A DNA stretch of 64,000 nt from assembly GCA_900696515.1 (NCBI GenBank), contig CAADGK010000133.1:62001-126000 (forward strand), given 5' to 3'. Below, one piece after another: positions 1-64,000 of the stretch. Under the pieces are notes generated by a model. It had not been told where the DNA came from and made no database searches. It worked only from the letters and a program-made list of their open reading frames with translations. Position numbers and translations under genes: made by a program. This stretch comes from an uncultured Nitrosospira sp. (GTDB lineage: Bacteria; Nitrospirota; Nitrospiria; Nitrospirales; Nitrospiraceae). Every line of letters starts with the position of its first letter. Within the stretch, counting starts at the first letter, position 1.

Positions 1-1047
1 CCGCTGCTCCCGTCTTGGCACGATAAAGCCAAATCCTTCGATGGCACTCGTCTGGCTCCTTGGGAAGGCCATTGCGATCGTGGCGGTCGACGCATAGGGA
101 ATCAGATCGAGCAGGCCGCCGGCGATCGGTGTCAATGGGCGCAACAGTTCTGCCGACACATAGGCCGGCGTCGCTAGGACCAGGCTTTCGGCGGAAATAG
201 CGGAGCCGTTCTCCAGGATAAGATCGTACATCCAGCGGCCGAGTTCATGTGACCTGACCCTGAGCGCGTCGACTCGAGCCCCCAGCCTGAGTTCCACCCC
301 CTGCTGTTCTAACCGACTCGTCAAGGCTGTCACCAGATCCCCGAGGCCATTCTTCAGGCTGACAAACATCGTGCGTCTTGGTCGACCGGTTGAATTGGGA
401 GCCGCAGATTGTTTGGCGGCCATCATACCGCGGAGGATGCCGCCATGCTGCTGCTCGAGTTCAAAAAACCGTGGGAAGGTAGCCCGGAGACTCATCTGCT
501 CGGCATCTCCTGCATAGATGCCGGCCATCAGTGGCTCCAGCACCCGCTCAAACGCGAGCGCCCCAAATCGACGCCGAAGAAAATCCGCCAATGATTCGTC
601 GCCTCTTGAGGGACCTGGCGGAACAACATACTCCAGCCCCATGCGAGCCAATCCTATCCAGCTCAGCAGACCGCTCTGGAAGAAGGGGCCCAGCTGTTTG
701 GGAGCAAATGAGAGCAGGCCTTCCGGCAGATCGTGCAATCGCCCGTTGGAGAGGACAGAGGCCTTCTTGCCTGTCTCATTGGTGTTGATCAGCTGATCGG
801 CAAGTCCCAGCTTTGTACAGAGATCCAGGCCGGCCTGCTTTTGAGAGAGGAACGAGTCCGGTCCGGCCTCGGTCACGATATCGCCGACCCGATGCGTGAC
901 AATCTTCCCCCCCCAAGCTGAGTCGGATTCCAGCACCGTGCAGCGAAGAGGAACGCCGGCTTGTGTGGCTTTTTCTCGTAACGAAAAGGCGGTGGCGAGT
1001 CCAGAAATACCACCACCGACGATGACGACGGTACGTGGTCGAGTCAC
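1..1047 (-). CDS. hemY: Protoporphyrinogen oxidase, HemY type (3' end outside window)
   Basis: Oxidises protoporphyrinogen IX to protoporphyrin IX, the penultimate step of heme synthesis; a peripheral membrane flavoprotein. The 349 visible codons begin with an FAD-binding Rossmann motif (VVIVGGGISGLATAFSLR), followed by the family's conserved stretches WGGKI, EAGPDSFL and a later ADFLRRRFG...EPLMAGIYAG block. The frame is open to the window edge, so the C-terminus (about 100 residues) is missing. The GTG start shares four bases with the ferrochelatase stop (GTGA), which implies translational coupling in a hemE-hemH-hemY operon. It is not the flavodoxin-like HemG or the HemJ type. High confidence in family; the symbol hemG is also used for this type. 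Confidence 0.93.
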   Translation of the reverse strand, partial: MTRPRTVVIVGGGISGLATAFSLREKATQAGVPLRCTVLESDSAWGGKIVTHRVGDIVTEAGPDSFLSQKQAGLDLCTKLGLADQLINTNETGKKASVLSNGRLHDLPEGLLSFAPKQLGPFFQSGLLSWIGLARMGLEYVVPPGPSRGDESLADFLRRRFGALAFERVLEPLMAGIYAGDAEQMSLRATFPRFFELEQQHGGILRGMMAAKQSAAPNSTGRPRRTMFVSLKNGLGDLVTALTSRLEQQGVELRLGARVDALRVRSHELGRWMYDLILENGSAISAESLVLATPAYVSAELLRPLTPIAGGLLDLIPYASTATIAMAFPRSQTSAIEGFGFIVPRREQR

Positions 1048-1994
1048 GACGACACGGCAAGTGAGGATTCGTGGGCGGCTAGGACGTCGCGTAACGTTTC
1101 GAGGATCGCGGGAGAGTCATTCAGCATCGCCATCCGCTCCAGATGCAGGCCCTTGCGCAGAGCCAATTGCGTGAGCTCAATGTCGATATCGAACAGCGTT
1201 TCCACATGGTCGCAGATAAAGCCGACGGGTGCCACCAACATGTGGCGATGTCCCGCCTGGCAGATGGTCTCAAGCATGGCTTCGACCGTCGGTCCCAACC
1301 ACGGCTCACTAGAGCGTCCCTGACTTTGATAGGCGAAATACGTCGGTTGATTGCCTAACGCGTTGGTAACAGCCTCGACCGTCCCTTTCACTTCATCGGG
1401 ATAGGGATCATTCATCTTCACGATCCGTTCCGGCAAACTATGGGCGGTGAACAATACCGGCACCGCTGCGCGCACATCGGCTGGAAACTTTTGAAGTCCT
1501 TGCCGAATGTTCTCCACAATCGCAGCAATCAGACGCGGATGCCGATTCCAGCTCCCAACATAAGTCACGGGAGTCTGATCCGCCAGCACAGTCCGGGCTT
1601 CCTCAACCTTCTTCCGATAGGCCCCCGTGCTCAGTGACGATTGTTGCGGAGCCATACAGACGCCGATGATCTGATCCGGTGATTCCTGCAGTAACTCGGC
1701 ATAGGTATCTTTGATGAAAGGATGCCAATGCCGCAAACCGACATAGACCCGGTATCGACCATCACCGGATTCACTGAGTTGTTGCTCCAGCTTCTTCGCA
1801 ACCGCTTGTGTGATCCCGACAGCCGGTGACTTTCCACCGGTGGCACGGTACCGTTCGCGAATTTCTTCCACCAACTCGGGAGGCGTCGGTCGCCCTCCAC
1901 GTACATCGAGTAAAAACGGCTCGACATTTTCCAGGCAATCTGGGCCGCCCATCGCCATGAGCAATATCGCCGTATGACGTTGTGATTGAGACAT
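1044..1994 (-). CDS. hemH: Ferrochelatase
   Basis: Inserts ferrous iron into protoporphyrin IX to give protoheme. The 316 residues match the usual bacterial length. Visible family motifs are LLMAMGGP near the start, FTAHSLPERI with the metal-binding histidine at about residue 185, AYQSQGRSSEPWLGP, and PVGFICDHVETLFDID with the conserved glutamate at about 264. It lies between hemE (110 bp upstream) and hemY (4-base overlap downstream), so all three probably form one transcript. Nothing unusual in the sequence. Confidence 0.96.
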   Translation of the reverse strand: MSQSQRHTAILLMAMGGPDCLENVEPFLLDVRGGRPTPPELVEEIRERYRATGGKSPAVGITQAVAKKLEQQLSESGDGRYRVYVGLRHWHPFIKDTYAELLQESPDQIIGVCMAPQQSSLSTGAYRKKVEEARTVLADQTPVTYVGSWNRHPRLIAAIVENIRQGLQKFPADVRAAVPVLFTAHSLPERIVKMNDPYPDEVKGTVEAVTNALGNQPTYFAYQSQGRSSEPWLGPTVEAMLETICQAGHRHMLVAPVGFICDHVETLFDIDIELTQLALRKGLHLERMAMLNDSPAILETLRDVLAAHESSLAVSS

Positions 1995-1995
1995 T

Positions 1996-2100
1996 GATCA
2001 GCGCCCCTGAGCTGATGGCTGATAGCAGATGGCACGACCATAGCCACCGCTGCGGATATACTTCATCCCGTCAGCCATACGCCATTTGCTATATGTTCTT
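1996..2100. repeat. Imperfect palindrome between hemE and hemH
   Basis: The 110-bp gap between hemE and hemH holds an inverted repeat. The left arm (about 2008-2035) contains gctgatggctgatagcagat and the right arm (about 2067-2096) contains gtcagccatacgccatttgc. Each arm is itself made of a short repeated word. It resembles the other word-built palindromes in this window and could fold in mRNA between the two cistrons. Confidence 0.5.
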
Positions 2101-2104
2101 ATTT

Positions 2105-3130
2105 CTACCGCTGGCTGAGTTTATGCACCATGTCGATCGTTGCCGCCACATGATCGACCGGTGTCGTCGGCAGGATACCGTGGCCAAGATTGAAGATATG
2201 GCCGAGACGCCCTCCGGCTCGACGCAAAATATCTTCAACACGACGTTCGATTTCGTGGAGCGGGGCAAAGAGAGCAAGCGGATCAAGATTGCCCTGTACG
2301 GCCCGATCATGTCCAACCATAGCCCAAGCTTCATCCAGATGAACACGCCAATCGATCCCGATCACGTCACCGCCTGCTTCACGCATCTGACGCAAGATCG
2401 CCGTCGTACCGGTGCCGAAGTGAATCATCGGCACCCCTTCATGCTTGAGCCCATCGAAAATCCTCTGGACATGCGGCATCACATACTCCGCATAGTCGCC
2501 AGCCGACAGACACCCGACCCAACTGTCGAAAAGCTGAATCGCTTGCGCTCCTGCCTTGATCTGTCGACGGAGATACCCGGTAAGCACACGAGCGAACTTA
2601 TCCATCAGACGATGCCAGGCCGTGGGATCGCTGTACATCATCTGTTTGGTGTTCAGGTAATTACGCGAACCGCCGCCTTCGATGGCGTAACTCGCCAACG
2701 TGAACGGCGCGCCGGCAAATCCGATAAGCGGCACCCGCCCGTCAAGGGCACGCCGTGTTTGCCTGATGGCCTCCGCCACATAGTTCAGCTCGTCGCCGTC
2801 GATGACTTTCAGTTGATCCACCGCCGCCCGATCGCGTACCGGATTGTGGATAACCGGACCCTCGCCTGCCGCGAACTCAAGATTGAGCCCCATCGGCTCC
2901 AACGGCAGTAAGATATCCGCAAAGATAATGGCCGCATCCAGCGGGAATCGATCAATGGGCTGAAGGGTGACTTGAGCCGCCAATTCAGGCGTCTTACACA
3001 TCTCCAAGATTGAATGCTTCGCACGCAAGGTCCGATACTCGGACATGTACCGTCCGGCCTGGCGCATGAACCACACAGGGGTACAGTCAACCGGCTCACG
3101 TCGGCAGGCTTTCAAAAATCGATCATTCAT
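2105..3130 (-). CDS. hemE: Uroporphyrinogen decarboxylase
   Basis: Removes four carboxyl groups from uroporphyrinogen III to give coproporphyrinogen III. The protein starts MNDRFLKACRREPVDCTPVW and has the family signatures PVWFMRQAGRYM near residue 20 and GFAGAPFTLASYAIEGGGS near 140. Length with the ATG chosen here is 341 residues, typical for the family. A TTG 39 bp upstream would add 13 residues that do not resemble family members, so the ATG is preferred; no strong ribosome binding site decides it. First gene of the heme run hemE-hemH-hemY. Confidence 0.95.
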   Translation of the reverse strand: MNDRFLKACRREPVDCTPVWFMRQAGRYMSEYRTLRAKHSILEMCKTPELAAQVTLQPIDRFPLDAAIIFADILLPLEPMGLNLEFAAGEGPVIHNPVRDRAAVDQLKVIDGDELNYVAEAIRQTRRALDGRVPLIGFAGAPFTLASYAIEGGGSRNYLNTKQMMYSDPTAWHRLMDKFARVLTGYLRRQIKAGAQAIQLFDSWVGCLSAGDYAEYVMPHVQRIFDGLKHEGVPMIHFGTGTTAILRQMREAGGDVIGIDWRVHLDEAWAMVGHDRAVQGNLDPLALFAPLHEIERRVEDILRRAGGRLGHIFNLGHGILPTTPVDHVAATIDMVHKLSQR

Positions 3131-3284
3131 GATGGCGGCATTGTAGTGACGCAGACGGAGTCCTGTCAAACAGGCAGAGGACTCGCCGTCCCGCCTCTAA
3201 ATTTTCAGAAACTTGTCCCTCCGGAAGAGCCGGCAGAATCCTGTCGGGGTCAGGGCCATCTGGCACCGCTCACAAAAAACTGGT

Positions 3285-3312
3285 TTTACTTTCATCAGAT
3301 TCTCTGTATAAT
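3285..3312 (+). promoter_or_regulatory. Sigma-70-type promoter of the desaturase gene
   Basis: A perfect TATAAT (3307-3312) is preceded by TTTACT (3285-3290) with a 16-bp spacer. Transcription would begin near 3319, leaving a leader of about 100 nt before the desaturase ATG. The -10 match and orientation support it; the -35 match is only moderate. Confidence 0.6.
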
Positions 3313-3420
3313 ACAGTACCAACCTAATCGGGACGCTCAACTAGCTTACTTGGGACCACGGCTCCCTGTCTCCCACCACAGTGGCTTTGCCGAATCCCCC
3401 GACCTAATGAGGAGAATTGT

Positions 3421-4476
3421 ATGTCCGACGTGCAAGCATGTACACCGAGCAAGGCGCAGCAGATCTGGTATTCCTTTCTGCGCTGGTTTGACTCCTGGGC
3501 TGGCCTTGAACTGACGAAATCAGACGGACCGCCGAAGGTCGACTGGATTCGTAGTGTTCCATTTATTTTCATGCACTTAATGTGTTTCTGCGCAATTTTA
3601 GTCGGAGTGAGCTTCACTGCGGTCGCAGTGGCCATCGCGTTCTATTACATTCGCATGTTTGCGATTACCGGGTGGTACCATCGCTACTTCTCGCATCGCA
3701 CGTTCAAGACATCTCGTACCGTCCAGTTTCTCTTTGCCCTCTTAGGCAGCACCTGTACACAACGTGGTCCTCTCTGGTGGGCCGGCCACCATCGCCATCA
3801 CCATATTGCCTCCGATACCCCGGAGGATGTGCATTCTCCTCGCCAAGGGGGATTTCTGTGGTCACACATGGGCTGGATTATGTCGCAAACGTTTTATGCG
3901 CCTCGGCTCAAGAGCATTGCTGATTTTGCCAAGTTTCCGGAGTTGCGGGTTCTCGACCGCTATGATGTCCTCGTGCCCGTCTTAACCGGCGTCGGTATGT
4001 TCGGGTTCGGCAAGCTGTTGGAAGCCTATGCGCCTGAACTCGGCACCAACGGCATCCAGATGCTGATCTGGGGATACTTTATCTCGACCGTGGCGCTGTT
4101 TCACGGAACCTGTACGATCAATTCGTTGTCGCATGTCTACGGCTCACAGCGGTACGAGACCGGCGACGACAGCCGAAATAACTTCTTCCTGGCCTTAATC
4201 ACCATGGGAGAAGGCTGGCATAACAACCACCACTACTATCCGGCCTCGACCAGGCAAGGATTCTACTGGTGGGAAATCGACATGACCTATTACTGCCTGA
4301 AAGGACTCGAGTGGCTGGGATTGATCTGGGATATCCGTGACGTTCCGGAGTATGTCCGTGAGGGGAAAACCAGACAAGATTCAGACCGCAGCGTGCTCAA
4401 GAAGAAGATTGAAGCTGCAGTCAAGGCTGCGGAGCTTCCGGCGCCGCAACCGCAATTAGAACTCACACCTCCTTAG
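3421..4476 (+). CDS. Acyl-CoA (delta-9 type) fatty acid desaturase
   Basis: Membrane di-iron enzyme that introduces a double bond into saturated acyl chains, affecting membrane fluidity. All three histidine boxes are present: HRYFSH (87-92), HRHHH (124-128) and HNNHH (267-271), with hydrophobic segments between them. Length is 351 residues, usual for bacterial stearoyl-CoA-type desaturases. The ATG follows a good ribosome binding site (GAGGAG, 3409-3414). It is a single-gene unit with its own promoter. Its stop codon overlaps the stop of the convergent gene that follows. Confidence 0.92.
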   Translation: MSDVQACTPSKAQQIWYSFLRWFDSWAGLELTKSDGPPKVDWIRSVPFIFMHLMCFCAILVGVSFTAVAVAIAFYYIRMFAITGWYHRYFSHRTFKTSRTVQFLFALLGSTCTQRGPLWWAGHHRHHHIASDTPEDVHSPRQGGFLWSHMGWIMSQTFYAPRLKSIADFAKFPELRVLDRYDVLVPVLTGVGMFGFGKLLEAYAPELGTNGIQMLIWGYFISTVALFHGTCTINSLSHVYGSQRYETGDDSRNNFFLALITMGEGWHNNHHYYPASTRQGFYWWEIDMTYYCLKGLEWLGLIWDIRDVPEYVREGKTRQDSDRSVLKKKIEAAVKAAELPAPQPQLELTPP

Positions 4477-4943
4477 ACCCAATCGGATTCCGTCTTGGAC
4501 CTTGGTCGATCCGCAAACTGATCGGCCAAGGCCTCCCGAATCCGCCGGCTCTCCCCCTCGATTCCCTTTCGTTCCTCATCGGACAGCACCCACGCATCAC
4601 CGGCACTCAGTTGAAACCGAAAGTGGTCTTCATTGAGAGTAAACCATTCGACATACGGATGGGGCTCCAGGTTCGGATGTGGATCCAGCGAAATGAGGTT
4701 CACGGTTCCGATCTGAGGATTGGCCATATCACCGATCACATGCCCCGCCGTCTCATCGTCTTCAAAACGGCTGTTGCTGAATCGAATCACCTCACCCGCG
4801 ATATCAGGTTTGAAATTGCCGCGCAAATAAAAATCCACCGGCCCTACTCCCGCAAAAACGACCTGTCCGACTACCGTCCCATCCATACGGTTATCAAGAA
4901 ATCCTTCGCGTACCCACCGTCCATTGCCGAACTTCTGTGCCAT
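4473..4943 (-). CDS. Conserved hypothetical protein, 156 residues
   Basis: I do not recognise this family. The protein is soluble, acidic and has no signal peptide or membrane segment; it begins MAQKFGNGRWVREGFLDN and contains a beta-rich middle. The ATG is chosen because GAGGAGACAG directly precedes it; a GTG four codons upstream lies inside that ribosome binding site. It converges on the desaturase gene with overlapping stop codons and lies 26 bp downstream of the EamA transporter gene on the same strand, so it is probably co-transcribed with it. Confidence 0.75.
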   Translation of the reverse strand: MAQKFGNGRWVREGFLDNRMDGTVVGQVVFAGVGPVDFYLRGNFKPDIAGEVIRFSNSRFEDDETAGHVIGDMANPQIGTVNLISLDPHPNLEPHPYVEWFTLNEDHFRFQLSAGDAWVLSDEERKGIEGESRRIREALADQFADRPRSKTESDWV

Positions 4944-4969
4944 CTGTCTCCTCACTCCTGGTGAAATAA

Positions 4970-5794
4970 TCAGCCACCAAACGCTCCGATGATGACCGCC
5001 AACAGAATCAGCGCGCTACCGATCCAGCCTTGCGCATCCAACGTTTCTCCAAGAAAGTACCATGAAAGCCAGGCCGCATAGGCCGGCTCAGACGCGAATA
5101 GAAGTGCCACCTGCTGGGCCGGAACCAGTTGCTGAGCCCACATCTGTACGGCAAATGCCAGCGTCGCCAGCACCCCCGTGACAACCAATCCGGCGAGCAG
5201 AACGGGGGTGGGTGAAAACGCGCTCACTGGAGCATCTTCCCACCATGGGGCAGGGAGAAACAACAGCGTCATCGCCGTCATCTGCCAGAGAAGGAGCGAC
5301 GGGGCATCAACCTGACGAGTAAATCGCTCAAGGCAAATGATATGGCCGGCAAACGCCACGGCGCATCCCAGTGTCATGAGATCGCCTCGATTCATGGAGG
5401 TGTTTGGCTTGACGAGGAGCCACAACCCGACCACCGCGATTACGGTCGCCAAGACCGCACGCTGGTCCACTCGTAGAAGGATCAACGGCACGAAGACCAC
5501 ATAGAGGGCTGTAAGAAAGGCTGAATTGGACGCCGTGGTGTACGCGAGCCCAACGGTTTGGAGCAGGTACCCGAGAAAGAGAAATACCGTCGAAAGTGCG
5601 CCAGCGGCCAATACTGCACGGTCATGATGCAAGCGGCGGCCACTGGCGACAAACCACAAAAAGATGAGCAAGGTCCCGAGAGAAAACCGGATGAATAAGA
5701 ATGAGAGGGGGGGAATCTGCTCCAATGCCGCCTTCGTGGCGGGAAAGGTTGCACCCCAGATGAGGGTGGTCAGTAGGAGGGCGAGTCGCGGCAT
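4970..5794 (-). CDS. EamA/DMT-superfamily transporter
   Basis: Inner-membrane drug/metabolite transporter family protein; substrate unknown. The 274 residues show about ten hydrophobic segments arranged as two EamA repeats, the first starting LLLTTLIWGATFPATK and the second around GCAVAFAGHIICLERF. The N-terminal TTLIWGATFPATKAAL motif is typical of the family. It is followed after 26 bp by the 156-residue hypothetical gene on the same strand. Confidence 0.85.
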   Translation of the reverse strand: MPRLALLLTTLIWGATFPATKAALEQIPPLSFLFIRFSLGTLLIFLWFVASGRRLHHDRAVLAAGALSTVFLFLGYLLQTVGLAYTTASNSAFLTALYVVFVPLILLRVDQRAVLATVIAVVGLWLLVKPNTSMNRGDLMTLGCAVAFAGHIICLERFTRQVDAPSLLLWQMTAMTLLFLPAPWWEDAPVSAFSPTPVLLAGLVVTGVLATLAFAVQMWAQQLVPAQQVALLFASEPAYAAWLSWYFLGETLDAQGWIGSALILLAVIIGAFGG

Positions 5795-5796
5795 GA

Positions 5797-5876
5797 ATGA
5801 GAAAGTGCTGAGTCCTGAGTGCCAAGCCTAGGAGTCCGCCCGTTCACTCACAACTCAGCACCCAGCACTTCTTTTT
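5797..5876. repeat. Imperfect palindrome of GTGCTGAGT words
   Basis: Left arm 5806-5825 (contains agtgctgagtcctgagtgc) pairs imperfectly with right arm 5848-5873 (contains cactcacaactcagcaccc). Both arms are built from a degenerate 8-9-bp word. It fills the gap between the small cysteine-containing gene and the EamA gene and could act as a terminator of the former. Confidence 0.5.
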
Positions 5877-5878
5877 TT

Positions 5879-6082
5879 CTAGGGTTTGCAGAGCGGACAC
5901 AACCGTTGCCGGTTCACTCCGGCCTGTTCCATCGCCCGAGTCGCCCGCTCTTTATCAGGGTAATCAAACCATCCGCCTTCCCAAAAGTCGCTGGAAGTGG
6001 CGGTCGATGGCACTTCCGAACACCGGTCTCGGTGGAGCGTCACGCGGTCGATGGCACGGGCGATATGCAACCAGTAGATCAT
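5879..6082 (-). CDS. Small conserved hypothetical protein with C-terminal CPLC motif
   Basis: A 67-residue protein if started at MIYWLHIARAIDRVTLHRD; an upstream ATG would add 13 residues with no better ribosome binding site. It has a conserved-looking pattern with one cysteine after the first helix (HRDRC), a tryptophan/aspartate block (WEGGWFDYPD) and a final CPLC pair, which may bind a metal. The function is unknown. It points the same way as the EamA gene, separated by a palindrome. Confidence 0.55.
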   Translation of the reverse strand: MIYWLHIARAIDRVTLHRDRCSEVPSTATSSDFWEGGWFDYPDKERATRAMEQAGVNRQRLCPLCKP

Positions 6083-6157
6083 GTTAGCCGGTGAGGGTAA
6101 AGAGTGAGTGGCAAGGAGCATTCGCAGTCACGCGCCTTACCCTGCCCCCTGACCGGT

Positions 6158-6334
6158 TCACGGGAGGAGCTGCCATTCATCCTTCTCGATGAAACACTTC
6201 ACGCCGGTCTGCAGCTTTTTAACATCATCCTTCTCGAAGAGCCGCATATAGCGCTCGATTCGATCATCGTCGTCGATTCGTTCTTCCTGCATGACACCGT
6301 TATTCCCCTTGTACCGTCGAATCAGCACTGGCAT
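6158..6334 (-). CDS. Very small hypothetical protein, 58 residues
   Basis: Reads MPVLIRRYKGNNGVMQEERI and ends FIEKDEWQLLP, with an acidic centre (DDDDRIERY). A strong ribosome binding site (GGAGGGTTTCG) lies immediately before the ATG at 6334, the main evidence that it is real. It is charged and soluble with no signal or membrane segment, and contains one cysteine. It lies upstream of the 67-residue CPLC protein on the same strand. Function unknown. Confidence 0.6.
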   Translation of the reverse strand: MPVLIRRYKGNNGVMQEERIDDDDRIERYMRLFEKDDVKKLQTGVKCFIEKDEWQLLP

Positions 6335-6618
6335 CGAAACCCTCCTCTGGAGCTGGCAGTTGAGCCGCGTAAGTTGTTAAAATGAGCAGAACATCGTAAG
6401 CTGATCAGCATCGCTTGCACAAGGGCTGTTTGTCAAGATCTGAACGGATCCATTGCTGTGGCATGAAGACCCTGGCAAGCTGCAGAACGCTCGTACGGAA
6501 GAGGTCTCACTCAACTCGGTAGAACCGCGATCTTGCGAATGCTTCGTTCGGATGCATGCCCCTGACGACATGGCTGCGGAAGGGGAAGCAGGCAAGCCAA
6601 GAGAAAGGACGCGATCCT

Positions 6619-6939
6619 GTGCCACTCTATGAATACCGTTGTGGACAGTGCGAGAAGCAGTTTGAAGCCACCCAGTCCGTCTATGCCAGGGTCGAAGACA
6701 CCGAGTGTCCCCATTGCCACGCGCGGGAGGCGACGCGCCTGCTCTCTGCATTCTCATCAAATGTCGTCGGCACCCGCAAACCCGGATTCACCGAGAGCAA
6801 AGCCAAGGCCATGAACCAGGAACGAATGGAGCGATTCGTCAAACTGCCGCCGCTAAATGCCAAACGTAATGTCCCGCCGCCGAACATGTCGTCCGAATCC
6901 GAGCCCTCTTCGGCGGACCGAACCGCATCCGAGTCATAA
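6619..6939 (+). CDS. FmdB-family zinc ribbon protein
   Basis: Small regulatory-type zinc ribbon. It starts at a GTG, giving MPLYEYRCGQCEKQFE, the standard start of the family. A second cysteine pair, CPHC, follows near residue 35, so a four-cysteine zinc site is complete. The remainder (to 106 residues) is low complexity and rich in proline and serine. Upstream in-frame codons lack family similarity and were excluded; AAAGGA lies about ten bases before the GTG. It precedes the PstS-like gene by about 70 bp in the same direction. The family's precise role is not established. Confidence 0.85.
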   Translation: MPLYEYRCGQCEKQFEATQSVYARVEDTECPHCHAREATRLLSAFSSNVVGTRKPGFTESKAKAMNQERMERFVKLPPLNAKRNVPPPNMSSESEPSSADRTASES

Positions 6940-7012
6940 ACATGATAAACCGGTTTGCCGTGACTGGGATCAGCCGCACGCATCATCGTCTTCCCCGTGG
7001 CGGAGAACGGCC

Positions 7013-7834
7013 ATGACAGGACGATCGTTCGTTACTCGACTCTGTGTAGCGCTGATTCTCTTCATCTCTCCGCTCCAGGTATGGGCGCAGATTTCAGGAA
7101 ACCTGCTCATCGTCGGCAACGGCCCTGAACAAGCGACCATCGAGGCGCTGGCACGCGCCTTCGAAAAGGCCAATCCCCGTGCCTATGTCGACATACATTG
7201 GGATGAGGATTCTTCGCCGGCGCAGTTAGTTCGGACCGGCCAGGCGCAGATTGCCGTGACAGGCATAGAAGACTCGACACTGGCCGCCTCACAAATCGGC
7301 TGGGACGGCATTGGCATTGTCGTGCATCTTTCGAACTTTACCAAGGAAGTGACGACGCAACAGGTCGCCGACGTGTTTTCAGGGACAATCAGGGAATGGT
7401 CGGAACTGGGTGGTCCGGAGACGAGAATCCTGCTGATCGACCGATCCCGTACCCAGAACATCCGCGAAACGTTTGAATCCCATCTTGGAATCACCGGAAA
7501 GATTCCGAGGACTGCAACGGTCATCGGATCGGACGACACGGTCATCAAGACCGTCGTAGGCACCCTTCCGCCGCTCTCTGCCGTTGCCTATGTATCGTTG
7601 AATACCGGCCTCTCCGCCGTCTCTAACGGGGTCGCCGTCCGTCTCCTGCCTGTCGATAAGATCGAACCGGAGATTCCAACGGTCCGAGACGGGCGATACC
7701 GTCTGCGACGCCCACTGCTTCTCCTCTCGAAAAAAGACTCGAATCCTCTTATTGAAACTTTTATCGCATTTGCGCTATCTCCTCCTGGTCAAGCCATTGT
7801 GGGAGAACTCTATGTGGCCATGTCGGGCAAGTAA
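7013..7834 (+). CDS. PstS-like periplasmic substrate-binding protein
   Basis: Exported phosphate-type binding protein of 273 residues. An N-terminal signal peptide (basic start, hydrophobic stretch, cleavage near VWAQ) is followed by LLIVGNGPEQATIEALARAF, the usual first strand and helix of the PstS fold, and a QIAVTG motif. A GGAG lies 7 bases before the chosen ATG; longer in-frame starts overlap the FmdB gene and have no signal peptide. No pstCAB permease genes are adjacent, so it may be a sensor or a solitary binding protein. The ligand is unproven. Confidence 0.82.
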   Translation: MTGRSFVTRLCVALILFISPLQVWAQISGNLLIVGNGPEQATIEALARAFEKANPRAYVDIHWDEDSSPAQLVRTGQAQIAVTGIEDSTLAASQIGWDGIGIVVHLSNFTKEVTTQQVADVFSGTIREWSELGGPETRILLIDRSRTQNIRETFESHLGITGKIPRTATVIGSDDTVIKTVVGTLPPLSAVAYVSLNTGLSAVSNGVAVRLLPVDKIEPEIPTVRDGRYRLRRPLLLLSKKDSNPLIETFIAFALSPPGQAIVGELYVAMSGK

Positions 7835-7864
7835 TTCCGTCGCTTCGCGCGAAGGGAGGTGCTG

Positions 7865-8320
7865 ATGGCAATCCTGTTCCGCGTTATCTTCCTGCTTCTC
7901 TCGTGGTTGGTGTTACGTGAGGGAGAAACACGAATGACCCTCGCTGAAGAGGGTGTGGTCGTTGAGGGTGCAGGCTATACACTGCACGACGCGGAATCGA
8001 TCAAGGGGCATGACGAACAACAACTGGCGAAAGACCCCGTCTGCGACAGCAGCAGAAAGCCAAAAATCCTGCGTGTAGAACCGGACGAGGCGAAGCCAGG
8101 GCAACCGGTTACCCTCAAAGGTGAGCACTTCGGAACAAGAGAGTGTTTCCGAGGCGTGGCGTTCAGTGCGGCGGGTCTCGCCAAGATTGATTACAAATTC
8201 GTAAATGAGACGACGTTGGAAGTCATCGTACCTGAGATCCAGCCCGGCATGTCATTCATCGACATCGTCGCCGGCGGCGGCAATGCCCGCTCGAAAGCCT
8301 TTTTAGTGCAACCCAAATAA
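7865..8320 (+). CDS. Exported IPT/TIG-domain protein
   Basis: A 151-residue protein with a hydrophobic N-terminus acting as a signal or anchor, then a single Ig-like IPT/TIG domain (about residues 66-150: PKILRVEPDEAKPGQPVTLK ... VIVPEIQPGMSF). The ATG follows GGGAGG; an in-frame GTG two codons earlier is less well placed. It starts 30 bp after the PstS-like gene on the same strand and is probably co-transcribed. Such domains usually mediate surface or periplasmic interactions; the specific role is unknown. Confidence 0.75.
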   Translation: MAILFRVIFLLLSWLVLREGETRMTLAEEGVVVEGAGYTLHDAESIKGHDEQQLAKDPVCDSSRKPKILRVEPDEAKPGQPVTLKGEHFGTRECFRGVAFSAAGLAKIDYKFVNETTLEVIVPEIQPGMSFIDIVAGGGNARSKAFLVQPK

Positions 8321-8375
8321 ACGGTTTTCCCGGACGACCGAAGAGCGTCCCGGACTTGGTGGAGGCACTGCTCAC

Positions 8376-9215
8376 TCAACCAGCGGCTTGTTGCCGGACG
8401 GCTTTGGCAAGATTGTCGGGTGTCCCGATATCCAAATATTCGTCGTGGGGAAACTTCACGCTCTGGATTCGGACGCCCACCTTCAGAGCCTCCTGGAAGA
8501 CCACGCCCACGGCCAAATCGCCCCCGGGATCGTTGGCTGTATGTGCCAACTGCCCCATCGTGCGTTTTGTTTCATCCGCACGCAGAAACCGATGGAGGAA
8601 CTCGGAAAAGACCGGCGTCCACACGGCAAAACACCAGCCGAACGTGAGCATCGTCGACGCAGGTTTCATGACAATCGCACGAACCCATCCTGCGTCGTCA
8701 GAATCCACCATGTCCCAGATCCGCGGATCTTCAATACGATGCAGACCAAGCACGACGTCCGCACCGGTTCGTTCTTGCTGGTCGATCAGATGCCGATAGG
8801 CATCCGGCGGGCCGAATAAAATATCGGGAAAGCCGAAAGCAATCCGATACTGAGCGACAAAGGAATAGGCCCGATCGAGCGTGTCAGGAGGCCCCAGCGA
8901 ACCGGGAATCACGAGATAGGCAAGCGACATCCCGACGCCCACTCCCTCCTGAAAATAGTTCGGGATGTCCCATTTCCCTTCACGAATCACGATGAACGTC
9001 TTGGCCACTCCCGCCGTTTTGAATTTTTCCAGCAGATACTGCGCTGCTACTTTTGGCCGTGGCATCCCGGTCTTCGGATCGTTCGTGAAGCCGACGGGAA
9101 ACAACTCTTTACTACAAGGGAACGGTTGGAGGCGCTTGGCCTGTCCCGCCGCAGGAATGAGGCCGACGACTTCCGGCCAGGAACGAGCGCGTGGATCGGC
9201 AAGAGGTTCCGTCAT
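8376..9215 (-). CDS. Sugar-phosphate nucleotidyltransferase family protein
   Basis: A glucose-1-phosphate thymidylyl/uridylyltransferase-like enzyme of 279 residues. The activation motif GLIPAAGQAKRLQPFPCSKE near residue 20 is clear, and FPHDEYLDIGTPDNLAKAV at the C-terminus is typical of the fold. The normal GGxGTR signature is altered to GQAKRL. The ATG after position 9215 is chosen because the longer GTG start adds non-conserved residues; no clear ribosome binding site is visible. Nucleotide and sugar specificity cannot be read from the sequence. It converges on the IPT/TIG gene. Confidence 0.82.
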   Translation of the reverse strand: MTEPLADPRARSWPEVVGLIPAAGQAKRLQPFPCSKELFPVGFTNDPKTGMPRPKVAAQYLLEKFKTAGVAKTFIVIREGKWDIPNYFQEGVGVGMSLAYLVIPGSLGPPDTLDRAYSFVAQYRIAFGFPDILFGPPDAYRHLIDQQERTGADVVLGLHRIEDPRIWDMVDSDDAGWVRAIVMKPASTMLTFGWCFAVWTPVFSEFLHRFLRADETKRTMGQLAHTANDPGGDLAVGVVFQEALKVGVRIQSVKFPHDEYLDIGTPDNLAKAVRQQAAG

Positions 9216-9459
9216 AAGAATATTATTATCTCTGGATTCACACGATGAGTCCAGACAAGTCGATACGGTCCGCAGGGATTTCACTTTGCATGCACGGCAA
9301 CACTTTCCGACACAGCGGTAAGAGAATCCTATCCAGCTCAGACCAGATCATGCCTGTTTCCAGATATCTCGACAAGCGAAGGTAGAATCGTGTAGCTTAT
9401 TCACGATCTCATGTGCTGATGCTTTAATTACGCTCACCCATATAAAGAGAGTTCGCCTG

Positions 9460-9834
9460 ATGCCACAGTTCTGGTCTCACCTAGCACTATCCGCCGCATG
9501 TTTCGCTGTCGGCCTCTCTCTCTCCGTCCCGGCCTCTGCCACGCCACCGGTCAAAGAACGCCTTCCGTTGACGATGAGCGGAACCGGCTGTAGCGAGAAA
9601 GAAGCGGAGATCGGCAAGGTCTTGCAGGCCATTCCCGGCGTCATCAGCGTTGACTTCAACCGTATCCCAGACCATGTCCTTGTCGACATTACGCCCAGCA
9701 GTGTGAAGCCTGAGGATGTATTGCATCAAGTCAACGACGCCGCATCCTCCTGGCAGTGCAAGGTTGAGATCATCGAGGGATGTATCTCGGCCAAGATGCC
9801 GACAGCTTCAGTTGCCCCACACCAACATGAGTAG
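9460..9834 (+). CDS. Exported HMA-like (heavy-metal-associated fold) protein
   Basis: A 124-residue protein with a cleavable signal peptide (cleavage near ASATPP). The mature part has the HMA arrangement: a GTGCSEKE segment in place of the canonical metal-binding MxCxxC loop, then VLQAIPGVISVDFNRIPDHV, the usual strand-turn-strand. Only one cysteine remains in the loop, so metal binding is uncertain. It is histidine-tailed (HQHE). Isolated gene, convergent with the next one. Confidence 0.7.
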   Translation: MPQFWSHLALSAACFAVGLSLSVPASATPPVKERLPLTMSGTGCSEKEAEIGKVLQAIPGVISVDFNRIPDHVLVDITPSSVKPEDVLHQVNDAASSWQCKVEIIEGCISAKMPTASVAPHQHE

Positions 9835-9987
9835 TGACCAGCCTCCTGACAGGCTACGGACACATTCATCTTTTGACCTCCGCGCCTCTCAGCGGTATCG
9901 AGTGCTCGGAGAATGTTCGCTCGTGCCGCTACGTTCCGAACGCAGTGTGAGGCTTCTGATGCCGGTTTCCAAAATCTGGAACCACTC

Positions 9988-10977
9988 CTATGAGGACCAC
10001 GCTTGGTTCATAGTCGCCGTCGTTTGAAACTCCCGGATTATGCCCCACATTCGGAGAACGTCGATGGTCAGGGCGGCGCCATAGGAGGGACCGTAGTCCC
10101 GCTCGGAGAGATGTCCCATGCTGTCGTTCCAGGTTTCGAACCGCAGCGGCCCGGCTGAGGCTGCCAGCGACCATGCGAACTGCTTCTGGCTCTGACCCGT
10201 AGTATTGACGAAGATCCCGGAATCCCACATCAGCGCCAATTCAATTTCCCAGGTTGGAATCGTTTCCCCGGTGGCCGTTGTCCGATATTGACCAATGGCA
10301 ATCGCCGGCTGAACCAGCCCCGCCGTGCTTCTGATGGAGTGGAGCACTGCGCCGTTGCTCTGATAGCTGATCCGCCCCATCGCGGAGACCCGGACGTTGA
10401 TATCGCCCCATTTCTCCGACCGCCACACCGACGGAGTAATCTGCAGCCGACGGATACCGCCCCGCAGAAACCCTTGTTGATAAATGGTGCCGACGGAAAA
10501 TCCCCCGCCGGCAAACACCACTTTCCGATCAAAGAGGGAAACCCATCGCGTGATCGATCCATCGATCATGACATCGGTTTCCTTCCGAGGGTCCACCGTG
10601 GGCACCGACGGCAGTTGGCGCAACTGATGGACCACCTTATTTTGGAAGTACTGCGAAGGTTCATCACTCGTGGGACTGATCCCAGCCGTGAGATTGGTAC
10701 TCCAGTTTTTCCACAGCCAACTCGTCCCCGAATAGTCCCAATGTTTCGTCCAGCTGAGGGTAATGAGATTAAAGCCGAGCGTATTGCCGACTGTGGAATC
10801 ATACTTATTTCCTAAACCATCAATCGGGGTAAAGCGATTGAGCGTCAGCCCCGAGGTGACGGTTGTATATTGATCCGGAAATGCCGTACTCCCCCAATGC
10901 ACCGACGGAGCCGGCGACTCACCTCGTGCAGGACTCGGGACGAGCCAGACAAGCAGAGAGAAGAACAGCAGCGACAT
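9988..10977 (-). CDS. Outer-membrane beta-barrel protein, function unknown
   Basis: Signal peptide MSLLFFSLLVWLVPSPARG followed by about 310 residues of alternating aromatic and polar residues typical of a beta-barrel (for example TLSWTKHWDYSGTSWLWKNW). No enzyme motif is visible. The start at 10977 gives a compact signal peptide; an ATG at 11103 is preceded by GGAGGAAAG and would add 42 residues, so the true start is unresolved. It is a single gene between convergent and divergent neighbours. Confidence 0.7.
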   Translation of the reverse strand: MSLLFFSLLVWLVPSPARGESPAPSVHWGSTAFPDQYTTVTSGLTLNRFTPIDGLGNKYDSTVGNTLGFNLITLSWTKHWDYSGTSWLWKNWSTNLTAGISPTSDEPSQYFQNKVVHQLRQLPSVPTVDPRKETDVMIDGSITRWVSLFDRKVVFAGGGFSVGTIYQQGFLRGGIRRLQITPSVWRSEKWGDINVRVSAMGRISYQSNGAVLHSIRSTAGLVQPAIAIGQYRTTATGETIPTWEIELALMWDSGIFVNTTGQSQKQFAWSLAASAGPLRFETWNDSMGHLSERDYGPSYGAALTIDVLRMWGIIREFQTTATMNQAWSS

Positions 10978-11353
10978 CCCCCACGCAGGCGACCGCCGCC
11001 GGCTCCGTGTGAGCGGACAACTGTGGCAGCTCCGCGCATCACCGTCTCCTTTCACGCCGAATCCAACATCAACCGCAGCGGATGGGGGACAGACCATCAG
11101 CATCACCCTTTCCTCCATGAGCATTGATAGCGAGAACAGGATCACCAGGCACCACGCGGGTCATTCTACAAGATGCCGCCGTATGTCGCGATCACATTCT
11201 CACCCGGCGGCAGCGCTCAGACTTGATGGCAACATCCCGGAGAAGCGCTGTCCCGGCGCTTCTCCCTCGACAGGCCTCCTGATCCTATGCTAGCTTACGC
11301 GTTCACTTTCTGATGATCGTCTTTTACCCTGCAACCACTCGTCGATCGAGCGT
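10978..11353. other. Divergent intergenic region with a strong hairpin
   Basis: This space separates the divergent outer-membrane protein and pyruvate carboxylase A genes, and part of it may encode the N-terminal extension of the former. A 10-bp perfect hairpin is present (ggagaagcgc 11239-11248, gcgcttctcc 11256-11265, 7-base loop). No T-tract follows, so it is more likely regulatory or structural than a terminator. Confidence 0.45.
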
Positions 11354-12772
11354 ATGTTTAAGAAAATTTTAGTCGCCAATCGCGGCGAAATCGCCATGCG
11401 GATCATCCGCGCCTGCCGCGAATTGAACATCGCCACCGCCGCCATTTACTCTGAAGCCGATTCGACCGGCATCTACGTGAAGAAAGCCGACGAGTCCTAC
11501 CTGGTAGGACCGGGGCCGGTGAAGGGGTTCCTCGACAGCAAGCAGATTGTGGACCTCGCCGTGCGGATCGGTGCGGACGGGATCCATCCGGGCTATGGAT
11601 TTCTCGCGGAAAATGCCGAGTTCGCCGAACTCTGCCAGGCTTCCAACATTACCTTCATCGGCCCGTCCACTCATGCCATCACCCTGATGGGCAGCAAGGT
11701 CAAGGCCCGCGAACTTGCCGAATCGGCCGGTGTGCCGATCGTGCCCGGTACGGACGGGGCCATCACCAACGTCAAAGAAGCTCTCGCCTTCGCCCATAAA
11801 GCCGGCTACCCGGTGATGATCAAGGCAAGCGCCGGCGGGGGTGGTCGCGGACTGCGCGTGGTCCGGTCGGATGAGGAACTGCGGGACAATATGGAAGTCG
11901 CTGCACGCGAGGCTCAAGCATCTTTTGGCGACGGCAGCGTGTTCATCGAGAAATACATCGAACGACCGCATCACATTGAGTTCCAAATATTGGGCGACCG
12001 GCACGGCAACATCATTCATCTCGGAGAACGGGACTGCTCGATCCAGCGACGCCACCAGAAATTGATCGAGATCGCGCCATCATTGATCCTGACGCAGGAG
12101 CTCCGGGAAGAGATGGGCAACGCCGCCATTGCCATCGCGCGCGCCGTGAACTATGACAATGCGGGAACCGTGGAATTCCTCCTTGATCAAGCCGGCAAGT
12201 TCTACTTTATCGAGATGAATCCACGGCTCCAAGTCGAGCACACCGTCACCGAGCAGATCACGGCAATCGACATCGTGCGGAATCAAATCAAGATCGCGGC
12301 CGGTCTCCCACTCAGCATCCAGCAGAAGGATGTGATCTTGCAAGGCCATGCCATTCAATGTCGGATCAATGCGGAAGACCCCAAAAACAATTTCCTGCCT
12401 TGTACAGGAACCGTAACGGCGTATTTGTCTCCCGGCGGGATCGGCGTACGCATCGACGGAGCAGTCTATAAGGATTACACCGTCCCGCCCTACTATGACG
12501 CCCTGCTCGCCAAACTGACGGTCCGAGGCCGGACATGGGAGGAAACCGTCAGCCGCATGCGGCGTTCACTTGAAGAATATGTCATTCGAGGGCTCAAGAC
12601 GACGATCCCGTTTATGGAAGCCATCATGCAGGAACCGGACTTTATCGCGGGACGCTTCGACACGTCCTACCTCGATACGCACCAGGAATTGTATGCGTAC
12701 CCTGAGTTTGAGCCGCCGGAAGATCTGGTGCTGGCGCTGTCTGCGGCGATCGCCGCCTACGAAGGACTCTAA
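11354..12772 (+). CDS. pycA: Pyruvate carboxylase subunit A (biotin carboxylase)
   Basis: ATP-dependent carboxylation of the biotin carrier. The 472 residues begin MFKKILVANRGEIAMRIIRA, with the glycine-rich ATP loop KASAGGGGRGLRVV near 155-170, ERDCSIQRRHQKLIEIAPS near 215-235 and NPRLQVEHTVTE near 290. This fold also serves acetyl-CoA carboxylase (accC); the subunit B gene 244 bp downstream points to a two-subunit pyruvate carboxylase forming oxaloacetate. The TAA stop lies inside the left end of a palindromic repeat element. Confidence 0.9.
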   Translation: MFKKILVANRGEIAMRIIRACRELNIATAAIYSEADSTGIYVKKADESYLVGPGPVKGFLDSKQIVDLAVRIGADGIHPGYGFLAENAEFAELCQASNITFIGPSTHAITLMGSKVKARELAESAGVPIVPGTDGAITNVKEALAFAHKAGYPVMIKASAGGGGRGLRVVRSDEELRDNMEVAAREAQASFGDGSVFIEKYIERPHHIEFQILGDRHGNIIHLGERDCSIQRRHQKLIEIAPSLILTQELREEMGNAAIAIARAVNYDNAGTVEFLLDQAGKFYFIEMNPRLQVEHTVTEQITAIDIVRNQIKIAAGLPLSIQQKDVILQGHAIQCRINAEDPKNNFLPCTGTVTAYLSPGGIGVRIDGAVYKDYTVPPYYDALLAKLTVRGRTWEETVSRMRRSLEEYVIRGLKTTIPFMEAIMQEPDFIAGRFDTSYLDTHQELYAYPEFEPPEDLVLALSAAIAAYEGL

Positions 12773-12895
12773 CAGGATGCTGAAAAAGACTCCCAGCGTC
12801 GTTCTCGCATCGCTCAGAAGCTCAACGTACCGAAGTGTACGCCTCGCCTCTTCGCTTGCTGCGGCCTTGCTGGACAGCCTTTTTGAGCATCCTGA
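12769..12895. repeat. Palindromic repeat element, copy 1
   Basis: Begins CTAACAGGATGCTGAAAAAG and ends with CTTTTTGAGCATCCTG, inverted termini with one mismatch. The interior shares long blocks with copy 2 (35045-35208), such as TTCAACGTACCGAAG-like and TTGCTGCGGCCTTGCTGGAC segments. The TAA at its left edge is the stop codon of the biotin carboxylase gene. It carries no coding region and resembles a small non-autonomous element or REP-like sequence. Confidence 0.8.
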
Positions 12896-13016
12896 TATGA
12901 TTCTCGCGTTAGACTCACACAAACATTTCCAGGCATATTGTCGACATCACCCGATTATTTCCGCAGCCTACTATGTCGGGCAAACCCACTGACTCTGAAG
13001 AAACGCACTAACCATC

Positions 13017-14972
13017 ATGGCAAAACGACGAGCATCAACAAAGAAGCCACAAAAAAAGACCAGGCCATCGGCCCCGACGATCAAGACTTCCAGATCGGTC
13101 GCCTCGCATCCCAATGAGTTCACCATTACGCCGGCCGTCGGCAAACCGGTCTTGATCACCGATGTCGCCCTGAGGGATGGGCACCAATCCTTGCTGGCCA
13201 CGCGGATGCGAACCGAGGATATGCTGCCGATCGCACAAAAACTGGACGCGGTCGGCTATTGGTCCCTGGAAGTATGGGGCGGTGCCACCTTCGATACCTG
13301 TCTCCGTTTCTTGAAAGAAGACCCCTGGGAACGGCTCCGCGCGTTACGGGTGGCTATGCCCAATACCAAGCTCCAAATGTTGTTGCGAGGGCAAAATCTC
13401 GTCGGCTATCGCCACTACGCCGATGATGTGGTGGAACGGTTCATCGAGCGCTCAGCGACGAACGGCATCGATGTCTTCCGTATCTTCGACGCGCTCAATG
13501 ACGTGCGGAATCTCGATCGGGCCGTGAGCGAAGTGAAAGCCTGCGGCAAACATGCCGAAGCCACCATCTGCTACACGGTGAGTCCCGTCCATAGTATCGA
13601 CCGGTTCGTGGATTTGGCGAAAAAACTTGAGGATCTTGGAACGGACACCATTTGCATCAAAGATATGGCCGGACTGCTGGCGCCGCTCGATGCCTATCAC
13701 CTGGTGCGCCGACTGAAAGCCGCCGTCAAGGTTCCGCTTCACCTCCATTCGCATTATACGTCAGGAATGGCTTCCATGGCTTCGCTGATGGCCATTCTTG
13801 GAGGCCTCGACATGCTCGATACCTCCATCTCCCCGTTGGCAGGCGGCACATCTCATCCGGCGACGGAAACGTTGGTGGCCTCACTCCAAAACACCCCGTA
13901 CGACACAGGGCTGGATCTCACGAGTTTTCAACCGATCACCGAACATTTCCGAACGGTTCGCCGCAAATACCGCCAGTTCGAGAGCGACTTTACCGGAGTC
14001 GACGCGGAAATTCTCACGTCGCAAATTCCCGGCGGCATGCTGTCGAACCTCGCCGCTCAATTGACCGAGCAAAACGCCCTCGACCGGATGAAAGAAGTGC
14101 TCGACGAGGTTCCGCGCGTGCGAAAAGAAATGGGCTATCCTCCGTTGGTCACCCCGACCAGCCAAATCGTCGGCACGCAGGCAACTCTTAATGTGCTGAC
14201 CGGAGAACGGTACAAGGTCATCACCACCGAGACAAAAAATTATTTCCTTGGACTCTACGGCCGTGCACCCGGGCAGGTGGATCTCGATGTGATGGCGCGC
14301 GCGACCGGCGATGAAACCCCGATCAAGACCAGGCCGGCTGATCGACTGGAGCCGGAACTGGATGAAGCCAGGAAAGAACTGCCGGCCTCGGCTCAAAGCG
14401 TCGAGGACCAGTTGTCGTTCGTGCTGTTCCCTGCCATCGCATCCGATTTTTTTGAGGCCCGCGAGAAGGGTGACTTGACCCCGGAGCCGCTGGACGTCGG
14501 TTCAGCCAAGGGCCCGTCGACGGCGCATGAGTTACATTTGGCGCCGGTCGAATTCAATGTCACAGTCCATGGTGAGACCTACCATGTGAAGGTCTCGGGT
14601 TCAGGCCGCAAGGTCGATGGCCGCAAACCCTACTACATCCGTGTCAACGATAAGCTGGAAGAAGTCTCGCTCGAACCGATCCAGGAAGTGCTCGCCGGTG
14701 TTCCGGAATCTCCGGAGATCGGGACGGGAGGAAAACCCAAGCGTCCCAGACCTGCCAAACCCGGCGATGTGGCTCCCCCGATGCCCGGTCGCGTGGTGAA
14801 GGTCCTGGTTGCTGTCAATGATTGTGTGAAGGCCGGCGACCCGCTGTTGATCATCGAAGCGATGAAAATGGAAAGCCGGGTACCGGCGCCGATCGATGGC
14901 CGGGTTGCCGCAATCTTGACCGCAGAGGGCGAGAATGTGAAGACGGATGAAACGGTCATTCAGCTGGAGTGA
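13017..14972 (+). CDS. pycB: Pyruvate carboxylase subunit B (carboxyltransferase plus biotin carrier)
   Basis: Transfers the carboxyl group from biotin to pyruvate, giving oxaloacetate. The 651 residues start with a lysine-rich tail, then the carboxyltransferase domain (ITDVALRDGHQSLLATRMRT near 45, EVWGGATFDTCLRFLKEDPW near 80), a conserved post-catalytic domain, and a biotinyl domain at the C-terminus with the biotinylation motif EAMKMES. It resembles oxaloacetate decarboxylase alpha, but no membrane beta or gamma subunit genes are nearby and a biotin carboxylase gene precedes it, favouring the anaplerotic role. The alpha/beta hydrolase gene overlaps its last 26 bases. Confidence 0.9.
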   Translation: MAKRRASTKKPQKKTRPSAPTIKTSRSVASHPNEFTITPAVGKPVLITDVALRDGHQSLLATRMRTEDMLPIAQKLDAVGYWSLEVWGGATFDTCLRFLKEDPWERLRALRVAMPNTKLQMLLRGQNLVGYRHYADDVVERFIERSATNGIDVFRIFDALNDVRNLDRAVSEVKACGKHAEATICYTVSPVHSIDRFVDLAKKLEDLGTDTICIKDMAGLLAPLDAYHLVRRLKAAVKVPLHLHSHYTSGMASMASLMAILGGLDMLDTSISPLAGGTSHPATETLVASLQNTPYDTGLDLTSFQPITEHFRTVRRKYRQFESDFTGVDAEILTSQIPGGMLSNLAAQLTEQNALDRMKEVLDEVPRVRKEMGYPPLVTPTSQIVGTQATLNVLTGERYKVITTETKNYFLGLYGRAPGQVDLDVMARATGDETPIKTRPADRLEPELDEARKELPASAQSVEDQLSFVLFPAIASDFFEAREKGDLTPEPLDVGSAKGPSTAHELHLAPVEFNVTVHGETYHVKVSGSGRKVDGRKPYYIRVNDKLEEVSLEPIQEVLAGVPESPEIGTGGKPKRPRPAKPGDVAPPMPGRVVKVLVAVNDCVKAGDPLLIIEAMKMESRVPAPIDGRVAAILTAEGENVKTDETVIQLE

Positions 14973-15957
14973 CTCCATCACCAGTTCAATCCTCGGCCCA
15001 TCCAGACGCTGTCGGCCGGCACTGCTCATCCTCGGCTTCGTCTCGTCCCTCATGAGCGCATGCACCACTCCGCCGCAAATTCCACCCTACTTTGAAACGC
15101 TAGAACGCTCCCCAAGCAAGCGCATCCCGATCAGCACGGTGCTCGTCCGTGATCAACGGATCGCCTATCTTGATGTCGGCACAGGACCACCCGTCATTCT
15201 GATCCACGGCTTTGGCGGATCCATGTGGCAATGGGAACATCAGCAGCATGACTTGTCGCAACATTTCCGTATTTTGACGCTCGATCTCCCTGGTTCCGGC
15301 TTATCCGACAAGCCGGACATCGACTACCTGCCGGATCAGATGTTGGACTTCTGTGTTGGATTTATGGATGCCCTTCACATCGAAAAAGCCACGTTGGTGG
15401 GCAATTCGATGGGAGCCGGTTTGGCGATCGGCATGGCGCTGACCCATCCAAGCCGTGTCGACAAACTCGTGCTCATCAGTGGGTTGCCCTCTTACGTAAA
15501 GGAAAAACTCACCAGCCGGTCGTTCAAACAGGCCCTGGAATCCCGTGCTCCTTCCTGGCTGGTTTCCTTCGGCAACTGGTTCTTCGGTGGGCTGATCACC
15601 GCGCCCGTCCTGAAGGAAATCATCAACGACCACCGGCTCCTGACCCCGGCCGTTCTTGAACGGTCCAATCAGAATCGCCGGCGCCCCGGCATTATCAAAC
15701 CCCTCATGGCCGTGCGAAACGCGCTCCCACCATGGGAATCCGAGTTCGCCCCACGTCTGAGCAGCATCACGCACCCGACGATGATCATCTGGGGAGAATA
15801 CGACCGAGTGTTTCCCCTCGCCGTCGGTGAAGAACTGCACCAGAGGATTCAGGGCTCAACCTTCGTCAAAGTCCCCAATGTCGGACATCTGCCGCAATGG
15901 GAACAGCCGGAGCTGGTGAACCGATCGCTGATCGCGTATATTCACACATCACCCTGA
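14947..15957 (+). CDS. Lipoprotein alpha/beta hydrolase
   Basis: A 336-residue alpha/beta hydrolase with a basic, hydrophobic N-terminus ending in a lipobox-like LMSAC, suggesting membrane anchoring. The catalytic triad is readable: nucleophile serine in GNSMGAG, aspartate in WGEYD and histidine in VGHLPQWEQPE; the oxyanion segment is LIHGFGGSMWQWEHQ. The ATG overlaps the preceding gene by 26 bases, and no later start keeps the signal. The substrate is unknown; family members include esterases and C-C bond hydrolases. Probably co-transcribed with pycB. Confidence 0.85.
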   Translation: MKRSFSWSDSITSSILGPSRRCRPALLILGFVSSLMSACTTPPQIPPYFETLERSPSKRIPISTVLVRDQRIAYLDVGTGPPVILIHGFGGSMWQWEHQQHDLSQHFRILTLDLPGSGLSDKPDIDYLPDQMLDFCVGFMDALHIEKATLVGNSMGAGLAIGMALTHPSRVDKLVLISGLPSYVKEKLTSRSFKQALESRAPSWLVSFGNWFFGGLITAPVLKEIINDHRLLTPAVLERSNQNRRRPGIIKPLMAVRNALPPWESEFAPRLSSITHPTMIIWGEYDRVFPLAVGEELHQRIQGSTFVKVPNVGHLPQWEQPELVNRSLIAYIHTSP

Positions 15958-16010
15958 ACCCAACACGTGAATGGGATCTCCCCACTCACGGCATCAGAAA
16001 GGAGTTCACC

Positions 16011-16667
16011 ATGCGAACGGGATCTTGGGCTGTCATGGTTGCGGCAATCGGCTTTTCTGCTGGTCTCGTCGGTTGTCAAACGACCGGGAGCAACCCCTTC
16101 ACATACAAAAACATGCCCGTGTCCAACGGCACCGCCGTCGCCGGGGAGGGCAACAAGGTCCTTTTTCAGGGCAACCCGCTGACACTTGCCGGGAGCGGGA
16201 TAAAAATCGGCGACCCGCTCCGTGATGTGAAGGTGGCACAGAATGACTTGTCCCTTGTGAACATTGCAGAGACCAAGGGCTCGGGTAAAGTCCGTATCAT
16301 CAGTGTGGTGCCGTCGCTCGATACCCCGGTCTGCGAACAACAGACCCACATTCTGAGCGAGCGGAATAAAGGCCTTGATAAGATGGTGGAACTGATCACC
16401 GTCAGCATCGATACGCCCTTCGCTCAAAAGCGATTCGCCGGGGAAGCCAAGATCGCCAACGTGACCTTCCTCTCCGACTATCGCGGCGCTGAATTCGGGA
16501 AAACCCATGGCCTCTTCTTGGAAGGACCATCCCTCTTGACCAGAGCCGTCATGGTCATCGACAAGACCAATACCGTTCGCTACCTCCAAATCACTCCTGA
16601 ACTCACCCAACTACCGGATATGGAAGAAGCCTTCCAGTTCGCCCGTCGCTTGGTCACGGAGAGCTGA
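16011..16667 (+). CDS. tpx: Lipid-anchored thiol peroxidase lacking the resolving cysteine
   Basis: Tpx-family peroxiredoxin that reduces hydroperoxides. A lipobox (AGLVGC, Cys22) after a hydrophobic N-terminus indicates a lipoprotein, unusual for Tpx, which is normally periplasmic or cytosolic without an anchor. The peroxidatic cysteine is present in PSLDTPVCEQQ (Cys108). The position equivalent to the E. coli resolving cysteine (RFCG) reads RFAG (Ala143), and the mature protein has no other cysteine. AAGGAG precedes the ATG. Family assignment is firm; the one-cysteine mechanism is inferred. Confidence 0.9.
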   Translation: MRTGSWAVMVAAIGFSAGLVGCQTTGSNPFTYKNMPVSNGTAVAGEGNKVLFQGNPLTLAGSGIKIGDPLRDVKVAQNDLSLVNIAETKGSGKVRIISVVPSLDTPVCEQQTHILSERNKGLDKMVELITVSIDTPFAQKRFAGEAKIANVTFLSDYRGAEFGKTHGLFLEGPSLLTRAVMVIDKTNTVRYLQITPELTQLPDMEEAFQFARRLVTES

Positions 16668-16740
16668 GAGAAAGACAGGTTGAGGTTCGAGGGGCACATA
16701 TTTCCGCTCTCCTCGACCTCAGCCTCAGTCTCTCCTAACA
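16663..16740. repeat. Imperfect palindrome of TTGAGGT words
   Basis: Between tpx and sthA, the left arm (about 16668-16692, containing gacaggttgaggttcgagg) pairs with the right arm (about 16708-16733, cctcgacctcagcctcagtc). The arms are made of a repeated 6-7-bp word. A second member of the family lies at 33030-33100. Confidence 0.55.
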
Positions 16741-16743
16741 TCC

Positions 16744-18147
16744 ATGCCTCACTATGATGTACTTGTCATCGGGACCGGGCCGGCGGGGCAGAAGGCTGCC
16801 GTTCAGGCGGCCAAACTCGGCAAGAAAGTCGGGATCATCGAGCGCAAGATGGTCCTCGGCGGCGTCTGTATCAATACGGGCACCATTCCCAGCAAATCAC
16901 TCCGTGAAGCCGTCCTCTACCTGTCCGGATTTCGACAACGCAACATCTACGGAGGCACCTACCGTCTGAAAAAGACGATCACGATCGAAGACTTGGCCTT
17001 CCGCGCCAATCACGTCATCAAACACGAAATTCAGATTGTTCAGCAGCAGATGGCCCGCAACCAGGTGGCTATGTACTTTGGAACGGCCAGCTTTCTCGAC
17101 CCACATCGGCTTCATGTACAGACCTCCCGTGGAGCGCTCGAACTGACGGCCGACTTCTTCATCATTGCCGTGGGAACCGAGCCCGCTCGGCCATCCGAGG
17201 TTCCCTTCGATGACCACACGATCATCGATACGGACGGCCTTCTCGCCTTACGGCATATTCCCAAATCCCTCGTCATTGTCGGAGGAGGCGTGATCGGAAC
17301 CGAATATGCGTCGATGCTTGCCGCCTTGGGAGTGCCCGTCACGCTCATTGACAAACGCCCGCGACTGTTGGAATTCGTCGATACGGAGATCATTGAGACA
17401 CTCCAGCGCCAGATGAGAGATTTGGGCATTACGCTCTATCATAACGAAGAAGTGGTTGCGATCACACGGCACGGAGGACAGGAGGTCCGGGTGTCCTTGC
17501 GGAACAATCCGCCGCTTCACACCACCACCCTCCTCTATGCGATTGGCCGAGTCGGGGCGACGGCGGCACTGAATCTGAAATCGATCGGCCTTCAACCTGA
17601 TGCCCGTGGAAGGCTGACCGTGAACGAACATTTCCAAACGACGCTTCCTCACGTCTATGCGGCCGGCGATGTCATTGGATTCCCGGCTCTGGCGTCCACC
17701 TCCATGCAACAGGGTCGCCACGCAGCCAGCCATGCCTTTGGCCATCCGGATCGAATGGATACCGCACTCCTCCCCTACGGCATTTATGCCATTCCGGAAA
17801 TCTCCATGGTCGGTCGGAACGAAGAGGAGCTGAAACAAGCCGACGTGCCCTACGGCGTCGGCATTGCCCGCTATAAGGAAATCGCCCGTGGACAGCTGAT
17901 CGGGGATGAAACCGGCATGCTGAAGCTGCTGTTTCATCGGCACACCCGACATCTCTTGGGTGTGCATGCCATTGGAGAAGGCGCCACCGAACTGATCCAT
18001 ATCGGACAAGCCGTGATAGCCTTTCATGGTAAGATCGATTACTTTATCGATACGGTCTTCAACTACCCGACATTGGCCGAATGCTACAAGGTCGCGGCCT
18101 TGGATGGCATGAACCGCCTCCCCAGACCATGGATTCCATATCTGTAA
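16744..18147 (+). CDS. sthA: Soluble pyridine nucleotide transhydrogenase
   Basis: Transfers reducing equivalents between NADPH and NAD. The 467 residues have the pyridine nucleotide-disulfide oxidoreductase fold: FAD motif DVLVIGTGPAGQKAAVQAAK, second Rossmann motif SLVIVGGGVIGTEYASMLAA near 180, and AAGDVIGFPALASTSMQQGR near 305. The segment GGVCINTGTIPSKSLREA has only one of the two redox cysteines, as in SthA and unlike dihydrolipoamide dehydrogenase. It follows tpx after a palindrome. High confidence in family, good confidence in the specific enzyme. Confidence 0.88.
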   Translation: MPHYDVLVIGTGPAGQKAAVQAAKLGKKVGIIERKMVLGGVCINTGTIPSKSLREAVLYLSGFRQRNIYGGTYRLKKTITIEDLAFRANHVIKHEIQIVQQQMARNQVAMYFGTASFLDPHRLHVQTSRGALELTADFFIIAVGTEPARPSEVPFDDHTIIDTDGLLALRHIPKSLVIVGGGVIGTEYASMLAALGVPVTLIDKRPRLLEFVDTEIIETLQRQMRDLGITLYHNEEVVAITRHGGQEVRVSLRNNPPLHTTTLLYAIGRVGATAALNLKSIGLQPDARGRLTVNEHFQTTLPHVYAAGDVIGFPALASTSMQQGRHAASHAFGHPDRMDTALLPYGIYAIPEISMVGRNEEELKQADVPYGVGIARYKEIARGQLIGDETGMLKLLFHRHTRHLLGVHAIGEGATELIHIGQAVIAFHGKIDYFIDTVFNYPTLAECYKVAALDGMNRLPRPWIPYL

Positions 18148-18223
18148 TATAGAAGCACATCACGACAGGTTCCGAATATGAAGTGCCCGCTCAAAACTCA
18201 CAACCTCTCGACTCGGAGCTCAT

Positions 18224-18892
18224 ATGTCATTCTCAAACCATTTGCGCAAACTTGCCAGTTCAATCTGGGATTCCCAACTGACTCACCCCTTTGTCGTTGC
18301 ACTCGGCGACGGCACGTTGCCTGAGCAACAGTTCAAATACTACATCCTGCAAGATGCACGGTTTCTCGGCGACCTCGCGCGTGTCTTCTCTGCGGCCGCC
18401 GTCAAAGCGCCCGACTCAGAGAGCGCTCTCCGCTTCAACAAGCTGGCGGAAGAGACGATCGTCGTCGAGCGCAGCCTGCACGAAAATTACGGCAAACGCT
18501 GGAACATGACCGCCAAACAGATGACCTCCGTTCCCATGGCGCCGACCAATTATGCGTACACCAGACACATGCTCGCGGTAGCCGCCGCAGGCACTGCGAC
18601 GGAAATCACCGTCGCGGCTCTCCCCTGTGCATGGGTCTATTGTGTCGTGGGACAACATTTATTACGAAAAGGTCCTCCGGCCAAGCACCATCCCTACCGT
18701 GAGTGGCTCATGCTCTATGCGTCTCCCGAGTTTGCGGAAGTCCAACTCTGGATGCGGAAGAAAGTGGATCAGTGGGCCAAGACTGCGGGGAAAGACGAAC
18801 TCCGGCGGATGGAAGACTCCTTCATCATCAGTTCACGCTATGAATGGATGTTCTGGGACATGGCCTGGCGCGAAGAAAAGTGGCCGGTGTAG
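18224..18892 (+). CDS. tenA: TenA family protein (thiaminase II type)
   Basis: TenA proteins hydrolyse thiamine breakdown products such as aminopyrimidines for salvage. The 222 residues keep the three residues known from the Bacillus enzyme: Asp44 (YILQDARF), Cys135 (ALPCAWVYC) and a glutamate at 207 (SSRYEWMFW). The all-helical pattern and length agree. The SemiSWEET gene starts 3 bp after its stop, so the two are almost certainly co-translated, suggesting a shared small-molecule substrate. No thi-box riboswitch was recognised upstream. Confidence 0.85.
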   Translation: MSFSNHLRKLASSIWDSQLTHPFVVALGDGTLPEQQFKYYILQDARFLGDLARVFSAAAVKAPDSESALRFNKLAEETIVVERSLHENYGKRWNMTAKQMTSVPMAPTNYAYTRHMLAVAAAGTATEITVAALPCAWVYCVVGQHLLRKGPPAKHHPYREWLMLYASPEFAEVQLWMRKKVDQWAKTAGKDELRRMEDSFIISSRYEWMFWDMAWREEKWPV

Positions 18893-18895
18893 GAC

Positions 18896-19150
18896 ATGGA
18901 CGGAGTCACGACGCTGGGACTGACAGCCGGAACATTGACCACGATTGCCTTCATTCCTCAGATCGCGAAGGCGTGGCAGTCCAAATCGACCGGCGATCTC
19001 TCCTGGGGGATGGTGACGACATTCAGCACGGGTGTGCTGCTGTGGCTCATCTACGGCATCTGGATTGATTCCTTGCCCGTCATTCTCGCGAACGCCGTCA
19101 CGCTCCTACTCCAATGTGGGATCATCGCACTGAAGATCAAGTACGGGTAG
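18896..19150 (+). CDS. SemiSWEET / PQ-loop small transporter
   Basis: An 84-residue protein with three membrane segments and a PQ motif in the first (LTTIAFIPQIAKAWQSKSTG), matching bacterial SemiSWEETs that work as homodimers to move small sugars across the inner membrane. The ATG is 3 bp downstream of tenA. Substrate unknown; the pairing with tenA suggests, as inference only, a pyrimidine or thiamine-related compound. Confidence 0.85.
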   Translation: MDGVTTLGLTAGTLTTIAFIPQIAKAWQSKSTGDLSWGMVTTFSTGVLLWLIYGIWIDSLPVILANAVTLLLQCGIIALKIKYG

Positions 19151-19608
19151 AGATCCAAATAGATGAGTACCGGCCAACACCATTCGTCTCACAACTGTCC
19201 GCTAGAATACGCAAAGAATCGGAACCGGTATTCCTTCATATCAATGGAAAGTACACGGAAATACGTTCTTTCACTGCTATCGGGTTGGCAGCGATCAGAT
19301 GCGGAATTCGACAGGGACACCTTGCCGATCTCCATACAGTGTGGCTATAACTGCAGCTCTTAAAGTGCCAGTCATAGCATCCAGGACCTGTATCGCTCTA
19401 TCACTTCCAAGCCGCAGAACGATCACAAGCTCTGCACCTCTTGTCTCAACAGCCGAGCATCATGATGAACCGTGGGCATATGGATCATCTCCGTGGACGA
19501 GCCTATCGAGGGTTCGAGAGGAGGTGTGAAAATCCGCCCTGTAAAGGCGGAGCTTCAATGAGAAGCTCGTCCTACTGGTTAGGGAACGCATGCGACACGG
19601 GTGATTCC
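19151..19608. other. Intergenic region without convincing gene
   Basis: Short open frames here (longest about 66 codons) lack ribosome binding sites and conserved motifs. Two adjacent hairpins are visible: tccgcc/ggcgga (19533-19538 and 19546-19551) and gagcttc/gaagctc (19550-19556 and 19562-19568). They lie at the 3' side of the toxin gene that ends at 19609 and may terminate or protect that transcript. Confidence 0.5.
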
Positions 19609-19905
19609 TTAGGTCCTGTCTTGCCAGATTGTCGGGTCTCGTCGCCCATGAAAGACCGCAAGAATGACCACGCAGTCATTTCTGACACGAAAGAAAACTG
19701 AATAGGGGAAGCGGCGTGCAACGGTCTTGCGCACATCAGCAAGAATAGGCGGGTATCTCTCTGGATGCGCGGCCGCTCGGAGCACTGCCTCGTCGATCTC
19801 TCTGAGAAACTCTTCGCCAAGTCCTGGGCGTCGCTGGTCGTACCACGTGGCAGCCTCTTCAACCTCATGTCGTGCCGCCACTCGAAAGACAACACGGAGA
19901 CTCAT
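19609..19905 (-). CDS. ParE/RelE-family toxin
   Basis: A 98-residue type II toxin. The pattern MSLRVVFRVAARHEVEEAAT, WYDQRRPGLGEEFLREID, HPERYPP and RRFPYSVFFRV is characteristic of the ParE/RelE plasmid-stabilisation family. Its ATG overlaps the antitoxin stop (ATGA), so the pair is translationally coupled with the antitoxin first. The target (gyrase or ribosome) cannot be decided from sequence. Confidence 0.88.
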   Translation of the reverse strand: MSLRVVFRVAARHEVEEAATWYDQRRPGLGEEFLREIDEAVLRAAAHPERYPPILADVRKTVARRFPYSVFFRVRNDCVVILAVFHGRRDPTIWQDRT

Positions 19906-20132
19906 CGAGCCAAACGAGCTCGCACCGAGGCCTTGATCTCCTCCCACGGAATCACGTGGTCAGGGAATGCGTCGTCATCTCTCACGCGCCGATCAAGCTC
20001 AGCTCGTTGTGCCTCCGTCAGAGGAAAACTGGCCGAATCTGCACATATACTTGCCCAGATCTCTTCAACCAATGAGAGCCGTTCCTCTATATTGAGCTGA
20101 TCGATCCCCAACGCTTTCACAGAAATGGCCAT
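19902..20132 (-). CDS. Addiction-module antitoxin of the small helical type
   Basis: A 76-residue protein of the putative addiction-module component family, with LSLVEEIWASI near residue 20, AELDRRVRDDDAFPDHVIPW in the middle and an arginine-rich end. It pairs with the overlapping ParE-like gene. A TTGACA lies about 85 bp upstream (near 20213-20218) and may be part of its promoter; the -10 is not clear. Confidence 0.85.
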   Translation of the reverse strand: MAISVKALGIDQLNIEERLSLVEEIWASICADSASFPLTEAQRAELDRRVRDDDAFPDHVIPWEEIKASVRARLAR

Positions 20133-20245
20133 TGCCTCTCCCTTTGTAGTATTTCATTCCATGTCTGATCAGAATAGGAATTGCAATATTTTCTCCTAGC
20201 GTTGACGACCTGTCAAGAAACCTCCTTGCAGTGCACTAATGAGCG

Positions 20246-22654
20246 CTACGACTTCTGTCTCGCCTTGGCTAGCGCCATGGCCATGGCGCTGAGCGGCTGA
20301 GGCGCTCGTAAAGACTGGCCGGCTGACGACGGTCCATGACCACGCTGACCACCAGCTGTGCTGTTGCCCGGCGATGTCGAGACTGTCGGACGGCTTGCGG
20401 TATCATCAAGGCGCATCGTCAACGCGATACGCTGGCGTTTCAGATCGACGTCGATTACCTTCACCTTGACGACCTGCCCCGGCTTCACCACCTCATGAGG
20501 ATCCTTGATGAATCGATTAGCCAATGCCGACACATGCACCAGTCCATCCTGATGCACCCCGATGTCGACGAAGGCTCCGAATGCCGCGACATTTGTAACT
20601 ACCCCCTCGAGAACCATGCCAGGCTGTAAGTCACTCACCGATTCAACCCCGTCACGGAACGTCGCCGTCTTGAATTCAGGCCGAGGATCGCGGCCAGGCT
20701 TTTCCAGCTCACTAAAAATATCTTGCACCGTCGGCAGCCCAAACTTGTCATCGGTAAAGTCAGCGGCCGATATCTCCTTCAAAACAGCCCGCTTGCCCAT
20801 CACCTCGGCTATCCCGGTTCCTAATTTGGTCAGAATCCGTTCGACCACCGGATAGGCCTCCGGGTGAACGGCGGAACAGTCCAAGGGATTATCCCCGTCT
20901 GGAATGCGCAGGAAGCCTGCCGCTTGCTCGAACGTCTTGTCACCAAGACGAGGGACCTTGCGGATCGCCGTCCGATTGGGAAACGGTCCGTTTGTATTGC
21001 GATAGTCCACAATGTTTCGAGCCAAGGCTTTATTGAGCCCCGAGACCCGTTCCAGCAACGGAACCGAGGCCGTATTCACATTGACGCCCACGGCATTGAC
21101 GCAATCTTCGACAGTGGCATCGAGCGATCTGGCCAAGGCCTTCTGATCCACATCGTGCTGATATTGGCCAACTCCGATGGCCTTCGGTTCGATCTTCACC
21201 AGCTCCGCCAGCGGATCCTGGAGTCGTCGCGCAATCGACACCGCCCCTCGTAAACTGACATCCAGCTCCGGAAACTCTGCTGCGGCAAAGGCCGAAGCCG
21301 AGTAGACCGATGCGCCTGCTTCACTCACGACGATTTTTGCCAGCTTCTGCTCAGGCTTTTGAGCTGTGACCAGTTTGATAACCTCACCGGCTAACTTGTC
21401 CGTCTCCCGGCTCGCCGTACCGTTGCCGATCGCCAGCAATTCCACGCCATGCCGAACAATCAGCCGAATCAGGGTCTCCAATGCCCCCTGCCAATCGTTA
21501 CGCGGTTGGTGAGGATAGATCGTCTCCGTGTCCAACAACTTTCCCGTCGCATCAACGACCGCCACTTTGCACCCGGTGCGAATACCAGGGTCCAGACCGA
21601 GGATGGCCTTGGGCCCGGCCGGAGCCGCCAACAACAGCTCATGGAGATTCTTGGCAAAAATCCTGATCGCCTCAGCTTCGGCAGTCTCCCGCAATTGCAC
21701 GAGCAGCTCCGCGCTGACGGTCAGATGCATTTTGACACGCCACGTCCAGTCACAGACACCGGCCAGCCACTTGTCGGCCGGTCGACCACGATCGGCAATG
21801 CCGGCATGAGCGGCAATCATGGCGACACAGGGATGGGGAACCATGGCATCGAGCGCCTCTCCCAGACCAAGCTCGAGCTTTAACACCCCGAGAGTACGAC
21901 CTCGGAACAGCGCCAAGGCCCGATGCGAGGGAATGGCCTTGATCGGTTCCGAATAAGCATAATAATCGCGAAACTTTTCTTCCTCAGCCGTTTCCTTGTC
22001 CTTCATCACCGTCGACGTCAACACACCCTCATTCCACAGGCGTGTCCGTATTGCGGCCAGGAGATCGGCGGTTTCCGAAAACCGTTCCATCAAGATGTCC
22101 CGAGCCCCTTCGAGCGCGGCTTTGACATCCGGCACATGGACGGCGTCCACTCCTTCCGAAGCCGGCACCACGCGAATATACTTGAGTGCTTCCTGCTCGG
22201 GAACCAACAGAGGGTCGACGACCAGAGCATCTGCCAACGGCTCGAGCCCCGCTTCACGCGCGATCTGCGCGCGAGTGCGCCGTTTCGGTTTGAAGGGAAG
22301 ATACAGGTCTTCGACGGCCTGTTTGGTCGTGGCCCCCTCAAGACTCGCGCGCAAGGCGTCGGTGAGCTTTCCCTGTTCCTCAATGGAAGCCAACACGGCC
22401 GCACGCCGCTCCTCCAGCTCACGCAGATAGCGCAGGCGCTCTTCCAACGTCCGGAGTTGCGTATCGTCAAGATTGCCTGTCGCCTCCTTCCGATACCGCG
22501 CAATAAATGGAACCGTCGCACCGTCATCGAGCAAGGCCACCGCCGCGGCGACCTGCGGACCTCCGACGCCAAGCTCCTTGGCGATGGTCGGAATGATCTT
22601 GCGCTGCATCACATCGGTTGCAATGAGGGTTATGCCGGTCGTCTCAGTCATCAT
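20246..22654 (-). CDS. tex: Tex family RNA-binding protein
   Basis: Cytoplasmic nucleic-acid-binding protein linked to transcription and RNA handling. About 802 residues with the standard order: N-terminal helical Tex region ([20 protein letters not shown]), YqgF-like RNase H fold ([20 protein letters not shown] near 345), helix-hairpin-helix segments ([19 protein letters not shown]) and a C-terminal S1 domain ([20 protein letters not shown]). The tail is glycine and serine rich. Several N-terminal starts are possible (GTG at 22663, ATGs at 22654, 22651 and 22609), so the first 20 residues are uncertain. Confidence 0.93.
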
Positions 22655-22790
22655 CGGGATCACACGCCTATCTTTCCGAACACGGAATCAGTCCGCGCTC
22701 TCTGGGTGGTGAAGGGGAAAGCCATCATTGTACGTAGGGGAACCGTTCGCGTTCGGGAAGACAGAACAAGACAGGAGAACGATCCATGGA

Positions 22791-23501
22791 TTAGTGTGAA
22801 AGGGTTCCGAATGCGGCAAACAACTGTCCGGCCAGGTAATGGGTCCCCATGCCGTCACCAAACCGCTTGCGACGAAGGAAGTCATTGAACACTCGGCCAT
22901 CCGTCGTCTTATGGATATCGGGATATCGAAGATTCATCCGATAGCGCTCAATCCCTCGTGACAGTGAACTGACGAAGAACACCGTGCCGTCGGACTCGAC
23001 TTTCTCCACCACTCCGATGTGCGTAAGCGGATCATTGGGCAAACCGTCACCGTTGAAATCCCACGTGTTATGAAAAAAGACCAAGTCTCCCGGATGAACG
23101 ATCGGGCCATAATGAATCCGGCCATGTTCGACGATATGGGTATAAATGCGTCCTACCCCGTTTCCTCCATCCAGCTCTCCTAAGCCGCTATAGAGATCGA
23201 CACGTTGTGACGCATACACGCCTCGCACAAACCCGGAACAATCGGGATTATAATTGCGGCCACCGATCTGAATCCGAGGCTGTCCGACAAAACGCACGGC
23301 CGTCTTGGCCAGTGCCGTCTGCCGCGGCATCCCCTTGGCCATGGCACAGCACGACATGCCCCGCGTGCCCGTCGTGGGAATCATCGTACGATCGGAATCG
23401 GCTGATTGGCGGGCGCTGATGGCACAACCGGAGACTGTCCCCGCAAGCGCCAAGATGAGAAGACCGATTGTCCAGGAGGAACGGGGCGAGGCTCGACTCA
23501 T
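22791..23501 (-). CDS. NlpC/P60-like lipoprotein peptidase
   Basis: Probable cell-wall cysteine peptidase acting on peptidoglycan peptides. Signal peptide with lipobox (GTVSGC, Cys26), then the catalytic-cysteine motif NPDCSGFVRGVY (Cys88) and histidine segment DPLTHIGVVEKV (His161), with HPGDLVFFHN between them as in the NlpC/P60 fold. Total 236 residues. A short insertion, TWDFNGDGLPNDP, resembles a calcium-binding dockerin-type loop. Single gene downstream of fumC on the same strand. Confidence 0.82.
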   Translation of the reverse strand: MSRASPRSSWTIGLLILALAGTVSGCAISARQSADSDRTMIPTTGTRGMSCCAMAKGMPRQTALAKTAVRFVGQPRIQIGGRNYNPDCSGFVRGVYASQRVDLYSGLGELDGGNGVGRIYTHIVEHGRIHYGPIVHPGDLVFFHNTWDFNGDGLPNDPLTHIGVVEKVESDGTVFFVSSLSRGIERYRMNLRYPDIHKTTDGRVFNDFLRRKRFGDGMGTHYLAGQLFAAFGTLSH

Positions 23502-23638
23502 TGTCCATCAGTATACAGATCCGCTACTGAAAGACAATACTTACTCAGCCGTTCCATCCCCCTCCTGCCTCCGTCATCAACAGACTTAGTTCCTCCACGC
23601 GCCATCAGGAGAGGAGTTCATCAAGCCACCGTGATCCT

Positions 23639-25075
23639 CTATCCTCCCGCACTCCCGACCGGTCCACCCGGTTCGGTCATGCGCCACGGATCAAGGAGTT
23701 CAGCAAGACGCTTTTCCGCCAGCACCTTCTGCTCTTTCGCCACCTGGCGCACGGTTTTCCCGGACTTGTACGCGTCCTTCGCCAGTTTGGCCGCGGCTTC
23801 GTACCCGATCTCCGGCGCCAACGCCGTACACATGGCCAGACTTTCCTCAATGAGGCTCTTGCAGCGTTCTTCATTGGCTTTGATGCCTTCGATACACTTC
23901 GCGGAAAAATTATTCGATGCCGTGGCGAGGAGTTCGATGGACTGGAGCAGATTATAGGCCATCACCGGCATCATCACGATCAGCTCAAAATTCGCCGCCT
24001 GCCCCCCGACGGTCACCGTGACATCGTTTCCAATGACTTGGGCGCAGACCATTGTCACGGACTCGGCGATGACCGGATTGACCTTTCCCGGCATAATGGA
24101 CGATCCCGGTTGCGTCTCCGGCAGATTGATTTCGCCCAACCCACAACGAGGACCAGACCCGAGCCAGCGAATGTCGTTGGCGATCTTCATCAAACTCACC
24201 GCGACATTTCGCAACTGCCCGCTCGCCTCCACCAGCGAGTCTTGAGCCGACTGGGCTTCAAAATGATTTTTGGCTTCCTTGAACGAACAGCCGGTCTCTT
24301 TCGAAATAATCGCCATCACCTTCGAAGAAAACTTGGGATGGCAGTTCAATCCCGTCCCGACGGCGGTTCCACCTAAGGCCACTTCGCTCAAGGCTGCTTG
24401 AGCTTGTTTGACCCGCTGAATGCCGAGCTCGATCTGACGCGCATAGCCGCCGAATTCCTGCCCCAGACGAACCGGCGTCGCATCTTGAAGGTGCGTCCGC
24501 CCGATCTTGACGACGGTGTCGAACTCCTTTGCCTTGGCCTTCAAGGCCTTGTGCAAACGAGCCAACGCCGGCAGGAGTTGCTGTTGCATCATCTCGGACG
24601 CGGCGATGTGTATGGCCGTCGGAATCACGTCGTTGCTCGACTGGCCGAGATTGACATGGTCGTTCGGATGCACCAGCTTGCTGCCGCGCGCGCCACCGAG
24701 CAGTTCCGTGGCACGATTGGAGATGACCTCATTGGTATTCATGTTCGTCGACGTGCCCGAGCCGGTCTGAAAAATGTCCACGGGAAACTCGGCATCCAGC
24801 TTGCCATCCACAACTTCGGTTGCCGCCCGCTTAATCGCCTCCGCCGGCTTTTTGTCCAACAACCCAAGCGAATGATTCACCGTCGCAGCGGCCCGCTTGA
24901 TCATGCCCATTGCCCGAATCACCGAACGCGGCATCCGAAGCGAGCTGATCGGAAAATTCTCGATGGCACGGGCAGTCTGCACTCCATAATAGGCTTCGAC
25001 TGGGACCGCTAGCTCCCCCATCGTATCGCGTTCCATCCTGGTTGCAGACGCGGGAAGGCTCTGATTCGTTTTCAT
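23639..25075 (-). CDS. fumC: Fumarate hydratase, class II
   Basis: Interconverts fumarate and malate in the TCA or reductive TCA cycle. The 478 residues carry the superfamily signature GSSIMPGKVNP near 315-325, plus TGSGTSTNMNTNEVISNRA near 100 and GRTHLQDATPVRLGQEFGGY near 185, which favour fumarase over aspartase. GGAG lies eight bases before the chosen ATG. Other central-carbon genes in the window (citrate synthase, malic enzyme, pyruvate carboxylase) are not adjacent to it. Confidence 0.94.
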   Translation of the reverse strand: MKTNQSLPASATRMERDTMGELAVPVEAYYGVQTARAIENFPISSLRMPRSVIRAMGMIKRAAATVNHSLGLLDKKPAEAIKRAATEVVDGKLDAEFPVDIFQTGSGTSTNMNTNEVISNRATELLGGARGSKLVHPNDHVNLGQSSNDVIPTAIHIAASEMMQQQLLPALARLHKALKAKAKEFDTVVKIGRTHLQDATPVRLGQEFGGYARQIELGIQRVKQAQAALSEVALGGTAVGTGLNCHPKFSSKVMAIISKETGCSFKEAKNHFEAQSAQDSLVEASGQLRNVAVSLMKIANDIRWLGSGPRCGLGEINLPETQPGSSIMPGKVNPVIAESVTMVCAQVIGNDVTVTVGGQAANFELIVMMPVMAYNLLQSIELLATASNNFSAKCIEGIKANEERCKSLIEESLAMCTALAPEIGYEAAAKLAKDAYKSGKTVRQVAKEQKVLAEKRLAELLDPWRMTEPGGPVGSAGG

Positions 25076-25499
25076 GCGTAGCACTCCATTATTGTAAGGG
25101 TGTCATACTCCTTGCGGGCGCCATGATAAACTCAGTACATCGATTTTCACAAGTGCATAGACGGCAAACTGACCGCTGAACCGTCAGCAGGTGTGAGCCG
25201 CACATCTCCCCGGGATTCGCCCTCATCACAATCTGATCATCGCCAGATTGACAGTGCTGGCCAATCGCCTCTGGGAAATATCTCCAGTCTGAGTATGCTT
25301 ATCCAAACCGGCAATCAGAAGGCTCTGCAAGCTAAGAGATTACACGGAGGGAAACAGCTGAAGAGTGCGCACGGCAGGAATAGAGGGTAATAGCCACTGA
25401 AATGCCAGATTCATGGACAGAAATCTCACCATATTGTTTTGGCCACGAGCGCCCAGTTGCGAGAACATACACGACGAGTCTGATACGGCTCTGTAACTC
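25076..25499. other. Intergenic region, no gene seen
   Basis: About 420 bp between fumC and a small membrane protein gene, both on the minus strand. It should contain the fumC promoter and the 3' end of the next transcript. No open frame with coding character, tRNA or strong hairpin was found. Confidence 0.4.
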
Positions 25500-25763
25500 T
25501 CATATCCGAGTCACGTCTTGTTCAGCTCGACTCCCACTCTCGACCTCCCGCTGAAACGTAAATGTAGTTTTGGGCGTCACAACCTGGAATAGCTGCAGGA
25601 TATCGATACTCATCCCGACCAAGACAAGAGACCATCCACCGACGATCATCCACCAGGCCAACGAAAACATATCTGAAGGCTGGTCGAAGTTGAACACGGC
25701 CACCACCCCTCCGAGCGCCAGCACCAGGCCCGTCACCATCAGCATAGAGCAGAGAGTTTTCAT
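25500..25763 (-). CDS. Small two-segment membrane protein, unknown
   Basis: An 87-residue protein with two hydrophobic segments (MLMVTGLVLALGGVVAVF and a second around WWMIVGGWSLVLVGMSIDIL) and a charged C-terminus. A strong ribosome binding site (GAGGAGG) precedes the ATG, supporting expression. No family recognised; it stands alone. Confidence 0.65.
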   Translation of the reverse strand: MKTLCSMLMVTGLVLALGGVVAVFNFDQPSDMFSLAWWMIVGGWSLVLVGMSIDILQLFQVVTPKTTFTFQREVESGSRAEQDVTRI

Positions 25764-26298
25764 CCTCGCCTCCTCAAACCGTTCAAGTGCATGAGCCGGT
25801 TCAACAGTCCAGCGGAGAACCTACCTTCCCTTCCAATACCTGCATCGCGAATCACGCACCGCACTCACACGTAGCTCTTACAGGAAACATACGTACGCAC
25901 GGAAGGCACTCTACTTGATTTCACCAGCAGCGCAATCCAGCAGAATGCACCTGGCATAGGTCCATTTGGACTCATGTCGACGTTTATACTGACCGTCTTA
26001 GCCTGTATCACTGAGGACCGCTGCTGCTGCGGTACTATGCCTCGTCCATAAACAGGGACGCCTGTCTCGCCATCCGGCGCAACGGCTTCAGGCGGCTGGA
26101 TTCAAGTTTCACGTTGCGCGGAAGGATTCTTTTCGAATGTAAAACAAGAAACCAGAAACTCGAAACTGAATCATGAAATATGCATCACGGGATCCGCTGC
26201 CGAGCTGATTTCGCCTCTCGATGAGGCTCGAGACCCGAGCGCTTCCGTACATCAGCGCGGCATGCCGACAGGTCGCTCACGGCCATGAATCATGCGGG
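25764..26298. other. Intergenic region with a GTTTC-word palindrome
   Basis: No gene seen. Between about 26098 and 26175 a loose palindrome pairs a left arm (attcaagtttcacgtt) with a right arm (aagaaaccagaaactcgaaa), the weakest member of the GTTTCA-word family described for 30076-30163, 31970-32057 and 32505-32577. Confidence 0.4.
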
Positions 26299-27234
26299 CT
26301 AGTGGCAGCGCCCCGTTCCTGTATCGGTGAATGTTTTCCCAGCCTCAGGCACAAACTCCCATTCGTAACCGGTCGGATGGAGAACCAGCTTGAGGATGCC
26401 AAATGTATCGTTGTTGCGCACTGTGCTGCCCTTCTTGATGGGGCCGAACTCGGCATGATGTGCCCCACCGGTTCCGACGATGAACGAGCGGATCCCGCGG
26501 GTCTTATCGACTCGACCATTCGCATCCAGCGGCGCGAACCGTTCGTAGTCATGGTCATGCCCGGAGAGCACGAGGTCGACGCCCGAGACATAGAGTTCCT
26601 CCCAGATGGGGTTCATGACCTTGTTGTCTTGGTGCCGACCGGACGAAAATCGTGGATGGTGCCAGTAGGCCAAGGTGCAGAGTGACTGATGTGTGGCCAA
26701 ATCTTCGCGGAGCCAGGCGAGCTGCGCTGACGTCGAATCACAGGCTACAATCCGACAGTTGCTGTTTAAGGCGACCACGTGCCATGCGCCGACATCGAAG
26801 CTGTAATAGCCCCGATCACGCGGTCCCGCAGCGTCCCCGAAATACGTGTAGTAGCCCTCCCCAAGCCCTTCATGGTTCCCCATGCTTGGACGGGTAATCG
26901 ACTTCAGCCGACCCCACGAGCGATCATAGGACTGTTGAAAATCTCCAATGGCACCGTTGGGATATTGATTGTCTCCCAGTGTGAGAACCGCAGCTAAGCC
27001 ATTGATTTGCAGCGCTAGATCAGAAGTCTCCATCTGTCGACAGGCCTCGGCCATAGGACGTTCCAGCCTGTGGTCTTGGTCCGACGGCGGGCAAGCTATA
27101 TCGCCGACCGCGACGATAATGGGGTCAGAGGAAGACCACGTCTCGCTGTGTGCCCACCAAGGCGGGAAGGCCACCACACCCAGACCGAAAAGCATCCAGA
27201 GAGCCGTACCAACGATTATGTGCAGGTGGCGCAT
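26299..27234 (-). CDS. Exported metallophosphoesterase
   Basis: Calcineurin-like phosphoesterase of 311 residues, exported through an N-terminal hydrophobic signal (MRHLHIIVGTALWMLFGLGV). The metal-binding motifs appear in order: VAVGDIACPP, LTLGDNQYPNGA, SMGNHEGLGE, YWHHPRFSSG and LSGHDHDYERF. This resembles purple-acid-phosphatase-like and alkaline phosphatase D-like enzymes; the true substrate is unknown. An upstream start would add a cysteine/proline-rich stretch before the signal and was rejected. Confidence 0.88.
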   Translation of the reverse strand: MRHLHIIVGTALWMLFGLGVVAFPPWWAHSETWSSSDPIIVAVGDIACPPSDQDHRLERPMAEACRQMETSDLALQINGLAAVLTLGDNQYPNGAIGDFQQSYDRSWGRLKSITRPSMGNHEGLGEGYYTYFGDAAGPRDRGYYSFDVGAWHVVALNSNCRIVACDSTSAQLAWLREDLATHQSLCTLAYWHHPRFSSGRHQDNKVMNPIWEELYVSGVDLVLSGHDHDYERFAPLDANGRVDKTRGIRSFIVGTGGAHHAEFGPIKKGSTVRNNDTFGILKLVLHPTGYEWEFVPEAGKTFTDTGTGRCH

Positions 27235-27388
27235 GAACGCATCAAAACAGTGAGAGGTGGTGAGACAGCGAGGTATCGGCTTACAACGGCTTGGCGGGCG
27301 CACGCATGAACGTATCCATCTGACGGCTTTTTTCGGAGCATAAGCTTATTGCCCTGAGCCTACTACCATCACACGTCACGGTTTATGT

Positions 27389-27817
27389 TCAGGCTTGCTC
27401 AAGGATGCGGAGGAAGTCATGGGCCGTGATCATGCGTACGCCTCGGTATTCCTCAAGATCGAGCAAATCTGAGTCCCCACTCACCAGATACCCGGCACGT
27501 CCTTCCAGGGCAGCAACCAAATATTTGTCGTCATCAGGATCTTTCTCAACCGCTCGAACGTTCAACCTGCCCTCCGTGGGTTCCGCAATTAACGCAAGCG
27601 CAATGACCCATCGGTCGATCTCGTCAACGGACAAACTGTGGTACCGCCTGACACGTGGATAATTCAGCCCACGTCGTACTTCATCAAAGATGGTAGAAGA
27701 ACCGATAAGATGAAACGCCTGATGCTCCAACAAGAGGCGAAAAACCTTGCTTGGAGTTCCCTGTGGACGGAGGAGGGCACTGATATGAATATTGGCATCA
27801 AGAACCGCTCGAATCAC
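27389..27817 (-). CDS. PIN-domain toxin
   Basis: A 142-residue ribonuclease-type toxin. Acidic metal-binding residues are visible: Asp in MIRAVLDANIHISAL, Glu in TIFDEVRRGL, Asp in KDPDDDKYLVAAL and Asp in LVSGDSDLLDL. It starts 3 bp after the stop of the upstream antitoxin gene. It belongs to the putative toxin PIN subfamily rather than VapC proper. Confidence 0.88.
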   Translation of the reverse strand: MIRAVLDANIHISALLRPQGTPSKVFRLLLEHQAFHLIGSSTIFDEVRRGLNYPRVRRYHSLSVDEIDRWVIALALIAEPTEGRLNVRAVEKDPDDDKYLVAALEGRAGYLVSGDSDLLDLEEYRGVRMITAHDFLRILEQA

Positions 27818-27820
27818 GGA

Positions 27821-28093
27821 TTACTTTCGACGCGACTTGCGTGTACGATGTTTGGCCTCGTTGGCCAGCTGATCAACCTTACTCTGAGACGAATCGCCTG
27901 CTCGTTTCGAAAGCGTCGCGAGCAAATGCAGTCGCGCGGCTTCCTGCATTTGCTCAAGCCGCTCGACCGGAACCATCGCCGCCAGGGCTTTTCCTTTGCG
28001 TTCGATCACGAATTGATCATGCCGGAGCGCCACCCGATTGAGAAGATCCCCGAGTCGCTGACGCATCTCCAATGTGGATACCGTTTCAATCAT
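27821..28093 (-). CDS. Phd/YefM-type antitoxin
   Basis: A 90-residue antitoxin with the Phd/YefM N-terminal DNA-binding pattern (TVSTLEMRQRLGDLLNRVAL, FVIERKGKALAAMVPVERLE) and a lysine/arginine-rich tail likely contacting the toxin. First gene of the pair with the PIN toxin. Confidence 0.85.
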   Translation of the reverse strand: MIETVSTLEMRQRLGDLLNRVALRHDQFVIERKGKALAAMVPVERLEQMQEAARLHLLATLSKRAGDSSQSKVDQLANEAKHRTRKSRRK

Positions 28094-28271
28094 GGATCAC
28101 CTCATCTCTATCAAGTAGTATAGTTGCCACATATGGACTAGTCAATCGAATCTCCGGGACGGCTCTGTGCCAACTTCCCTGGAAAAACCTTCGACTATCC
28201 TCGTTGTAAAGCGTTCACCTATTTCTATCCCGACTAGACTCACAATCAGTGAAGGGGCTCAGGTCTTGCCA

Positions 28272-28661
28272 TCACAGACTGGCCCGCTCGGCCTGCTTCA
28301 GCCGACGGCTCACTGTCGCATAGTGCACACCCAGGCAGTCGGCAATCTCCCGCAGTCGATATCCGTATTGCCGATAGGCTGCCGCAATGAGGGACGCCTC
28401 TTCCCCTCGCCGCTGAAACACCGCGTGCAGTGGTGGTCGCTTCGCGTGAGTTTGACGACGCGGAATTTCTTGAATCACGCGATCCGGTTGATGCTGTACA
28501 ATGAACTGATCCGACCCGAGATAGATCTGCCCACGCAGCTGCTCCCAGGGGCGTGGCCCCTCTCGGCCTTCTCACACAAACCGCCGATACCGGCCCTGCG
28601 CCTCCTGCCGCCGCCCACCAAATTGTGCCAACACCCGGTCGGTGGAGAGCCAGACCGGCCC
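28272..28661 (-). pseudogene. Remnant of a REP-associated tyrosine transposase
   Basis: Reading the minus strand from about 28661 gives PVWLSTDRVLAQFGGRRQE, then RYRRFV, an in-frame TGA (28572-28574), and after it WEQLRGQIYLGSDQFIVQHQ and a helix-turn-helix end, LREIADCLGVHYATVSRRLK. This is the C-terminal half of a REP-associated (Y1/HUH) transposase with its terminal DNA-binding helix. The catalytic N-terminal half is missing, and the nonsense codon confirms decay. The broken 5' end abuts a truncated porin gene on the other strand. Confidence 0.75.
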
Positions 28662-28679
28662 GGTGGTCTCCCAGGATCG

Positions 28680-29447
28680 GGATTCCCACCGGGTACAGAA
28701 CTGGAACTGAACGGAAAAGGCACGACGGCAGGATTCAACGCCAGCTTTCTCTATACCCCTTGGCGAACCAGCGACGGCAAACCCCGTCTCTCCTTCGCCG
28801 GGATTTGGCGAAGCCAAGCGGTGTTGCCCTTGAACGGTACCCTTTTGGCTAATGGCTCCCGCGTCGCAGACGCATCCACGTCTATGCGGCTGCCGGAAGT
28901 CTGGACTGGCGGCATCGCCTACTGGCCGGTCCGCAATCATGAACGGGAGTGGAAGATTGAAGTGGATGTGGACTACGTGCGATGGCAGGCCATCCGAGAT
29001 GCGTCGGTGCATCTATCCAACGGCAATGTCTTACCAAGCCCGCAACAATGGACGAATACTTTCACGGTCAATCTCGGCACCGAATATAAGCTGCTCGGGA
29101 TCACATCCTCCCGGGGATGGGATGTCGCCCTGCGCACCGGTTACATTCGTTCCCACAGTCCGATAGCGGACCTCAGTTTCGATCCTTCCCTCGCGGACAG
29201 CGATGTGCATATCGTAACCAGCGGCATCGGATTTCGCTGCCATGCCGGCGGGAGACTCTTTGGATTGATTGCATGTGCGGATGCGGAAAAGGGTCTCTTT
29301 GCCAGATCCGCTATCGGTCTGGATGTCTTCTACCAGGCCTTTGTCTTCGACACCCGCACGGTGACCGGCAGCCCCAATCCCACCGTCAACGGCACCTACC
29401 ACACCACGAATCACGCCGGCGGCGCGACCTTCCGGATGAATTTTTAG
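28680..29447 (+). pseudogene. 5'-truncated FadL/OmpP1-family outer-membrane protein
   Basis: From about 28680 the plus strand encodes GFPPGTELELNGKGTTAGFN and continues to NHAGGATFRMNF at the stop, the C-terminal half of a FadL-type long-chain fatty acid or hydrocarbon channel (ends in the terminal beta-strand phenylalanine). The N-terminal hatch, signal peptide and about 200 residues are missing. The frame stays open upstream to 28167, but that part only runs antisense through the transposase remnant and carries no signal peptide. Confidence 0.65.
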
Positions 29448-29462
29448 AGCAAGAAATACAAA

Positions 29463-29484
29463 GGCCCGCCATCCCAGGCGGGCC
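29463..29484 (-). terminator. Rho-independent terminator of hsp20
   Basis: An 8-bp perfect GC stem (ggcccgcc 29463-29470, ggcgggcc 29477-29484) with a 6-base loop. On the minus strand it is followed by TTTGTATTT, as expected for termination of the Hsp20 gene that ends at 29514. It may also stop the remnant porin transcript from the other side. Confidence 0.75.
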
Positions 29485-29513
29485 ATTGCCTATACGACAC
29501 TCTCAGCTCCAAC

Positions 29514-29963
29514 TTACGCCACCTTCACCTCGATGGCTTTCGGTTTTGCCTTCTCCGACTTCGGCAGATGGAGGTTCAACACCCCATCCTTGAACTCGGC
29601 CTTCACCTTCTCCTCATCGATCACATCCGGAAGCGAGAAGGTCCGGACAAAGCTCCCGTACGAGCGCTCGATCCGATGGTACTTTTTCCCCTTCTCCTCC
29701 TTCTCGTGTTTCCGTTCGCCCTGGATCGTGAGCACGCCGTCTTCCAGCGTCACCTTCACGTCCTCCTTCTTCACATCAGGAATCTCGGCCTTGATCTGAT
29801 ATTCCCCGTCCGTCTCACTGATATCGACGGACGGCGTCCAATCGGCCACGACCATCGTTTCCTTGCCGTTGGTCCGTGGGGCGGACGGACGGGCGAACAT
29901 GCGATTCAATCGATCCGACACTTCTTCCAATTCTCGAAACGGATCCCATCGTACGAGCGTCAT
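29514..29963 (-). CDS. Hsp20 / alpha-crystallin small heat-shock protein
   Basis: A 149-residue cytoplasmic ATP-independent chaperone that holds unfolding proteins. Begins MTLVRWDPFRELEEVSDRLN, with the alpha-crystallin domain (WTPSVDISETDGEYQIKAEI to FKDGVLNLHLPKSEKAK) covering about residues 42-140. A strong ribosome binding site (AAAGGAGGG) precedes the ATG. A terminator follows it. No heat-shock promoter was clearly seen. Confidence 0.95.
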   Translation of the reverse strand: MTLVRWDPFRELEEVSDRLNRMFARPSAPRTNGKETMVVADWTPSVDISETDGEYQIKAEIPDVKKEDVKVTLEDGVLTIQGERKHEKEEKGKKYHRIERSYGSFVRTFSLPDVIDEEKVKAEFKDGVLNLHLPKSEKAKPKAIEVKVA

Positions 29964-30075
29964 AGCACCCTCCTTTATTAGGACTTCTGGTTGTTTGCGC
30001 TGGCGCTGCGCCGATTCGCTTGCTTGGTCAAGAGGTAAATCTATTCAGCGAGAAGTCAAGAGTCTGGACGGGCAC

Positions 30076-30163
30076 CTGAGTTTCAGGTTTCACGTTCAAA
30101 GTTTCACGCTAGGCCGAAATTAGGAACCTCACCCTTGAAACATGAAACCTGAGACTTGAAACC
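30076..30163. repeat. Imperfect palindrome of GTTTCA words (member 2)
   Basis: Left arm 30076-30108 (contains gagtttcaggtttcacgttc) and right arm 30133-30163 (contains cttgaaacatgaaacctgag) form a long imperfect hairpin. Each arm repeats a GTTTCA/TGAAAC word with a period of 7-9 bp. It lies between the citrate synthase 3' end and the Hsp20 5' end. Confidence 0.6.
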
Positions 30164-30237
30164 ATTGGGCCGAAACGCTTCACGCACGTGGAAGCGACGC
30201 GAGAACGCCCCAAAAGGACTGTTGCACCATACTCAGG

Positions 30238-31371
30238 CTACCGCCGGTCGATCGGCACGTAGGGCCGATTATGTTCGCCGGCGTAGATTTGATCCGGGCG
30301 GAACAGCTTGTTTTCACGCAGCTGCTCCAACCAATGGGCCAACCAGCCGGACACTCGCGCCATGGCAAAGAGCGGCGTAAAGAGATCGACGTCGATGCCC
30401 ATCTTGTCGTAGATGATGCCGGAATAGAAATCGACGTTTGGATAAATGCCCTTCTTGTTCAGGGATTCGCCCGCCGCCCGTTCAACCTCCAGAGCAACCT
30501 CATAGAGAGGAGAACTGCCGCACTCTTTGAATAACCGCCGACAGAGGTCTTGAAGGACGGTCGCCCGAGGATCTTTGACCTTATAGACACGGTGGCCGAA
30601 TCCCATCAGCTTTGTCTTGCTCTGCAGCGCTCGTTCGACGTAGGCCCGTGCCTTCTCGGCCGTGCCGATCTCCTTCAGCATCATCACCACTTCTTCATTC
30701 GCCCCGCCATGCAGGGGCCCCTTCAGTGCACCAATCGACGAGGCCACCACGGTATAGGGATCAGCCAGTGTGGAGGCCGTGACAAGCCCCGTAAAGGTCG
30801 AGGCATTCATCGTGTGTTCGGCATGAAGAATCAGGCAGTCATCGAACACCTCCGCCCACACCGGCGGCGTGATTGACTCCGTCAGCATGTACAGAAAGTT
30901 TTCGCTGAACCCGAGATCATCGCGAGGAGGAATAGGATCGTCGCCATGGCGCAGTCGCGCCCAGGCCGCCACGATCGTCGGCAGCTTTGCCACAAGCCGC
31001 ACCGCGCTCCAATAGTTGTTCTCGACATCCTTGACGTTGCGGCCGGGATAAAACATGCCGAGTGCCGCCACAGCCGCCTGCAACGCATCCATGGGATGCC
31101 CCGTCTCAGGGAGGTCCTTCAGCAGATCGATGATGCGGAACTTGATGCGCCGGTGATGAGTGATATCGTTTGTCCATTGTTGAAATTCGCTTACGGAAGG
31201 CAAATGGCCGAAGAGAAGAAGATAGGCCGTTTCCAGATACGATGAATCCGCGCAGAGCGTCTCGACCCGAATCCCGCGATATTCAAGAATCCCGCGTTGA
31301 CCGTCCACATCGCTGATCGACGAGGTGGCAGCCGGCACTCCGGCGAGACCAGGCATGAAATCATGTGGCAT
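30238..31371 (-). CDS. gltA: Citrate synthase
   Basis: Condenses oxaloacetate and acetyl-CoA to citrate. The 377 residues match the shorter type I bacterial enzymes. Catalytic elements are readable: LHAEHTMNASTF with the first histidine near 182, GFGHRVYKVKDPRA near 258, and the aspartate in NVDFYSGIIY near 310. The start MPHDFMPGLAGVPAATSSIS is typical. Could be a 2-methylcitrate synthase by family similarity alone, but no prp genes are nearby. Confidence 0.92.
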   Translation of the reverse strand: MPHDFMPGLAGVPAATSSISDVDGQRGILEYRGIRVETLCADSSYLETAYLLLFGHLPSVSEFQQWTNDITHHRRIKFRIIDLLKDLPETGHPMDALQAAVAALGMFYPGRNVKDVENNYWSAVRLVAKLPTIVAAWARLRHGDDPIPPRDDLGFSENFLYMLTESITPPVWAEVFDDCLILHAEHTMNASTFTGLVTASTLADPYTVVASSIGALKGPLHGGANEEVVMMLKEIGTAEKARAYVERALQSKTKLMGFGHRVYKVKDPRATVLQDLCRRLFKECGSSPLYEVALEVERAAGESLNKKGIYPNVDFYSGIIYDKMGIDVDLFTPLFAMARVSGWLAHWLEQLRENKLFRPDQIYAGEHNRPYVPIDRR

Positions 31372-31510
31372 AACATCCCCCTCAGACGTGAACGATTTTC
31401 CTCTGCCTCAGCAGTCCTCCTCACCATCATACTCTCCTCGCCGCCCCTCGTCATTCTTGCAATGGCTGATCCCTGCTTGGCATACTTATTTTATTGAGCT
31501 CCGGACGGAG

Positions 31511-31900
31511 ATGAAACACACCGCCATTCTCATTGGGTGCCTTCTTCTGGTCGCAAGCGCGATGCCCACGCCATCCGCCTTGGCTGATGAAGAACTCATC
31601 GCCTTTGCCGTGGTGACCGAGCTCCCTAAAGACAAGAGGCGAGTCCCTGCAAAGGTCTCCCTTGATGGATCGGTCAGCGACATGATGCTGCTGGCCTCCG
31701 ACGAGATGCTCTCCAATTTGGCATGGAAACAACTCGAAACCTGTCATGCGCTCAAACTGGCAGGACACAAAACGTCCGAGGGATTTCTGGTCCGCACGGT
31801 ACGCGCCATTGATGGCGCCATGCTCCCCATGACGTTGCAAGGCATTGAAGGCGATTGCCTGCTCAAAAAGGCCTTGGAGGTGGCGCCCTTTGTCGACTGA
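31511..31900 (+). CDS. Small exported protein, unknown
   Basis: A 129-residue protein with a clear signal peptide (MKHTAILIGCLLLVASAMPT, cleavage near ALADEE). The mature part is acidic and has two cysteines (ETCHALKL and EGDCLLKK) that could form a disulfide. No family recognised. It is divergent from the citrate synthase gene. Confidence 0.65.
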   Translation: MKHTAILIGCLLLVASAMPTPSALADEELIAFAVVTELPKDKRRVPAKVSLDGSVSDMMLLASDEMLSNLAWKQLETCHALKLAGHKTSEGFLVRTVRAIDGAMLPMTLQGIEGDCLLKKALEVAPFVD

Positions 31901-31969
31901 CAGCGCTCAGGATACCCAAACGGGCTGCCTGCTTGTGTCGCGTGCACGGACGTGAAACCGTTCCAGTCA

Positions 31970-32057
31970 ACGGCTTTGCGTTTCATGTTTCAAGTTTGAG
32001 ATTTCAGGTTTTTGGTTACTGCATGACTTGAAACATTGAACATGAAACTTGAAACTC
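31970..32057. repeat. Imperfect palindrome of GTTTCA words (member 3)
   Basis: Left arm about 31977-32013 (gtttcatgtttcaagtttga) and right arm about 32026-32057 (ttgaacatgaaacttgaaac) form a hairpin between two convergent genes. The words match those of the palindromes at 30076 and 32505. Confidence 0.6.
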
Positions 32058-32120
32058 TGGATCAAAAGAACGGACGGGTGGGCAGCACGGCACAAACTGG
32101 CGGCTGGATACTAAGCCGAA

Positions 32121-32489
32121 TCAGGCCGCACAGTCTGGGCACTGTTCAGGCTCGTGGTCGGATTCGCGTTCTTCGAGCGTCAGAGGAAAGAGCATGTCGC
32201 AGGATCGGCAGTGGCGAATTTCAAAGTACGGAACGCCCTGCTCATCAATCTCGGTCGGAAGCAGAAGCTCTCGCGGATCATAGCCCACAAGAGCGTCATC
32301 GCTGAACTTCACGACTGCAAGCCGGTCGTTGAACGCTTCAAAGGCGGCTTCCTGCCCTTTGCGGCTCAACACATGTCCCAGGGCGACAACCGGCTGTCCC
32401 TTGCGCTTGATCCGGAGATCTTTGAGGGTTCGTTGAGAAGCCGTGGCACAGGCAAACTGACCGGCAGAACTGGTTCCGACCCATGGCAT
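32121..32489 (-). CDS. Hypothetical protein with C-terminal zinc ribbon
   Basis: A 122-residue protein. The last 30 residues contain two cysteine pairs, CRSCDMLFPL and EQCPDC, spaced like a zinc ribbon. The central part (VVALGHVLSRKGQEAAFEAF) is not recognised. GGAGGGG precedes the ATG region, supporting expression. It is flanked on both sides by GTTTCA-word palindromes. Confidence 0.65.
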   Translation of the reverse strand: MPWVGTSSAGQFACATASQRTLKDLRIKRKGQPVVALGHVLSRKGQEAAFEAFNDRLAVVKFSDDALVGYDPRELLLPTEIDEQGVPYFEIRHCRSCDMLFPLTLEERESDHEPEQCPDCAA

Positions 32490-32504
32490 CGCATACCCCT
32501 CCTA

Positions 32505-32577
32505 CCTGTTTCAGGTTTCACGTGTCATGTTTCAAGTTGTTCAGAAAGCAAAAACCTGAAACCTTAAACTTGAAACC
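32505..32577. repeat. Imperfect palindrome of GTTTCA words (member 4)
   Basis: Left arm 32507-32538 (gtttcaggtttcacgtgtca) and right arm 32553-32577 (acctgaaaccttaaacttga) between two divergent genes. Since this copy is at the 5' end of both neighbours it cannot simply be a terminator. Confidence 0.6.
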
Positions 32578-32647
32578 AGATTGATTGGGATCTAACATAG
32601 ACTAAAAAAACCCGTCAAGACAGGTCTTCTTTACCCAGGAGTCTTTC

Positions 32648-32998
32648 ATGGCAGACATCACGATCTATCACAAACCGACATGCACGACATGCCGGCAAGC
32701 GGTTCAACGGCTGAAAGAGAGCGGCAAGCCCTTCACCGCCGTCAACTACTACGAACAAGCGTTCTCCAAATCCCAGCTCAAGAAGCTGCTCAAAAAGGCC
32801 GGACTCTCCCCTCTGGATGTGCTTCGCACGAAGGAAGAGATTTATCAGGAGCTGGGACTCGGGAAAAAGCAGCTGTCCGACGATGAGCTGCTTGATCTGA
32901 TGGTCCAATATCCGGATCTGATTCAACGACCGATCGTCGAAAAAGGAGACCAGGCGATTCTGGCACGGCCGGCGGAATCGATTGAGAAACTCTTGTAA
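32648..32998 (+). CDS. ArsC/Spx-family thioredoxin-fold protein
   Basis: A 116-residue protein of the arsenate reductase-like family. It begins MADITIYHKPTCTTCRQAVQ with a CTTC redox pair at residues 12-15 and ends with the family's IVEKGDQAILARP segment. The CxxC differs from classic ArsC, which uses a single catalytic cysteine, so this may be a redox adaptor or Spx-like protein rather than an arsenate reductase. No ars genes are nearby. Confidence 0.82.
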   Translation: MADITIYHKPTCTTCRQAVQRLKESGKPFTAVNYYEQAFSKSQLKKLLKKAGLSPLDVLRTKEEIYQELGLGKKQLSDDELLDLMVQYPDLIQRPIVEKGDQAILARPAESIEKLL

Positions 32999-33029
32999 GA
33001 CGGTGACGAGTTATCCGGCGTCATGGAAA

Positions 33030-33100
33030 CCAAGCTTGAGGTTGAGGCTCAGGTTCAGCGGATCTACACGCTCCACTCAGCCTTAACCTCGATCTTGGCC
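33030..33100. repeat. Imperfect palindrome of TTGAGGT words (second copy)
   Basis: Left arm (ccaagcttgaggttgaggct) pairs closely with right arm (cagccttaacctcgatcttg). It is the same word family as the palindrome at 16663-16740 and lies between convergent genes. Confidence 0.6.
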
Positions 33101-33134
33101 CGCTCGGTTTCACTCGCGACAGACTACGAGCGGC

Positions 33135-34343
33135 TCAGTGGTCCGTGGTCTGTTCGGAAGGCGACCACCGAAGCGTGCGTGTGGTGGGGTCGACGGTGAA
33201 GGACAACTTTCCATCTAACGCTCCGAGCAAGAGATCCCCGACCAAAATTCGCCGCCACCCCTTGAGGAGCGGAAGATCCAACGTCGATCGGTTGACCTTG
33301 GCATCGACCAACTCTTGAAGATCGGACGTCGTGGCCAAGAGGGTCGGCGCGATCTCTTCCTGCAGGGCTCGCGCCTTCACGATCGCCTGCAACAGCTCCA
33401 CCAGTCCATTGAATTCCGGCTCGGGCTTGCGCTCTTTGCTCAACACAGGCCAGGCCGACGGGGGAAGCGCGAGTGCGGCCTGAATGGTCGCCAGAATCGA
33501 CTCTCCATTGCGGTCGATCTCGGAACCGTGGAGCCCCCTGACCTTCCGTAACTCATCCTGGTGCCGCGGCGGATGCCGTGCCAACTGGAGCAGCACCTCG
33601 TCCCGGACGACCCGGCTTCGCGGCACATTCCGCCGCTTCGCTTCCCCTTCACGCCAGGCTGCGAGCTCCCGAAGAACGGCTGCCGCCTTCGGCTTCAGTT
33701 GATCCCATCCCCGTATGCGCTGATAGCGTTCCTGCGGTTCCCGCCGGGCCTCGCCGACGGCTCCTTCCAGGCGCGCAAACTCTTCATGGGCCCACGGCAA
33801 CCGGCCGAGTTTGGACAACTTGGTCTCCAGATGATCATGGATCGCCAACAGAAACGTCACGTCTTCCAATGCATAGGCCAGTTGATCGTCGGACAGCGGT
33901 CGCGCACTCCAATTGGTGAACGTATGGGCCTTGTCCAATCGCCTTCCATGCACCCGCTGAACAAGATTGGCATAGGCGACCTGTGAGCCAAATCCCACCA
34001 TGGCTGCCGCGATTTGGGTATCGAAAAATGGTTTCGGGATCTGCCCGGCATGGACCGCAAAGAGATCCAGGTCTTGCCGACCGGCATGCACGACCTTTTG
34101 AACCCGCTCATCGCAGACAAGCTCCCAAAACTCATCGAGGCCGCCATCCGACAACACCGCCGGAAAATCGATGACGGCCGCCGTCCGTTCGGTCGCGACT
34201 TGAATCAACTCGAGCTTGGGAACGAAACTGTCTTCCCCGACGAATTCCGTATCCAGCGCCAGACGGGAACTGTCACGGAGCCGCCGGCACAACTCGCCGA
34301 GCGCGTCGCCGCTGGTAATGTACTGTGGTGGAGTCAACATCAT
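33135..34343 (-). CDS. rnd: Ribonuclease D
   Basis: 3'-5' exoribonuclease involved in RNA maturation. The 402 residues carry the DEDD exonuclease motifs: LALDTEFVGEDSF near 30, HAGRQDLDLFAVH near 90 and QLAYALEDVTFLLAIHDHLE near 160. An HRDC-type region follows (REPQERYQRIRGWDQLKPKA onward). It begins 10 bp after the J-domain gene, so the two form an operon. Confidence 0.9.
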   Translation of the reverse strand: MMLTPPQYITSGDALGELCRRLRDSSRLALDTEFVGEDSFVPKLELIQVATERTAAVIDFPAVLSDGGLDEFWELVCDERVQKVVHAGRQDLDLFAVHAGQIPKPFFDTQIAAAMVGFGSQVAYANLVQRVHGRRLDKAHTFTNWSARPLSDDQLAYALEDVTFLLAIHDHLETKLSKLGRLPWAHEEFARLEGAVGEARREPQERYQRIRGWDQLKPKAAAVLRELAAWREGEAKRRNVPRSRVVRDEVLLQLARHPPRHQDELRKVRGLHGSEIDRNGESILATIQAALALPPSAWPVLSKERKPEPEFNGLVELLQAIVKARALQEEIAPTLLATTSDLQELVDAKVNRSTLDLPLLKGWRRILVGDLLLGALDGKLSFTVDPTTRTLRWSPSEQTTDH

Positions 34344-34353
34344 CTCCGATCGA

Positions 34354-34983
34354 TTATTCAGATGGGCTGTAGGGACGATCCGGCGGGCGCATCGGTTCCG
34401 TGTTACTCAGGCTAAGGTATTCCTTGAGGAACTGGTAGGCTTCCAGCATCCGGCGCAGTTCCGGTTCTGAGCTGCGATCCCCGTTGTTGGCATCCGGATG
34501 GAGCTGCTTGGCCTTCGTCCTGAAAGACGCGGTCACATCGGCCAGCGAGCTTCCGAATTCGACGCCCATGATGGCATAGGCATCCACCGCGTTGTTCACC
34601 CCGGCCGGATTCTCCGACAAGGGTCCCGCTCCGCTGGCGGCCTTCAACATATCGGCCAGACTGACCCGCTTGCGCCGCCGCCGCGGGCGTTCCCGAATTT
34701 CACTGTCGAACTCATCCCAGCGATCTTCGACGAACTCCAACCGTGACTCCAACCGCATGGCGCCGCTCAGATCCCGAATGACCTCCAACTCTTCTTCAAT
34801 TTCGACCAGCGACTTGATGACCTCCTCCAGGCCATGTTCCACCTGAAAAAACCCGTCCACCCGTTCTTCCATCATGGTCTCGACCGCCACGTCCAGGCTC
34901 TCCTCGGTTTTGGCGCGCAAGGACCCGATCCGCTTTTGCATCCCTGTTCGGAACTTCAAAAATTTGGCGGTTGAGAACGGCAT
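34354..34983 (-). CDS. J-domain (DnaJ-like) protein
   Basis: A 209-residue co-chaperone-like protein. The N-terminal 90 residues are helical and probably coiled coil, an arginine-rich link (RPRRRRKR) follows, and the C-terminal part has a J domain with YAIMGVEFGSSLADVTASFR and the HPD tripeptide in KQLHPDANNG. The J domain is C-terminal rather than N-terminal as in DnaJ. GGGGAG precedes the ATG. The link to the downstream RNase D gene suggests an RNA-related role, which is inference. Confidence 0.8.
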   Translation of the reverse strand: MPFSTAKFLKFRTGMQKRIGSLRAKTEESLDVAVETMMEERVDGFFQVEHGLEEVIKSLVEIEEELEVIRDLSGAMRLESRLEFVEDRWDEFDSEIRERPRRRRKRVSLADMLKAASGAGPLSENPAGVNNAVDAYAIMGVEFGSSLADVTASFRTKAKQLHPDANNGDRSSEPELRRMLEAYQFLKEYLSLSNTEPMRPPDRPYSPSE

Positions 34984-35044
34984 CGCACTCCCCTGATGTC
35001 CAAGGGGCGCATTCTACCATAGGCGATGCGCCGGTCTGAAGGCT

Positions 35045-35208
35045 CTAACAGGATGCTGAAAAAGACCGCCAGCGACGTTCCCTGCCTTCGCCGGAGCGGC
35101 TTCGCGCAGGCAGGTCGCGTCGCTCAGAGGTTCAACGTACCGAAGCGTACGCCTCGCCCCTTCACTTGCTGCGGCCTTGCTGGACAGTCTTTTTGAGCAT
35201 CCTGTTAG
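35045..35208. repeat. Palindromic repeat element, copy 2
   Basis: Starts CTAACAGGATGCTGAAAAAG and ends CTTTTTGAGCATCCTGTTAG, terminal inverted repeats of about 22 bp with one mismatch. Compared with copy 1 it has an extra 33-36-bp segment (about 35080-35115) that is itself a small palindrome (cctgcc ... ggcagg). It is non-coding and lies upstream of the J-domain gene. Confidence 0.8.
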
Positions 35209-35305
35209 TCTTGTAGCGTCATTTCAGCCAACTTGTTGGCATGAGCCGAGTTTTTCCGCAACCGGCTAAACAGCTTGATACACCGGCTGGATGAAGGGAG
35301 TGCCC

Positions 35306-36748
35306 TTACTCAGGGAGGGGTGGCTCGTCCACTTTGGCCCGTCGTCTGGCCACCCCGCTCGCGCGAGCGGCAGCCGCCACGGCCCGGGCAACCTGGGGAA
35401 CGACTTCCTTATCGAAGACGCTGGGGATAATATAATCCTCGCTCAACGTGTTCTCAGGAATCACATGGGCGATGGCCTGTGCCGCCGCCAACTTCATGGC
35501 CTCATTGATCTCACTGGCCTGCACATCGAGCGCCCCCCGAAAGATTCCGGGAAAAGCCAGCGCATTGTTGATCTGGTTCGGATAATCCGAGCGTCCCGTG
35601 GCAAAGATTGCGCTGTGGGCGCTGCCGACTTCCGGAGGCACTTCGGGATCCGGGTTCGCCAACGCAAAGACGATTCGATCCGGCACCATCACATCCAGAT
35701 CATCCGCGGTCACGACGTTGCCGACGGACAAGCCGATAAAGACATCGGCGCCTCGTAACGCATCACGCAACGTGCCGGTAGGATGGTCCCGGGTCAAACA
35801 GGCGCGAAGATCGGCTCGGCAGGCCCGAAGTTGCTCGGCTTCCCCGCGGAGGATAATCCCCTCCTTGTCGCATCCCAGGACGTGCGCCGCACCGGCCGCC
35901 AGCAAGATACGGCAACAGGCCGTGCCGGCGGCGCCGAGCCCATTGACGACGATGCGGACCTGATCCAATCGCTTGCCCGTGACCCGGAGCGCATTCGTCA
36001 AGGCAGCGAGCAATACCACTGCCGTGCCGTGCTGATCGTCATGCATCACGGGAATATCAAGGGATTGTTTCAGCTTCTGTTCAATTTCAAAGCAACGAGG
36101 CGCGCTGATGTCTTCCAAATTGATCCCGCCGAACCCGGGGGCGATTCCCTGGACGATTCGGACAATGGCATCCGGCTCTTGCGTGCTCACGCAAATGGGC
36201 CAGGCATCGATCCCGGCCAGCTCCTTGAAAAGCATGACCTTGCCTTCCATGACGGGAAGCGCCGCCTCCGGCCCAAGATTGCCCAACCCCAGCACGGCCG
36301 AGCCATCTGAGACGACCGCGACACTATTGCCCTTGCTCGTAAAGGTATAGACCTTGGACTTCTCCTTCGCGATCGCCCGGGACACCCGGCCCACTCCCGG
36401 TGTATAGACCATGGACAGCACGTTCCTGGTGCTGATCGGCACTTTACTTCCGACGCGGATCTTGCCTCCCAGGTGAAGGAGAAAAATCCGGTCGGACGCC
36501 GACAGCACCGTGACATCAGGCAACGCATTCAACCGTGCCAAAACTTTTTCACCGTGTTCTTCGTTCTGGACGTCGAACGTGATATCACGAATCATGCGCG
36601 TCTGGGTCGCCGACACCAGATCGACCGCCCCGAGATTCGCCTGTTCCTCCGCCAACAGCGCCGCAACTTGCGCAAACATGCCGGGCTTATTGGCCAGTTC
36701 CAGTCTGACCGTCAATCGGTAATTCGAATAGGGGCCGATCTCGCTCAT
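35306..36748 (-). CDS. Malic enzyme with N-terminal ACT domain
   Basis: Oxidative decarboxylation of malate to pyruvate with NAD or NADP. With the ATG chosen here the protein has about 480 residues: an ACT-type ligand-binding domain (YRLTVRLELANKPGMFAQVA, residues 9-80), then the malic enzyme core with SMVYTPGVGRVSRAIAKEKS near 115, VMHDDQHGTAVVLLAALTNA and the Rossmann motif VVNGLGAAGTACCRILLAAG. The ACT domain suggests amino-acid or metabolite feedback. An in-frame GTG two codons earlier sits better against a GGAG; longer starts have no family similarity. Confidence 0.9.
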   Translation of the reverse strand: MSEIGPYSNYRLTVRLELANKPGMFAQVAALLAEEQANLGAVDLVSATQTRMIRDITFDVQNEEHGEKVLARLNALPDVTVLSASDRIFLLHLGGKIRVGSKVPISTRNVLSMVYTPGVGRVSRAIAKEKSKVYTFTSKGNSVAVVSDGSAVLGLGNLGPEAALPVMEGKVMLFKELAGIDAWPICVSTQEPDAIVRIVQGIAPGFGGINLEDISAPRCFEIEQKLKQSLDIPVMHDDQHGTAVVLLAALTNALRVTGKRLDQVRIVVNGLGAAGTACCRILLAAGAAHVLGCDKEGIILRGEAEQLRACRADLRACLTRDHPTGTLRDALRGADVFIGLSVGNVVTADDLDVMVPDRIVFALANPDPEVPPEVGSAHSAIFATGRSDYPNQINNALAFPGIFRGALDVQASEINEAMKLAAAQAIAHVIPENTLSEDYIIPSVFDKEVVPQVARAVAAAARASGVARRRAKVDEPPLPE

Positions 36749-36966
36749 GGACACGGCAGTCTCTCCTTCTTCACTGAAGCCTACCACAAACCGGTCGTTC
36801 GTCGGAGAGTTAGAGGTTTGAGGGAAGAGGCCGGCAGCTGCTCCATGGGACATCCAACCTCCTTCCTTCAGCCTCAGGTACGTTTCACGCTTCACGTCCC
36901 AAGAGCCGTTTCGCCCTCGTCTCATCTCCGTTGACGCTCTTCTCGTCACGATGCTAGGTTGAACCT

Positions 36967-39900
36967 ATGTCATCGTCTTCCACGACCGGCAAGCCGAATC
37001 GGCTTATCCACGAAACAAGCCCTTATCTGCTGCAACATGCCTACAACCCTGTCGACTGGTATCCCTGGGGGCCCGAAGCCCTACGGCTTGCACAGGAACA
37101 GCATCGTCCCATCCTCCTCTCCATCGGGTACTCCTCCTGCCACTGGTGCCACGTCATGGAACGGGAATCATTCGAGAACCAGGCCATTGCGGATCTCATG
37201 AATCGCTGGTTCGTCTGTATCAAGGTCGACCGGGAGGAACGCCCGGATCTCGATGAGATCTATATGGCCGCCACGGTCGCCATGAATCATGGGCAGGGCG
37301 GGTGGCCGATGACCGTCTTCCTGACACCGGAGCAGCAACCGTTTTTTGCCGGTACGTACTTTCCTCCTGAGGATCGGTGGGGACGGCCCGGGTTTGGCTC
37401 CGTGTTGAAGAAGATTGCCGACTATTGGGCGACACGCCCCTCGGAAGTTCTGGAACAGGCCAAAGAACTGACGGCCCAGCTCCAAGGGTCGCGGCAACGA
37501 TTCTCTCCCGTGTCGATCAGTGAATCGGTTTTGGACGAGGCGGCAGGCCAGTTCAAAGACGAGTTCGACGAGACCCATGGCGGCTTTGGAACAGCGCCCA
37601 AGTTTCCCCCCGCCACGGGTCTCTCGCTCTTGCTTCGCAGCCATCGGCGATCGGGCGATGCCCACACGCTGACCATGGTGACCAAGACCCTGGATATGAT
37701 GGCGGCCGGCGGGATCTATGACCATATCGGCGGCGGCTTCGCGCGCTACTCGACGGACGCCCGATGGCTGGTCCCCCATTTTGAAAAAATGCTCTACGAC
37801 AATGCGCTCCTCGCGCGTGTCTACGTTGAAGCCTATCAGGTCACCCACACACCGCTCTATCGCCAGGTGGCCACCGAGGTGCTCGACTATATCCGTCGCG
37901 AGATGACCGGGCCTGACGGCGGATTCTACTCCTCAACCGATGCCGACTCGGAAGGCGTGGAAGGCAAGTTCTTTGTCTGGACTCCGGCCCAGGTCCGGGA
38001 GGTGCTCAGGAACGAGGAAGACAGTCGGCGATTTTGTGCCGTGTACGACATCACGGACTCAGGCAATTGGGAACAGACCAGTATCCCCAATCGCCTCCGT
38101 CCCATTGAGGACCTGGCGAGACAACTCCAGCTCACACCGGATGAGCTGCTTCATACCGCCTCACGGGTGAAGCCCCGGCTGTATGAAGCCAGACGGCAGC
38201 GGGTCCCTCCCGGGCTTGATGACAAGATCATCACCTCATGGAACGGCATGATGCTCTCGGCCATGGCTGAGGCCGCACGAGTCTTCGAGGATGTCCGATA
38301 TCTCCGGGAAGCCGTGCGAACCGCCGATTACCTGCTGCGATACCATGCCAAACCGGATGGACGCCTGTTCCGCACCTCGCGAGCCGGTCGCGCGCACCTC
38401 GACGCCTATCTGGAAGACTATGCCTACCTGGCCGAAGGCCTGATCGATCTCTACGAAGCGGGCGCCGCTGAATCCTATCTCCATGCCGCCGCGCGACTGG
38501 CCGACCACGTGATGACGGACTTTCAGGACGGGGAGCAGGGCGGTTTTTTCACCACGGCAGCACAGCATGAAGCACTCATCCTCCGCCACTGCGAGGGCAC
38601 AGACGGTGCGACGCCGAGTGCCAACGCGGTGGCGGCTTCCGCCCTGGCCCGACTGTCCTATCATTTTGACCGAGATGACTGGCGCCGTGCCGCAACCGCG
38701 GCGGTACGCGCCTACGGCCGGCAAATGGCTCGCTATCCCCGGGCGTTTGCCAAGAGTCTGGCCGTCGTGGACTTCTTGACCGACGGTCCGGTGGAACTGG
38801 CGCTCGTCGGTGATCCCGAGCAAGAAGCGCTTGGTTCGCTCCGGCACGCCATCGCCCAATACTACCTGCCCAACCGCATTATCGCGGCGGGCTCCCCGTT
38901 GACGCCGTCGTCGCTGCCTCTCTTAAAAGACAGACCGGCCGTTTCCGGTCTGCCCACCCTCTACATTTGCCGAAATTACACCTGCCGACAGCCGATCACG
39001 GATCCTCGTCTCGTGGCGGAAGCCTTACACAGCGATCAATCCGCTTCTGTGAATCTGCGACAGGCACCGAGACTGCTGAGCGGCACCCTGCTCTCGGGAC
39101 AGGCGACCGCACAGGGTACGGCAACCTATGCATCGCGCATGCTCTCCCGGAGCGGACAGGCCGGCCTGGCACAGGGGCTCACGACGCTCGGTACGACAGG
39201 CCTGACCACGACCAGGATCGGGTTCGGAACCTACCGGGTCGATACACAGCATGCTGAACACCGGGACGCGCTCAAACTGGCTGTACGAACATCTTGTAAC
39301 CTCATCGACACCTCCACGAACTATACGGACGGCGACAGTGAGCGGTTGGTAGGGTCCGTTCTGCGTGAGCTGGCGGCGTCCGGGGACATTCGACGGGAAG
39401 AAATCATCATCGTGTCAAAAATCGGCTACATCCAGGGGCAGAATCTCAAACTGGCCGAAGCCAAGGAACGATCGGGGCGCCCCTATCCCGAGCTGGTGAA
39501 ATACGGGGACGGAATCTGGCATTGCATGCATCCGGAATTCTTGGCGGACCAACTGGCGTTGTCGCTCGACCGGCTTGGCCTCACGACCCTCGACGTCTGT
39601 CTGCTCCATAACCCGGAGTATTTTCTCTTGGAGGCCCGGCATCGCGGCGTATCCAATCTGGACAAGGTCCGCGCGGAGTTCTACGATCGGCTTCAGCGGG
39701 CGTTTGCCTATTTGGAATCACAGGTGGCGGCTGGACGCCTCCAATATTATGGTGTATCCTCGAACACGGTCGCATCACCCGCTGATGACCCGGAAGGAAC
39801 CTCCCTCACGCTCATGGTGCAAGCCGCTGACACAGCCGCGCGTTCCCTCGGATCCTCCACCCATCACTTTCAAGTCCTGCAGTGCCCGATGAATCTCTTC

Positions 39901-40647
39901 GAGTCCGGGCCCGCCGCCATCCTCAACTCAGGGCCGTCCGGCACGCTGACGGTTCTTGATTACGCCAGCCGGCACAACATCGCCGTGCTGGTAAACCGGC
40001 CGCTGAACGCCATGGTCGCACGCAACAAGATGCTCCGACTTGCGGAATTTCCGCTCGAAGCCACGTCCATCGACCATGACCGGCAACTGGACATCGTCGA
40101 GGCACTTGAACAGGAATACCGGACGTCACTTGCGCCCAATATCCAATCGACCGGAACCGAGACGGCTCCGAGCGACTACTTTCCTTGGTCCGGAGAACTG
40201 CGTCGCGTCCTTCCACAGATTCAGGGCCTCGAACAGTGGGAGCAGATCGAGCACCAGAGGATTGCTCCGCAAGTGAATCAGGTCCTCCAGCTGCTTTCCC
40301 GCCAACTCTCGGGGACAACGGCTGAGCAATGGGAACAGTGGCGGCAACGGTACATTCCTGAGCTGCTGACGCTTCTGCGTGCATTCCGGCAGGAGGCGAC
40401 CCGGCGGAGTCGAGCCCAAACTGAACGGATCGCACACACGATCGATCCGCTCTTGCCCGATGCACCGCTCACCGCCACTCTTTCCCAGAAGATGTGCTGG
40501 ATACTCAGCAGCACGCCAGGAGTCACCTGCGTTTTAAACGGTATGCGAACGCCGGCGTACGTTGAGGATTCATTGGCAGTCTTACACTGGGCGCCGATCA
40601 GCGAGACAGACCCGATCTATGAAGGAGCCCGGGCACTCCTTCACTGA
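36967..40647 (+). CDS. Thioredoxin/DUF255 protein fused to an aldo/keto reductase
   Basis: A single 1,226-residue frame joining two proteins. Residues 1-690 are a YyaL/spermatogenesis-associated-20-like protein: Trx-like domain with CHWC at 58-61, [20 protein letters not shown] and an (alpha/alpha)6 region ([40 protein letters not shown]). From about 735 an aldo/keto reductase begins ([14 protein letters not shown]) with a complete tetrad: Asp781, Tyr786, Lys818 and His881. A further 200 residues, including a helical stretch, end near [14 protein letters not shown]. No internal stop or frame break is seen. The reaction is unknown. Confidence 0.85.
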
Positions 40648-40680
40648 AGGTCGGCATGCCCTTCACTCCGAGGCAGACCT

Positions 40681-41247
40681 ATGACATCCGTCCAACGTGT
40701 GACGCTCTTCGGTCTCTTCGTCCTTTCCGTTCTGCTGACACAGGGATGCTCGTCAAAATCCGGATCCCTCATCGGGCAGGATCTGCAGGGACAAGAAGAA
40801 CGGATCGCTGAACCGGTGATGAAGGAGATCCCCCCGAATGATGCGCACCTCAGCGGCTCACGCACGAGTCCCGCCATGCAGTCGGAACTGACGGCGCGAA
40901 ACGCCACCGGCCTGGATGCCGGAATGTTGGCCGATATCCTGTTCGAGTTTGATCAAGAGGCCGTCCAAGGAGATGCCGTCCATGTCTTGGAGTCCGATGC
41001 CAAACAGCTGCAGCAGGACAGTATCACCCACCTGATCTTGGAAGGACGGGGCGATGACATCGGCACATCCGCCTACAATCTCGTACTGGGTGAGCGTCGG
41101 GCCAAAAACGTCAAGTCCTATCTTCGGCGACTCGGTCTCTCCATCGACATCTCAACGACCAGCTACGGGAAAGACCGTCCGCTCTGCTTTGAACACAGCG
41201 GCGAATGCCGGCAGAAAAATCGCAGCGTCCATCTGGTCGTCCAATAG
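40681..41247 (+). CDS. OmpA-family (Pal-like) lipoprotein
   Basis: Outer-membrane lipoprotein that binds peptidoglycan. Lipobox LLTQGC (Cys23), a linker of about 70 residues, then an OmpA C-terminal domain with ILFEFDQEAV, EGRGDDIGTSAYNLVLGERR and AKNVKSYLRRLGL. The usual GHTD motif reads GRGDD, so the histidine is lost. It starts 33 bp after the fusion gene on the same strand. Confidence 0.85.
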   Translation: MTSVQRVTLFGLFVLSVLLTQGCSSKSGSLIGQDLQGQEERIAEPVMKEIPPNDAHLSGSRTSPAMQSELTARNATGLDAGMLADILFEFDQEAVQGDAVHVLESDAKQLQQDSITHLILEGRGDDIGTSAYNLVLGERRAKNVKSYLRRLGLSIDISTTSYGKDRPLCFEHSGECRQKNRSVHLVVQ

Positions 41248-41508
41248 GGCAATGGATCCGACTATGCCACGTCGTAGATGACCTTGTAGGTGTCACACAT
41301 TGTCAGGCCACGACAGAACCGCCTGAACAGCGTGTCGCGTGAAGCAGATCTCGTCCCGGATTAAGACGCTTCACGTTTCACCGTTCGGCAGGCTCACGGC
41401 CCTGAGTCTCATCGAAGGGCGAACGACGAGCGACGAAACCTGTCGCAGCGGCGTATCGGCAGTTGTCGTAGACGTGTTCATGAGCCCTGTGCGCCAGAAG
41501 GTAGCGTT

Positions 41509-43062
41509 ATGTCCAAACTAGCCGTCATCGATATCGGAACCAACTCCATCCACATGGTACTGGCGGAGATTCTGCCGGATGCCAGCTTTAAAATTCTGGA
41601 CCGGTTCAAGGACATCACCCGATTGGGCAACGGTGTGTTCGCCACCAGACGCCTCTCCGACGAATCCATGGCTCGTGCGATGAACGTGCTCAAAACGCTG
41701 GTCACCCTCGCGCGGAACAAGGGGTTTGAGCGCATCACGGCCGTGGCGACCAGCGCGGTGCGTGAAGCCCAAAACGGCGGCGAGTTTATTTCGATGATCC
41801 TGGAACAGCTCGGCCTGAGCGTCCGTGTCATCAGCGGGGTGGAGGAAGCTCGGCTGATCTTTCTCGGCGTCAAAAGCAGTATCGCCCTGCCGCAAGGACC
41901 GACATTGGTCGTCGATATCGGCGGCGGCTCGGTCGAGCTGATCGTCGGAAACCGGGACGGCCTCATGCACGGCGCCAGCCTGAAACTGGGAGCAATCCGG
42001 CTTACCGAGCAGTGCCTCCCGAAGACGCCCCCATCGGCCTCGATGATGCGCACCCTGGAAACCGTCGTCACGACCCACCTTCGTGAGGTCCTTGGATCCT
42101 TTAAGCTGAAGAAGTTTCACTCCCTGGTCGCCACGTCCGGCATGGCCGGCAATCTCGGCGAGGTCGTCCATCTGCGGCAAACAGGTCGCCCGCTGCGGCA
42201 ACACAATCTGGCAACTGTTGCCTTGAAGCATATCCGCGGGCTGGAAACGGAGCTGGCCCGGTCATCGGTGAAAGACCGCTTGGCCATTCCCGGTCTGGAT
42301 CCCAAACGCGTCGATACCCTCTTGCCCACGACCGTCGTACTCCGGTGCCTGCTCGAACTATCCGGCCTTCAGGAGATCACCCTCTGTGACAAGGCCATTC
42401 GAGAAGGGATCATCTACGACTTTATCGTCCGCCACCGCGAAGGCTTGAAGGCCGAACAGGATTTTCCCGACGTCCGCCGTCGAAACGTGATCGGTCTGGT
42501 TCGCCGCTGCCATGCTCCGGAGGGTCATTCGCTCCATGTGGCGAATCTAGCCTTACAGCTGTTCGACCAGACCAAGCGAGTACATCACCTCGGCGACCAG
42601 GAACGTACCTGGCTGGAATATGCCGCCATCCTGCACGACGTGGGATACCACATCAATCCCAGACAACATCACAAGCATGCCTACTATCTCATCAAACATA
42701 GCGATCTTGGCGGATTGACGGCTGAGGATATCGAGGTGGTCGCCAATATCGCCCGCTATCACCGTCGCGCCGTGCCGACGGTCAAACACGAAGAATTTCA
42801 CAGCCTGCCGCCTCGCCTACAACGCACCGTGAAAATCCTTGCTGCGTTCCTGCGAATCGCGGACGGACTCGACCGGACTCATTTCTCTCTGGCCCAACGC
42901 GTGCAGGTCAAGCTCGGGAAGCTGATCACTATCGACGTGCACCTCACGGGCGACGCCGAAATGGAACTATGGGCGGCCACAAACCGTGCTGATCTCTTCG
43001 AACAGGTTTTCCGTCGGCGAGTGCGGTTCTCCGGTGTACCGCTGAAACCAGGACCCGCATGA
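41509..43062 (+). CDS. ppx: Ppx/GppA phosphatase
   Basis: Exopolyphosphatase or guanosine pentaphosphate phosphohydrolase. The 517 residues contain the ASKHA phosphate-binding motifs VIDIGTNSIHMVLAEI and VVDIGGGSVELIVG near 140, followed by an HD-type domain (LEYAAILHDVGYHINPRQHH near 375). Full-length Ppx/GppA architecture. Polyphosphate versus pppGpp preference cannot be read from the sequence. The histidine phosphatase SixA is encoded convergently downstream. Confidence 0.9.
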   Translation: MSKLAVIDIGTNSIHMVLAEILPDASFKILDRFKDITRLGNGVFATRRLSDESMARAMNVLKTLVTLARNKGFERITAVATSAVREAQNGGEFISMILEQLGLSVRVISGVEEARLIFLGVKSSIALPQGPTLVVDIGGGSVELIVGNRDGLMHGASLKLGAIRLTEQCLPKTPPSASMMRTLETVVTTHLREVLGSFKLKKFHSLVATSGMAGNLGEVVHLRQTGRPLRQHNLATVALKHIRGLETELARSSVKDRLAIPGLDPKRVDTLLPTTVVLRCLLELSGLQEITLCDKAIREGIIYDFIVRHREGLKAEQDFPDVRRRNVIGLVRRCHAPEGHSLHVANLALQLFDQTKRVHHLGDQERTWLEYAAILHDVGYHINPRQHHKHAYYLIKHSDLGGLTAEDIEVVANIARYHRRAVPTVKHEEFHSLPPRLQRTVKILAAFLRIADGLDRTHFSLAQRVQVKLGKLITIDVHLTGDAEMELWAATNRADLFEQVFRRRVRFSGVPLKPGPA

Positions 43063-43235
43063 CCGACGCATACCCGATCACGACGGCGCCACCGGTATCC
43101 AGGAACGCGGATCTTCCTTCACTGCATTGAAGAGTTCGAGACGTGCTCATAGGACGAGTCGAGAGGGTCTATCCTTCCCGTGCTACAAAACCGACACCTT
43201 CGATCAGTACCAACCCCCTACCCTCATCAGCATCA

Positions 43236-43760
43236 TCACTCTGACTGCGTGCCGGACGCACGCGGCCCAATCGCCCGCAGCTGTCCCGGTTGAAGCCACC
43301 AGCGCAGCCGAGCTTGTCCCGGTTTGACACCGTTCGTAAGTTCGAGACAGGCAGCACCTGCCTTCTTGAGCGGAAACGTAGACAGCACCTGTCCGCACAG
43401 TATCAGGCTCACGACTTCACCCAACAGCGGTTCATGCCCGACGCACAACGCAACGGCATCACGGGGAAGTGTGCGAAGAAACGCCACGAGGTGCTCCGGT
43501 CTCATTCCGATGGCCAATTCCCCACGCGCCTTGATTGTCAGATGTGGACAGACCGCCGTACGAATAATCCTTGCCGTATCGTAGGCCCGCACGAAAGGAC
43601 TCGTGAAGAGATGCGTCGGCCGGCAACCCAGGAAGGCCAACCCTTGCGCGGCTTGTCTGGTGCGCTTTTTCCCCTTGTCCGTAAGCGGACGATCTTCTTC
43701 CGTTCCCTTCCATTCTTCCGGTTCGATCGCGATGCCATGGCGAAACAGAATGCACTCCAT
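43236..43760 (-). CDS. sixA: Phosphohistidine phosphatase SixA
   Basis: Dephosphorylates phosphohistidine in phosphorelay proteins. The 174 residues begin MECILFRHGIAIEPEEW with the catalytic RHG, then LFTSPFVRAYDTARII and ALCVGHEPLLGEVVSLIL with the second histidine, all typical of the small branch-2 histidine phosphatases. The ATG is chosen because GGAGGAGC lies just upstream; longer starts are not conserved. Confidence 0.9.
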   Translation of the reverse strand: MECILFRHGIAIEPEEWKGTEEDRPLTDKGKKRTRQAAQGLAFLGCRPTHLFTSPFVRAYDTARIIRTAVCPHLTIKARGELAIGMRPEHLVAFLRTLPRDAVALCVGHEPLLGEVVSLILCGQVLSTFPLKKAGAACLELTNGVKPGQARLRWWLQPGQLRAIGPRASGTQSE

Positions 43761-43938
43761 CGTTGCTCCTCCCCGGGCTCGGGATCTGTGCCTGCCCGTC
43801 AAGCCCGTTCGGCAAGTATCTTGCCGATGACAGGACATCATAGACTATGGCGCTTGAAATGAGAGGATAGCAAAGAACCTGTCTGTGTGCAGATTTTCTA
43901 GGAGCGGGATCAGGAACAGTCTGTCCCGTGATCTGAGG

Positions 43939-44379
43939 CTAATCTTCGGCCGGAGTCTTTTTCGCCGCCATGGTTTGGCGTCGGGTGCTCAAGCGCTCAA
44001 TGCGCTCCGTCACATCCCGATAGTCCGGATCCTCTCGCCTGATCCAGCGATAGGATTCCATCGCGTCCGCGACTCGGCCCAAAGACTCCAGCGTACGACC
44101 AAGGACATACAGAATCTGAACGGTTTCTTTTGACGAGGCCGGAGTGGCTTTGAGTGCCTGTTGTAAGGCCGGAACCGCTTCCTCATAGCGAGCGGAGAGT
44201 TTATAGCAAAGCCCCATCTGCGCATAGGCTTTCACCGCCAATGCGGGATCGACCGCAGCCATTTCAAACTGGTCGATCGCCGCCTGATGCAGCCCCGCCT
44301 GTTTCAGCGCAAGTCCACGCTCATAGCGTTCCGCAGGACTGACGGACGGGTCGGCGATCTCACGAGATGAGTCAGACAT
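43939..44379 (-). CDS. Small TPR protein, paralogue of the ATPase tail
   Basis: A 146-residue protein with three tetratricopeptide-like units (YERGLALKQAGLHQAAIDQF, AYAQMGLCYKLSARYEEAVP, ILYVLGRTLESLGRVADAME) and a basic end. The same units in the same order form the C-terminal tail of the neighbouring ATPase, so the gene is a stand-alone copy of that module. It starts 38 bp after the ATPase gene. It is likely a scaffold in the polysaccharide/sorting cluster. Confidence 0.75.
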   Translation of the reverse strand: MSDSSREIADPSVSPAERYERGLALKQAGLHQAAIDQFEMAAVDPALAVKAYAQMGLCYKLSARYEEAVPALQQALKATPASSKETVQILYVLGRTLESLGRVADAMESYRWIRREDPDYRDVTERIERLSTRRQTMAAKKTPAED

Positions 44380-44417
44380 GAGGACCTTCGAGGATCATGC
44401 TGAATGGCGGAGACGAG

Positions 44418-45824
44418 TCACTTGTGGGTGCCGATGAGGAATCGTTGAACATTGTCAATCATTCCACTGAACCAAGAATGCGTTTCGGCGAGTTGCTCTT
44501 CGCCTTTCCCTGACGGTTTCGGAGACCGTCCCAATTGTTTCAATCGATTGGGAACATCTCTGAAGGACGGACTAGCCTGAGTGATCCGGTCATACACCTC
44601 TCTCGCCTGATCAGTCTTTCCAACTGATTCGAAACTGCGCCCCAAACAGTAGAGGACATCCATCAGCTCGTTCGGCGGCGCCGTCGGATCATCCGCAGCC
44701 GTACAGAACGCTTGTATCGCCGCCTCCGGTTCCCGCAGCTTGATATAACAGAAACCGACCTGCGCATAGGCCTTGAACCACAAGGACTTGTCCCTGGCAG
44801 CTGCGTGAAAGCGTTCCACGGCCTCCGGTATCTGCCCTTGCTCCTTTAAGACCATCCCACACTCATAATCCGCTTCCGGAGAACGGGGCAACGCAGCTTC
44901 AGCCGGTTCGCTGGCAACCGGACCCGATGAGACCATCCGGCTGGAACCTTGGGGTCCCAAGGGCTCATCCGGAGCGGAGGCGAGAGCGACGAGTTCGTCC
45001 GTGGGAGCAAGCGGGAGAATTCTCCCTTTGATGCGGTCGATGGCGGCTTGAGCGACTAACTTGGCGGTAATGGTTCGCGCCTGCTCGGCATAGCCATAGG
45101 TCAGGGCAATATCCGCCACTTGATTCATCAGTCGTGGATTCCCCTGGCTTAATCGATGCACGAGCGCGCAGGCCTGATCGGTAAAGAGCGTCGGATGCCC
45201 GCCCGCAACCTGCAGGCGATGCCGAATACAGTTGGCCGTATCCGCTTCCGATAGCGGTTTGAGATGATAGTCGACGACGATCCGCTGCGCAAATTGCGTC
45301 ATATCGATCCGTTGAAGGAGCGTATACAGATCAGGTTGACCCGACAGGATAATCTGCAACTTCAATGTTCTCCCGTCGTTCATGTTCGACAACAGCCGCA
45401 GTTCTTCGAGCAGATCGGCGCCGAGGCTTTGGGCTTCGTCGATGATGAGAATCACCCGTCGCGTCCGTTTCGACTCTTGAGACAAAAACTCTGAAAAGAG
45501 ATGGTAGGCTTCGATGGGATCAAGCCGCTTGGTGCTTAAACCAAGAGACAACAGGATCCATGGCAAGAGTTGCTCGATATCATATCGCGCATTGGTCACT
45601 AACCCGATCTTGTGCCGACTTCCATGCTCGGCGATGAGCTTCCGGAGAAGCGAGGTCTTTCCGACTCCGGGATCGCCGGTGAGGACGATGAACGGGGCCT
45701 CACTCAGAATACCGTATTCCAACAAGCTATAGGCCGCCTGATGTTCCGCGCCATGATAGAGGAAACTGCTGTCCGGCAGGAGGGCGAATGGTTTGGTTGT
45801 GAACCGGTAAAACGATTCGTACAT
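44418..45824 (-). CDS. ExeA-like ATPase with C-terminal TPR region (exosortase-cluster type)
   Basis: AAA-type ATPase of the kind found next to exosortase and EPS genes. It starts MYESFYRFTTKPFALLPDSS, with Walker A GDPGVGKTS near 50 and Walker B VILIIDEAQSL near 125, then sensor-like SGQPDLYTLL. From about 330 a TPR-like tail follows (YECGMVLKEQGQIPEAVERF). Total 468 residues. It lies in the operon-like run of EPS genes, 33 bp after the kinase-like gene. The exact role in assembly is unknown. Confidence 0.85.
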   Translation of the reverse strand: MYESFYRFTTKPFALLPDSSFLYHGAEHQAAYSLLEYGILSEAPFIVLTGDPGVGKTSLLRKLIAEHGSRHKIGLVTNARYDIEQLLPWILLSLGLSTKRLDPIEAYHLFSEFLSQESKRTRRVILIIDEAQSLGADLLEELRLLSNMNDGRTLKLQIILSGQPDLYTLLQRIDMTQFAQRIVVDYHLKPLSEADTANCIRHRLQVAGGHPTLFTDQACALVHRLSQGNPRLMNQVADIALTYGYAEQARTITAKLVAQAAIDRIKGRILPLAPTDELVALASAPDEPLGPQGSSRMVSSGPVASEPAEAALPRSPEADYECGMVLKEQGQIPEAVERFHAAARDKSLWFKAYAQVGFCYIKLREPEAAIQAFCTAADDPTAPPNELMDVLYCLGRSFESVGKTDQAREVYDRITQASPSFRDVPNRLKQLGRSPKPSGKGEEQLAETHSWFSGMIDNVQRFLIGTHK

Positions 45825-45857
45825 AGAGGGCCGTCGTGCTCAAGACAACCGTAGAAA

Positions 45858-46685
45858 CTAGGTGGCCAACATTGCCTTCATATCCGCCAGCGTCAAGGAC
45901 GATCGTCCGGCCTTATTCAGCACGGTGCCCAGGACCGGCCGTGAGTTCTTGACGAGGGAGAGGGCTCGCTGCAACTCCGCCCCCGTCGTCCTCCCCTCCT
46001 CGACAACCATCAGCAGCGCATCCGTGTACGGAGAGAAGGCCAGGACATCCGCGGTATGGAGCAACGGAGGGAGGTCAAAAATAACGACGCGAGAAGGGTA
46101 GCGATGCTTCAACTCTTCCACCAACGCCACCATTTTAGGCGAGGTCAAGATCTCGGTTGAATTCGAGATGGCGCGACCGCCCGGCAACAGAACAAACCGC
46201 CCGATCCCGGGGTGCAACAGCAGGTCTTCAACGGGCTGATCATCAAGCAAGTAGTCGGCCAACCCGACACAATCCTTCAAACCGAAGACCTGATGCACTG
46301 TAGGATCCTGAAGGTCGGAATCCACCAAAAGCACCGTCTGCGTGGTTTCCATGGCGAGACTCACCGCCAAATTGACGGCCGTCAGTGTTTTTCCCTCTCC
46401 ATAGCCGGGACTCGTCACACCGACGACATTCCATCCGTTTTCACGAAGCCGCTGTGTCACCTGGGTGCGAAGAATCTTGTATGCATCGACGAAGGGCCCC
46501 TTCTTGTGCGCCGCCATCACTCGATGCTCCCGCAAGACCGTGTGCGGAATGCTCAGCGACCTGGTCTTCGTATAGGTAATTGAAGACGGCACCGACTGGG
46601 TCGCCGTTCGCCGGGAGCGCTCGCCACCGGCAGAAGAACCCTTGAAGTCCTTATACAACTCAAGTGCGGCACGGATACGATCCAT
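45858..46685 (-). CDS. CpsD/CapB-type tyrosine kinase ATPase
   Basis: Bacterial tyrosine-kinase-family ATPase that normally regulates polysaccharide chain-length proteins. The 275 residues have Walker A (TSPGYGEGKTLTAVNLA), Walker A' (VLLVDSDLQDPTVHQVFG) and Walker B (VVIFDLPPLLHTAD). The C-terminus ends LTLADMKAMLAT without the tyrosine cluster usually autophosphorylated in this family. GGAAGG precedes the ATG; the chain-length gene ends 14 bp upstream, so they are coupled. Confidence 0.88.
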   Translation of the reverse strand: MDRIRAALELYKDFKGSSAGGERSRRTATQSVPSSITYTKTRSLSIPHTVLREHRVMAAHKKGPFVDAYKILRTQVTQRLRENGWNVVGVTSPGYGEGKTLTAVNLAVSLAMETTQTVLLVDSDLQDPTVHQVFGLKDCVGLADYLLDDQPVEDLLLHPGIGRFVLLPGGRAISNSTEILTSPKMVALVEELKHRYPSRVVIFDLPPLLHTADVLAFSPYTDALLMVVEEGRTTGAELQRALSLVKNSRPVLGTVLNKAGRSSLTLADMKAMLAT

Positions 46686-46699
46686 ATCAACCTTCCGGG

Positions 46700-48472
46700 T
46701 TATTCCCCGCCAAACCGTCTCAATGCGGAAAACCACAACACGTCCAATGGGGTCACAAAAATATGGACCAGCACGATAGTCGTCGCGACCACGCCGACTC
46801 CCGCGGTTTGCACGACCCTTCTCCTGAGCTTGACGTGGGACAGGTCGTTTTCGTTCGGCATGAACGGAATCACCGCGAGGGGGAACTGCTGCGTCAAGAC
46901 CACAAGCTGGTCCGGCGTCCGGATGGAATGGTCGAGTGCTTCCGCAGCCGCACCCGCGCCGATTCCCCCGCCCACCGCAAGGAGGAACCCGAGAAGTACG
47001 ATAGCGAACCGATTGGGTTTATACGGCTTCTCGGGAAGACTGGGCGGGTCGATGAGCGAGAAGCGTTCCCCTTTTCGCTGAACCTCCAGCCCTTCCGAAA
47101 CCTTGGCTTCCAGCAGCCTGGAGCGAATTTCTTGATACTTTTGTCCGGAAGTATCCCGGTCTCGCATCAGTACCAGATACTCCGGCTCAATCTCCGGTCC
47201 GCGCTCCAGGCGCGTCGCGTACCCTTGTAACCGTCGCTTGATATCAGTACGGGTATTGCGGAGTGCCTCCAACGAAGACGTCACGGAGTTTAACTGGGCC
47301 TGCAGATTGATATAGGCCGGGTTCTCAGGCCGCTGATGGGTCACTTTCCTTGGTACGCTTCGAAGTCGATGCAACTCCTGTTCAAGGCCTGCGACTTTTC
47401 TTCGAGTCTGTAGCACATCGGGATGCTCGGGCCCCAATCGCTCTGAATCCGCGGCGAGGGCCGTACGGGCCTCCATCAGCCGCTTGGACGCTTCGTCGGC
47501 ATCAGAGGATTCTCCAGCCTCCTTCTCCAACGCGTCGATTTCCTGTTTCATCTTCATGATATCGGGATGCTCCGGAGAGAAATTGGCGGTGGCGCCGGCG
47601 TATTCGGCCCGCAAAGCCCGTAAACGTTCCGTCGAATCCAAGATGCGTTCCCCCGTGACCGATAGGATCGGGGTATTCGGCTTCACGGTCGCCAATTCCC
47701 CTTCGAGATAGGTCTTGCGTTCATCCAGGCCTCGAATTTGCTGATCGACATCCATCAACTCACGCTCGGCTTGGTTCATCAATTGCTGATTCAAGGGCAT
47801 CAATTCCGGAAGCGCCCCTTTTGCCCGATGTTTGAACGAGGCGATTCGTTCGTCGATCTCCTTGATATGGCGAGCCAGATTTTCCGCTTCCTGTTGGAGA
47901 AACGAAGTGGCCTCTTGCGCCTGCCGTTCACGGCTCTTCAAATTTTCTCCCAAGAATAGACTCGTCAGTTCGTTCGCGACCTTCTGGGCCACTTCGGGAG
48001 CTCGGTTCTGATACGACACGGTAAAGGCAATGGTCGCCTTGGTGGCATGTTGCGTACGCTTATCCACGACATCCGCGCTGATCACCTCAACTTCGATATC
48101 CTTGACGAATCGCTTGACGATCTCCTCGGCCGGAGTGTTCTTGCGAAGGTCCTGGTACAGGTTAAACTGTTCCACCACTTTCCAGAGCGTCGTCCGACTC
48201 ATCACCTGTTGTTTGATGGTCTCAATACGCTGATCGGCATAACTCGTGATGGTTGATCGGACAAGATCAGACGGGATCTCCTGTTCCTCGATCAAGATCG
48301 TAGCCGTCGACTTATACGTCGGCGGCCAGAGAAACGCCAACAGCAGCGCCCCAGTCAACAAGCCAAGGCTGGTCAACAGAATTAGTCTGCGACGCCGTTG
48401 AAAGGCCGTGATGTAGTCGCTCACGCCCATGACTCGCTCGGAATGCTGTCCCGGTCCTTGTGACTGTGCCAT
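46700..48472 (-). CDS. Wzz-type polysaccharide chain-length determinant
   Basis: Inner-membrane co-polymerase of 590 residues with an N-terminal membrane helix (LILLTSLGLLTGALLLAFLW), a long periplasmic coiled-coil region (about 170-420) and a second membrane helix near 500 (FAIVLLGFLLAVGGGIGAGA), plus a final hydrophobic segment. This matches the chain-length proteins of exosortase-associated EPS clusters. Separate from, but adjacent to, its kinase partner. Four bases separate it from the upstream barrel gene. Confidence 0.88.
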   Translation of the reverse strand: MAQSQGPGQHSERVMGVSDYITAFQRRRRLILLTSLGLLTGALLLAFLWPPTYKSTATILIEEQEIPSDLVRSTITSYADQRIETIKQQVMSRTTLWKVVEQFNLYQDLRKNTPAEEIVKRFVKDIEVEVISADVVDKRTQHATKATIAFTVSYQNRAPEVAQKVANELTSLFLGENLKSRERQAQEATSFLQQEAENLARHIKEIDERIASFKHRAKGALPELMPLNQQLMNQAERELMDVDQQIRGLDERKTYLEGELATVKPNTPILSVTGERILDSTERLRALRAEYAGATANFSPEHPDIMKMKQEIDALEKEAGESSDADEASKRLMEARTALAADSERLGPEHPDVLQTRRKVAGLEQELHRLRSVPRKVTHQRPENPAYINLQAQLNSVTSSLEALRNTRTDIKRRLQGYATRLERGPEIEPEYLVLMRDRDTSGQKYQEIRSRLLEAKVSEGLEVQRKGERFSLIDPPSLPEKPYKPNRFAIVLLGFLLAVGGGIGAGAAAEALDHSIRTPDQLVVLTQQFPLAVIPFMPNENDLSHVKLRRRVVQTAGVGVVATTIVLVHIFVTPLDVLWFSALRRFGGE

Positions 48473-48476
48473 AGCC

Positions 48477-49703
48477 TTATTGGGAGAACGAGAAACGCGG
48501 TGGAGAATAGGTCACCATGAATGTCGTCGCATGGGATTCAGCCGAACTGAATGCGTTGTCGGTATCACGCCATCGATACACGTACGAGACCTCCGCGCGC
48601 CACCATTCGAGAAACTGCCACGTCAACTTCGGTGCCACACTGACATAGCGGTTGTCCGGAAAAGTCCCGCCTATGGCCGTGCCCGCCTTGCCGGTCGTGA
48701 GCATTCCCACCACATTCAGCCCGCAGGTCAGGGTCTCCGAGAGGTCATAGGCTCCTGAGACCTCGCCCCGATTCGTCTGAATTAAGAGTCCGAATCCACT
48801 GGGAGTCAGATCCCGAGCGAACGTCACCTGCACCGAAGCCCGCTCATACTTTTTCATCATACTGGCCCCCGCCAACCACACAGTCTCAGCGGCATCAACG
48901 GAGCCGACGGGCGTCTGCGTTGTGGAGGACAAAAACCTGGGTCCGCCATACACCGTTCCCGTCAACGATTCATCAAACACATGGGTAAGACTCATATTGA
49001 TACCCGGGAAGTTCGCCTGAAATGGGAGCGGCGAGTCCGTTGTGCGGAAATCCGTATAGGATCCGGTCAGGTGAACCTGATCCCGCTCCGTCAACTGATA
49101 CTGCAATCCACCCGATCCGCCCACCACGCGATGATCCGCCAACCTAGCGGTTTCATAGGTCGTATCCGACAACTGCACACTCGACTGCACCGACAACTTT
49201 TCCGTCACCGTTCTTGTCCAGGTCGGATTAAAGGTCCACTGATTGCGCTGGGCGAACTGCAGTACTACTCCTGTTGCCTGCAATTCACCGAGCAACGTAT
49301 TGTCACGGGTGAATCCTCCGTTGAATCCAAAGACATCTTGCTCTGTTCGATAACGCATCGACAAAGGAGCAAACACGTTCGTAAATTGCCGGTCCTCTCC
49401 CCCGAAATATCCGACAATGTCCGCGGCCAGCCTGCTGCTCACGTCGAGCCGCTCGGTCTTGCCGGACAATTCCGCCGCCGGTGTGATCCAATAGCCATAG
49501 GTGTCGTGATGGGGGAGCGGCGTCAACAGTAAGTTACTGTTATAGACTCCCTTTGTCCCGAGAGATGGAGACAACGACCATTCCGCCGCTTCGCTTTGGG
49601 ATGTCGCGCCGTCTCCCATGAGCCAGATTGCCAACAGGAACGTCCCAATCCTCCGGGTGCATTGAAATCGATCTCCGCCTCCAACCTCCTGCCTCCTACA
49701 CAT
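48477..49703 (-). CDS. Outer-membrane beta-barrel protein of the EPS cluster
   Basis: A 408-residue protein with a signal peptide (cleavage near SEAAEW) and a beta-barrel pattern throughout, ending in the aromatic sequence SPPRFSFSQ. It resembles the outer-membrane proteins often found in exosortase/EPS gene sets. It lies 3 bp after the Wza-like gene and 4 bp before the chain-length gene, so it probably serves as an outer-membrane component for polysaccharide secretion; this is inferred from position. Confidence 0.75.
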   Translation of the reverse strand: MCRRQEVGGGDRFQCTRRIGTFLLAIWLMGDGATSQSEAAEWSLSPSLGTKGVYNSNLLLTPLPHHDTYGYWITPAAELSGKTERLDVSSRLAADIVGYFGGEDRQFTNVFAPLSMRYRTEQDVFGFNGGFTRDNTLLGELQATGVVLQFAQRNQWTFNPTWTRTVTEKLSVQSSVQLSDTTYETARLADHRVVGGSGGLQYQLTERDQVHLTGSYTDFRTTDSPLPFQANFPGINMSLTHVFDESLTGTVYGGPRFLSSTTQTPVGSVDAAETVWLAGASMMKKYERASVQVTFARDLTPSGFGLLIQTNRGEVSGAYDLSETLTCGLNVVGMLTTGKAGTAIGGTFPDNRYVSVAPKLTWQFLEWWRAEVSYVYRWRDTDNAFSSAESHATTFMVTYSPPRFSFSQ

Positions 49704-49706
49704 CAG

Positions 49707-50306
49707 CTACGGCACCATGACGACGTCACCGCGCTGGAGGAGAATATTCTGTTCCAAATCTCTCCCTTTTCGAATATCTCCATAACGGAACGGAATAGCC
49801 TGCTGCGCTCCCCTCACGCGGCGCATCACCTTGATATCGTTTTCCCCGGCAAACGGCGTCAGCCCTCCGGCAAGGCTGAGCGCCTGCAGCACATCGGTGT
49901 AATGGCCGATCACATACTCACCCGGTTTATTGACCCGCCCGACGACATACACCTTGTAGCTGGCCACTTTCGTCACGGCCACGGAGACATTGGGATTCGG
50001 GATATACTTCGTGAGCCGCTTCACCAGATCACCACGAATGTCATCGACGGTCTGATTCTCCGCCTGAATGTCGCCGACGAGCGGAAACGAAAACATGCCA
50101 TCTGGTCGCACGACCACCTCGCGTGTCAGTTGTTCATCTTTCCAGACCGACACCAGCAGGACATCCTCCGCGCCAAGCCGGTATCCCGGCTCAAGCTCGG
50201 ATACTACAGAGGCCGGTATCGCATCGCCGGCACGAACAGGCATCGCCGCCATCGTGACAGCCGCCATCACTCCCACACCTACCAGTGTTCGTACTGAACG
50301 CAACAT
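49707..50306 (-). CDS. Wza-like polysaccharide export protein
   Basis: Periplasmic/outer-membrane export protein of 199 residues. Signal peptide ending MPVRAGDA, then a polysaccharide export domain (YRLGAEDVLLVSVWKDEQLT, VVRPDGMFSFPLVGDIQAE) and an SLBB domain (YKVYVVGRVNKPGEYVIGHY). It lacks a lipobox cysteine, unlike E. coli Wza. It sits 9 bp after the PrsT-like gene in the run. Confidence 0.88.
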   Translation of the reverse strand: MLRSVRTLVGVGVMAAVTMAAMPVRAGDAIPASVVSELEPGYRLGAEDVLLVSVWKDEQLTREVVVRPDGMFSFPLVGDIQAENQTVDDIRGDLVKRLTKYIPNPNVSVAVTKVASYKVYVVGRVNKPGEYVIGHYTDVLQALSLAGGLTPFAGENDIKVMRRVRGAQQAIPFRYGDIRKGRDLEQNILLQRGDVVMVP

Positions 50307-50315
50307 GGCCTCTCC

Positions 50316-52703
50316 TTACCCCCTTAGCTGTGCGAGAGCCTGTTCGGCTTCTCGTCGTCCTTCGAATGGCTCGGGACTCTTGAGCGCCTTGGCAAGATAA
50401 GCGCGGGCCTCATCCCGTTGACCGGACCGGAACAAAGCGATGCCAAGGTGATAATTCAGGACAGACAGGTCCGGCGACTTGGCGACCGCGTCTTTCAGCA
50501 ATCGGATCGCTTCCTCCTGTTGCCCCATCTTCAGTCGAACCCACCCGAGTGTGTCGATGAACAACGGATGCGGCGCCTCCTTCTCGAACTCTCTGCTGAG
50601 ACCGAAGGCTTTCTGCAAACTTGCCGGATCCCCTTTATGATCGACGAGCAGCACGGCCAAATTATTCGCCGCCAGCAGATTCCGCGGATTCAACCGCAAG
50701 GTCGCCTCGTAGGCGGTCACGGCATGATCAAGCTGTCCTTGTTGCGAATGGGCGGACGCCAACAATAGGTACAACTCTTCGCTCTCGGGGTTGGCGGCGA
50801 GACCATCCGTTACAATTTGCACCGCGACATCCGGCTTTTGCTTCGACAGGGACAAGGAGGCCCAGTCAAGCCATGGTGTCAGCCACTTGGAATTGATTCG
50901 AGTCGCTTCCCGATAGTGGAGCGCGGCCTCGTCATACTGCTGAGCCCGCGACAAGACTTCCCCCAGAAGTCCATGAGCAAAGGGATGGTCCTTGCGAGCA
51001 GCCAGGATGGACTCCAGCCTGGCTGTCGCGCGATCCACCTGCCCTAACGCCACTTCCACCTTTACAAGCGACAGTAACGGCTCGGGTTCATTCGGAGCGA
51101 GCGCGATGGCCCTTTCGTAGGCCAGACTCGCCTCACTGAGACGGCGCTGCGCCTCGTAAAACCGGCCCTCGGCCAGCAGCGCAACGGGCTGCTTTCCCCC
51201 TGATGCCTGGCGAAGTCGCGTTAAGGTGCGCTCCGCTTCCTGCCAGTTTTTCGTCACCACATCCAGCGTCATCAACATCTCAAGCGCGGTGACATCATGA
51301 GGACGTTGCTTCAAGAGCTCTTCGAGTCGCGCACGGGCCTGCTGGTGCCGACCGCTTCGGCTCTCCAGTAAGGCCAGTGATCGCTTGGCATCCGCCTGGT
51401 CCGGATACAGAGCCACGGCCCGTTCAAAGCTGTCTTTGGCAAGGTTGATATCGCCGGTCAGCTGATAGGCCTGACCAAGCAGATAATGCACCGTACCCAG
51501 TTCGGGCTGATCATGGAGGACCGTGCGGAACGCCTGCACTGCATCCTTCCCGCTTCGTCGAGTCAATGCCATTCGCCCCACAAGAACCAACCCTTCCGTC
51601 GATCGAGGGTTCTCTTTTAATACCTCCTGAACCTGGCGTTCAGCATCGGCCTGCTTTCCCTCCAGAAAGTCCATTTCCGCCAACTTGACCTTGGCCTCCA
51701 GACCAATCGGCTTGTCTTTGTGCTCTTCGATCAGGGCGGCATAGCGCTGACGCGCTTTGACACCCTGTCCGCTTTGTCTATAAAGCGTACTGAGCCCGAA
51801 CTGGATTGGAGCCGAATGCGGGAGCTGTGCCGCCGCATCAAGCAGCGCCTGTTCGGCAGAAGCCACGTCCTTGTTGTTCACAAAATACTCGGCAAGCGCC
51901 AGACGGCGCTGCTCGCTGGTCGGATCAAGACCGATCGCGTCACGCAACACGGCTTCCGCTTTGTCCCTCGCTCCCTGCTCCATATGGAAACGGGCCAGTC
52001 GCACCCGATGATCAAATGACATCGGTTCAGCCTCGATCATCCGCCGTAACACGGCCTCGGCGCCGGCCGGATTGTTCGCCTGCGCCAAGACCCTGTTCAG
52101 GACACTGAGGAGATCCATGTTCCTGGAATGAATCTCCAACGCACGCCTCACTGTGGATTCCGCATCACGATATCGCCGTTGCTGCCCATACAAGGTCGCG
52201 AGGAGGACGGCGACATCCGGTTCCGTCGGAAACTCTTTTGCAAGCGCTTCCGCCTTGGAAATAACGGAAGGACTCGCCTCTTCAGTTACGGCCTGGGCCG
52301 CGATTTTCAGCGCACGGGCCTGGGGATGATGAGGATGTTGCTTCAATACTGTGTCCGCTGCTTCCACCACATGGTCGGTCAACCGAGCTTCAAGGTAGTA
52401 TTTCCCGAGAGTCATGAGGGCGGCCGTATGACCGGGAACCAGGCGGACCGCTTCCTGATACAGTTGAACGGCATTGCGCCAGTTTTTCTCTTTTTCCTCG
52501 ACTTGGGCGAAGAGATAGTAGGCTTCCGCATCTTTGGGGTCGATCTTCAGCACATTTCTCAGCGCCACTCTCGCCTTGGGATAATTGGCGGCATCCATGT
52601 ACTCCGTGGCTCGGGCGAAGTATTTCGCCTTCCGCTCCTCCGGACCGCCGCACGCGGTCACGAGAACGGCCGCAAGCAACACGATGCCGACCATCTTGCT
52701 CAT
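50316..52703 (-). CDS. prsT: PrsT-type TPR lipoprotein of the exosortase system
   Basis: A 795-residue lipoprotein (lipobox LVTAC, Cys18) made almost entirely of tetratricopeptide repeats from about 25 to 790. Size, lipobox and position between the sugar transferase and the export protein match the TPR lipoprotein commonly present in PEP-CTERM/exosortase clusters. GGAG precedes the ATG; the longer in-frame start adds a charged stretch before the signal. It probably organises the secretion complex in the periplasm or outer membrane. Confidence 0.85.
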   Translation of the reverse strand: MSKMVGIVLLAAVLVTACGGPEERKAKYFARATEYMDAANYPKARVALRNVLKIDPKDAEAYYLFAQVEEKEKNWRNAVQLYQEAVRLVPGHTAALMTLGKYYLEARLTDHVVEAADTVLKQHPHHPQARALKIAAQAVTEEASPSVISKAEALAKEFPTEPDVAVLLATLYGQQRRYRDAESTVRRALEIHSRNMDLLSVLNRVLAQANNPAGAEAVLRRMIEAEPMSFDHRVRLARFHMEQGARDKAEAVLRDAIGLDPTSEQRRLALAEYFVNNKDVASAEQALLDAAAQLPHSAPIQFGLSTLYRQSGQGVKARQRYAALIEEHKDKPIGLEAKVKLAEMDFLEGKQADAERQVQEVLKENPRSTEGLVLVGRMALTRRSGKDAVQAFRTVLHDQPELGTVHYLLGQAYQLTGDINLAKDSFERAVALYPDQADAKRSLALLESRSGRHQQARARLEELLKQRPHDVTALEMLMTLDVVTKNWQEAERTLTRLRQASGGKQPVALLAEGRFYEAQRRLSEASLAYERAIALAPNEPEPLLSLVKVEVALGQVDRATARLESILAARKDHPFAHGLLGEVLSRAQQYDEAALHYREATRINSKWLTPWLDWASLSLSKQKPDVAVQIVTDGLAANPESEELYLLLASAHSQQGQLDHAVTAYEATLRLNPRNLLAANNLAVLLVDHKGDPASLQKAFGLSREFEKEAPHPLFIDTLGWVRLKMGQQEEAIRLLKDAVAKSPDLSVLNYHLGIALFRSGQRDEARAYLAKALKSPEPFEGRREAEQALAQLRG

Positions 52704-52777
52704 ATCGACACTCCGGCCACGACGCTCATGCGGCTTCCCAACTTTCATGCCTGTAGGTTATTACGTAACGTGCTTCG

Positions 52778-54412
52778 CTACAACAAAATCCGAATTCCCA
52801 ACCCGAAGAGAATCCAGAGCGACACGAGACCCAGCTGTCTGACACGAGCGGAAAACGCGTGAAGGAGCAACTCGAAGGAAAAGAAGAGCACGAGTAATTT
52901 GGCGGCAAACATGCCCAAATGCGAGACATCCGCGCTGACCCCGGGAAGCAGCGGAAAGGTCACGGCCAAGAATACCATTAAATAGTCGAGCGGTGTCGTC
53001 TGGAACCGGCTCTCCTGATTGAAGCGAAGACTGAGGAACACCATGACGGCGGCGACGACAAAAAAGACGTTGTGCGCCGTCGCGACGACGGAGACGGCGC
53101 CGGTTCGAGACCCCTCGCAGACATAGAGCAAGAACGTGGTGCCGACATAGAGCCCCCCGCGCACGAAGTAGGGAGCCACCTGCGAAGAGCAGGAAAGGCC
53201 GATCAGCACCACGGCGAACAGCGCGATGGAGACATACCCCACATCGTTGGGAACCGAGGAGGGCAGAAAGACCAGCGCGATCAGAAACAACGGAACCGTC
53301 ACCGCCAGGAACTGGATTGGTACATCCGTGAGCCAAGGGCCGTTGACGAATCTGGCGATGGTGGCATTGGCAAACACATGGCCCGCTCGAGAAGTGGGAG
53401 CGGGAAAGAGCCCTCGTCCCGCCGCAATAAACAGCATCAGGACGAAGAACGCCAGCCCCAGATAGAGCGGCACGATGAGTCTGTCGGACTGCCATCGTAA
53501 AAGATACGCCACGCCAATCATGCCGGCCTGGATCAAATAGATCACGGTCACGGCCTCATAGTGTGTCAGTCCGACCTTGAGCAACTTGTGATGGATATGT
53601 GCTCTATCTCCGACGAACGGCGACCGCCCCTCGGCCAACCGCTGCGCCGTGACCCCAAGGGTGTCCAGGAACGGCAAACCCAGAAGAAAGAGCGCGAGAC
53701 TGGGGCTGAAAGGACCGCGGGATGAGTCCGTCAGCAAGACAGCCAACACTCCCATCATGAATCCCAGGAGCTGGCTCCCGCCATCCCCCATGAAGATACG
53801 GGCGGGATAGGTGTTGTACCGCAGAAACCCCAAGATCGCCCCGAGAAAGGGAACGGTGAGCATGAGCACAGTCGAGTCATTGGACAGATAGGCCAGATAG
53901 GCGATTCCGCTGAGGGTGAGGAACGACAGTCCGCCCGCCAGGCCGTCCAACCCATCCGTCAAATTCACGGCATTTGACACAGCGATCAAAAACACGACGG
54001 TCACGCACATCCCAGCCCATGCCGGTACGTCCACATCGGGGAGAAAGGGGAGCGTGGTAAACCAGATCTCTCCGCCGACCACGACAGCAAGCGCCGCGAT
54101 CAACTGCCCGACTATTTTGACTCGGTAGCTCAGATCGGCCCGGTCATCCCAGACACCGAACAACACGATAATCCCGCACCCCGCTAACACCGAGAAGGTC
54201 GTGACATCCTGAGGCGCCCACCAGGCAATCGAGCCACAAGCTCCGACGGCAAAGGCAATCCCACCGATCCTCGGCACCGCATGCGCATGCACTTTCCGGC
54301 CTCCCGGCTGATCCATGATCTGGAACCGCTCTGCCACGATCCGCAAGAACGGAATCAGAGCCATGCAGACCAGCAGGGCCGTCATAGAACTGAAAAAGAG
54401 TTCGTTCAGCAT
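52778..54412 (-). CDS. WecA/MraY-family polyprenyl-phosphate sugar-1-phosphate transferase with extra membrane domain
   Basis: Starts lipid-linked polysaccharide synthesis by loading a sugar phosphate on undecaprenyl phosphate. The N-terminal 340 residues carry the family motifs VNLTDGLDGLAGGLSFLTLS near 155 and RAHIHHKLLKVGLTHYEAVT near 270. An added C-terminal region of about 200 residues has five or six further hydrophobic segments (from PIQFLAVTVPLFLIALVFLP to the end), not found in ordinary 340-residue relatives. GGGAG precedes the ATG. It follows the exosortase by 31 bp. Confidence 0.87.
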   Translation of the reverse strand: MLNELFFSSMTALLVCMALIPFLRIVAERFQIMDQPGGRKVHAHAVPRIGGIAFAVGACGSIAWWAPQDVTTFSVLAGCGIIVLFGVWDDRADLSYRVKIVGQLIAALAVVVGGEIWFTTLPFLPDVDVPAWAGMCVTVVFLIAVSNAVNLTDGLDGLAGGLSFLTLSGIAYLAYLSNDSTVLMLTVPFLGAILGFLRYNTYPARIFMGDGGSQLLGFMMGVLAVLLTDSSRGPFSPSLALFLLGLPFLDTLGVTAQRLAEGRSPFVGDRAHIHHKLLKVGLTHYEAVTVIYLIQAGMIGVAYLLRWQSDRLIVPLYLGLAFFVLMLFIAAGRGLFPAPTSRAGHVFANATIARFVNGPWLTDVPIQFLAVTVPLFLIALVFLPSSVPNDVGYVSIALFAVVLIGLSCSSQVAPYFVRGGLYVGTTFLLYVCEGSRTGAVSVVATAHNVFFVVAAVMVFLSLRFNQESRFQTTPLDYLMVFLAVTFPLLPGVSADVSHLGMFAAKLLVLFFSFELLLHAFSARVRQLGLVSLWILFGLGIRILL

Positions 54413-54443
54413 GGGTACTCCCGCCGATCCTGTGCCGCTCTGC

Positions 54444-56018
54444 TCAGTCCGGCACAAACCTCGTCAGCTCGCCCTCAACGGCCGTTGCAAATTCCTGGAG
54501 GCGTTGGTCGACCGTGGATTCGGATTCACCGGGACCGACAAGGGCGGCCAATCTCACCAGGGCTCCGTCGGTCCGTTGCCGGACAAACGCGTCCCACAAG
54601 AGATACCACTTGACCAGATATTCGCTCGTGAGATTGCGATCGCGCTGCTTAAACCAATACAGAACGATTTGTTTTTGATCCCCCTTCTGAATAATGGCGC
54701 GATTGGCTCTCAGCGGTTGCAGCGTCGGCTCCGGGGCCCGCAGTTCTGTTTGCGTCAATGAAGCGATTTCCCAGCCGCCCCCCGGCAAACAACTTTGAGG
54801 CGAGTGAGCCGACTGTCCCTTCCGTTGTGATTGATAGTAGGCCGCATAGAAATTCACCTGATGGTTGGTGACCGAGCGATAGTCCGCAAGCACATAATCA
54901 TCGAACCGAAGGGCCTCGATATACTGCTGCTCAAGGGGAAAGGGCTGGCCGTGCCATCCGTTGATCTGCATCGGAAAATCCACGAAGGCTGGCCGCGACG
55001 GAGGAGTTTCTTCACGATCCATGAGCAACGTGCCGAGCAATGCACAGGGGGCAAACAGCGCCACACTGCATAAATAGGCCGGTCCCGGAAAGAAGAGACG
55101 CTGAGGCTGGACGCTCGCCCCGCCGCCCCGAACTGGTTCCGCTTCCTGATTTCGCCATCTCAAATGCTCGCCCAACGATTTCCCCCGCTCTTGTGTGCCG
55201 AGCCTCTCCAACCACGCCATCTCCAAAACCAGCAAGCCCAAACTCACCATGAAGATCACCCACCCCTCAAAGAGGTGGTAGAACCCCTCAGCAGCGCCTT
55301 TCCCCTGAAGCTCGACCAACACGCCGATCATGCCGATCCGGAAACCGTTAATGACGATCGAAATGGGGATCGCGGAAAGGACCAGCACAACTCGCTTCCA
55401 CAGCCGGTCCTTAAAACAGTACGCGCAGAGCAGCGCAAGAGACAACAGAGGAAGCAGATAACGAATCCCGCTGCAGGCTTCCACGACTTGGAGTTGAACC
55501 GGCCCCAGGTCGATGACATTGCCTTCTCGATAGGCCATCACCCCGACAAGTTGGAGACAGCCGACACCAAGCGATGAGGACCACAATTGCAGTTGACTCG
55601 CCAAGGTCGCATAAAAGAATGTAGGAAGAGGAATGGCCGTCAGGAGATAGCCGAGCGGAAACGCGATCACCTTTGTGCCGCGAGGCCCAATCAGAGTCAT
55701 AGCCAACCCGACCAGGACGACCCAGAGCGAAACATGCAAGACGATATAGAGTGTAGAGAGTTCACCGACCACATAGAGCAGGAGACCCAGCCCGATCACG
55801 GCCAAGCCCCACCATGATTTCTCTGTTGAGAGTTGAGCCAGGTGATGCCGGGATTGCCAGATAAGAAATCCACTAATGAGAGGGACGAACAACCCGTGAC
55901 TGTAATCGTCACTGCCCATCCAGCGACTGAAGAGAAACACAAGACTATCGGCATACAGATAGCCCAGGAATGCGACGATCAGAATTGATGACAGATAGAG
56001 TACACGTATGCTGGCCAT
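54444..56018 (-). CDS. xrtD: Exosortase with C-terminal EpsI domain, XrtD type
   Basis: Membrane transpeptidase predicted to cut the C-terminal VPLPA signal of exported proteins and attach them to a surface structure. The 524 residues comprise an 8-helix exosortase core with the catalytic triad visible (Cys182 in VEACSGIRYLLP, Arg227 in IVINGFRIGM, His248 in FYHLFEGW) and, after about 310, an EpsI domain (FVDFPMQINGWHG, AYYQSQRKGQSAHSPQSCLP). The two adjacent genes encode VPLPA-tagged proteins, the known partner signal of XrtD. Subtype assignment rests on that context and should be checked by profile search. Confidence 0.88.
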   Translation of the reverse strand: MASIRVLYLSSILIVAFLGYLYADSLVFLFSRWMGSDDYSHGLFVPLISGFLIWQSRHHLAQLSTEKSWWGLAVIGLGLLLYVVGELSTLYIVLHVSLWVVLVGLAMTLIGPRGTKVIAFPLGYLLTAIPLPTFFYATLASQLQLWSSSLGVGCLQLVGVMAYREGNVIDLGPVQLQVVEACSGIRYLLPLLSLALLCAYCFKDRLWKRVVLVLSAIPISIVINGFRIGMIGVLVELQGKGAAEGFYHLFEGWVIFMVSLGLLVLEMAWLERLGTQERGKSLGEHLRWRNQEAEPVRGGGASVQPQRLFFPGPAYLCSVALFAPCALLGTLLMDREETPPSRPAFVDFPMQINGWHGQPFPLEQQYIEALRFDDYVLADYRSVTNHQVNFYAAYYQSQRKGQSAHSPQSCLPGGGWEIASLTQTELRAPEPTLQPLRANRAIIQKGDQKQIVLYWFKQRDRNLTSEYLVKWYLLWDAFVRQRTDGALVRLAALVGPGESESTVDQRLQEFATAVEGELTRFVPD

Positions 56019-56143
56019 AGGACAGAATCACTCACCGAATGATGATCAATGGGTCAAACAAGCGACGCCGATCCGAACAAGCGGGGCGAAACCTGATTGT
56101 CTATCGGAACCGATTCGCTGTCGATTGATTTCGGAGAAAGAAC

Positions 56144-56175
56144 GGGCTGGATATCTATGTCGAGATATCCAGCCC
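56144..56175 (-). terminator. Hairpin terminator after VPLPA gene 1
   Basis: A 13-bp perfect stem (gggctggatatct 56144-56156, agatatccagccc 56163-56175) with a 6-base loop, 25 bp past the stop of the VPLPA-CTERM gene. On the minus strand it is followed by GTTCTTTCTCC, a weak T-tract. Probably ends the target-gene transcript before the exosortase gene. Confidence 0.7.
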
Positions 56176-56199
56176 CAGTAGCCGGAAACGAGGAGACGT

Positions 56200-56883
56200 C
56201 TAGACCTTGGATGTACGAAGATTTCGCAATCCGCCAGCGCCCAGCCCGACCAACGAGATCAGGCCCGCGCCGAACAGCAGCACCGCCGCCGGCAAGGGCA
56301 CGGCGGTCAGTGTCTGCACAGAACCTAGAACCGTGGCTACCTGATTACCGTTTAAAAAAATAAGTCTCCAACTGCTCCCATCAAATGAGCCCGTAGTAGG
56401 AGGACTTTGCATGTTGTTATTAGCAAATGGAATCTGACTGTCGAGGTCTAGGGAAAACTGGAATGGGACATTGTTACCAATTGAGCCAGTAGGCTCAGTC
56501 TGCAAATGCCACCGGTCCACAAGATCCCCTACACTATTCGGAATCCCCTGGGAAATGCTCACACCATTTCCTAACCCAGTTCCAGATGCCGTGTAGACAA
56601 CGGTGGAACTAGAGTGTGGCAAGAAGTTTAGGCTGAAGCTCTTCACGACACCCGAATAACTCCCGCCTGTCAGAGAAGTGTTATTGTCTATGGTAAAAGA
56701 CCCTCGCACATCTTGGTTGCCCGCTAAGGGAGGCTGTAATAATTTACTGGCGTAACTTACCACTCCAGTAAATTCAAACTGCATGGTCGCAGCCTGAGCT
56801 GCTGTAATGGAGACCATGAGGGAACACATTACTACGGCCGGCAGCATAAATGCTCGTCTAAGCCATCGGTTTATCATGTGCAT
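56200..56883 (-). CDS. VPLPA-CTERM sorted surface protein 1
   Basis: Exported protein of 227 residues. Signal peptide (MHMINRWLRRAFMLPAVV, cleavage after AAQA), a beta-rich middle, and a C-terminal sorting signal: VPLPAA at residue 195, membrane stretch VLLFGAGLISLVGLGAG, then basic RNLR. AGGAG precedes the ATG. No cysteine in the mature part. Related to the next gene in both ends and size. The mature function is unknown; its neighbours indicate it is processed by the adjacent exosortase. Confidence 0.9.
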   Translation of the reverse strand: MHMINRWLRRAFMLPAVVMCSLMVSITAAQAATMQFEFTGVVSYASKLLQPPLAGNQDVRGSFTIDNNTSLTGGSYSGVVKSFSLNFLPHSSSTVVYTASGTGLGNGVSISQGIPNSVGDLVDRWHLQTEPTGSIGNNVPFQFSLDLDSQIPFANNNMQSPPTTGSFDGSSWRLIFLNGNQVATVLGSVQTLTAVPLPAAVLLFGAGLISLVGLGAGGLRNLRTSKV

Positions 56884-56952
56884 ACCACCACTCCTGCTAA
56901 AGGTTGCCGCATCGTTACTCAATTAGGGACACGTAGGAATGGATAACTGTCT

Positions 56953-56969
56953 AGCAAACCACGGGCCAA
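56953..56969 (-). promoter_or_regulatory. Sigma-54 promoter of VPLPA gene 1
   Basis: Minus strand reads TTGGCCCGTGGTTTGCT, matching the -24/-12 consensus TGGCACG-N4-TTGCW with one difference (C for A). The GG and GC pairs are separated by exactly 10 bases. Transcription would start near 56942, about 58 nt before the ATG. Confidence 0.75.
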
Positions 56970-57264
56970 CCTGCAAAACTCCTATGTCGCTGAAAACAAA
57001 GGCAGCAAATAGAGCCTCTCATCGTAGTACTGTGTCAACAATCCTGCAGCACTGTTCAAATATGTGACGACTGCCAGGTGGGACGGAAAAAACTGCCTGC
57101 TCTGTTCTGTCCTCTCGCTCCTCCTGACAACGGAGGGGCCTGCGAAGGCATTAATCGCATCACGTCGAGGGAGCGAAATCTTTCCCTCTCTCTCACGGAA
57201 AACCCGGAAGCTCCTCCTCATCCTCGGCCTCCATGCGGTTGAGGACTTTTCAACACCCTGCAAG

Positions 57265-57313
57265 TAACAGAAAGGGCGTGAGACCTCGGTGAGGTCTCAC
57301 GCCCTTTCTGTTA
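57265..57313 (-). terminator. Perfect 23-bp hairpin after VPLPA gene 2
   Basis: Two 23-base arms (57265-57287 and 57291-57313) are exactly complementary around a GGT loop; the stem contains agggcgtgagacctc. It begins 17 bp past the stop of VPLPA gene 2. The outer arm on the minus strand is T-rich (CCCTTTCTGTTA), in line with a strong terminator or RNA-stabilising structure. Confidence 0.75.
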
Positions 57314-57329
57314 AGGAACAATGTCTTGC

Positions 57330-58043
57330 TTAGACCTGAAATCCTAGCAGATGTCGCCTCCTCCCTGCACCCAAGCCAACCAGGGAAATGAGGCCAATAC
57401 CGAACAGGATAACCGCAGCTGGCAACGGCACAGCCGTCAGACTGTTGATTGATCCAGCATACTCAGCGCCATTTCGACTCATATCCTCAAAAAGGAGATG
57501 CCATCTTCCCGTTACACCTCGTGGATTGATCAGAGTGGAAAAACTTGGCGGATCCTGGAGTGATGTATCAGAAAATAGGCCCCCCATCACACGGTCAAGA
57601 CGAAGTTCAAAACTGACTGGTGCAAACTCCACTGGTGGCGTACCGTTCAGAATCCGGTCACCTGTAACAGCAGTTACCAATTCCCATCGGTCCCCATTAC
57701 TACCGCTCCCAAGATCAATGTTTTTTGAAATCGTGACGGCATTGGCCCCAGATGTGAAGAAGGACCTATGGGTCTGTCCAGGTGATGGTACTAGAATATT
57801 CAGACTGAAGCCTGTTACGGCCCCAGTGTAACCCCCTAGGCTACTGCCCGGCACAGGAGTCAACTGAAAAGAGCCGGTAACTGGAACCGAGCCAAAAACT
57901 GGGTCTAGGTCTAGATCTCCGGTAAATGAAAATGAATGGTTCACCAGGGCTGCATGCACTGCCGTCGTCGGAACCGAGGGGACAAAAGCCGTAACAGCGA
58001 ATAGGATCAATCCCCTTCGAAGCCATTGTTTGAGCATGAACAT
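57330..58043 (-). CDS. VPLPA-CTERM sorted surface protein 2
   Basis: Exported protein of 237 residues, paralogue of the neighbouring gene. Signal peptide (MFMLKQWLRRGLILFAVT, cleavage near VHAAL), beta-rich middle, and the sorting signal VPLPAA at residue 205, stretch VILFGIGLISLVGLGAG and basic RRRH end; the last 33 residues align position by position with those of protein 1. AGGAGG precedes the ATG. A sigma-54 promoter lies 50-80 bp upstream. Function unknown. Confidence 0.9.
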   Translation of the reverse strand: MFMLKQWLRRGLILFAVTAFVPSVPTTAVHAALVNHSFSFTGDLDLDPVFGSVPVTGSFQLTPVPGSSLGGYTGAVTGFSLNILVPSPGQTHRSFFTSGANAVTISKNIDLGSGSNGDRWELVTAVTGDRILNGTPPVEFAPVSFELRLDRVMGGLFSDTSLQDPPSFSTLINPRGVTGRWHLLFEDMSRNGAEYAGSINSLTAVPLPAAVILFGIGLISLVGLGAGRRRHLLGFQV

Positions 58044-58104
58044 ACCCCGGTCCTCCTGGAAATGATTGGCTCGTGACATGAATAACCTGAACGGAGTACG
58101 ACTC

Positions 58105-58121
58105 AGCAATTCACGGGCCAG
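58105..58121 (-). promoter_or_regulatory. Sigma-54 promoter of VPLPA gene 2
   Basis: Minus strand reads CTGGCCCGTGAATTGCTG, again TGGCCCG-N4-TTGCT with correct 10-base spacing between GG and GC. Predicted start near 58094, about 50 nt before the ATG. It shares the same non-consensus C with the promoter of VPLPA gene 1. Confidence 0.75.
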
Positions 58122-58323
58122 CGAGGCGTGAGCTATCTGACTAAAAACTCAGGAAGATGATCGCAATCCACAGGAGCAACGCTTTCCATTTATGTACACC
58201 GGCGTTCAATCTTGTCTACACCCTGCACAAACCTCCAAAAATATTTCCCACTTGTGCGCCATTCCATCGAGCACCTCTGTCTTGAGCTTGAACATGCCAA
58301 GCCATGAGACCCCTGGCACAGCA

Positions 58324-59586
58324 TTATCGAGCAGGAATCGACACTCCTCCAGCTTGAAGGGCGGACCCTCCGCAAACCATCTCAATCACAGAGAAAAGTT
58401 TTCGGGCCAGGACCATGCGATCAAATTGTTCCATCACAAACCTTCTCCCGTTCCTGCCTAATTGCTGACGCAGCTCCATGTCGTGAGAGAGTTCCATCAC
58501 ACGAGCGACCAACTGCTCCACATTTTCAGGCTCAACACAAAGACCAGCCTGAGCGGTCTTGAGCAGCTCCGCACTCTCTCCCTCTACACCCAGAACAATC
58601 GGCTTCGCCATCGCCAGACTTTCAAAAATCTTTGAAGGTATGACGGTCTTGAACAACTCAGACTTTTTGAGGAGAACAAGACTCACGTCTGAAATGGCCC
58701 AGAACTCTGGCATACGATGTTTGGGTTGCTGATCGAGCATCATCACGTTGTTCAACCCCATCGCGTCTCGCATCCGAAGCAGCGCCTGCCGTTCGGCTCC
58801 ATCGCCAACCATCAAGAAGACAATGTTTGGGGAAGCGCTTAACCGACGGGCTGCTTCCAAGATTGTCTCTAAATGGTGGGCCATACCATGGGTCCCAAAA
58901 TAAGAAACGACAAACTTTCCTTTGAGCCCGAGTTCTTCGGCAAGCCCCGGTGCACCATCAACCGGTCTATATTGAGCAAGATCCACCCCGTTTTTGACGA
59001 CACAAATCTTGTTCGCTTCGATACCTTTATTCAGCATGCAGGTTTTGAACGAATCAGTCACTGGCACAATGCGATCGGCTTTTCGATATGCAAACCGCTC
59101 AATCCATTCGAGCATCTTGATAATCGCAGGATTCTTGATAGCACCTACAGCGACAATTGATTCTGGCCAGAGATCCCGAATCTCCAGGACCCACGGAATC
59201 CGTTTCATCTTACTGACGCAGTATCCGGCGAGACCATTAAAGAACTGTGGTGAGGTAGAGAGAACGACATCTGCCTTCGGCAAAAGGAGTGAAATCATGA
59301 TCGCGGAGCACATGTACGAAATGTAGTTCAGCGTTCGTTTGAAGAAACCTTCGTTTGCGGTCACGAAAGTCCAAACCCTCACCACGTTGATCCCGTCTTT
59401 CGTTTCCCGTTGATAGATCCGATTGCGATACCCCTCGTACACTCGTCCTTGAGGATGATTGGGCGCACAGGTGACGACGGTCACGATGTGCCCATCCTTC
59501 ACCCACTGTCGACAATGTTCATAGGTTCTCGTCGCCGGTGCGTTCACCTCTGGCGGGAAGTAATGTGAGAGGAAGAGAATCCGCAT
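58324..59586 (-). CDS. Family 4-type glycosyltransferase (WbuB-like)
   Basis: GT-B fold glycosyltransferase of 420 residues, cytoplasmic, adding a sugar during polysaccharide synthesis. It begins MRILFLSHYFPPEVNAPATR, has VSYFGTHGMAHHLETILEAA near 230 at the nucleotide-binding domain, and the donor-binding KSELFKTVIPSKIFESLAMA motif near 310. Its first 68 bases overlap the end of the heparinase-like gene, so the two are coupled. The donor and acceptor are unknown. Confidence 0.9.
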   Translation of the reverse strand: MRILFLSHYFPPEVNAPATRTYEHCRQWVKDGHIVTVVTCAPNHPQGRVYEGYRNRIYQRETKDGINVVRVWTFVTANEGFFKRTLNYISYMCSAIMISLLLPKADVVLSTSPQFFNGLAGYCVSKMKRIPWVLEIRDLWPESIVAVGAIKNPAIIKMLEWIERFAYRKADRIVPVTDSFKTCMLNKGIEANKICVVKNGVDLAQYRPVDGAPGLAEELGLKGKFVVSYFGTHGMAHHLETILEAARRLSASPNIVFLMVGDGAERQALLRMRDAMGLNNVMMLDQQPKHRMPEFWAISDVSLVLLKKSELFKTVIPSKIFESLAMAKPIVLGVEGESAELLKTAQAGLCVEPENVEQLVARVMELSHDMELRQQLGRNGRRFVMEQFDRMVLARKLFSVIEMVCGGSALQAGGVSIPAR

Positions 59587-61306
59587 GCCTGTGTGTCTCG
59601 GTGTACTGGATCGTCGCTTTTGTGATTCGGTAACTCAGCTGAAGAGGAAGTTCTCCTGAACAAGAAAAGACTAGCACGGGGTTTCTCTGGCTCAAACCAA
59701 ACTCAGGAAAATAGCAACCCGGCTCAACCTCCATCCGACAGGTAGTCGAAGCGTGGATGGTGGCAATGGCTTCGCCGTCGTGTTCTATCCTGATACTGCT
59801 CGCACCTAATTTCGTGATCGCAAACTTGGGGTGAATGTGAACGAAGCTCTCCATACAACGACTTCCCGTTCCTTCCAATATATCTGCAATCATCCAACTA
59901 CCCTTCCCGTCATATGTGACTCGTCTCCTATGGATCGGCTTTCCACTCAGCCTCCGATATCCGTCATGCGCTCCTTCAAACAAGACGGACCCGTCTTCTG
60001 TCTTGTTGATGTGAGCATGAATTGGTCTTGCACGTCGTGCCACCCGAAACACACCCCATACTTCTGATTGCTCCTCGCCATCAACAACGACAGTATTGTG
60101 AGCCCTCGTGCTTCGTATATAGGCCCGCTCCTGACTTGGCTCATAATCAAACACCCCGCTATCAACAACCACCCGCCGTCCATCGATCGCAAGCTCATAG
60201 CTCAGAGTATCGCAATGAGCATGACCCGGCTGGTAGTCTGGACCAACCGGCCCACAGTCAATGATGATCATGTCGTTTGCCTTACGGCAGGCATAATACC
60301 CGCTCGCCGGAAACGAAGTGACCGTCAGACTCGTCGATTGCGGTGGCTGCGTGTATCCAATCACCCGTTCAGCGTAGTCAAATATCTGAGACGGAGCAGG
60401 AGCAATACCGAATGCAGAGTCGTTGAAGAGAGGGATACCTCCGTCCGGTAGACAGATGCCGTTTAAAAAGTCCAGAGCAGTCGTTAGTTTGCCGATAAAC
60501 TTGTTGGTGATCTCATGTGAGATCACCGAGGGTGAGCTCTTGCTGAGATTCAAGATATCGAGATAGTCAACCACACAGATGGAGTGATACATAGGGCTTC
60601 GCTCAAAGTGCCCACCGTCTGGCAGAAACTGTTCCTCAATTTCTTCCTTGAGAATCTCTAAACCTTTTCGAAACCACCGATCCCCATGAGCGCCATGGAA
60701 ATAAAAGCCAGCAAAAAACAGCGCCACGCCATTCTTGAGATAGTGATTCGCCAAGATGTGGTATTCGATGTTCTGTTCCAGCCACAGGGCTTGTTGATAG
60801 AGACTCTCTACCCATTCAGTCTTTGGCAGCCTCTCGCTTTGTTCTTTGGCCAACATACACTCATTGACTAGAAAGAACTTGATCCAGTTAACAAGCCTGA
60901 GCGAGGCTGTATAGGGTTCCCAAGCATCCTCCGTCCCTGGTGGATTGTGCTGGATCCAGTCGCTAATGAGGAAACACTTGTTCTCAAATGAACGCTGTGG
61001 ATCATGGAGATAGTCAAAATAGTGCAGGTTATAGCGCCAGAGCTTCGGCATGTCCTTGCAAACCCAATCAACATTTTGCGACGAAATGCACTTTGACTGC
61101 CTCAGGAAACAGAAATGCGAATCGTCTCCGGTTGGCGTGGAGACTGAAACACCAGGAAGCATTGAGATGACGCCCGAACGCCTTCCGGTGTCGCCTGTTT
61201 TGATTACAGACCGAAACTGCGGAAGGATTCGTCGGCGAAGGAAGTACGCGACCTGTGAAGGACGAAGATACGCGAGCGTCCTAGCATAGAGGCCCAAGCA
61301 CTTCAT
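59519..61306 (-). CDS. Heparinase II/III-family polysaccharide lyase-like protein
   Basis: A 595-residue protein: an (alpha/alpha) toroid domain (LWRYNLHYFDYLHDP, ANHYLKNGVALFFAGFYFHG, GGHFERSPMYHSICVVDYLD) followed by a beta-sandwich with the signature QPGHAHCDTLSYELAIDGRR near 350 and STRAHNTVVVDGEEQSEVWG. These are the family's substrate-cleft residues. No signal peptide is apparent, which is common for such genes in EPS clusters, where they may trim or modify the polymer. It begins 13 bp after the bi-domain oxidoreductase. Confidence 0.88.
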   Translation of the reverse strand: MKCLGLYARTLAYLRPSQVAYFLRRRILPQFRSVIKTGDTGRRSGVISMLPGVSVSTPTGDDSHFCFLRQSKCISSQNVDWVCKDMPKLWRYNLHYFDYLHDPQRSFENKCFLISDWIQHNPPGTEDAWEPYTASLRLVNWIKFFLVNECMLAKEQSERLPKTEWVESLYQQALWLEQNIEYHILANHYLKNGVALFFAGFYFHGAHGDRWFRKGLEILKEEIEEQFLPDGGHFERSPMYHSICVVDYLDILNLSKSSPSVISHEITNKFIGKLTTALDFLNGICLPDGGIPLFNDSAFGIAPAPSQIFDYAERVIGYTQPPQSTSLTVTSFPASGYYACRKANDMIIIDCGPVGPDYQPGHAHCDTLSYELAIDGRRVVVDSGVFDYEPSQERAYIRSTRAHNTVVVDGEEQSEVWGVFRVARRARPIHAHINKTEDGSVLFEGAHDGYRRLSGKPIHRRRVTYDGKGSWMIADILEGTGSRCMESFVHIHPKFAITKLGASSIRIEHDGEAIATIHASTTCRMEVEPGCYFPEFGLSQRNPVLVFSCSGELPLQLSYRITKATIQYTETHRHADSLPLTLLPARGERTGDENL

Positions 61307-61319
61307 GAATAGAAGGCAC

Positions 61320-63452
61320 CTATGTGAGTGAGTCCACGATATCGAAGGTGACTTGCATCACCTCCACGAGGTCGTCCCAAGGAATTGGAGAGCATTCGCC
61401 TTGACGAATTGCATCCACAAAAGCAGCAACGCAAGCCGTCTGTCCCTTGTCCTGGCTCCACAGGTTCATTGTTTGAAACCCGGACCAACCGTAACCACGG
61501 AGTTTTCTGAAGTTGTCTAGCTGCAGCACCTTACCGCCACAAAAAACCTCGAGCTGCTCTTTCGGAAACGATTTATGCCCATTGGAGAAATAGTGGACCG
61601 TGCCAATTGATCCATCCTCAAATCGTAACGTGATCGTGACTTTGTCATCACCCGCCGACATCGCCTGAACAGCAACAATCGGTGAAGCAGCGAGAAACCG
61701 GAGCAGGTCGACAAAATGGCAGCCTTCCCCAATGATCCGCCCTCCTCCGATCGATCGGTCCTGAGTCCAGTGGTCACGGGGAATATGGCCCGCATTAATC
61801 GTCATGACAAAGGTCTTGGGTTCCGCCACTCCATTCAACAACTGTTTCATGCGCTGGACTTGTGGGGCAAATCGACGATTGAACCCAACCATCATGAGCG
61901 GAGACGATGGCTGTTGTCTGATACAAGTGTCATAGACCTGACAGAGTGTCGTCAGTTCTTCTCGCGTGATTGCTAACGGCTTTTCAAGAAACACATGCTT
62001 GCCCGCCTTTAAGGCTTCAGCAGCGAGTGCTGCATGGCTATCGTGCCTCGTCGCGATGATGACAGTATTGTTATCCGGAGATTCAATTACAGTCCTACTA
62101 TCGCTCGTGATTTCAGAAAATCCAAACTTGCTTCCCGCATGAGCAGCACTCACACCTGTGCTACTCGCAACCGTTCTGAAGGCGACTCCTGTCTTCTTAA
62201 AAGCCGGCAACAGCACTTGCGTAGCATAGTTTCCTGCCCCAATGCATCCGACGACCGGGGTAGCAGGAGAACGTTCCCCCTCGAGCGGTTCCTCCAATCT
62301 GGCAATCGTTCTTTGCAGTAATCGACTGTGAGAAAACGTATCTGGTTCAGGATATTGCAAGATAATCCCGAGCGAGGGAGATCGGCTTGCGATCAAATCA
62401 TAGGCGGTCGTAGCCTGCTCGAAGGGAATTCGATGCGAGATGAGTACATCTGTCTGAAGACGGCCATCAGCCAACATATCGAGAACCGCCTCAAAGTTAC
62501 GCTGCTCCGTCCAGCGAACGTAGCCAATAGGATAGTCTTGTCCATTGTCCTCATAGGAGCTGTCGTAGCGCCCAGGTCCGTAGGAGCAGGACACTTGAAA
62601 ACTCAGTTCCTTTTCGTAGAAGTCCGCACGAGAGAGTTCCAGCCCTGTGACCCCGACAAGCACAATGCGCCCTCGTTTCCGACACATTTGTGCCGCTTGA
62701 TGCACCGGCTCATTGCTCTTCGTGGAAGCTGTGATGATCACCGCATCCACACCGCGGCCACGGGAAAAGGCCATCGCAGCCCCTAGCGGATCGGCATTCT
62801 GATTCAGATCAACTGTTTGCGCTCCCAGTTTTTGAGCAAGCGCTAACTTACTGATGTCATAATCCAATCCCAGTACGCGACATCCATGGGCCTTCAACAA
62901 CTGAACGGTCATCAGTCCAATCAGTCCCAGCCCCGTCACCACCACAGCCTCACCCAGAGTTGGCTGAATCAATCGGATTCCTTGTAATCCAATCGCCCCG
63001 ATCACGGTGAATGCCGCAGCCTCATCACTCACGGAATCCGGGACTGTTGCACACAGATTCTTGGGAACGCAGACAATCTCTGCATGTTTGCCGTTCGACG
63101 CTACTCGATCTCCGACTGAAACTCCTGTCACTCCCCGACCAACCTCAAGCACCGCCCCCACATTGCAGTACCCCATCGGCAATGGCTGATCCAGCTTGTT
63201 GCGGACGGCATCCAGCGTCGGCAGCACCCCATCGGTCTTGACCTTGTCGAGAACCATCCGAACTTTCTCCGGCTGCTGACGGGCTTTATCGAGCAGGTTG
63301 GCCTTCCCGAATTCGACGAGCATGCGCTCTGTCCCTACAGAAACCAGAGACCTTGTCGTTCGAATGAGCAGGTGATTCGCCCTAGCTTTTGGGCTTGGGA
63401 TCTCAGCGAGACTGGTCCCTCCAGAGGCAAGGTTTTGCAAGACTTGTTTCAT
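61320..63452 (-). CDS. Bi-domain oxidoreductase (medium-chain dehydrogenase plus Gfo/Idh/MocA)
   Basis: A 710-residue protein with two NAD-type domains. Residues 1-370 are a zinc-type alcohol dehydrogenase-like domain (GYCNVGAVLEVGRGVTGVSV, VVVTGLGLIGLMTVQLLKAH); residues 395-700 are a Gfo/Idh/MocA domain (VVGCIGAGNYATQVLLPAFK, AGKHVFLEKPLAITREEL, GHIPRDHWTQ). Such fusions occur in surface-polysaccharide clusters and probably make a modified sugar. First gene of the heparinase-glycosyltransferase run. Substrate unknown. Confidence 0.9.
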   Translation of the reverse strand: MKQVLQNLASGGTSLAEIPSPKARANHLLIRTTRSLVSVGTERMLVEFGKANLLDKARQQPEKVRMVLDKVKTDGVLPTLDAVRNKLDQPLPMGYCNVGAVLEVGRGVTGVSVGDRVASNGKHAEIVCVPKNLCATVPDSVSDEAAAFTVIGAIGLQGIRLIQPTLGEAVVVTGLGLIGLMTVQLLKAHGCRVLGLDYDISKLALAQKLGAQTVDLNQNADPLGAAMAFSRGRGVDAVIITASTKSNEPVHQAAQMCRKRGRIVLVGVTGLELSRADFYEKELSFQVSCSYGPGRYDSSYEDNGQDYPIGYVRWTEQRNFEAVLDMLADGRLQTDVLISHRIPFEQATTAYDLIASRSPSLGIILQYPEPDTFSHSRLLQRTIARLEEPLEGERSPATPVVGCIGAGNYATQVLLPAFKKTGVAFRTVASSTGVSAAHAGSKFGFSEITSDSRTVIESPDNNTVIIATRHDSHAALAAEALKAGKHVFLEKPLAITREELTTLCQVYDTCIRQQPSSPLMMVGFNRRFAPQVQRMKQLLNGVAEPKTFVMTINAGHIPRDHWTQDRSIGGGRIIGEGCHFVDLLRFLAASPIVAVQAMSAGDDKVTITLRFEDGSIGTVHYFSNGHKSFPKEQLEVFCGGKVLQLDNFRKLRGYGWSGFQTMNLWSQDKGQTACVAAFVDAIRQGECSPIPWDDLVEVMQVTFDIVDSLT

Positions 63453-63845
63453 AAATATCCCGTCTTCCTGGACATCCTCCTTTCAAACTAGTGCTAATCT
63501 GAAACAGTGCTATCGTAACTATCATTTTATCTTCGCGATATAGTTTTTTAAGTTTATGCACTGGGATGGAGAATGTTTTGGGAATGCGGTGCCGAGCGGA
63601 CGCCGCGAGAAGTCAGAACGTTCTTACTTTGGATTGTCTCGAGCTTGTGAGGCCAGACAGAAATCCGAGGTGTATTCTTCTGGTAAATGCTCTTAAATCC
63701 CTCTCCAACGTTCATCACGCTGGCAGACCATGCCTAGGACACATCGGGACGGATAATTCTGCGGTCAACTATTCAGAGAGACCTTGCGGTCTTGAACTGC
63801 TGTCGTTTTCATCTGAGACATCACCCCAGGATGAGAGAAGAGTTT
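63453..63845. other. Intergenic region, no gene seen
   Basis: About 390 bp upstream of the bi-domain oxidoreductase gene and downstream of the partial acyltransferase gene. It is A+T-richer than the flanking genes (for example the tract near 63520-63555). A 108-codon plus-strand frame here has no ribosome binding site and no family features and was not called. Confidence 0.4.
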
Positions 63846-64000
63846 TCACAGAGATGCACTGGCATGAAGGTCAACCTCACGATTGCCCTTGAATGAAATT
63901 ATCCGAAATCCGGGATCTAAGACAACAATAGCGTTATCTGGAACATCTTTGTAGACAACAGCATTGGCCCCTACTTTCACATTATTCCCCACACGGATTT
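63846..64000 (-). CDS. Hexapeptide-repeat acyltransferase (3' end only)
   Basis: Only the last 50 or so residues are in the window: [20 protein letters not shown] then [20 protein letters not shown] and a short tail to the TGA. The left-handed beta-helix hexapeptide pattern ([18 protein letters not shown]) is that of serine acetyltransferase-like and sugar O-acetyltransferases. Position in the polysaccharide region favours a sugar acetyltransferase over CysE. The 5' part lies beyond the window. Confidence 0.8.

Follow-up and report, generated by a model that had tools for sequence, protein, structure and literature searches.

In an uncultured member of the Nitrospirota, an XrtD exosortase and the two genes beside it probably form, to judge from their sequences, a dedicated exosortase system whose substrates are exchangeable; in it, a sigma-54-controlled, matrix-linked surface display would have its exposed domains exchanged. 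Nitrospira is an important nitrifier living in flocs and biofilms; exosortase systems are commonly described with many scattered targets, and the roles of the sorted proteins are mostly unknown. What is new here are the sigma-54 promoters, the apparent dedication of the enzyme and the recombining bodies. With a single exosortase, its two targets next to it and a defined promoter, the genome offers a small, testable pairing. The window referred to below is the whole 64,000-nucleotide stretch analyzed; its features are listed in Table 1.

The exosortase, its targets and the adjoining operon

The genome (4.58 Mb) was searched by pattern and by profile. The exosortase beside the two targets belongs to XrtD by curated model, with a score of 542 bits against TIGR04152 (cut-off 400), as had been expected from its letters; the runner-up, XrtW, reached 324 bits against a cut-off of 425. 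The EpsI fusion and intact Cys-Arg-His triad reported in the original prediction were both borne out by matches to PF09721 and PF11984 and by the Cys, Arg and His of EACSG, NGFRIG and HLFEGW, which are invariant among 20 aligned XrtDs. This is the sole exosortase of the genome.

The two targets are 41% identical over their whole length and 73% identical between their 33-residue tails. The listed open reading frames start too early: the sigma-54 -12 box overlaps the TTG start of target 2; the likely ATG starts are preceded by GGAG-type ribosome sites. The paralogous exported proteins with VPLPAA-helix-basic ends described earlier are indeed present, although these ends fall below the curated VPLPA-CTERM cut-off (TIGR03370, 25.35 bits): target 1 scored 11.3 bits, target 2 was unlisted, and no protein anywhere in the genome exceeded it. 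The VPLPA-CTERM layout of motif, helix and basic C-terminal end on an exported protein, with XrtD in the genome, is present for both. The motif VPL/FPA could be read at 42 DNA sites in the genome (reversed control, 83), but only three of these encode a C-terminal motif-helix-basic tail, namely those of the two targets and of the protein G000:C101:73889, and the tails are therefore not chance. The third protein, which has no sigma-54-like site within 260 bp upstream, may be a further substrate, in which case the dedication of XrtD is not absolute. The genome-wide cohort of VPLPA proteins that had been anticipated thus came down to this one further tail. The gap between the two targets was also considered as a repeat, but this was rejected, as it is unique in the genome apart from its own hairpin.

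The co-location of enzyme, polysaccharide genes and targets had been thought unusual; it is instead standard in one Nitrospira XrtD clade. A target with a VPLPAA-helix-basic tail lies just upstream of xrtD in 31 of the 33 testable loci of this clade and beside none of the other XrtDs (0/39 loci), the XrtDs with an adjacent tailed target forming a single clade in the tree (support 100/98). Orthologues of the targets keep the VPLPA tails, a polysaccharide operon follows xrtD throughout the clade loci, and several loci hold two or three tandem targets. A cultured Nitrospira of the clade, "Ca. N. defluvii", also carries the unit (locus L154). The long tail was found in 14 of 15 genomes with a clade XrtD and in none of the 24 without. 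Genomes in which the clade XrtD is the only XrtD carry one to five tails, and the enzyme therefore looks dedicated to its targets.

The tail could instead be a membrane anchor only, with XrtD working elsewhere in exopolysaccharide (EPS) assembly and the targets staying in the periplasm, anchored to the inner membrane. The scores below TIGR03370 would fit such a reading, and processing of the targets is a prediction. However, with few exceptions the tail protein remains 93–100% identical between the pairs compared despite divergence at its four-fold sites and changes of body, a conservation far beyond the needs of an anchor, and the tail class and the clade XrtD have a common phylogenetic profile. 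We consider a mere anchor very unlikely.

The operon of PrsT, Wza, Wzz, kinase, ATPase and sugar-transferase genes named in the original prediction is real and conserved, but it lies at 44.4–54.4 kb and 58.3–63.5 kb of the window and not within 54444–58121, and five of its members missed the equivalog cut-offs of the XrtA system. The PrsT-like protein scored 295 bits (cut-off 312), the Wzz-like 261 (279), the Wza-like 139 (180), the kinase 184 (231) and the ATPase 235 (325); these five are therefore relatives of the XrtA-system families.

Table 1. Features of the locus, by position in the window
Feature	Position	Strand	Basis or remark
TIGR03015-like ATPase with TPR repeats	44418..45824	-	profile search
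Tyrosine autokinase of EPS set	45858..46736	-	profile search
Wzz-like chain-length protein	46700..48472	-	profile search; locus comparison
TIGR03016-like outer-membrane protein	48477..49703	-	profile search; locus comparison
Wza-like polysaccharide export protein	49707..50306	-	profile search; locus comparison
PrsT-like TPR protein	50316..52748	-	profile search; 28/28 loci
GT4 / WecA-like sugar-phosphate transferase	52778..54412	-	PF00953; directly 3' of xrtD; position kept in 26/28 loci
xrtD	54444..56018	-	fusion of an exosortase (EpsH) and an EpsI/DUF3485 domain; PF09721 + PF11984
Terminator-like hairpin, target 1/xrtD gap	56144..56175	-	13 pairs; hairpin class as a whole not above chance in scan
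Target 1	56200..56883	-	signal peptide, beta-rich body (predicted), class-I tail; ORF listed 56200-56922, likely start ATG 56883
Sorting tail of target 1	56203..56301	-	VPLPAAVLLFGAGLISLVGLGAGGLRNLRTSKV; profile E 4.2e-19
Composite promoter of target 1	56953..57059	-	TTGAAC block to sigma-54 box TGGCCCGTGGTTTGCT (56968-56953)
Long perfect hairpin 3' of target 2	57265..57313	-	probable terminator; z -10.9; unique in genome
Target 2	57330..58043	-	paralogue of target 1, class-I tail; ORF listed 57330-58109, likely start ATG 58043
Sorting tail of target 2	57333..57431	-	VPLPAAVILFGIGLISLVGLGAGRRRHLLGFQV; profile match
Composite promoter of target 2	58105..58209	-	TTGAAC block to sigma-54 box TGGCCCGTGAATTGCT (58120-58105)
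Glycosyltransferase 5' of targets	58324..59586	-	profile search

Sigma-54 promoters of the targets

A sigma-54 -24/-12 box lies upstream of both targets, and RpoN was found in the genome. On the 5' side of the box is a conserved TACA-A-TTGAAC block, which may or may not match the 17-nt activator motif 1 (end TTTACA) of the PEP-CTERM sigma-54 regulon. In this genome the composite promoter has just two occurrences, one ahead of each target. Across 39 genomes, 15 of its 18 occurrences precede a tailed target (two of these unlinked to xrtD), with a reversed control of 2. The strict sigma-54 box is absent in the N. defluvii subclade and ahead of several second target copies. No protein scored above the TIGR02915 cut-off for PrsR (best 433 bits against 502.6), and the genome holds about twenty NtrC-type proteins. 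These promoters take the sigma-54 logic of exosortase systems beyond the Proteobacteria. Neither they nor the recombining bodies figured in the original prediction.

Probable exchange of the target body

Among pairs of loci with XrtD at least 80% identical, operon proteins were at least 69% identical and tails had a median identity of 100%, while bodies had a median of 44%. Identity of the operon proteins followed that of XrtD (r 0.85–0.93), whereas identity of the bodies did not (r 0.47). The bodies fall into discrete types among close relatives, and mosaic profiles place the breaks in identity where the signal peptide ends and at VPLPA. The opposite pattern was seen between loci L124 and L152, whose bodies match at 67 of 94 four-fold sites against 74 of 196 for xrtD (p 1e-7); the four-fold identity is 0.71 for the body and 0.31–0.44 in six operon genes, and the protein identity is 91% against 72–82%. 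Because tails and operon stay similar where bodies differ, and one body is closer between lineages than the operons are, these comparisons indicate that the mature target body is a recombining cassette set between a fixed promoter and signal peptide and a fixed tail, xrtD and EPS operon.

Lineages could instead have started from an ancestral array of tandem, diverged paralogues and each retained other members of it through deletion between conserved promoters and tails, which would give a similar picture with no exchange between lineages. Tandem targets do occur, the window itself having two, and paralogues inflate tree conflict; differential loss could account for part of the mosaic. As a full account it is unlikely, since the L124/L152 body is closer than the operons around it and the body type also varies among single-copy loci, with L123, L125 and L142 all differing from one another. 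Most of the loci compared, indeed nearly all, are contigs of metagenome assemblies, so that the swapping might be an artefact of binning or assembly. This is highly improbable, as the same body types recur in assemblies from different projects with conserved DNA flanking the body within one contig, and the flanking operon genes lack such swapping.

The recombining body itself is predicted to be small and beta-rich. No narrower fold is claimed, because the best structural aligner match, an OmpA barrel (Z 8.8), was tied with designed and lipocalin-like barrels. Foldseek gave no match for the target at E 0.001, and a PDB sequence search gave only chance matches extending into the hydrophobic tail. 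The targets might be floc proteins acting like PepA of Zoogloea and Aquincola: whole proteins match the PepA model NF033554 weakly (best 2.5e-6 among 16 members), and pepA of Aquincola is RpoN-dependent (PMC9850573). However, the window targets scored only 15.8 and 27.2 bits against a cut-off of 80, and ten bodies stripped of the tail gave zero NCBIfam matches at E 0.1. Homology to PepA was therefore rejected and the identification as PepA-type proteins is scarcely credible; a matrix role similar to that of PepA is possible for the targets.

Proposed display mechanism and known systems

In the exosortase system that we favor, an enhancer-dependent sigma-54 promoter would turn on each target gene; Sec would export the product, and the C-terminal helix would keep it in the inner membrane. 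The neighbor-encoded XrtD would then cleave at the VPLPA motif and deliver the body, either to the surface or onto the exopolysaccharide built by genes of the same operon. The frame of promoter, signal peptide, tail, xrtD and EPS operon would be inherited across Nitrospira, while homologous variants would replace the mature body by recombination within the conserved ends, and close relatives would thus display different surface proteins. Enzyme type, tail, promoter conservation, adjacency and body mosaicism were computed; cleavage, glycan or lipid attachment, surface display and a selective reason for the swapping are what we infer. More specifically, the locus might be a display socket that takes up discrete, horizontally exchanged surface domains; the sigma-54 promoter and the signal peptide would flank them at one end, and the tail, the exosortase and the matrix operon at the other. 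Nitrospira strains would then differ in a matrix-linked surface protein. We see about an even chance of such a socket. If true, its purpose could be escape from phages or grazers, or kin recognition in flocs. Selection, whether from phages, grazers or partners, is therefore worth seeking behind the mosaic bodies.

What PMC1569441 calls "Nitrospira multiformis" is the betaproteobacterium Nitrosospira. Our literature search returned no work combining XrtD or VPLPA-CTERM with exosortase and none treating exosortases of Nitrospira proper; the XrtD classification (Haft 2012) may describe one-target exosortases. With the XrtD/VPLPA-CTERM system (TIGR04152, TIGR03370) the locus shares an EpsI-fused exosortase above cut-off and VPLPA-helix-basic substrate tails, but the tails here end in an extended GLGAGGLRNLR and score below TIGR03370, and the few substrates adjoin the enzyme and have recombining bodies. 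The PEP-CTERM/EpsH system with PrsK/PrsR/PrsT likewise has an EPS locus with a PrsT-like protein, and targets transcribed as single-gene units that carry a sigma-54 box and a long upstream region (PMC1569441). Its sigma-54 motif was found only in Proteobacteria, with many scattered targets, whereas the host here belongs to Nitrospirota, has no PrsR above cut-off and carries TTGAAC as the upstream block. The RpoN-dependent pepA of Aquincola, a floc protein gene, is similar in its exosortase-type target, -24/-12 promoter and link to exopolysaccharide and flocs; the body here is non-homologous to PepA at profile level, and the enzyme is XrtD as opposed to an XrtA-type system (PMC9850573). The VARTIG modules of Thermococcales also combine a secreted protein and a putative C-terminal sorting signal with an exposed domain made hypervariable by inter-lineage recombination, but those are large archaeal Ig-domain proteins in shuffled islands (PMC8416519), whereas the body here is small and predicted to be beta-rich, and its locus, bacterial and fixed in place, adjoins the gene for the sorting enzyme.

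Exosortase and tailed proteins of the genome

The enzyme next to the two targets was assigned to XrtD. It matched the TIGR04152 (XrtD) model with 542 bits against a cut-off of 400, and the next subtype model, XrtW, gave 324 bits, below its own cut-off of 425, in agreement with the subtype named in the original prediction. No other exosortase gene is present in the window's genome, a draft of 4.58 Mb, and the genomes with XrtD relatives are Nitrospira, mostly metagenome-assembled. The two paralogues located 5' of xrtD share 41% identity; both carry a signal peptide and end in a VPLPAA-helix-basic tail. This tail was classified as a VPLPA-type signal falling below the curated TIGR03370 model, whose cut-off was not reached by the target tails; the model spans 25 positions and the tails extend further as GLGAGGLRNLR. 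A search of the whole genome found 42 DNA sites able to read VPL/FPA (83 in the reversed control), with only three proteins ending in a motif-helix-basic tail, two of them beside xrtD, and the genome-wide target set looked for on the basis of the original prediction was not found. The third protein (see table) may be a further XrtD substrate under other control; no sigma-54-like site was found in the 260 bp upstream.

Coordinates of features (G, genome; C, contig; L, locus; G000, the window's genome; plain numbers are window positions)
Feature	Location	Strand	Description
xrtD	54444-56018	-	exosortase and DUF3485/EpsI domains
Target 1	56200-56883	-	likely start ATG 56883
Target 2	57330-58043	-	likely start ATG 58043
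Hairpin after target 2	57265-57313	-	long and perfect, z -10.9, unique in genome; probably a terminator
1226-residue ORF	36967-40647	+	thioredoxin-domain/DUF255-like and aldo/keto-reductase-like parts, apparently joined (by eye)
Heparinase II/III-like protein	59519-61306		adjoins the dehydrogenase-oxidoreductase fusion
Fusion protein	61320-63452	-	zinc-type dehydrogenase fused to GFO/IDH/MocA oxidoreductase
Third exported protein	G000:C101:73889 (L030 853-1581)		C-terminus VPLPAAALLFVPGLLGIGLLASRKRL, shorter tail
Third strict sigma-54 site	G000:C11:32042 (L082)		5' of exported ABC substrate-binding-like protein; without upstream TTGAAC block
Shrunken target	G019:C5:34965-35063 (beside L071/L138)		52-residue frame, tail still present

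An arrangement of one XrtD clade

The grouping of enzyme and targets had been called unusual, but proved to be standard among close relatives. The comparison covered 80 loci of public genomes. Of those whose XrtD was at least 55.5% identical to the window's, 33 had enough sequence, and 31 of these carry a similarly tailed target no more than 3.5 kb upstream, as expected if orthologues keep the VPLPA tail, versus none of the 39 loci with less similar XrtDs. The arrangement is a trait of one clade of the XrtD tree (support 100/98), which includes 'Candidatus Nitrospira defluvii' and shows it in 33 of 35 rows; of the other two, the first is cut off by the contig edge and the second retains a 52-residue tail remnant. 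That last genome also encodes, on contig C27, an intact target unlinked to xrtD, with the same promoter as the linked ones. Downstream, PrsT-like, Wza-like, outer-membrane and Wzz-like genes were found in 28/28 loci with enough sequence and the sugar transferase in 26/28.

Of 39 related genomes, 15 have window-type XrtD, and 14 of these also have the long tail (E below 1e-12), the fifteenth locus ending at a contig edge; the tail is absent from all 24 genomes without this XrtD. Window-type XrtD looks dedicated to one or few substrates, because genomes where it is the only XrtD contain 1-5 tails of any kind (E 1), exactly one in two cases, versus 5-34 in genomes with a second XrtD, about 50% identical; a PEP-CTERM search pointed in the same direction. 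This second type (L074-L078, L080), found in several Nitrospira genomes, is accompanied by up to 34 short PEP-CTERM-like tails clustered elsewhere in the genome, and no long-tailed target was found beside it at these loci.

We regard the whole set, for which the XrtD-target pairing, the sigma-54 promoter and the mosaic bodies come from computation, as an exosortase/EPS system in a new variant form. By analogy with established exosortases, the target would be exported, its tail recognized by XrtD, the protein cleaved at VPLPA and the body delivered into or onto the matrix.

Mosaic target bodies

Sequence comparisons indicate that the mature bodies have been exchanged between lineages, with the caveats of metagenome assemblies, hidden paralogy and pairs chosen post hoc. 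The body tree departs from the XrtD tree, and either tree is rejected when tested on the alignment of the other, although paralogues inflate this test. Over all locus pairs, identities of the sugar transferase, PrsT, Wza, outer-membrane and Wzz proteins follow XrtD identity (r 0.85-0.93) and those of bodies, taken as the best value among any copies, do so with r 0.47. When XrtDs are at least 80% identical, identity is never below 69% for these five proteins and its median is 100% for tails, but 44% for bodies, with 81% of body pairs below 60%. In the window's own clade the bodies fall into discrete types, 79-92% identical within and 39-55% between types, across which XrtD is 81-94% identical; promoter, tail and downstream DNA are 72-89% identical among these relatives. 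Target 1 has no close relative in its body (best 44%); its DNA identity to relatives is 0.43-0.44 in the body and 0.75-0.94 in tail, intergenic stretch and leader, and third-position GC is 0.48 in the body, 0.77 in the tail and 0.65 in xrtD.

Breakpoints were visible in sliding DNA identity. Between loci L125 and L129, promoter and signal peptide (0.80-0.95) give way to a body at 0.43-0.63, with a rise again at VPLPA; L124 and L152 show the reverse, a promoter near 0.5, a body at 0.82-0.95 and a drop after the tail. At four-fold sites, in pairs selected after inspection, L124/L152 match at 67/94 in the body versus 74/196 in xrtD (p 1e-7), indicating transfer of this body between lineages. The body of L142/L129 matches at 17/45 versus 177/247 (p 2e-5), indicating replacement of one of the two bodies. 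With 528 pairs in all, only p values near 1e-7 and 2e-6 clearly survive correction, and 2e-5 is borderline. Tails are near-identical as protein despite diverged four-fold sites, which points to selection on the tail as a protein signal.

The body types can be aligned with one another as variants of a single domain. An AlphaFold2 model (pLDDT 77) shows a beta-rich body leading directly into the C-terminal helix; its matches among solved structures are generic small barrels, and bodies without tails match no NCBIfam family.

Predicted sigma-54 promoters of the targets

Both targets are preceded by the sigma-54 box TGGCCCG-N4-TTGCT. The window contains no other strict site of this kind, and the whole genome only one more. 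When 29 targets were anchored on this box, conservation was also seen farther upstream, in TACA-A-TTGAAC, an ACAC element and TTAGTTTTCAG. Across the 39 genomes there are 18 occurrences of the composite TTGAAC-N62-92-TGGYCYRNNNNTTGCT (two in the reversed control), 15 of them before a long-tailed target, including two unlinked to xrtD (G004:C40 and G019:C27). The strict box is absent from the N. defluvii subclade and several second copies. The window's genome encodes RpoN and about twenty NtrC-type activators, none passing the PrsR cut-off. Upstream sigma-54 motifs of PEP-CTERM genes were seen only in Proteobacteria among the genomes of Haft and colleagues (PMC1569441), and Aquincola pepA is RpoN-dependent (PMC9850573). 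From the positions of the boxes, the reported ORFs start too early, and the likely starts are those in the table.

Follow-up and report, generated by a model that had tools for sequence, protein, structure and literature searches.

Predicted sigma-54 promoters with a near-fixed upstream block precede VPLPA-CTERM genes, and not the exosortase D gene, in Nitrospira

Sigma-54 control of PEP-CTERM genes is already known in Proteobacteria. The layout described there consists of a motif ending in TTTACA, followed after about 63 nt by a sigma-54 site that lies about 71 nt from the start codon; it is paired with PrsR, PrsK and PrsT and is common to Proteobacteria only (Haft 2006; PMC1569441). In Aquincola tertiaricarbonis, pepA is RpoN1-dependent and its transcription start was mapped by primer extension at a -24/-12 site, TGGCAC/CTGCTT (PMC9850573). 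In the open-licence papers searched, we found no account of how XrtD/VPLPA systems, or exosortase targets in Nitrospira, are regulated.

The window analyzed here covers 64 kb of contig C133; the Nitrospira genome to which it belongs has 4.59 Mb in 144 contigs. Within an exopolysaccharide region, transcription on the minus strand meets first target 2 (58043-57330), then target 1 (56883-56200) and finally xrtD (56018-54444). The two targets (227 aa for target 1, 237 aa for target 2) are paralogues with 37% identity. Both have a signal peptide and a VPLPA-CTERM C-terminus reading LTAVPLPAAV-(I/L)-LFG-(I/A)-GLISLVGLGAG and then basic residues (LTAVPLPAAVLLFGAGLISLVGLGAGGLRNLR in target 1). This VPLPA-hydrophobic-basic tail is plain in the sequence and invariant among relatives, and it does not reach the TIGR03370 cut-off (target 1, 11.5 versus 25.35 bits; target 2 unlisted). 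Likeness to the flocculation protein PepA (NF033554, cut-off 80 bits) is weak, with 27.5 bits over most of the length of target 2 and 16 bits for target 1, and a PepA match at E<=0.01 is seen in 6 of 27 target-family members. No solved structure resembling the targets was found by sequence. The predicted sorting enzyme is XrtD, a VPLPA-specific exosortase with an EpsI domain that scores 542 bits against TIGR04152 (cut-off 400). XrtD probably cleaves both targets, and their products are expected at the cell surface or in the matrix. As the VPLPA profile misses the Nitrospira tags, the genome was searched with a degenerate VP-x-PA DNA pattern; of its 76 occurrences, only the two targets and a VPLPA-like gene at C101:73889 are convincing. 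A gene for a PrsT-like TPR lipoprotein also lies near xrtD (50316-52748; 295 bits, cut-off 312), though PrsK and PrsR are absent.

The pattern TGGCNCG-N4-TTGCW occurs exactly twice in the window, both times on the minus strand and once ahead of each target, compared to a mean of 0.08 sites in dinucleotide shuffles of the window. The -24/-12 site of target 1 (TGGCCCGTGGTTTGCT; 56953..56968, minus strand), which is kept in every relative with an upstream region, and that of target 2 (TGGCCCGTGAATTGCT; 58105..58120, minus strand), supported by pattern search and promoter alignment, are both perfect TGGCCCG-N4-TTGCT sites with 10 bases between GG and GC, in agreement with a sigma-54 promoter of the TGGCACG-N4-TTGCW kind. 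An earlier note on this DNA had reported these near-identical sites and their exact spacing, and had put the leaders at about 58 and 50 nt. The distances from site to start codon, 69 nt for target 1 (ATG 56883) and 61 nt for target 2 (ATG 58043), fit these leaders if transcription starts about 11-12 nt past the -12 box. The note had named a lack of rpoN as an argument against its own proposal; the genome carries one full-length copy (430 bits, cut-off 277) with an intact RpoN box (ARRTVAKYR). The genome-wide search that it had suggested returned nine sites versus one for a reversed control, and about seven of the nine precede genes. The sigma-54 observation is thus confirmed, and is stronger than first stated. 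Judged from the sequence, both target sites probably have promoter activity.

Elsewhere in the genome, two near-identical sites (TGGCGCGGCT[C/T]TTGCT) at C49:3873 and C94:6693 (L004:1501 and L006:1501) precede short, zinc-ribbon-like genes whose products start with MECPKCKGTM (57 aa at C94); their contigs also encode enhancer-binding proteins. At C11:32042 (L001:1501), a perfect site precedes a gene whose exported product has 330 aa; the contig also encodes response regulators.

Alignment of 27 promoters showed a composite architecture that the earlier note had missed, although the sigma-54 promoter that it described stands. Counted from the -24 box, a block reading ACAnAnTTGAAC...ACAcaG starts about 90 bp upstream and a second one, TTTTCAGnGACATA (with TTTTCA), 28 bp upstream. 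For target 1, the upstream block (CACATATTTGAACAGTGCTGCAGGATTGTTGACACAGT) is located at 57029..57066 on the minus strand, its TTGAAC starting 91 bp before the -24 box; that of target 2 (GACAAGATTGAACGCCGGTGTACATAAATGGAAAGCGT; 58179..58216, minus strand) is more divergent and its TTGAAC starts 89 bp before the box. The nearer block of target 1 (TTTTCAGCGACATA; 56983..56996, minus strand), 28 bp before the -24 box, is possibly a second protein site. The alignment has 22 invariant columns, nine of them in the 16-bp -24/-12 site and eight in ACAnAnTTGAAC, and the spacer between the blocks is unconserved, with no invariant column from 60 to 82. Conservation extends into the leader of the targets, where TTCATACGTGTYCCTAA lies at a distance from the promoter that differs by about 11 nt among copies (window 56884-56952 and relatives).

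The distance from TTGAAC to the -24 box varies only from 87 to 93 bp, and is exactly 90 bp in 26 of the 46 non-redundant sites left once those with >=85% identity were removed. Enhancers of sigma-54 promoters normally tolerate movement, and a near-fixed distance is unusual for one. No clear dyad was found in the upstream block, only a weak periodicity of about 10 bp (10/20/30 bp). The block is a putative activator-binding site.

In the Nitrospira xrtD loci, TGG(C/T)C(C/T)-N5-(T/C)TGCT is found in all 25 VPLPA genes with a complete upstream sequence, and in the analyzed genome TTGAAC-N80-95-TGGYCY-N5-YTGCW matches only the two targets. A sequence model of the composite promoter (R1; threshold E<=1e-3), run on 79 congeneric genomes, gave 61 matches in 46 of them, and each match has a VPLPA gene, or what is left of such a gene, downstream. 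XrtD scores above its cut-off in 45 of these 46 genomes (Fisher p 3.6e-9). Independently of R1, the genomes were searched with a profile (A3) of the target proteins, and 57 of the 59 close-family VPLPA genes that it detected have an R1 match 47-68 bp upstream. The two exceptions are a gene in G040, whose site TGGTCTAGCTCTTGCT was missed by R1, and one in G067 that is cut by the contig end. Four R1 matches lack an intact close-family gene and correspond to degraded copies (one in G064, two in G025) or to a gene cut by the contig end (G051).

Since R1 was built from sites near xrtD, matches away from this gene and in other genera are an independent test. About nine matches are unlinked to xrtD and still lie ahead of VPLPA/VPLPP genes. 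In a phylum-wide sample, two other genera of the same family yield R1 matches, in seven genomes and each time before a VPLPA-like gene (one of the seven has a degenerate motif and one an altered tail). A marginal match in another family (G416) is false. The promoter signature has the specificity needed to compile the regulon purely from sequence. In other phyla, good sigma-54 sites were seen in two of six VPLPA-type genes near xrtD, both gammaproteobacterial, which are too few to conclude. These two loci (L071 and L075) carry the sigma-54-like sites TGGCTTATATATTGCT and TGGTATAAATATTGCT. A target-gene copy interrupted by a stop retains the full composite promoter (L120:2662-3270, L163).

Not every likely XrtD substrate is under this control. 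A divergent VPLPA subfamily (protein E ~1e-40 to 1e-53), often adjoining the close family, has no R1 match; upstream of four members, we detected nothing sigma-54-like in three and a bare GG-N10-GC in one. The VPLPA-like gene C101:73889 of the analyzed genome also lacks the composite promoter. Sigma-54 control therefore covers a defined subset of the likely substrates, and this second subfamily was missed in the earlier note, whose claim for the targets themselves holds. The divergent subfamily without the composite adjoins the sigma-54-controlled one in G064, G015, G009 and G040 (L196, L195, L198, L272). In many Nitrospira there is also a second exosortase of XrtD type that has neither a VPLPA gene nor a sigma-54 composite immediately upstream (G017:C5, G018:C27, G005:C1 and others; loci L278, L279, L285).

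The exosortase gene itself presents a different arrangement. As had been claimed, xrtD has no sigma-54 site before it, and the same is true of 25 relatives. The gap between target 1 and xrtD holds an intrinsic terminator (56144..56175, minus strand), a 13-bp hairpin with a T-rich tail, and this hairpin is kept in relatives despite changed stem bases. After it we identified a sigma-70-like promoter of xrtD (TCGACA-N17-GACAAT; 56096..56124, minus strand), conserved in the genus as TCGACA-N17-GA(C/T)AAT. A 23-bp perfect hairpin directly after target 2 (57265..57313, minus strand) is its probable terminator. The proposal that the targets are regulated apart from the enzyme is supported by this conserved promoter behind a conserved hairpin. 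With hairpins after the targets and a promoter of its own for xrtD, target 2, target 1 and xrtD read as three separate units. As the targets have predicted sigma-54 promoters whereas xrtD has an ordinary one, cells can probably switch the exosortase cargo on or off without changing the enzyme.

The earlier note placed the targets in line with PEP-CTERM systems, implying a link to PrsK/PrsR; the sigma-54 promoters stood up to analysis and this link did not. If real sigma-54 promoters were driven here by the known PrsK/PrsR two-component system, one would point to the shared layout (upstream motif, spacer of tens of bp, sigma-54 site, leader of about 60-70 nt; PMC1569441) and to the nearby PrsT-like gene, itself below its cut-off. 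However, no response regulator of the genome reaches the PrsR cut-off (TIGR02915; best 433 versus 502.6 bits), and no PrsK (TIGR02916) was detected in it at E<=1e-40. Among the 79 congeneric genomes, true PrsR is found in 21 and PrsK in 13, and neither tracks the promoter (Fisher p 0.80 and 0.13, respectively). Nor do these promoters, with their TTGAAC block, carry the PrsR-type motif 1, whose TTTACA end is separated from the sigma-54 site by about 63 nt. Control by PrsK/PrsR is thus largely refuted and very improbable. As PrsR and PrsK are missing and do not follow the promoter, we infer that the activator at the TTGAAC block is another enhancer-binding protein. The genome encodes at least 13 activators bearing GAFTGA. 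In Nitrospira relatives, xrtD has no activator gene closer than 8 kb, and the upstream block was not found in those activator loci of the genome that were examined. A regulator on the same contig (C133:51570) was considered and rejected: it lacks GAFTGA, adjoins a probable sensor kinase and looks NtrX-like.

Two further explanations would do without sigma-54 control of this kind. The conserved region could act chiefly as a cis-acting RNA or as a sigma-70 promoter region, the GG/GC match being incidental, and both the near-fixed spacing of the upstream block and the conserved leader stretch go in this direction. Yet the 27 aligned sequences have no conserved RNA structure, Rfam gives no match, and a sigma-70 promoter was looked for ahead of the targets and not found, while the strongest invariance falls exactly at TGG and TTGC with the right spacing; we consider this explanation very unlikely as well. 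Shared ancestry is the other, with recent gene copies having carried along functionless upstream DNA, as the paralogy of the two targets and the promoters kept by some degraded copies might suggest. Here, however, the blocks are kept while spacer and flanks have diverged, 46 sites remain after removal of near-identical ones, and the layout persists in unlinked copies and in two other genera, which leaves shared ancestry the least probable of the alternatives.

Our preferred reading, to which we give a probability of about 0.88, is that the VPLPA-CTERM targets are single-gene units driven by sigma-54 and an activator, with xrtD separate under a sigma-70-type promoter. Sigma-54 RNA polymerase would bind TGGCCCG-N4-TTGCT without being able to open the site alone. 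An ATPase activator (enhancer-binding protein) bound about 90 bp upstream, at ACAnAnTTGAAC...ACAcaG, would be switched by a signal, contact the polymerase and open the promoter. Transcription of the targets would start about 12 nt past the -12 box, and the short transcripts would end at the hairpin behind each gene. XrtD would be expressed apart from them, through a sigma-70-type promoter of its own that follows the hairpin of target 1. With substrates activated through sigma-54 and xrtD expressed from a standard promoter, the supply of substrate would be inducible and the enzyme available by default for processing.

We also lean, with less assurance, towards a dedicated sigma-54 regulon in Nitrospiraceae, with a non-PrsR activator and its element, that would cover exosortase D substrates wherever they lie and nothing else, the second VPLPA subfamily and the enzyme staying outside. 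If so, sigma-54 control of exosortase cargo arose with different activators in different phyla.

The main nitrite oxidisers of wastewater plants belong to Nitrospira, and in such plants the formation of flocs and biofilms is important. PepA, the nearest characterised relative of the targets, is required for floc formation in other sludge bacteria, and a sigma-54 signal may thus control aggregation in Nitrospira too. By analogy with the RpoN-dependent pepA (PMC9850573), the target products may serve floc or biofilm formation.

Compared to the XrtD/VPLPA-CTERM families (TIGR04152/TIGR03370), the locus agrees in having an exosortase above the curated cut-off and VPLPA-hydrophobic-basic C-termini, and differs in its Nitrospira tags, which do not reach the TIGR03370 cut-off. 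With Aquincola pepA (PMC9850573) it shares a sigma-54 site at an exosortase substrate and the weak PepA match (27.5 bits). Here, however, PepA scores remain under the 80-bit cut-off, the tag is VPLPA and not PEP, the enzyme is exosortase D and not of PEP-CTERM type, and the activator appears to be different. The PEP-CTERM/PrsK/PrsR arrangement (PMC1569441) is the closest in design: single-gene exosortase substrates, an upstream motif, a sigma-54 site and a leader of about 70 nt, with regulation placed on the substrates rather than on the enzyme. That system is reported only from Proteobacteria, whereas the present one belongs to Nitrospiraceae and XrtD/VPLPA, carries a TTGAAC block at a near-fixed distance from the site in place of the TTTACA-ending motif, and occurs with PrsR/PrsK absent or uncorrelated, which indicates that pairing with PrsR is not essential to sigma-54 control of exosortase cargo. 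What is new is therefore the phylum, the exosortase D substrates, the different upstream element and the lack of PrsR, and this control, known from Proteobacteria with PrsR, would now also include Nitrospirota with exosortase D.
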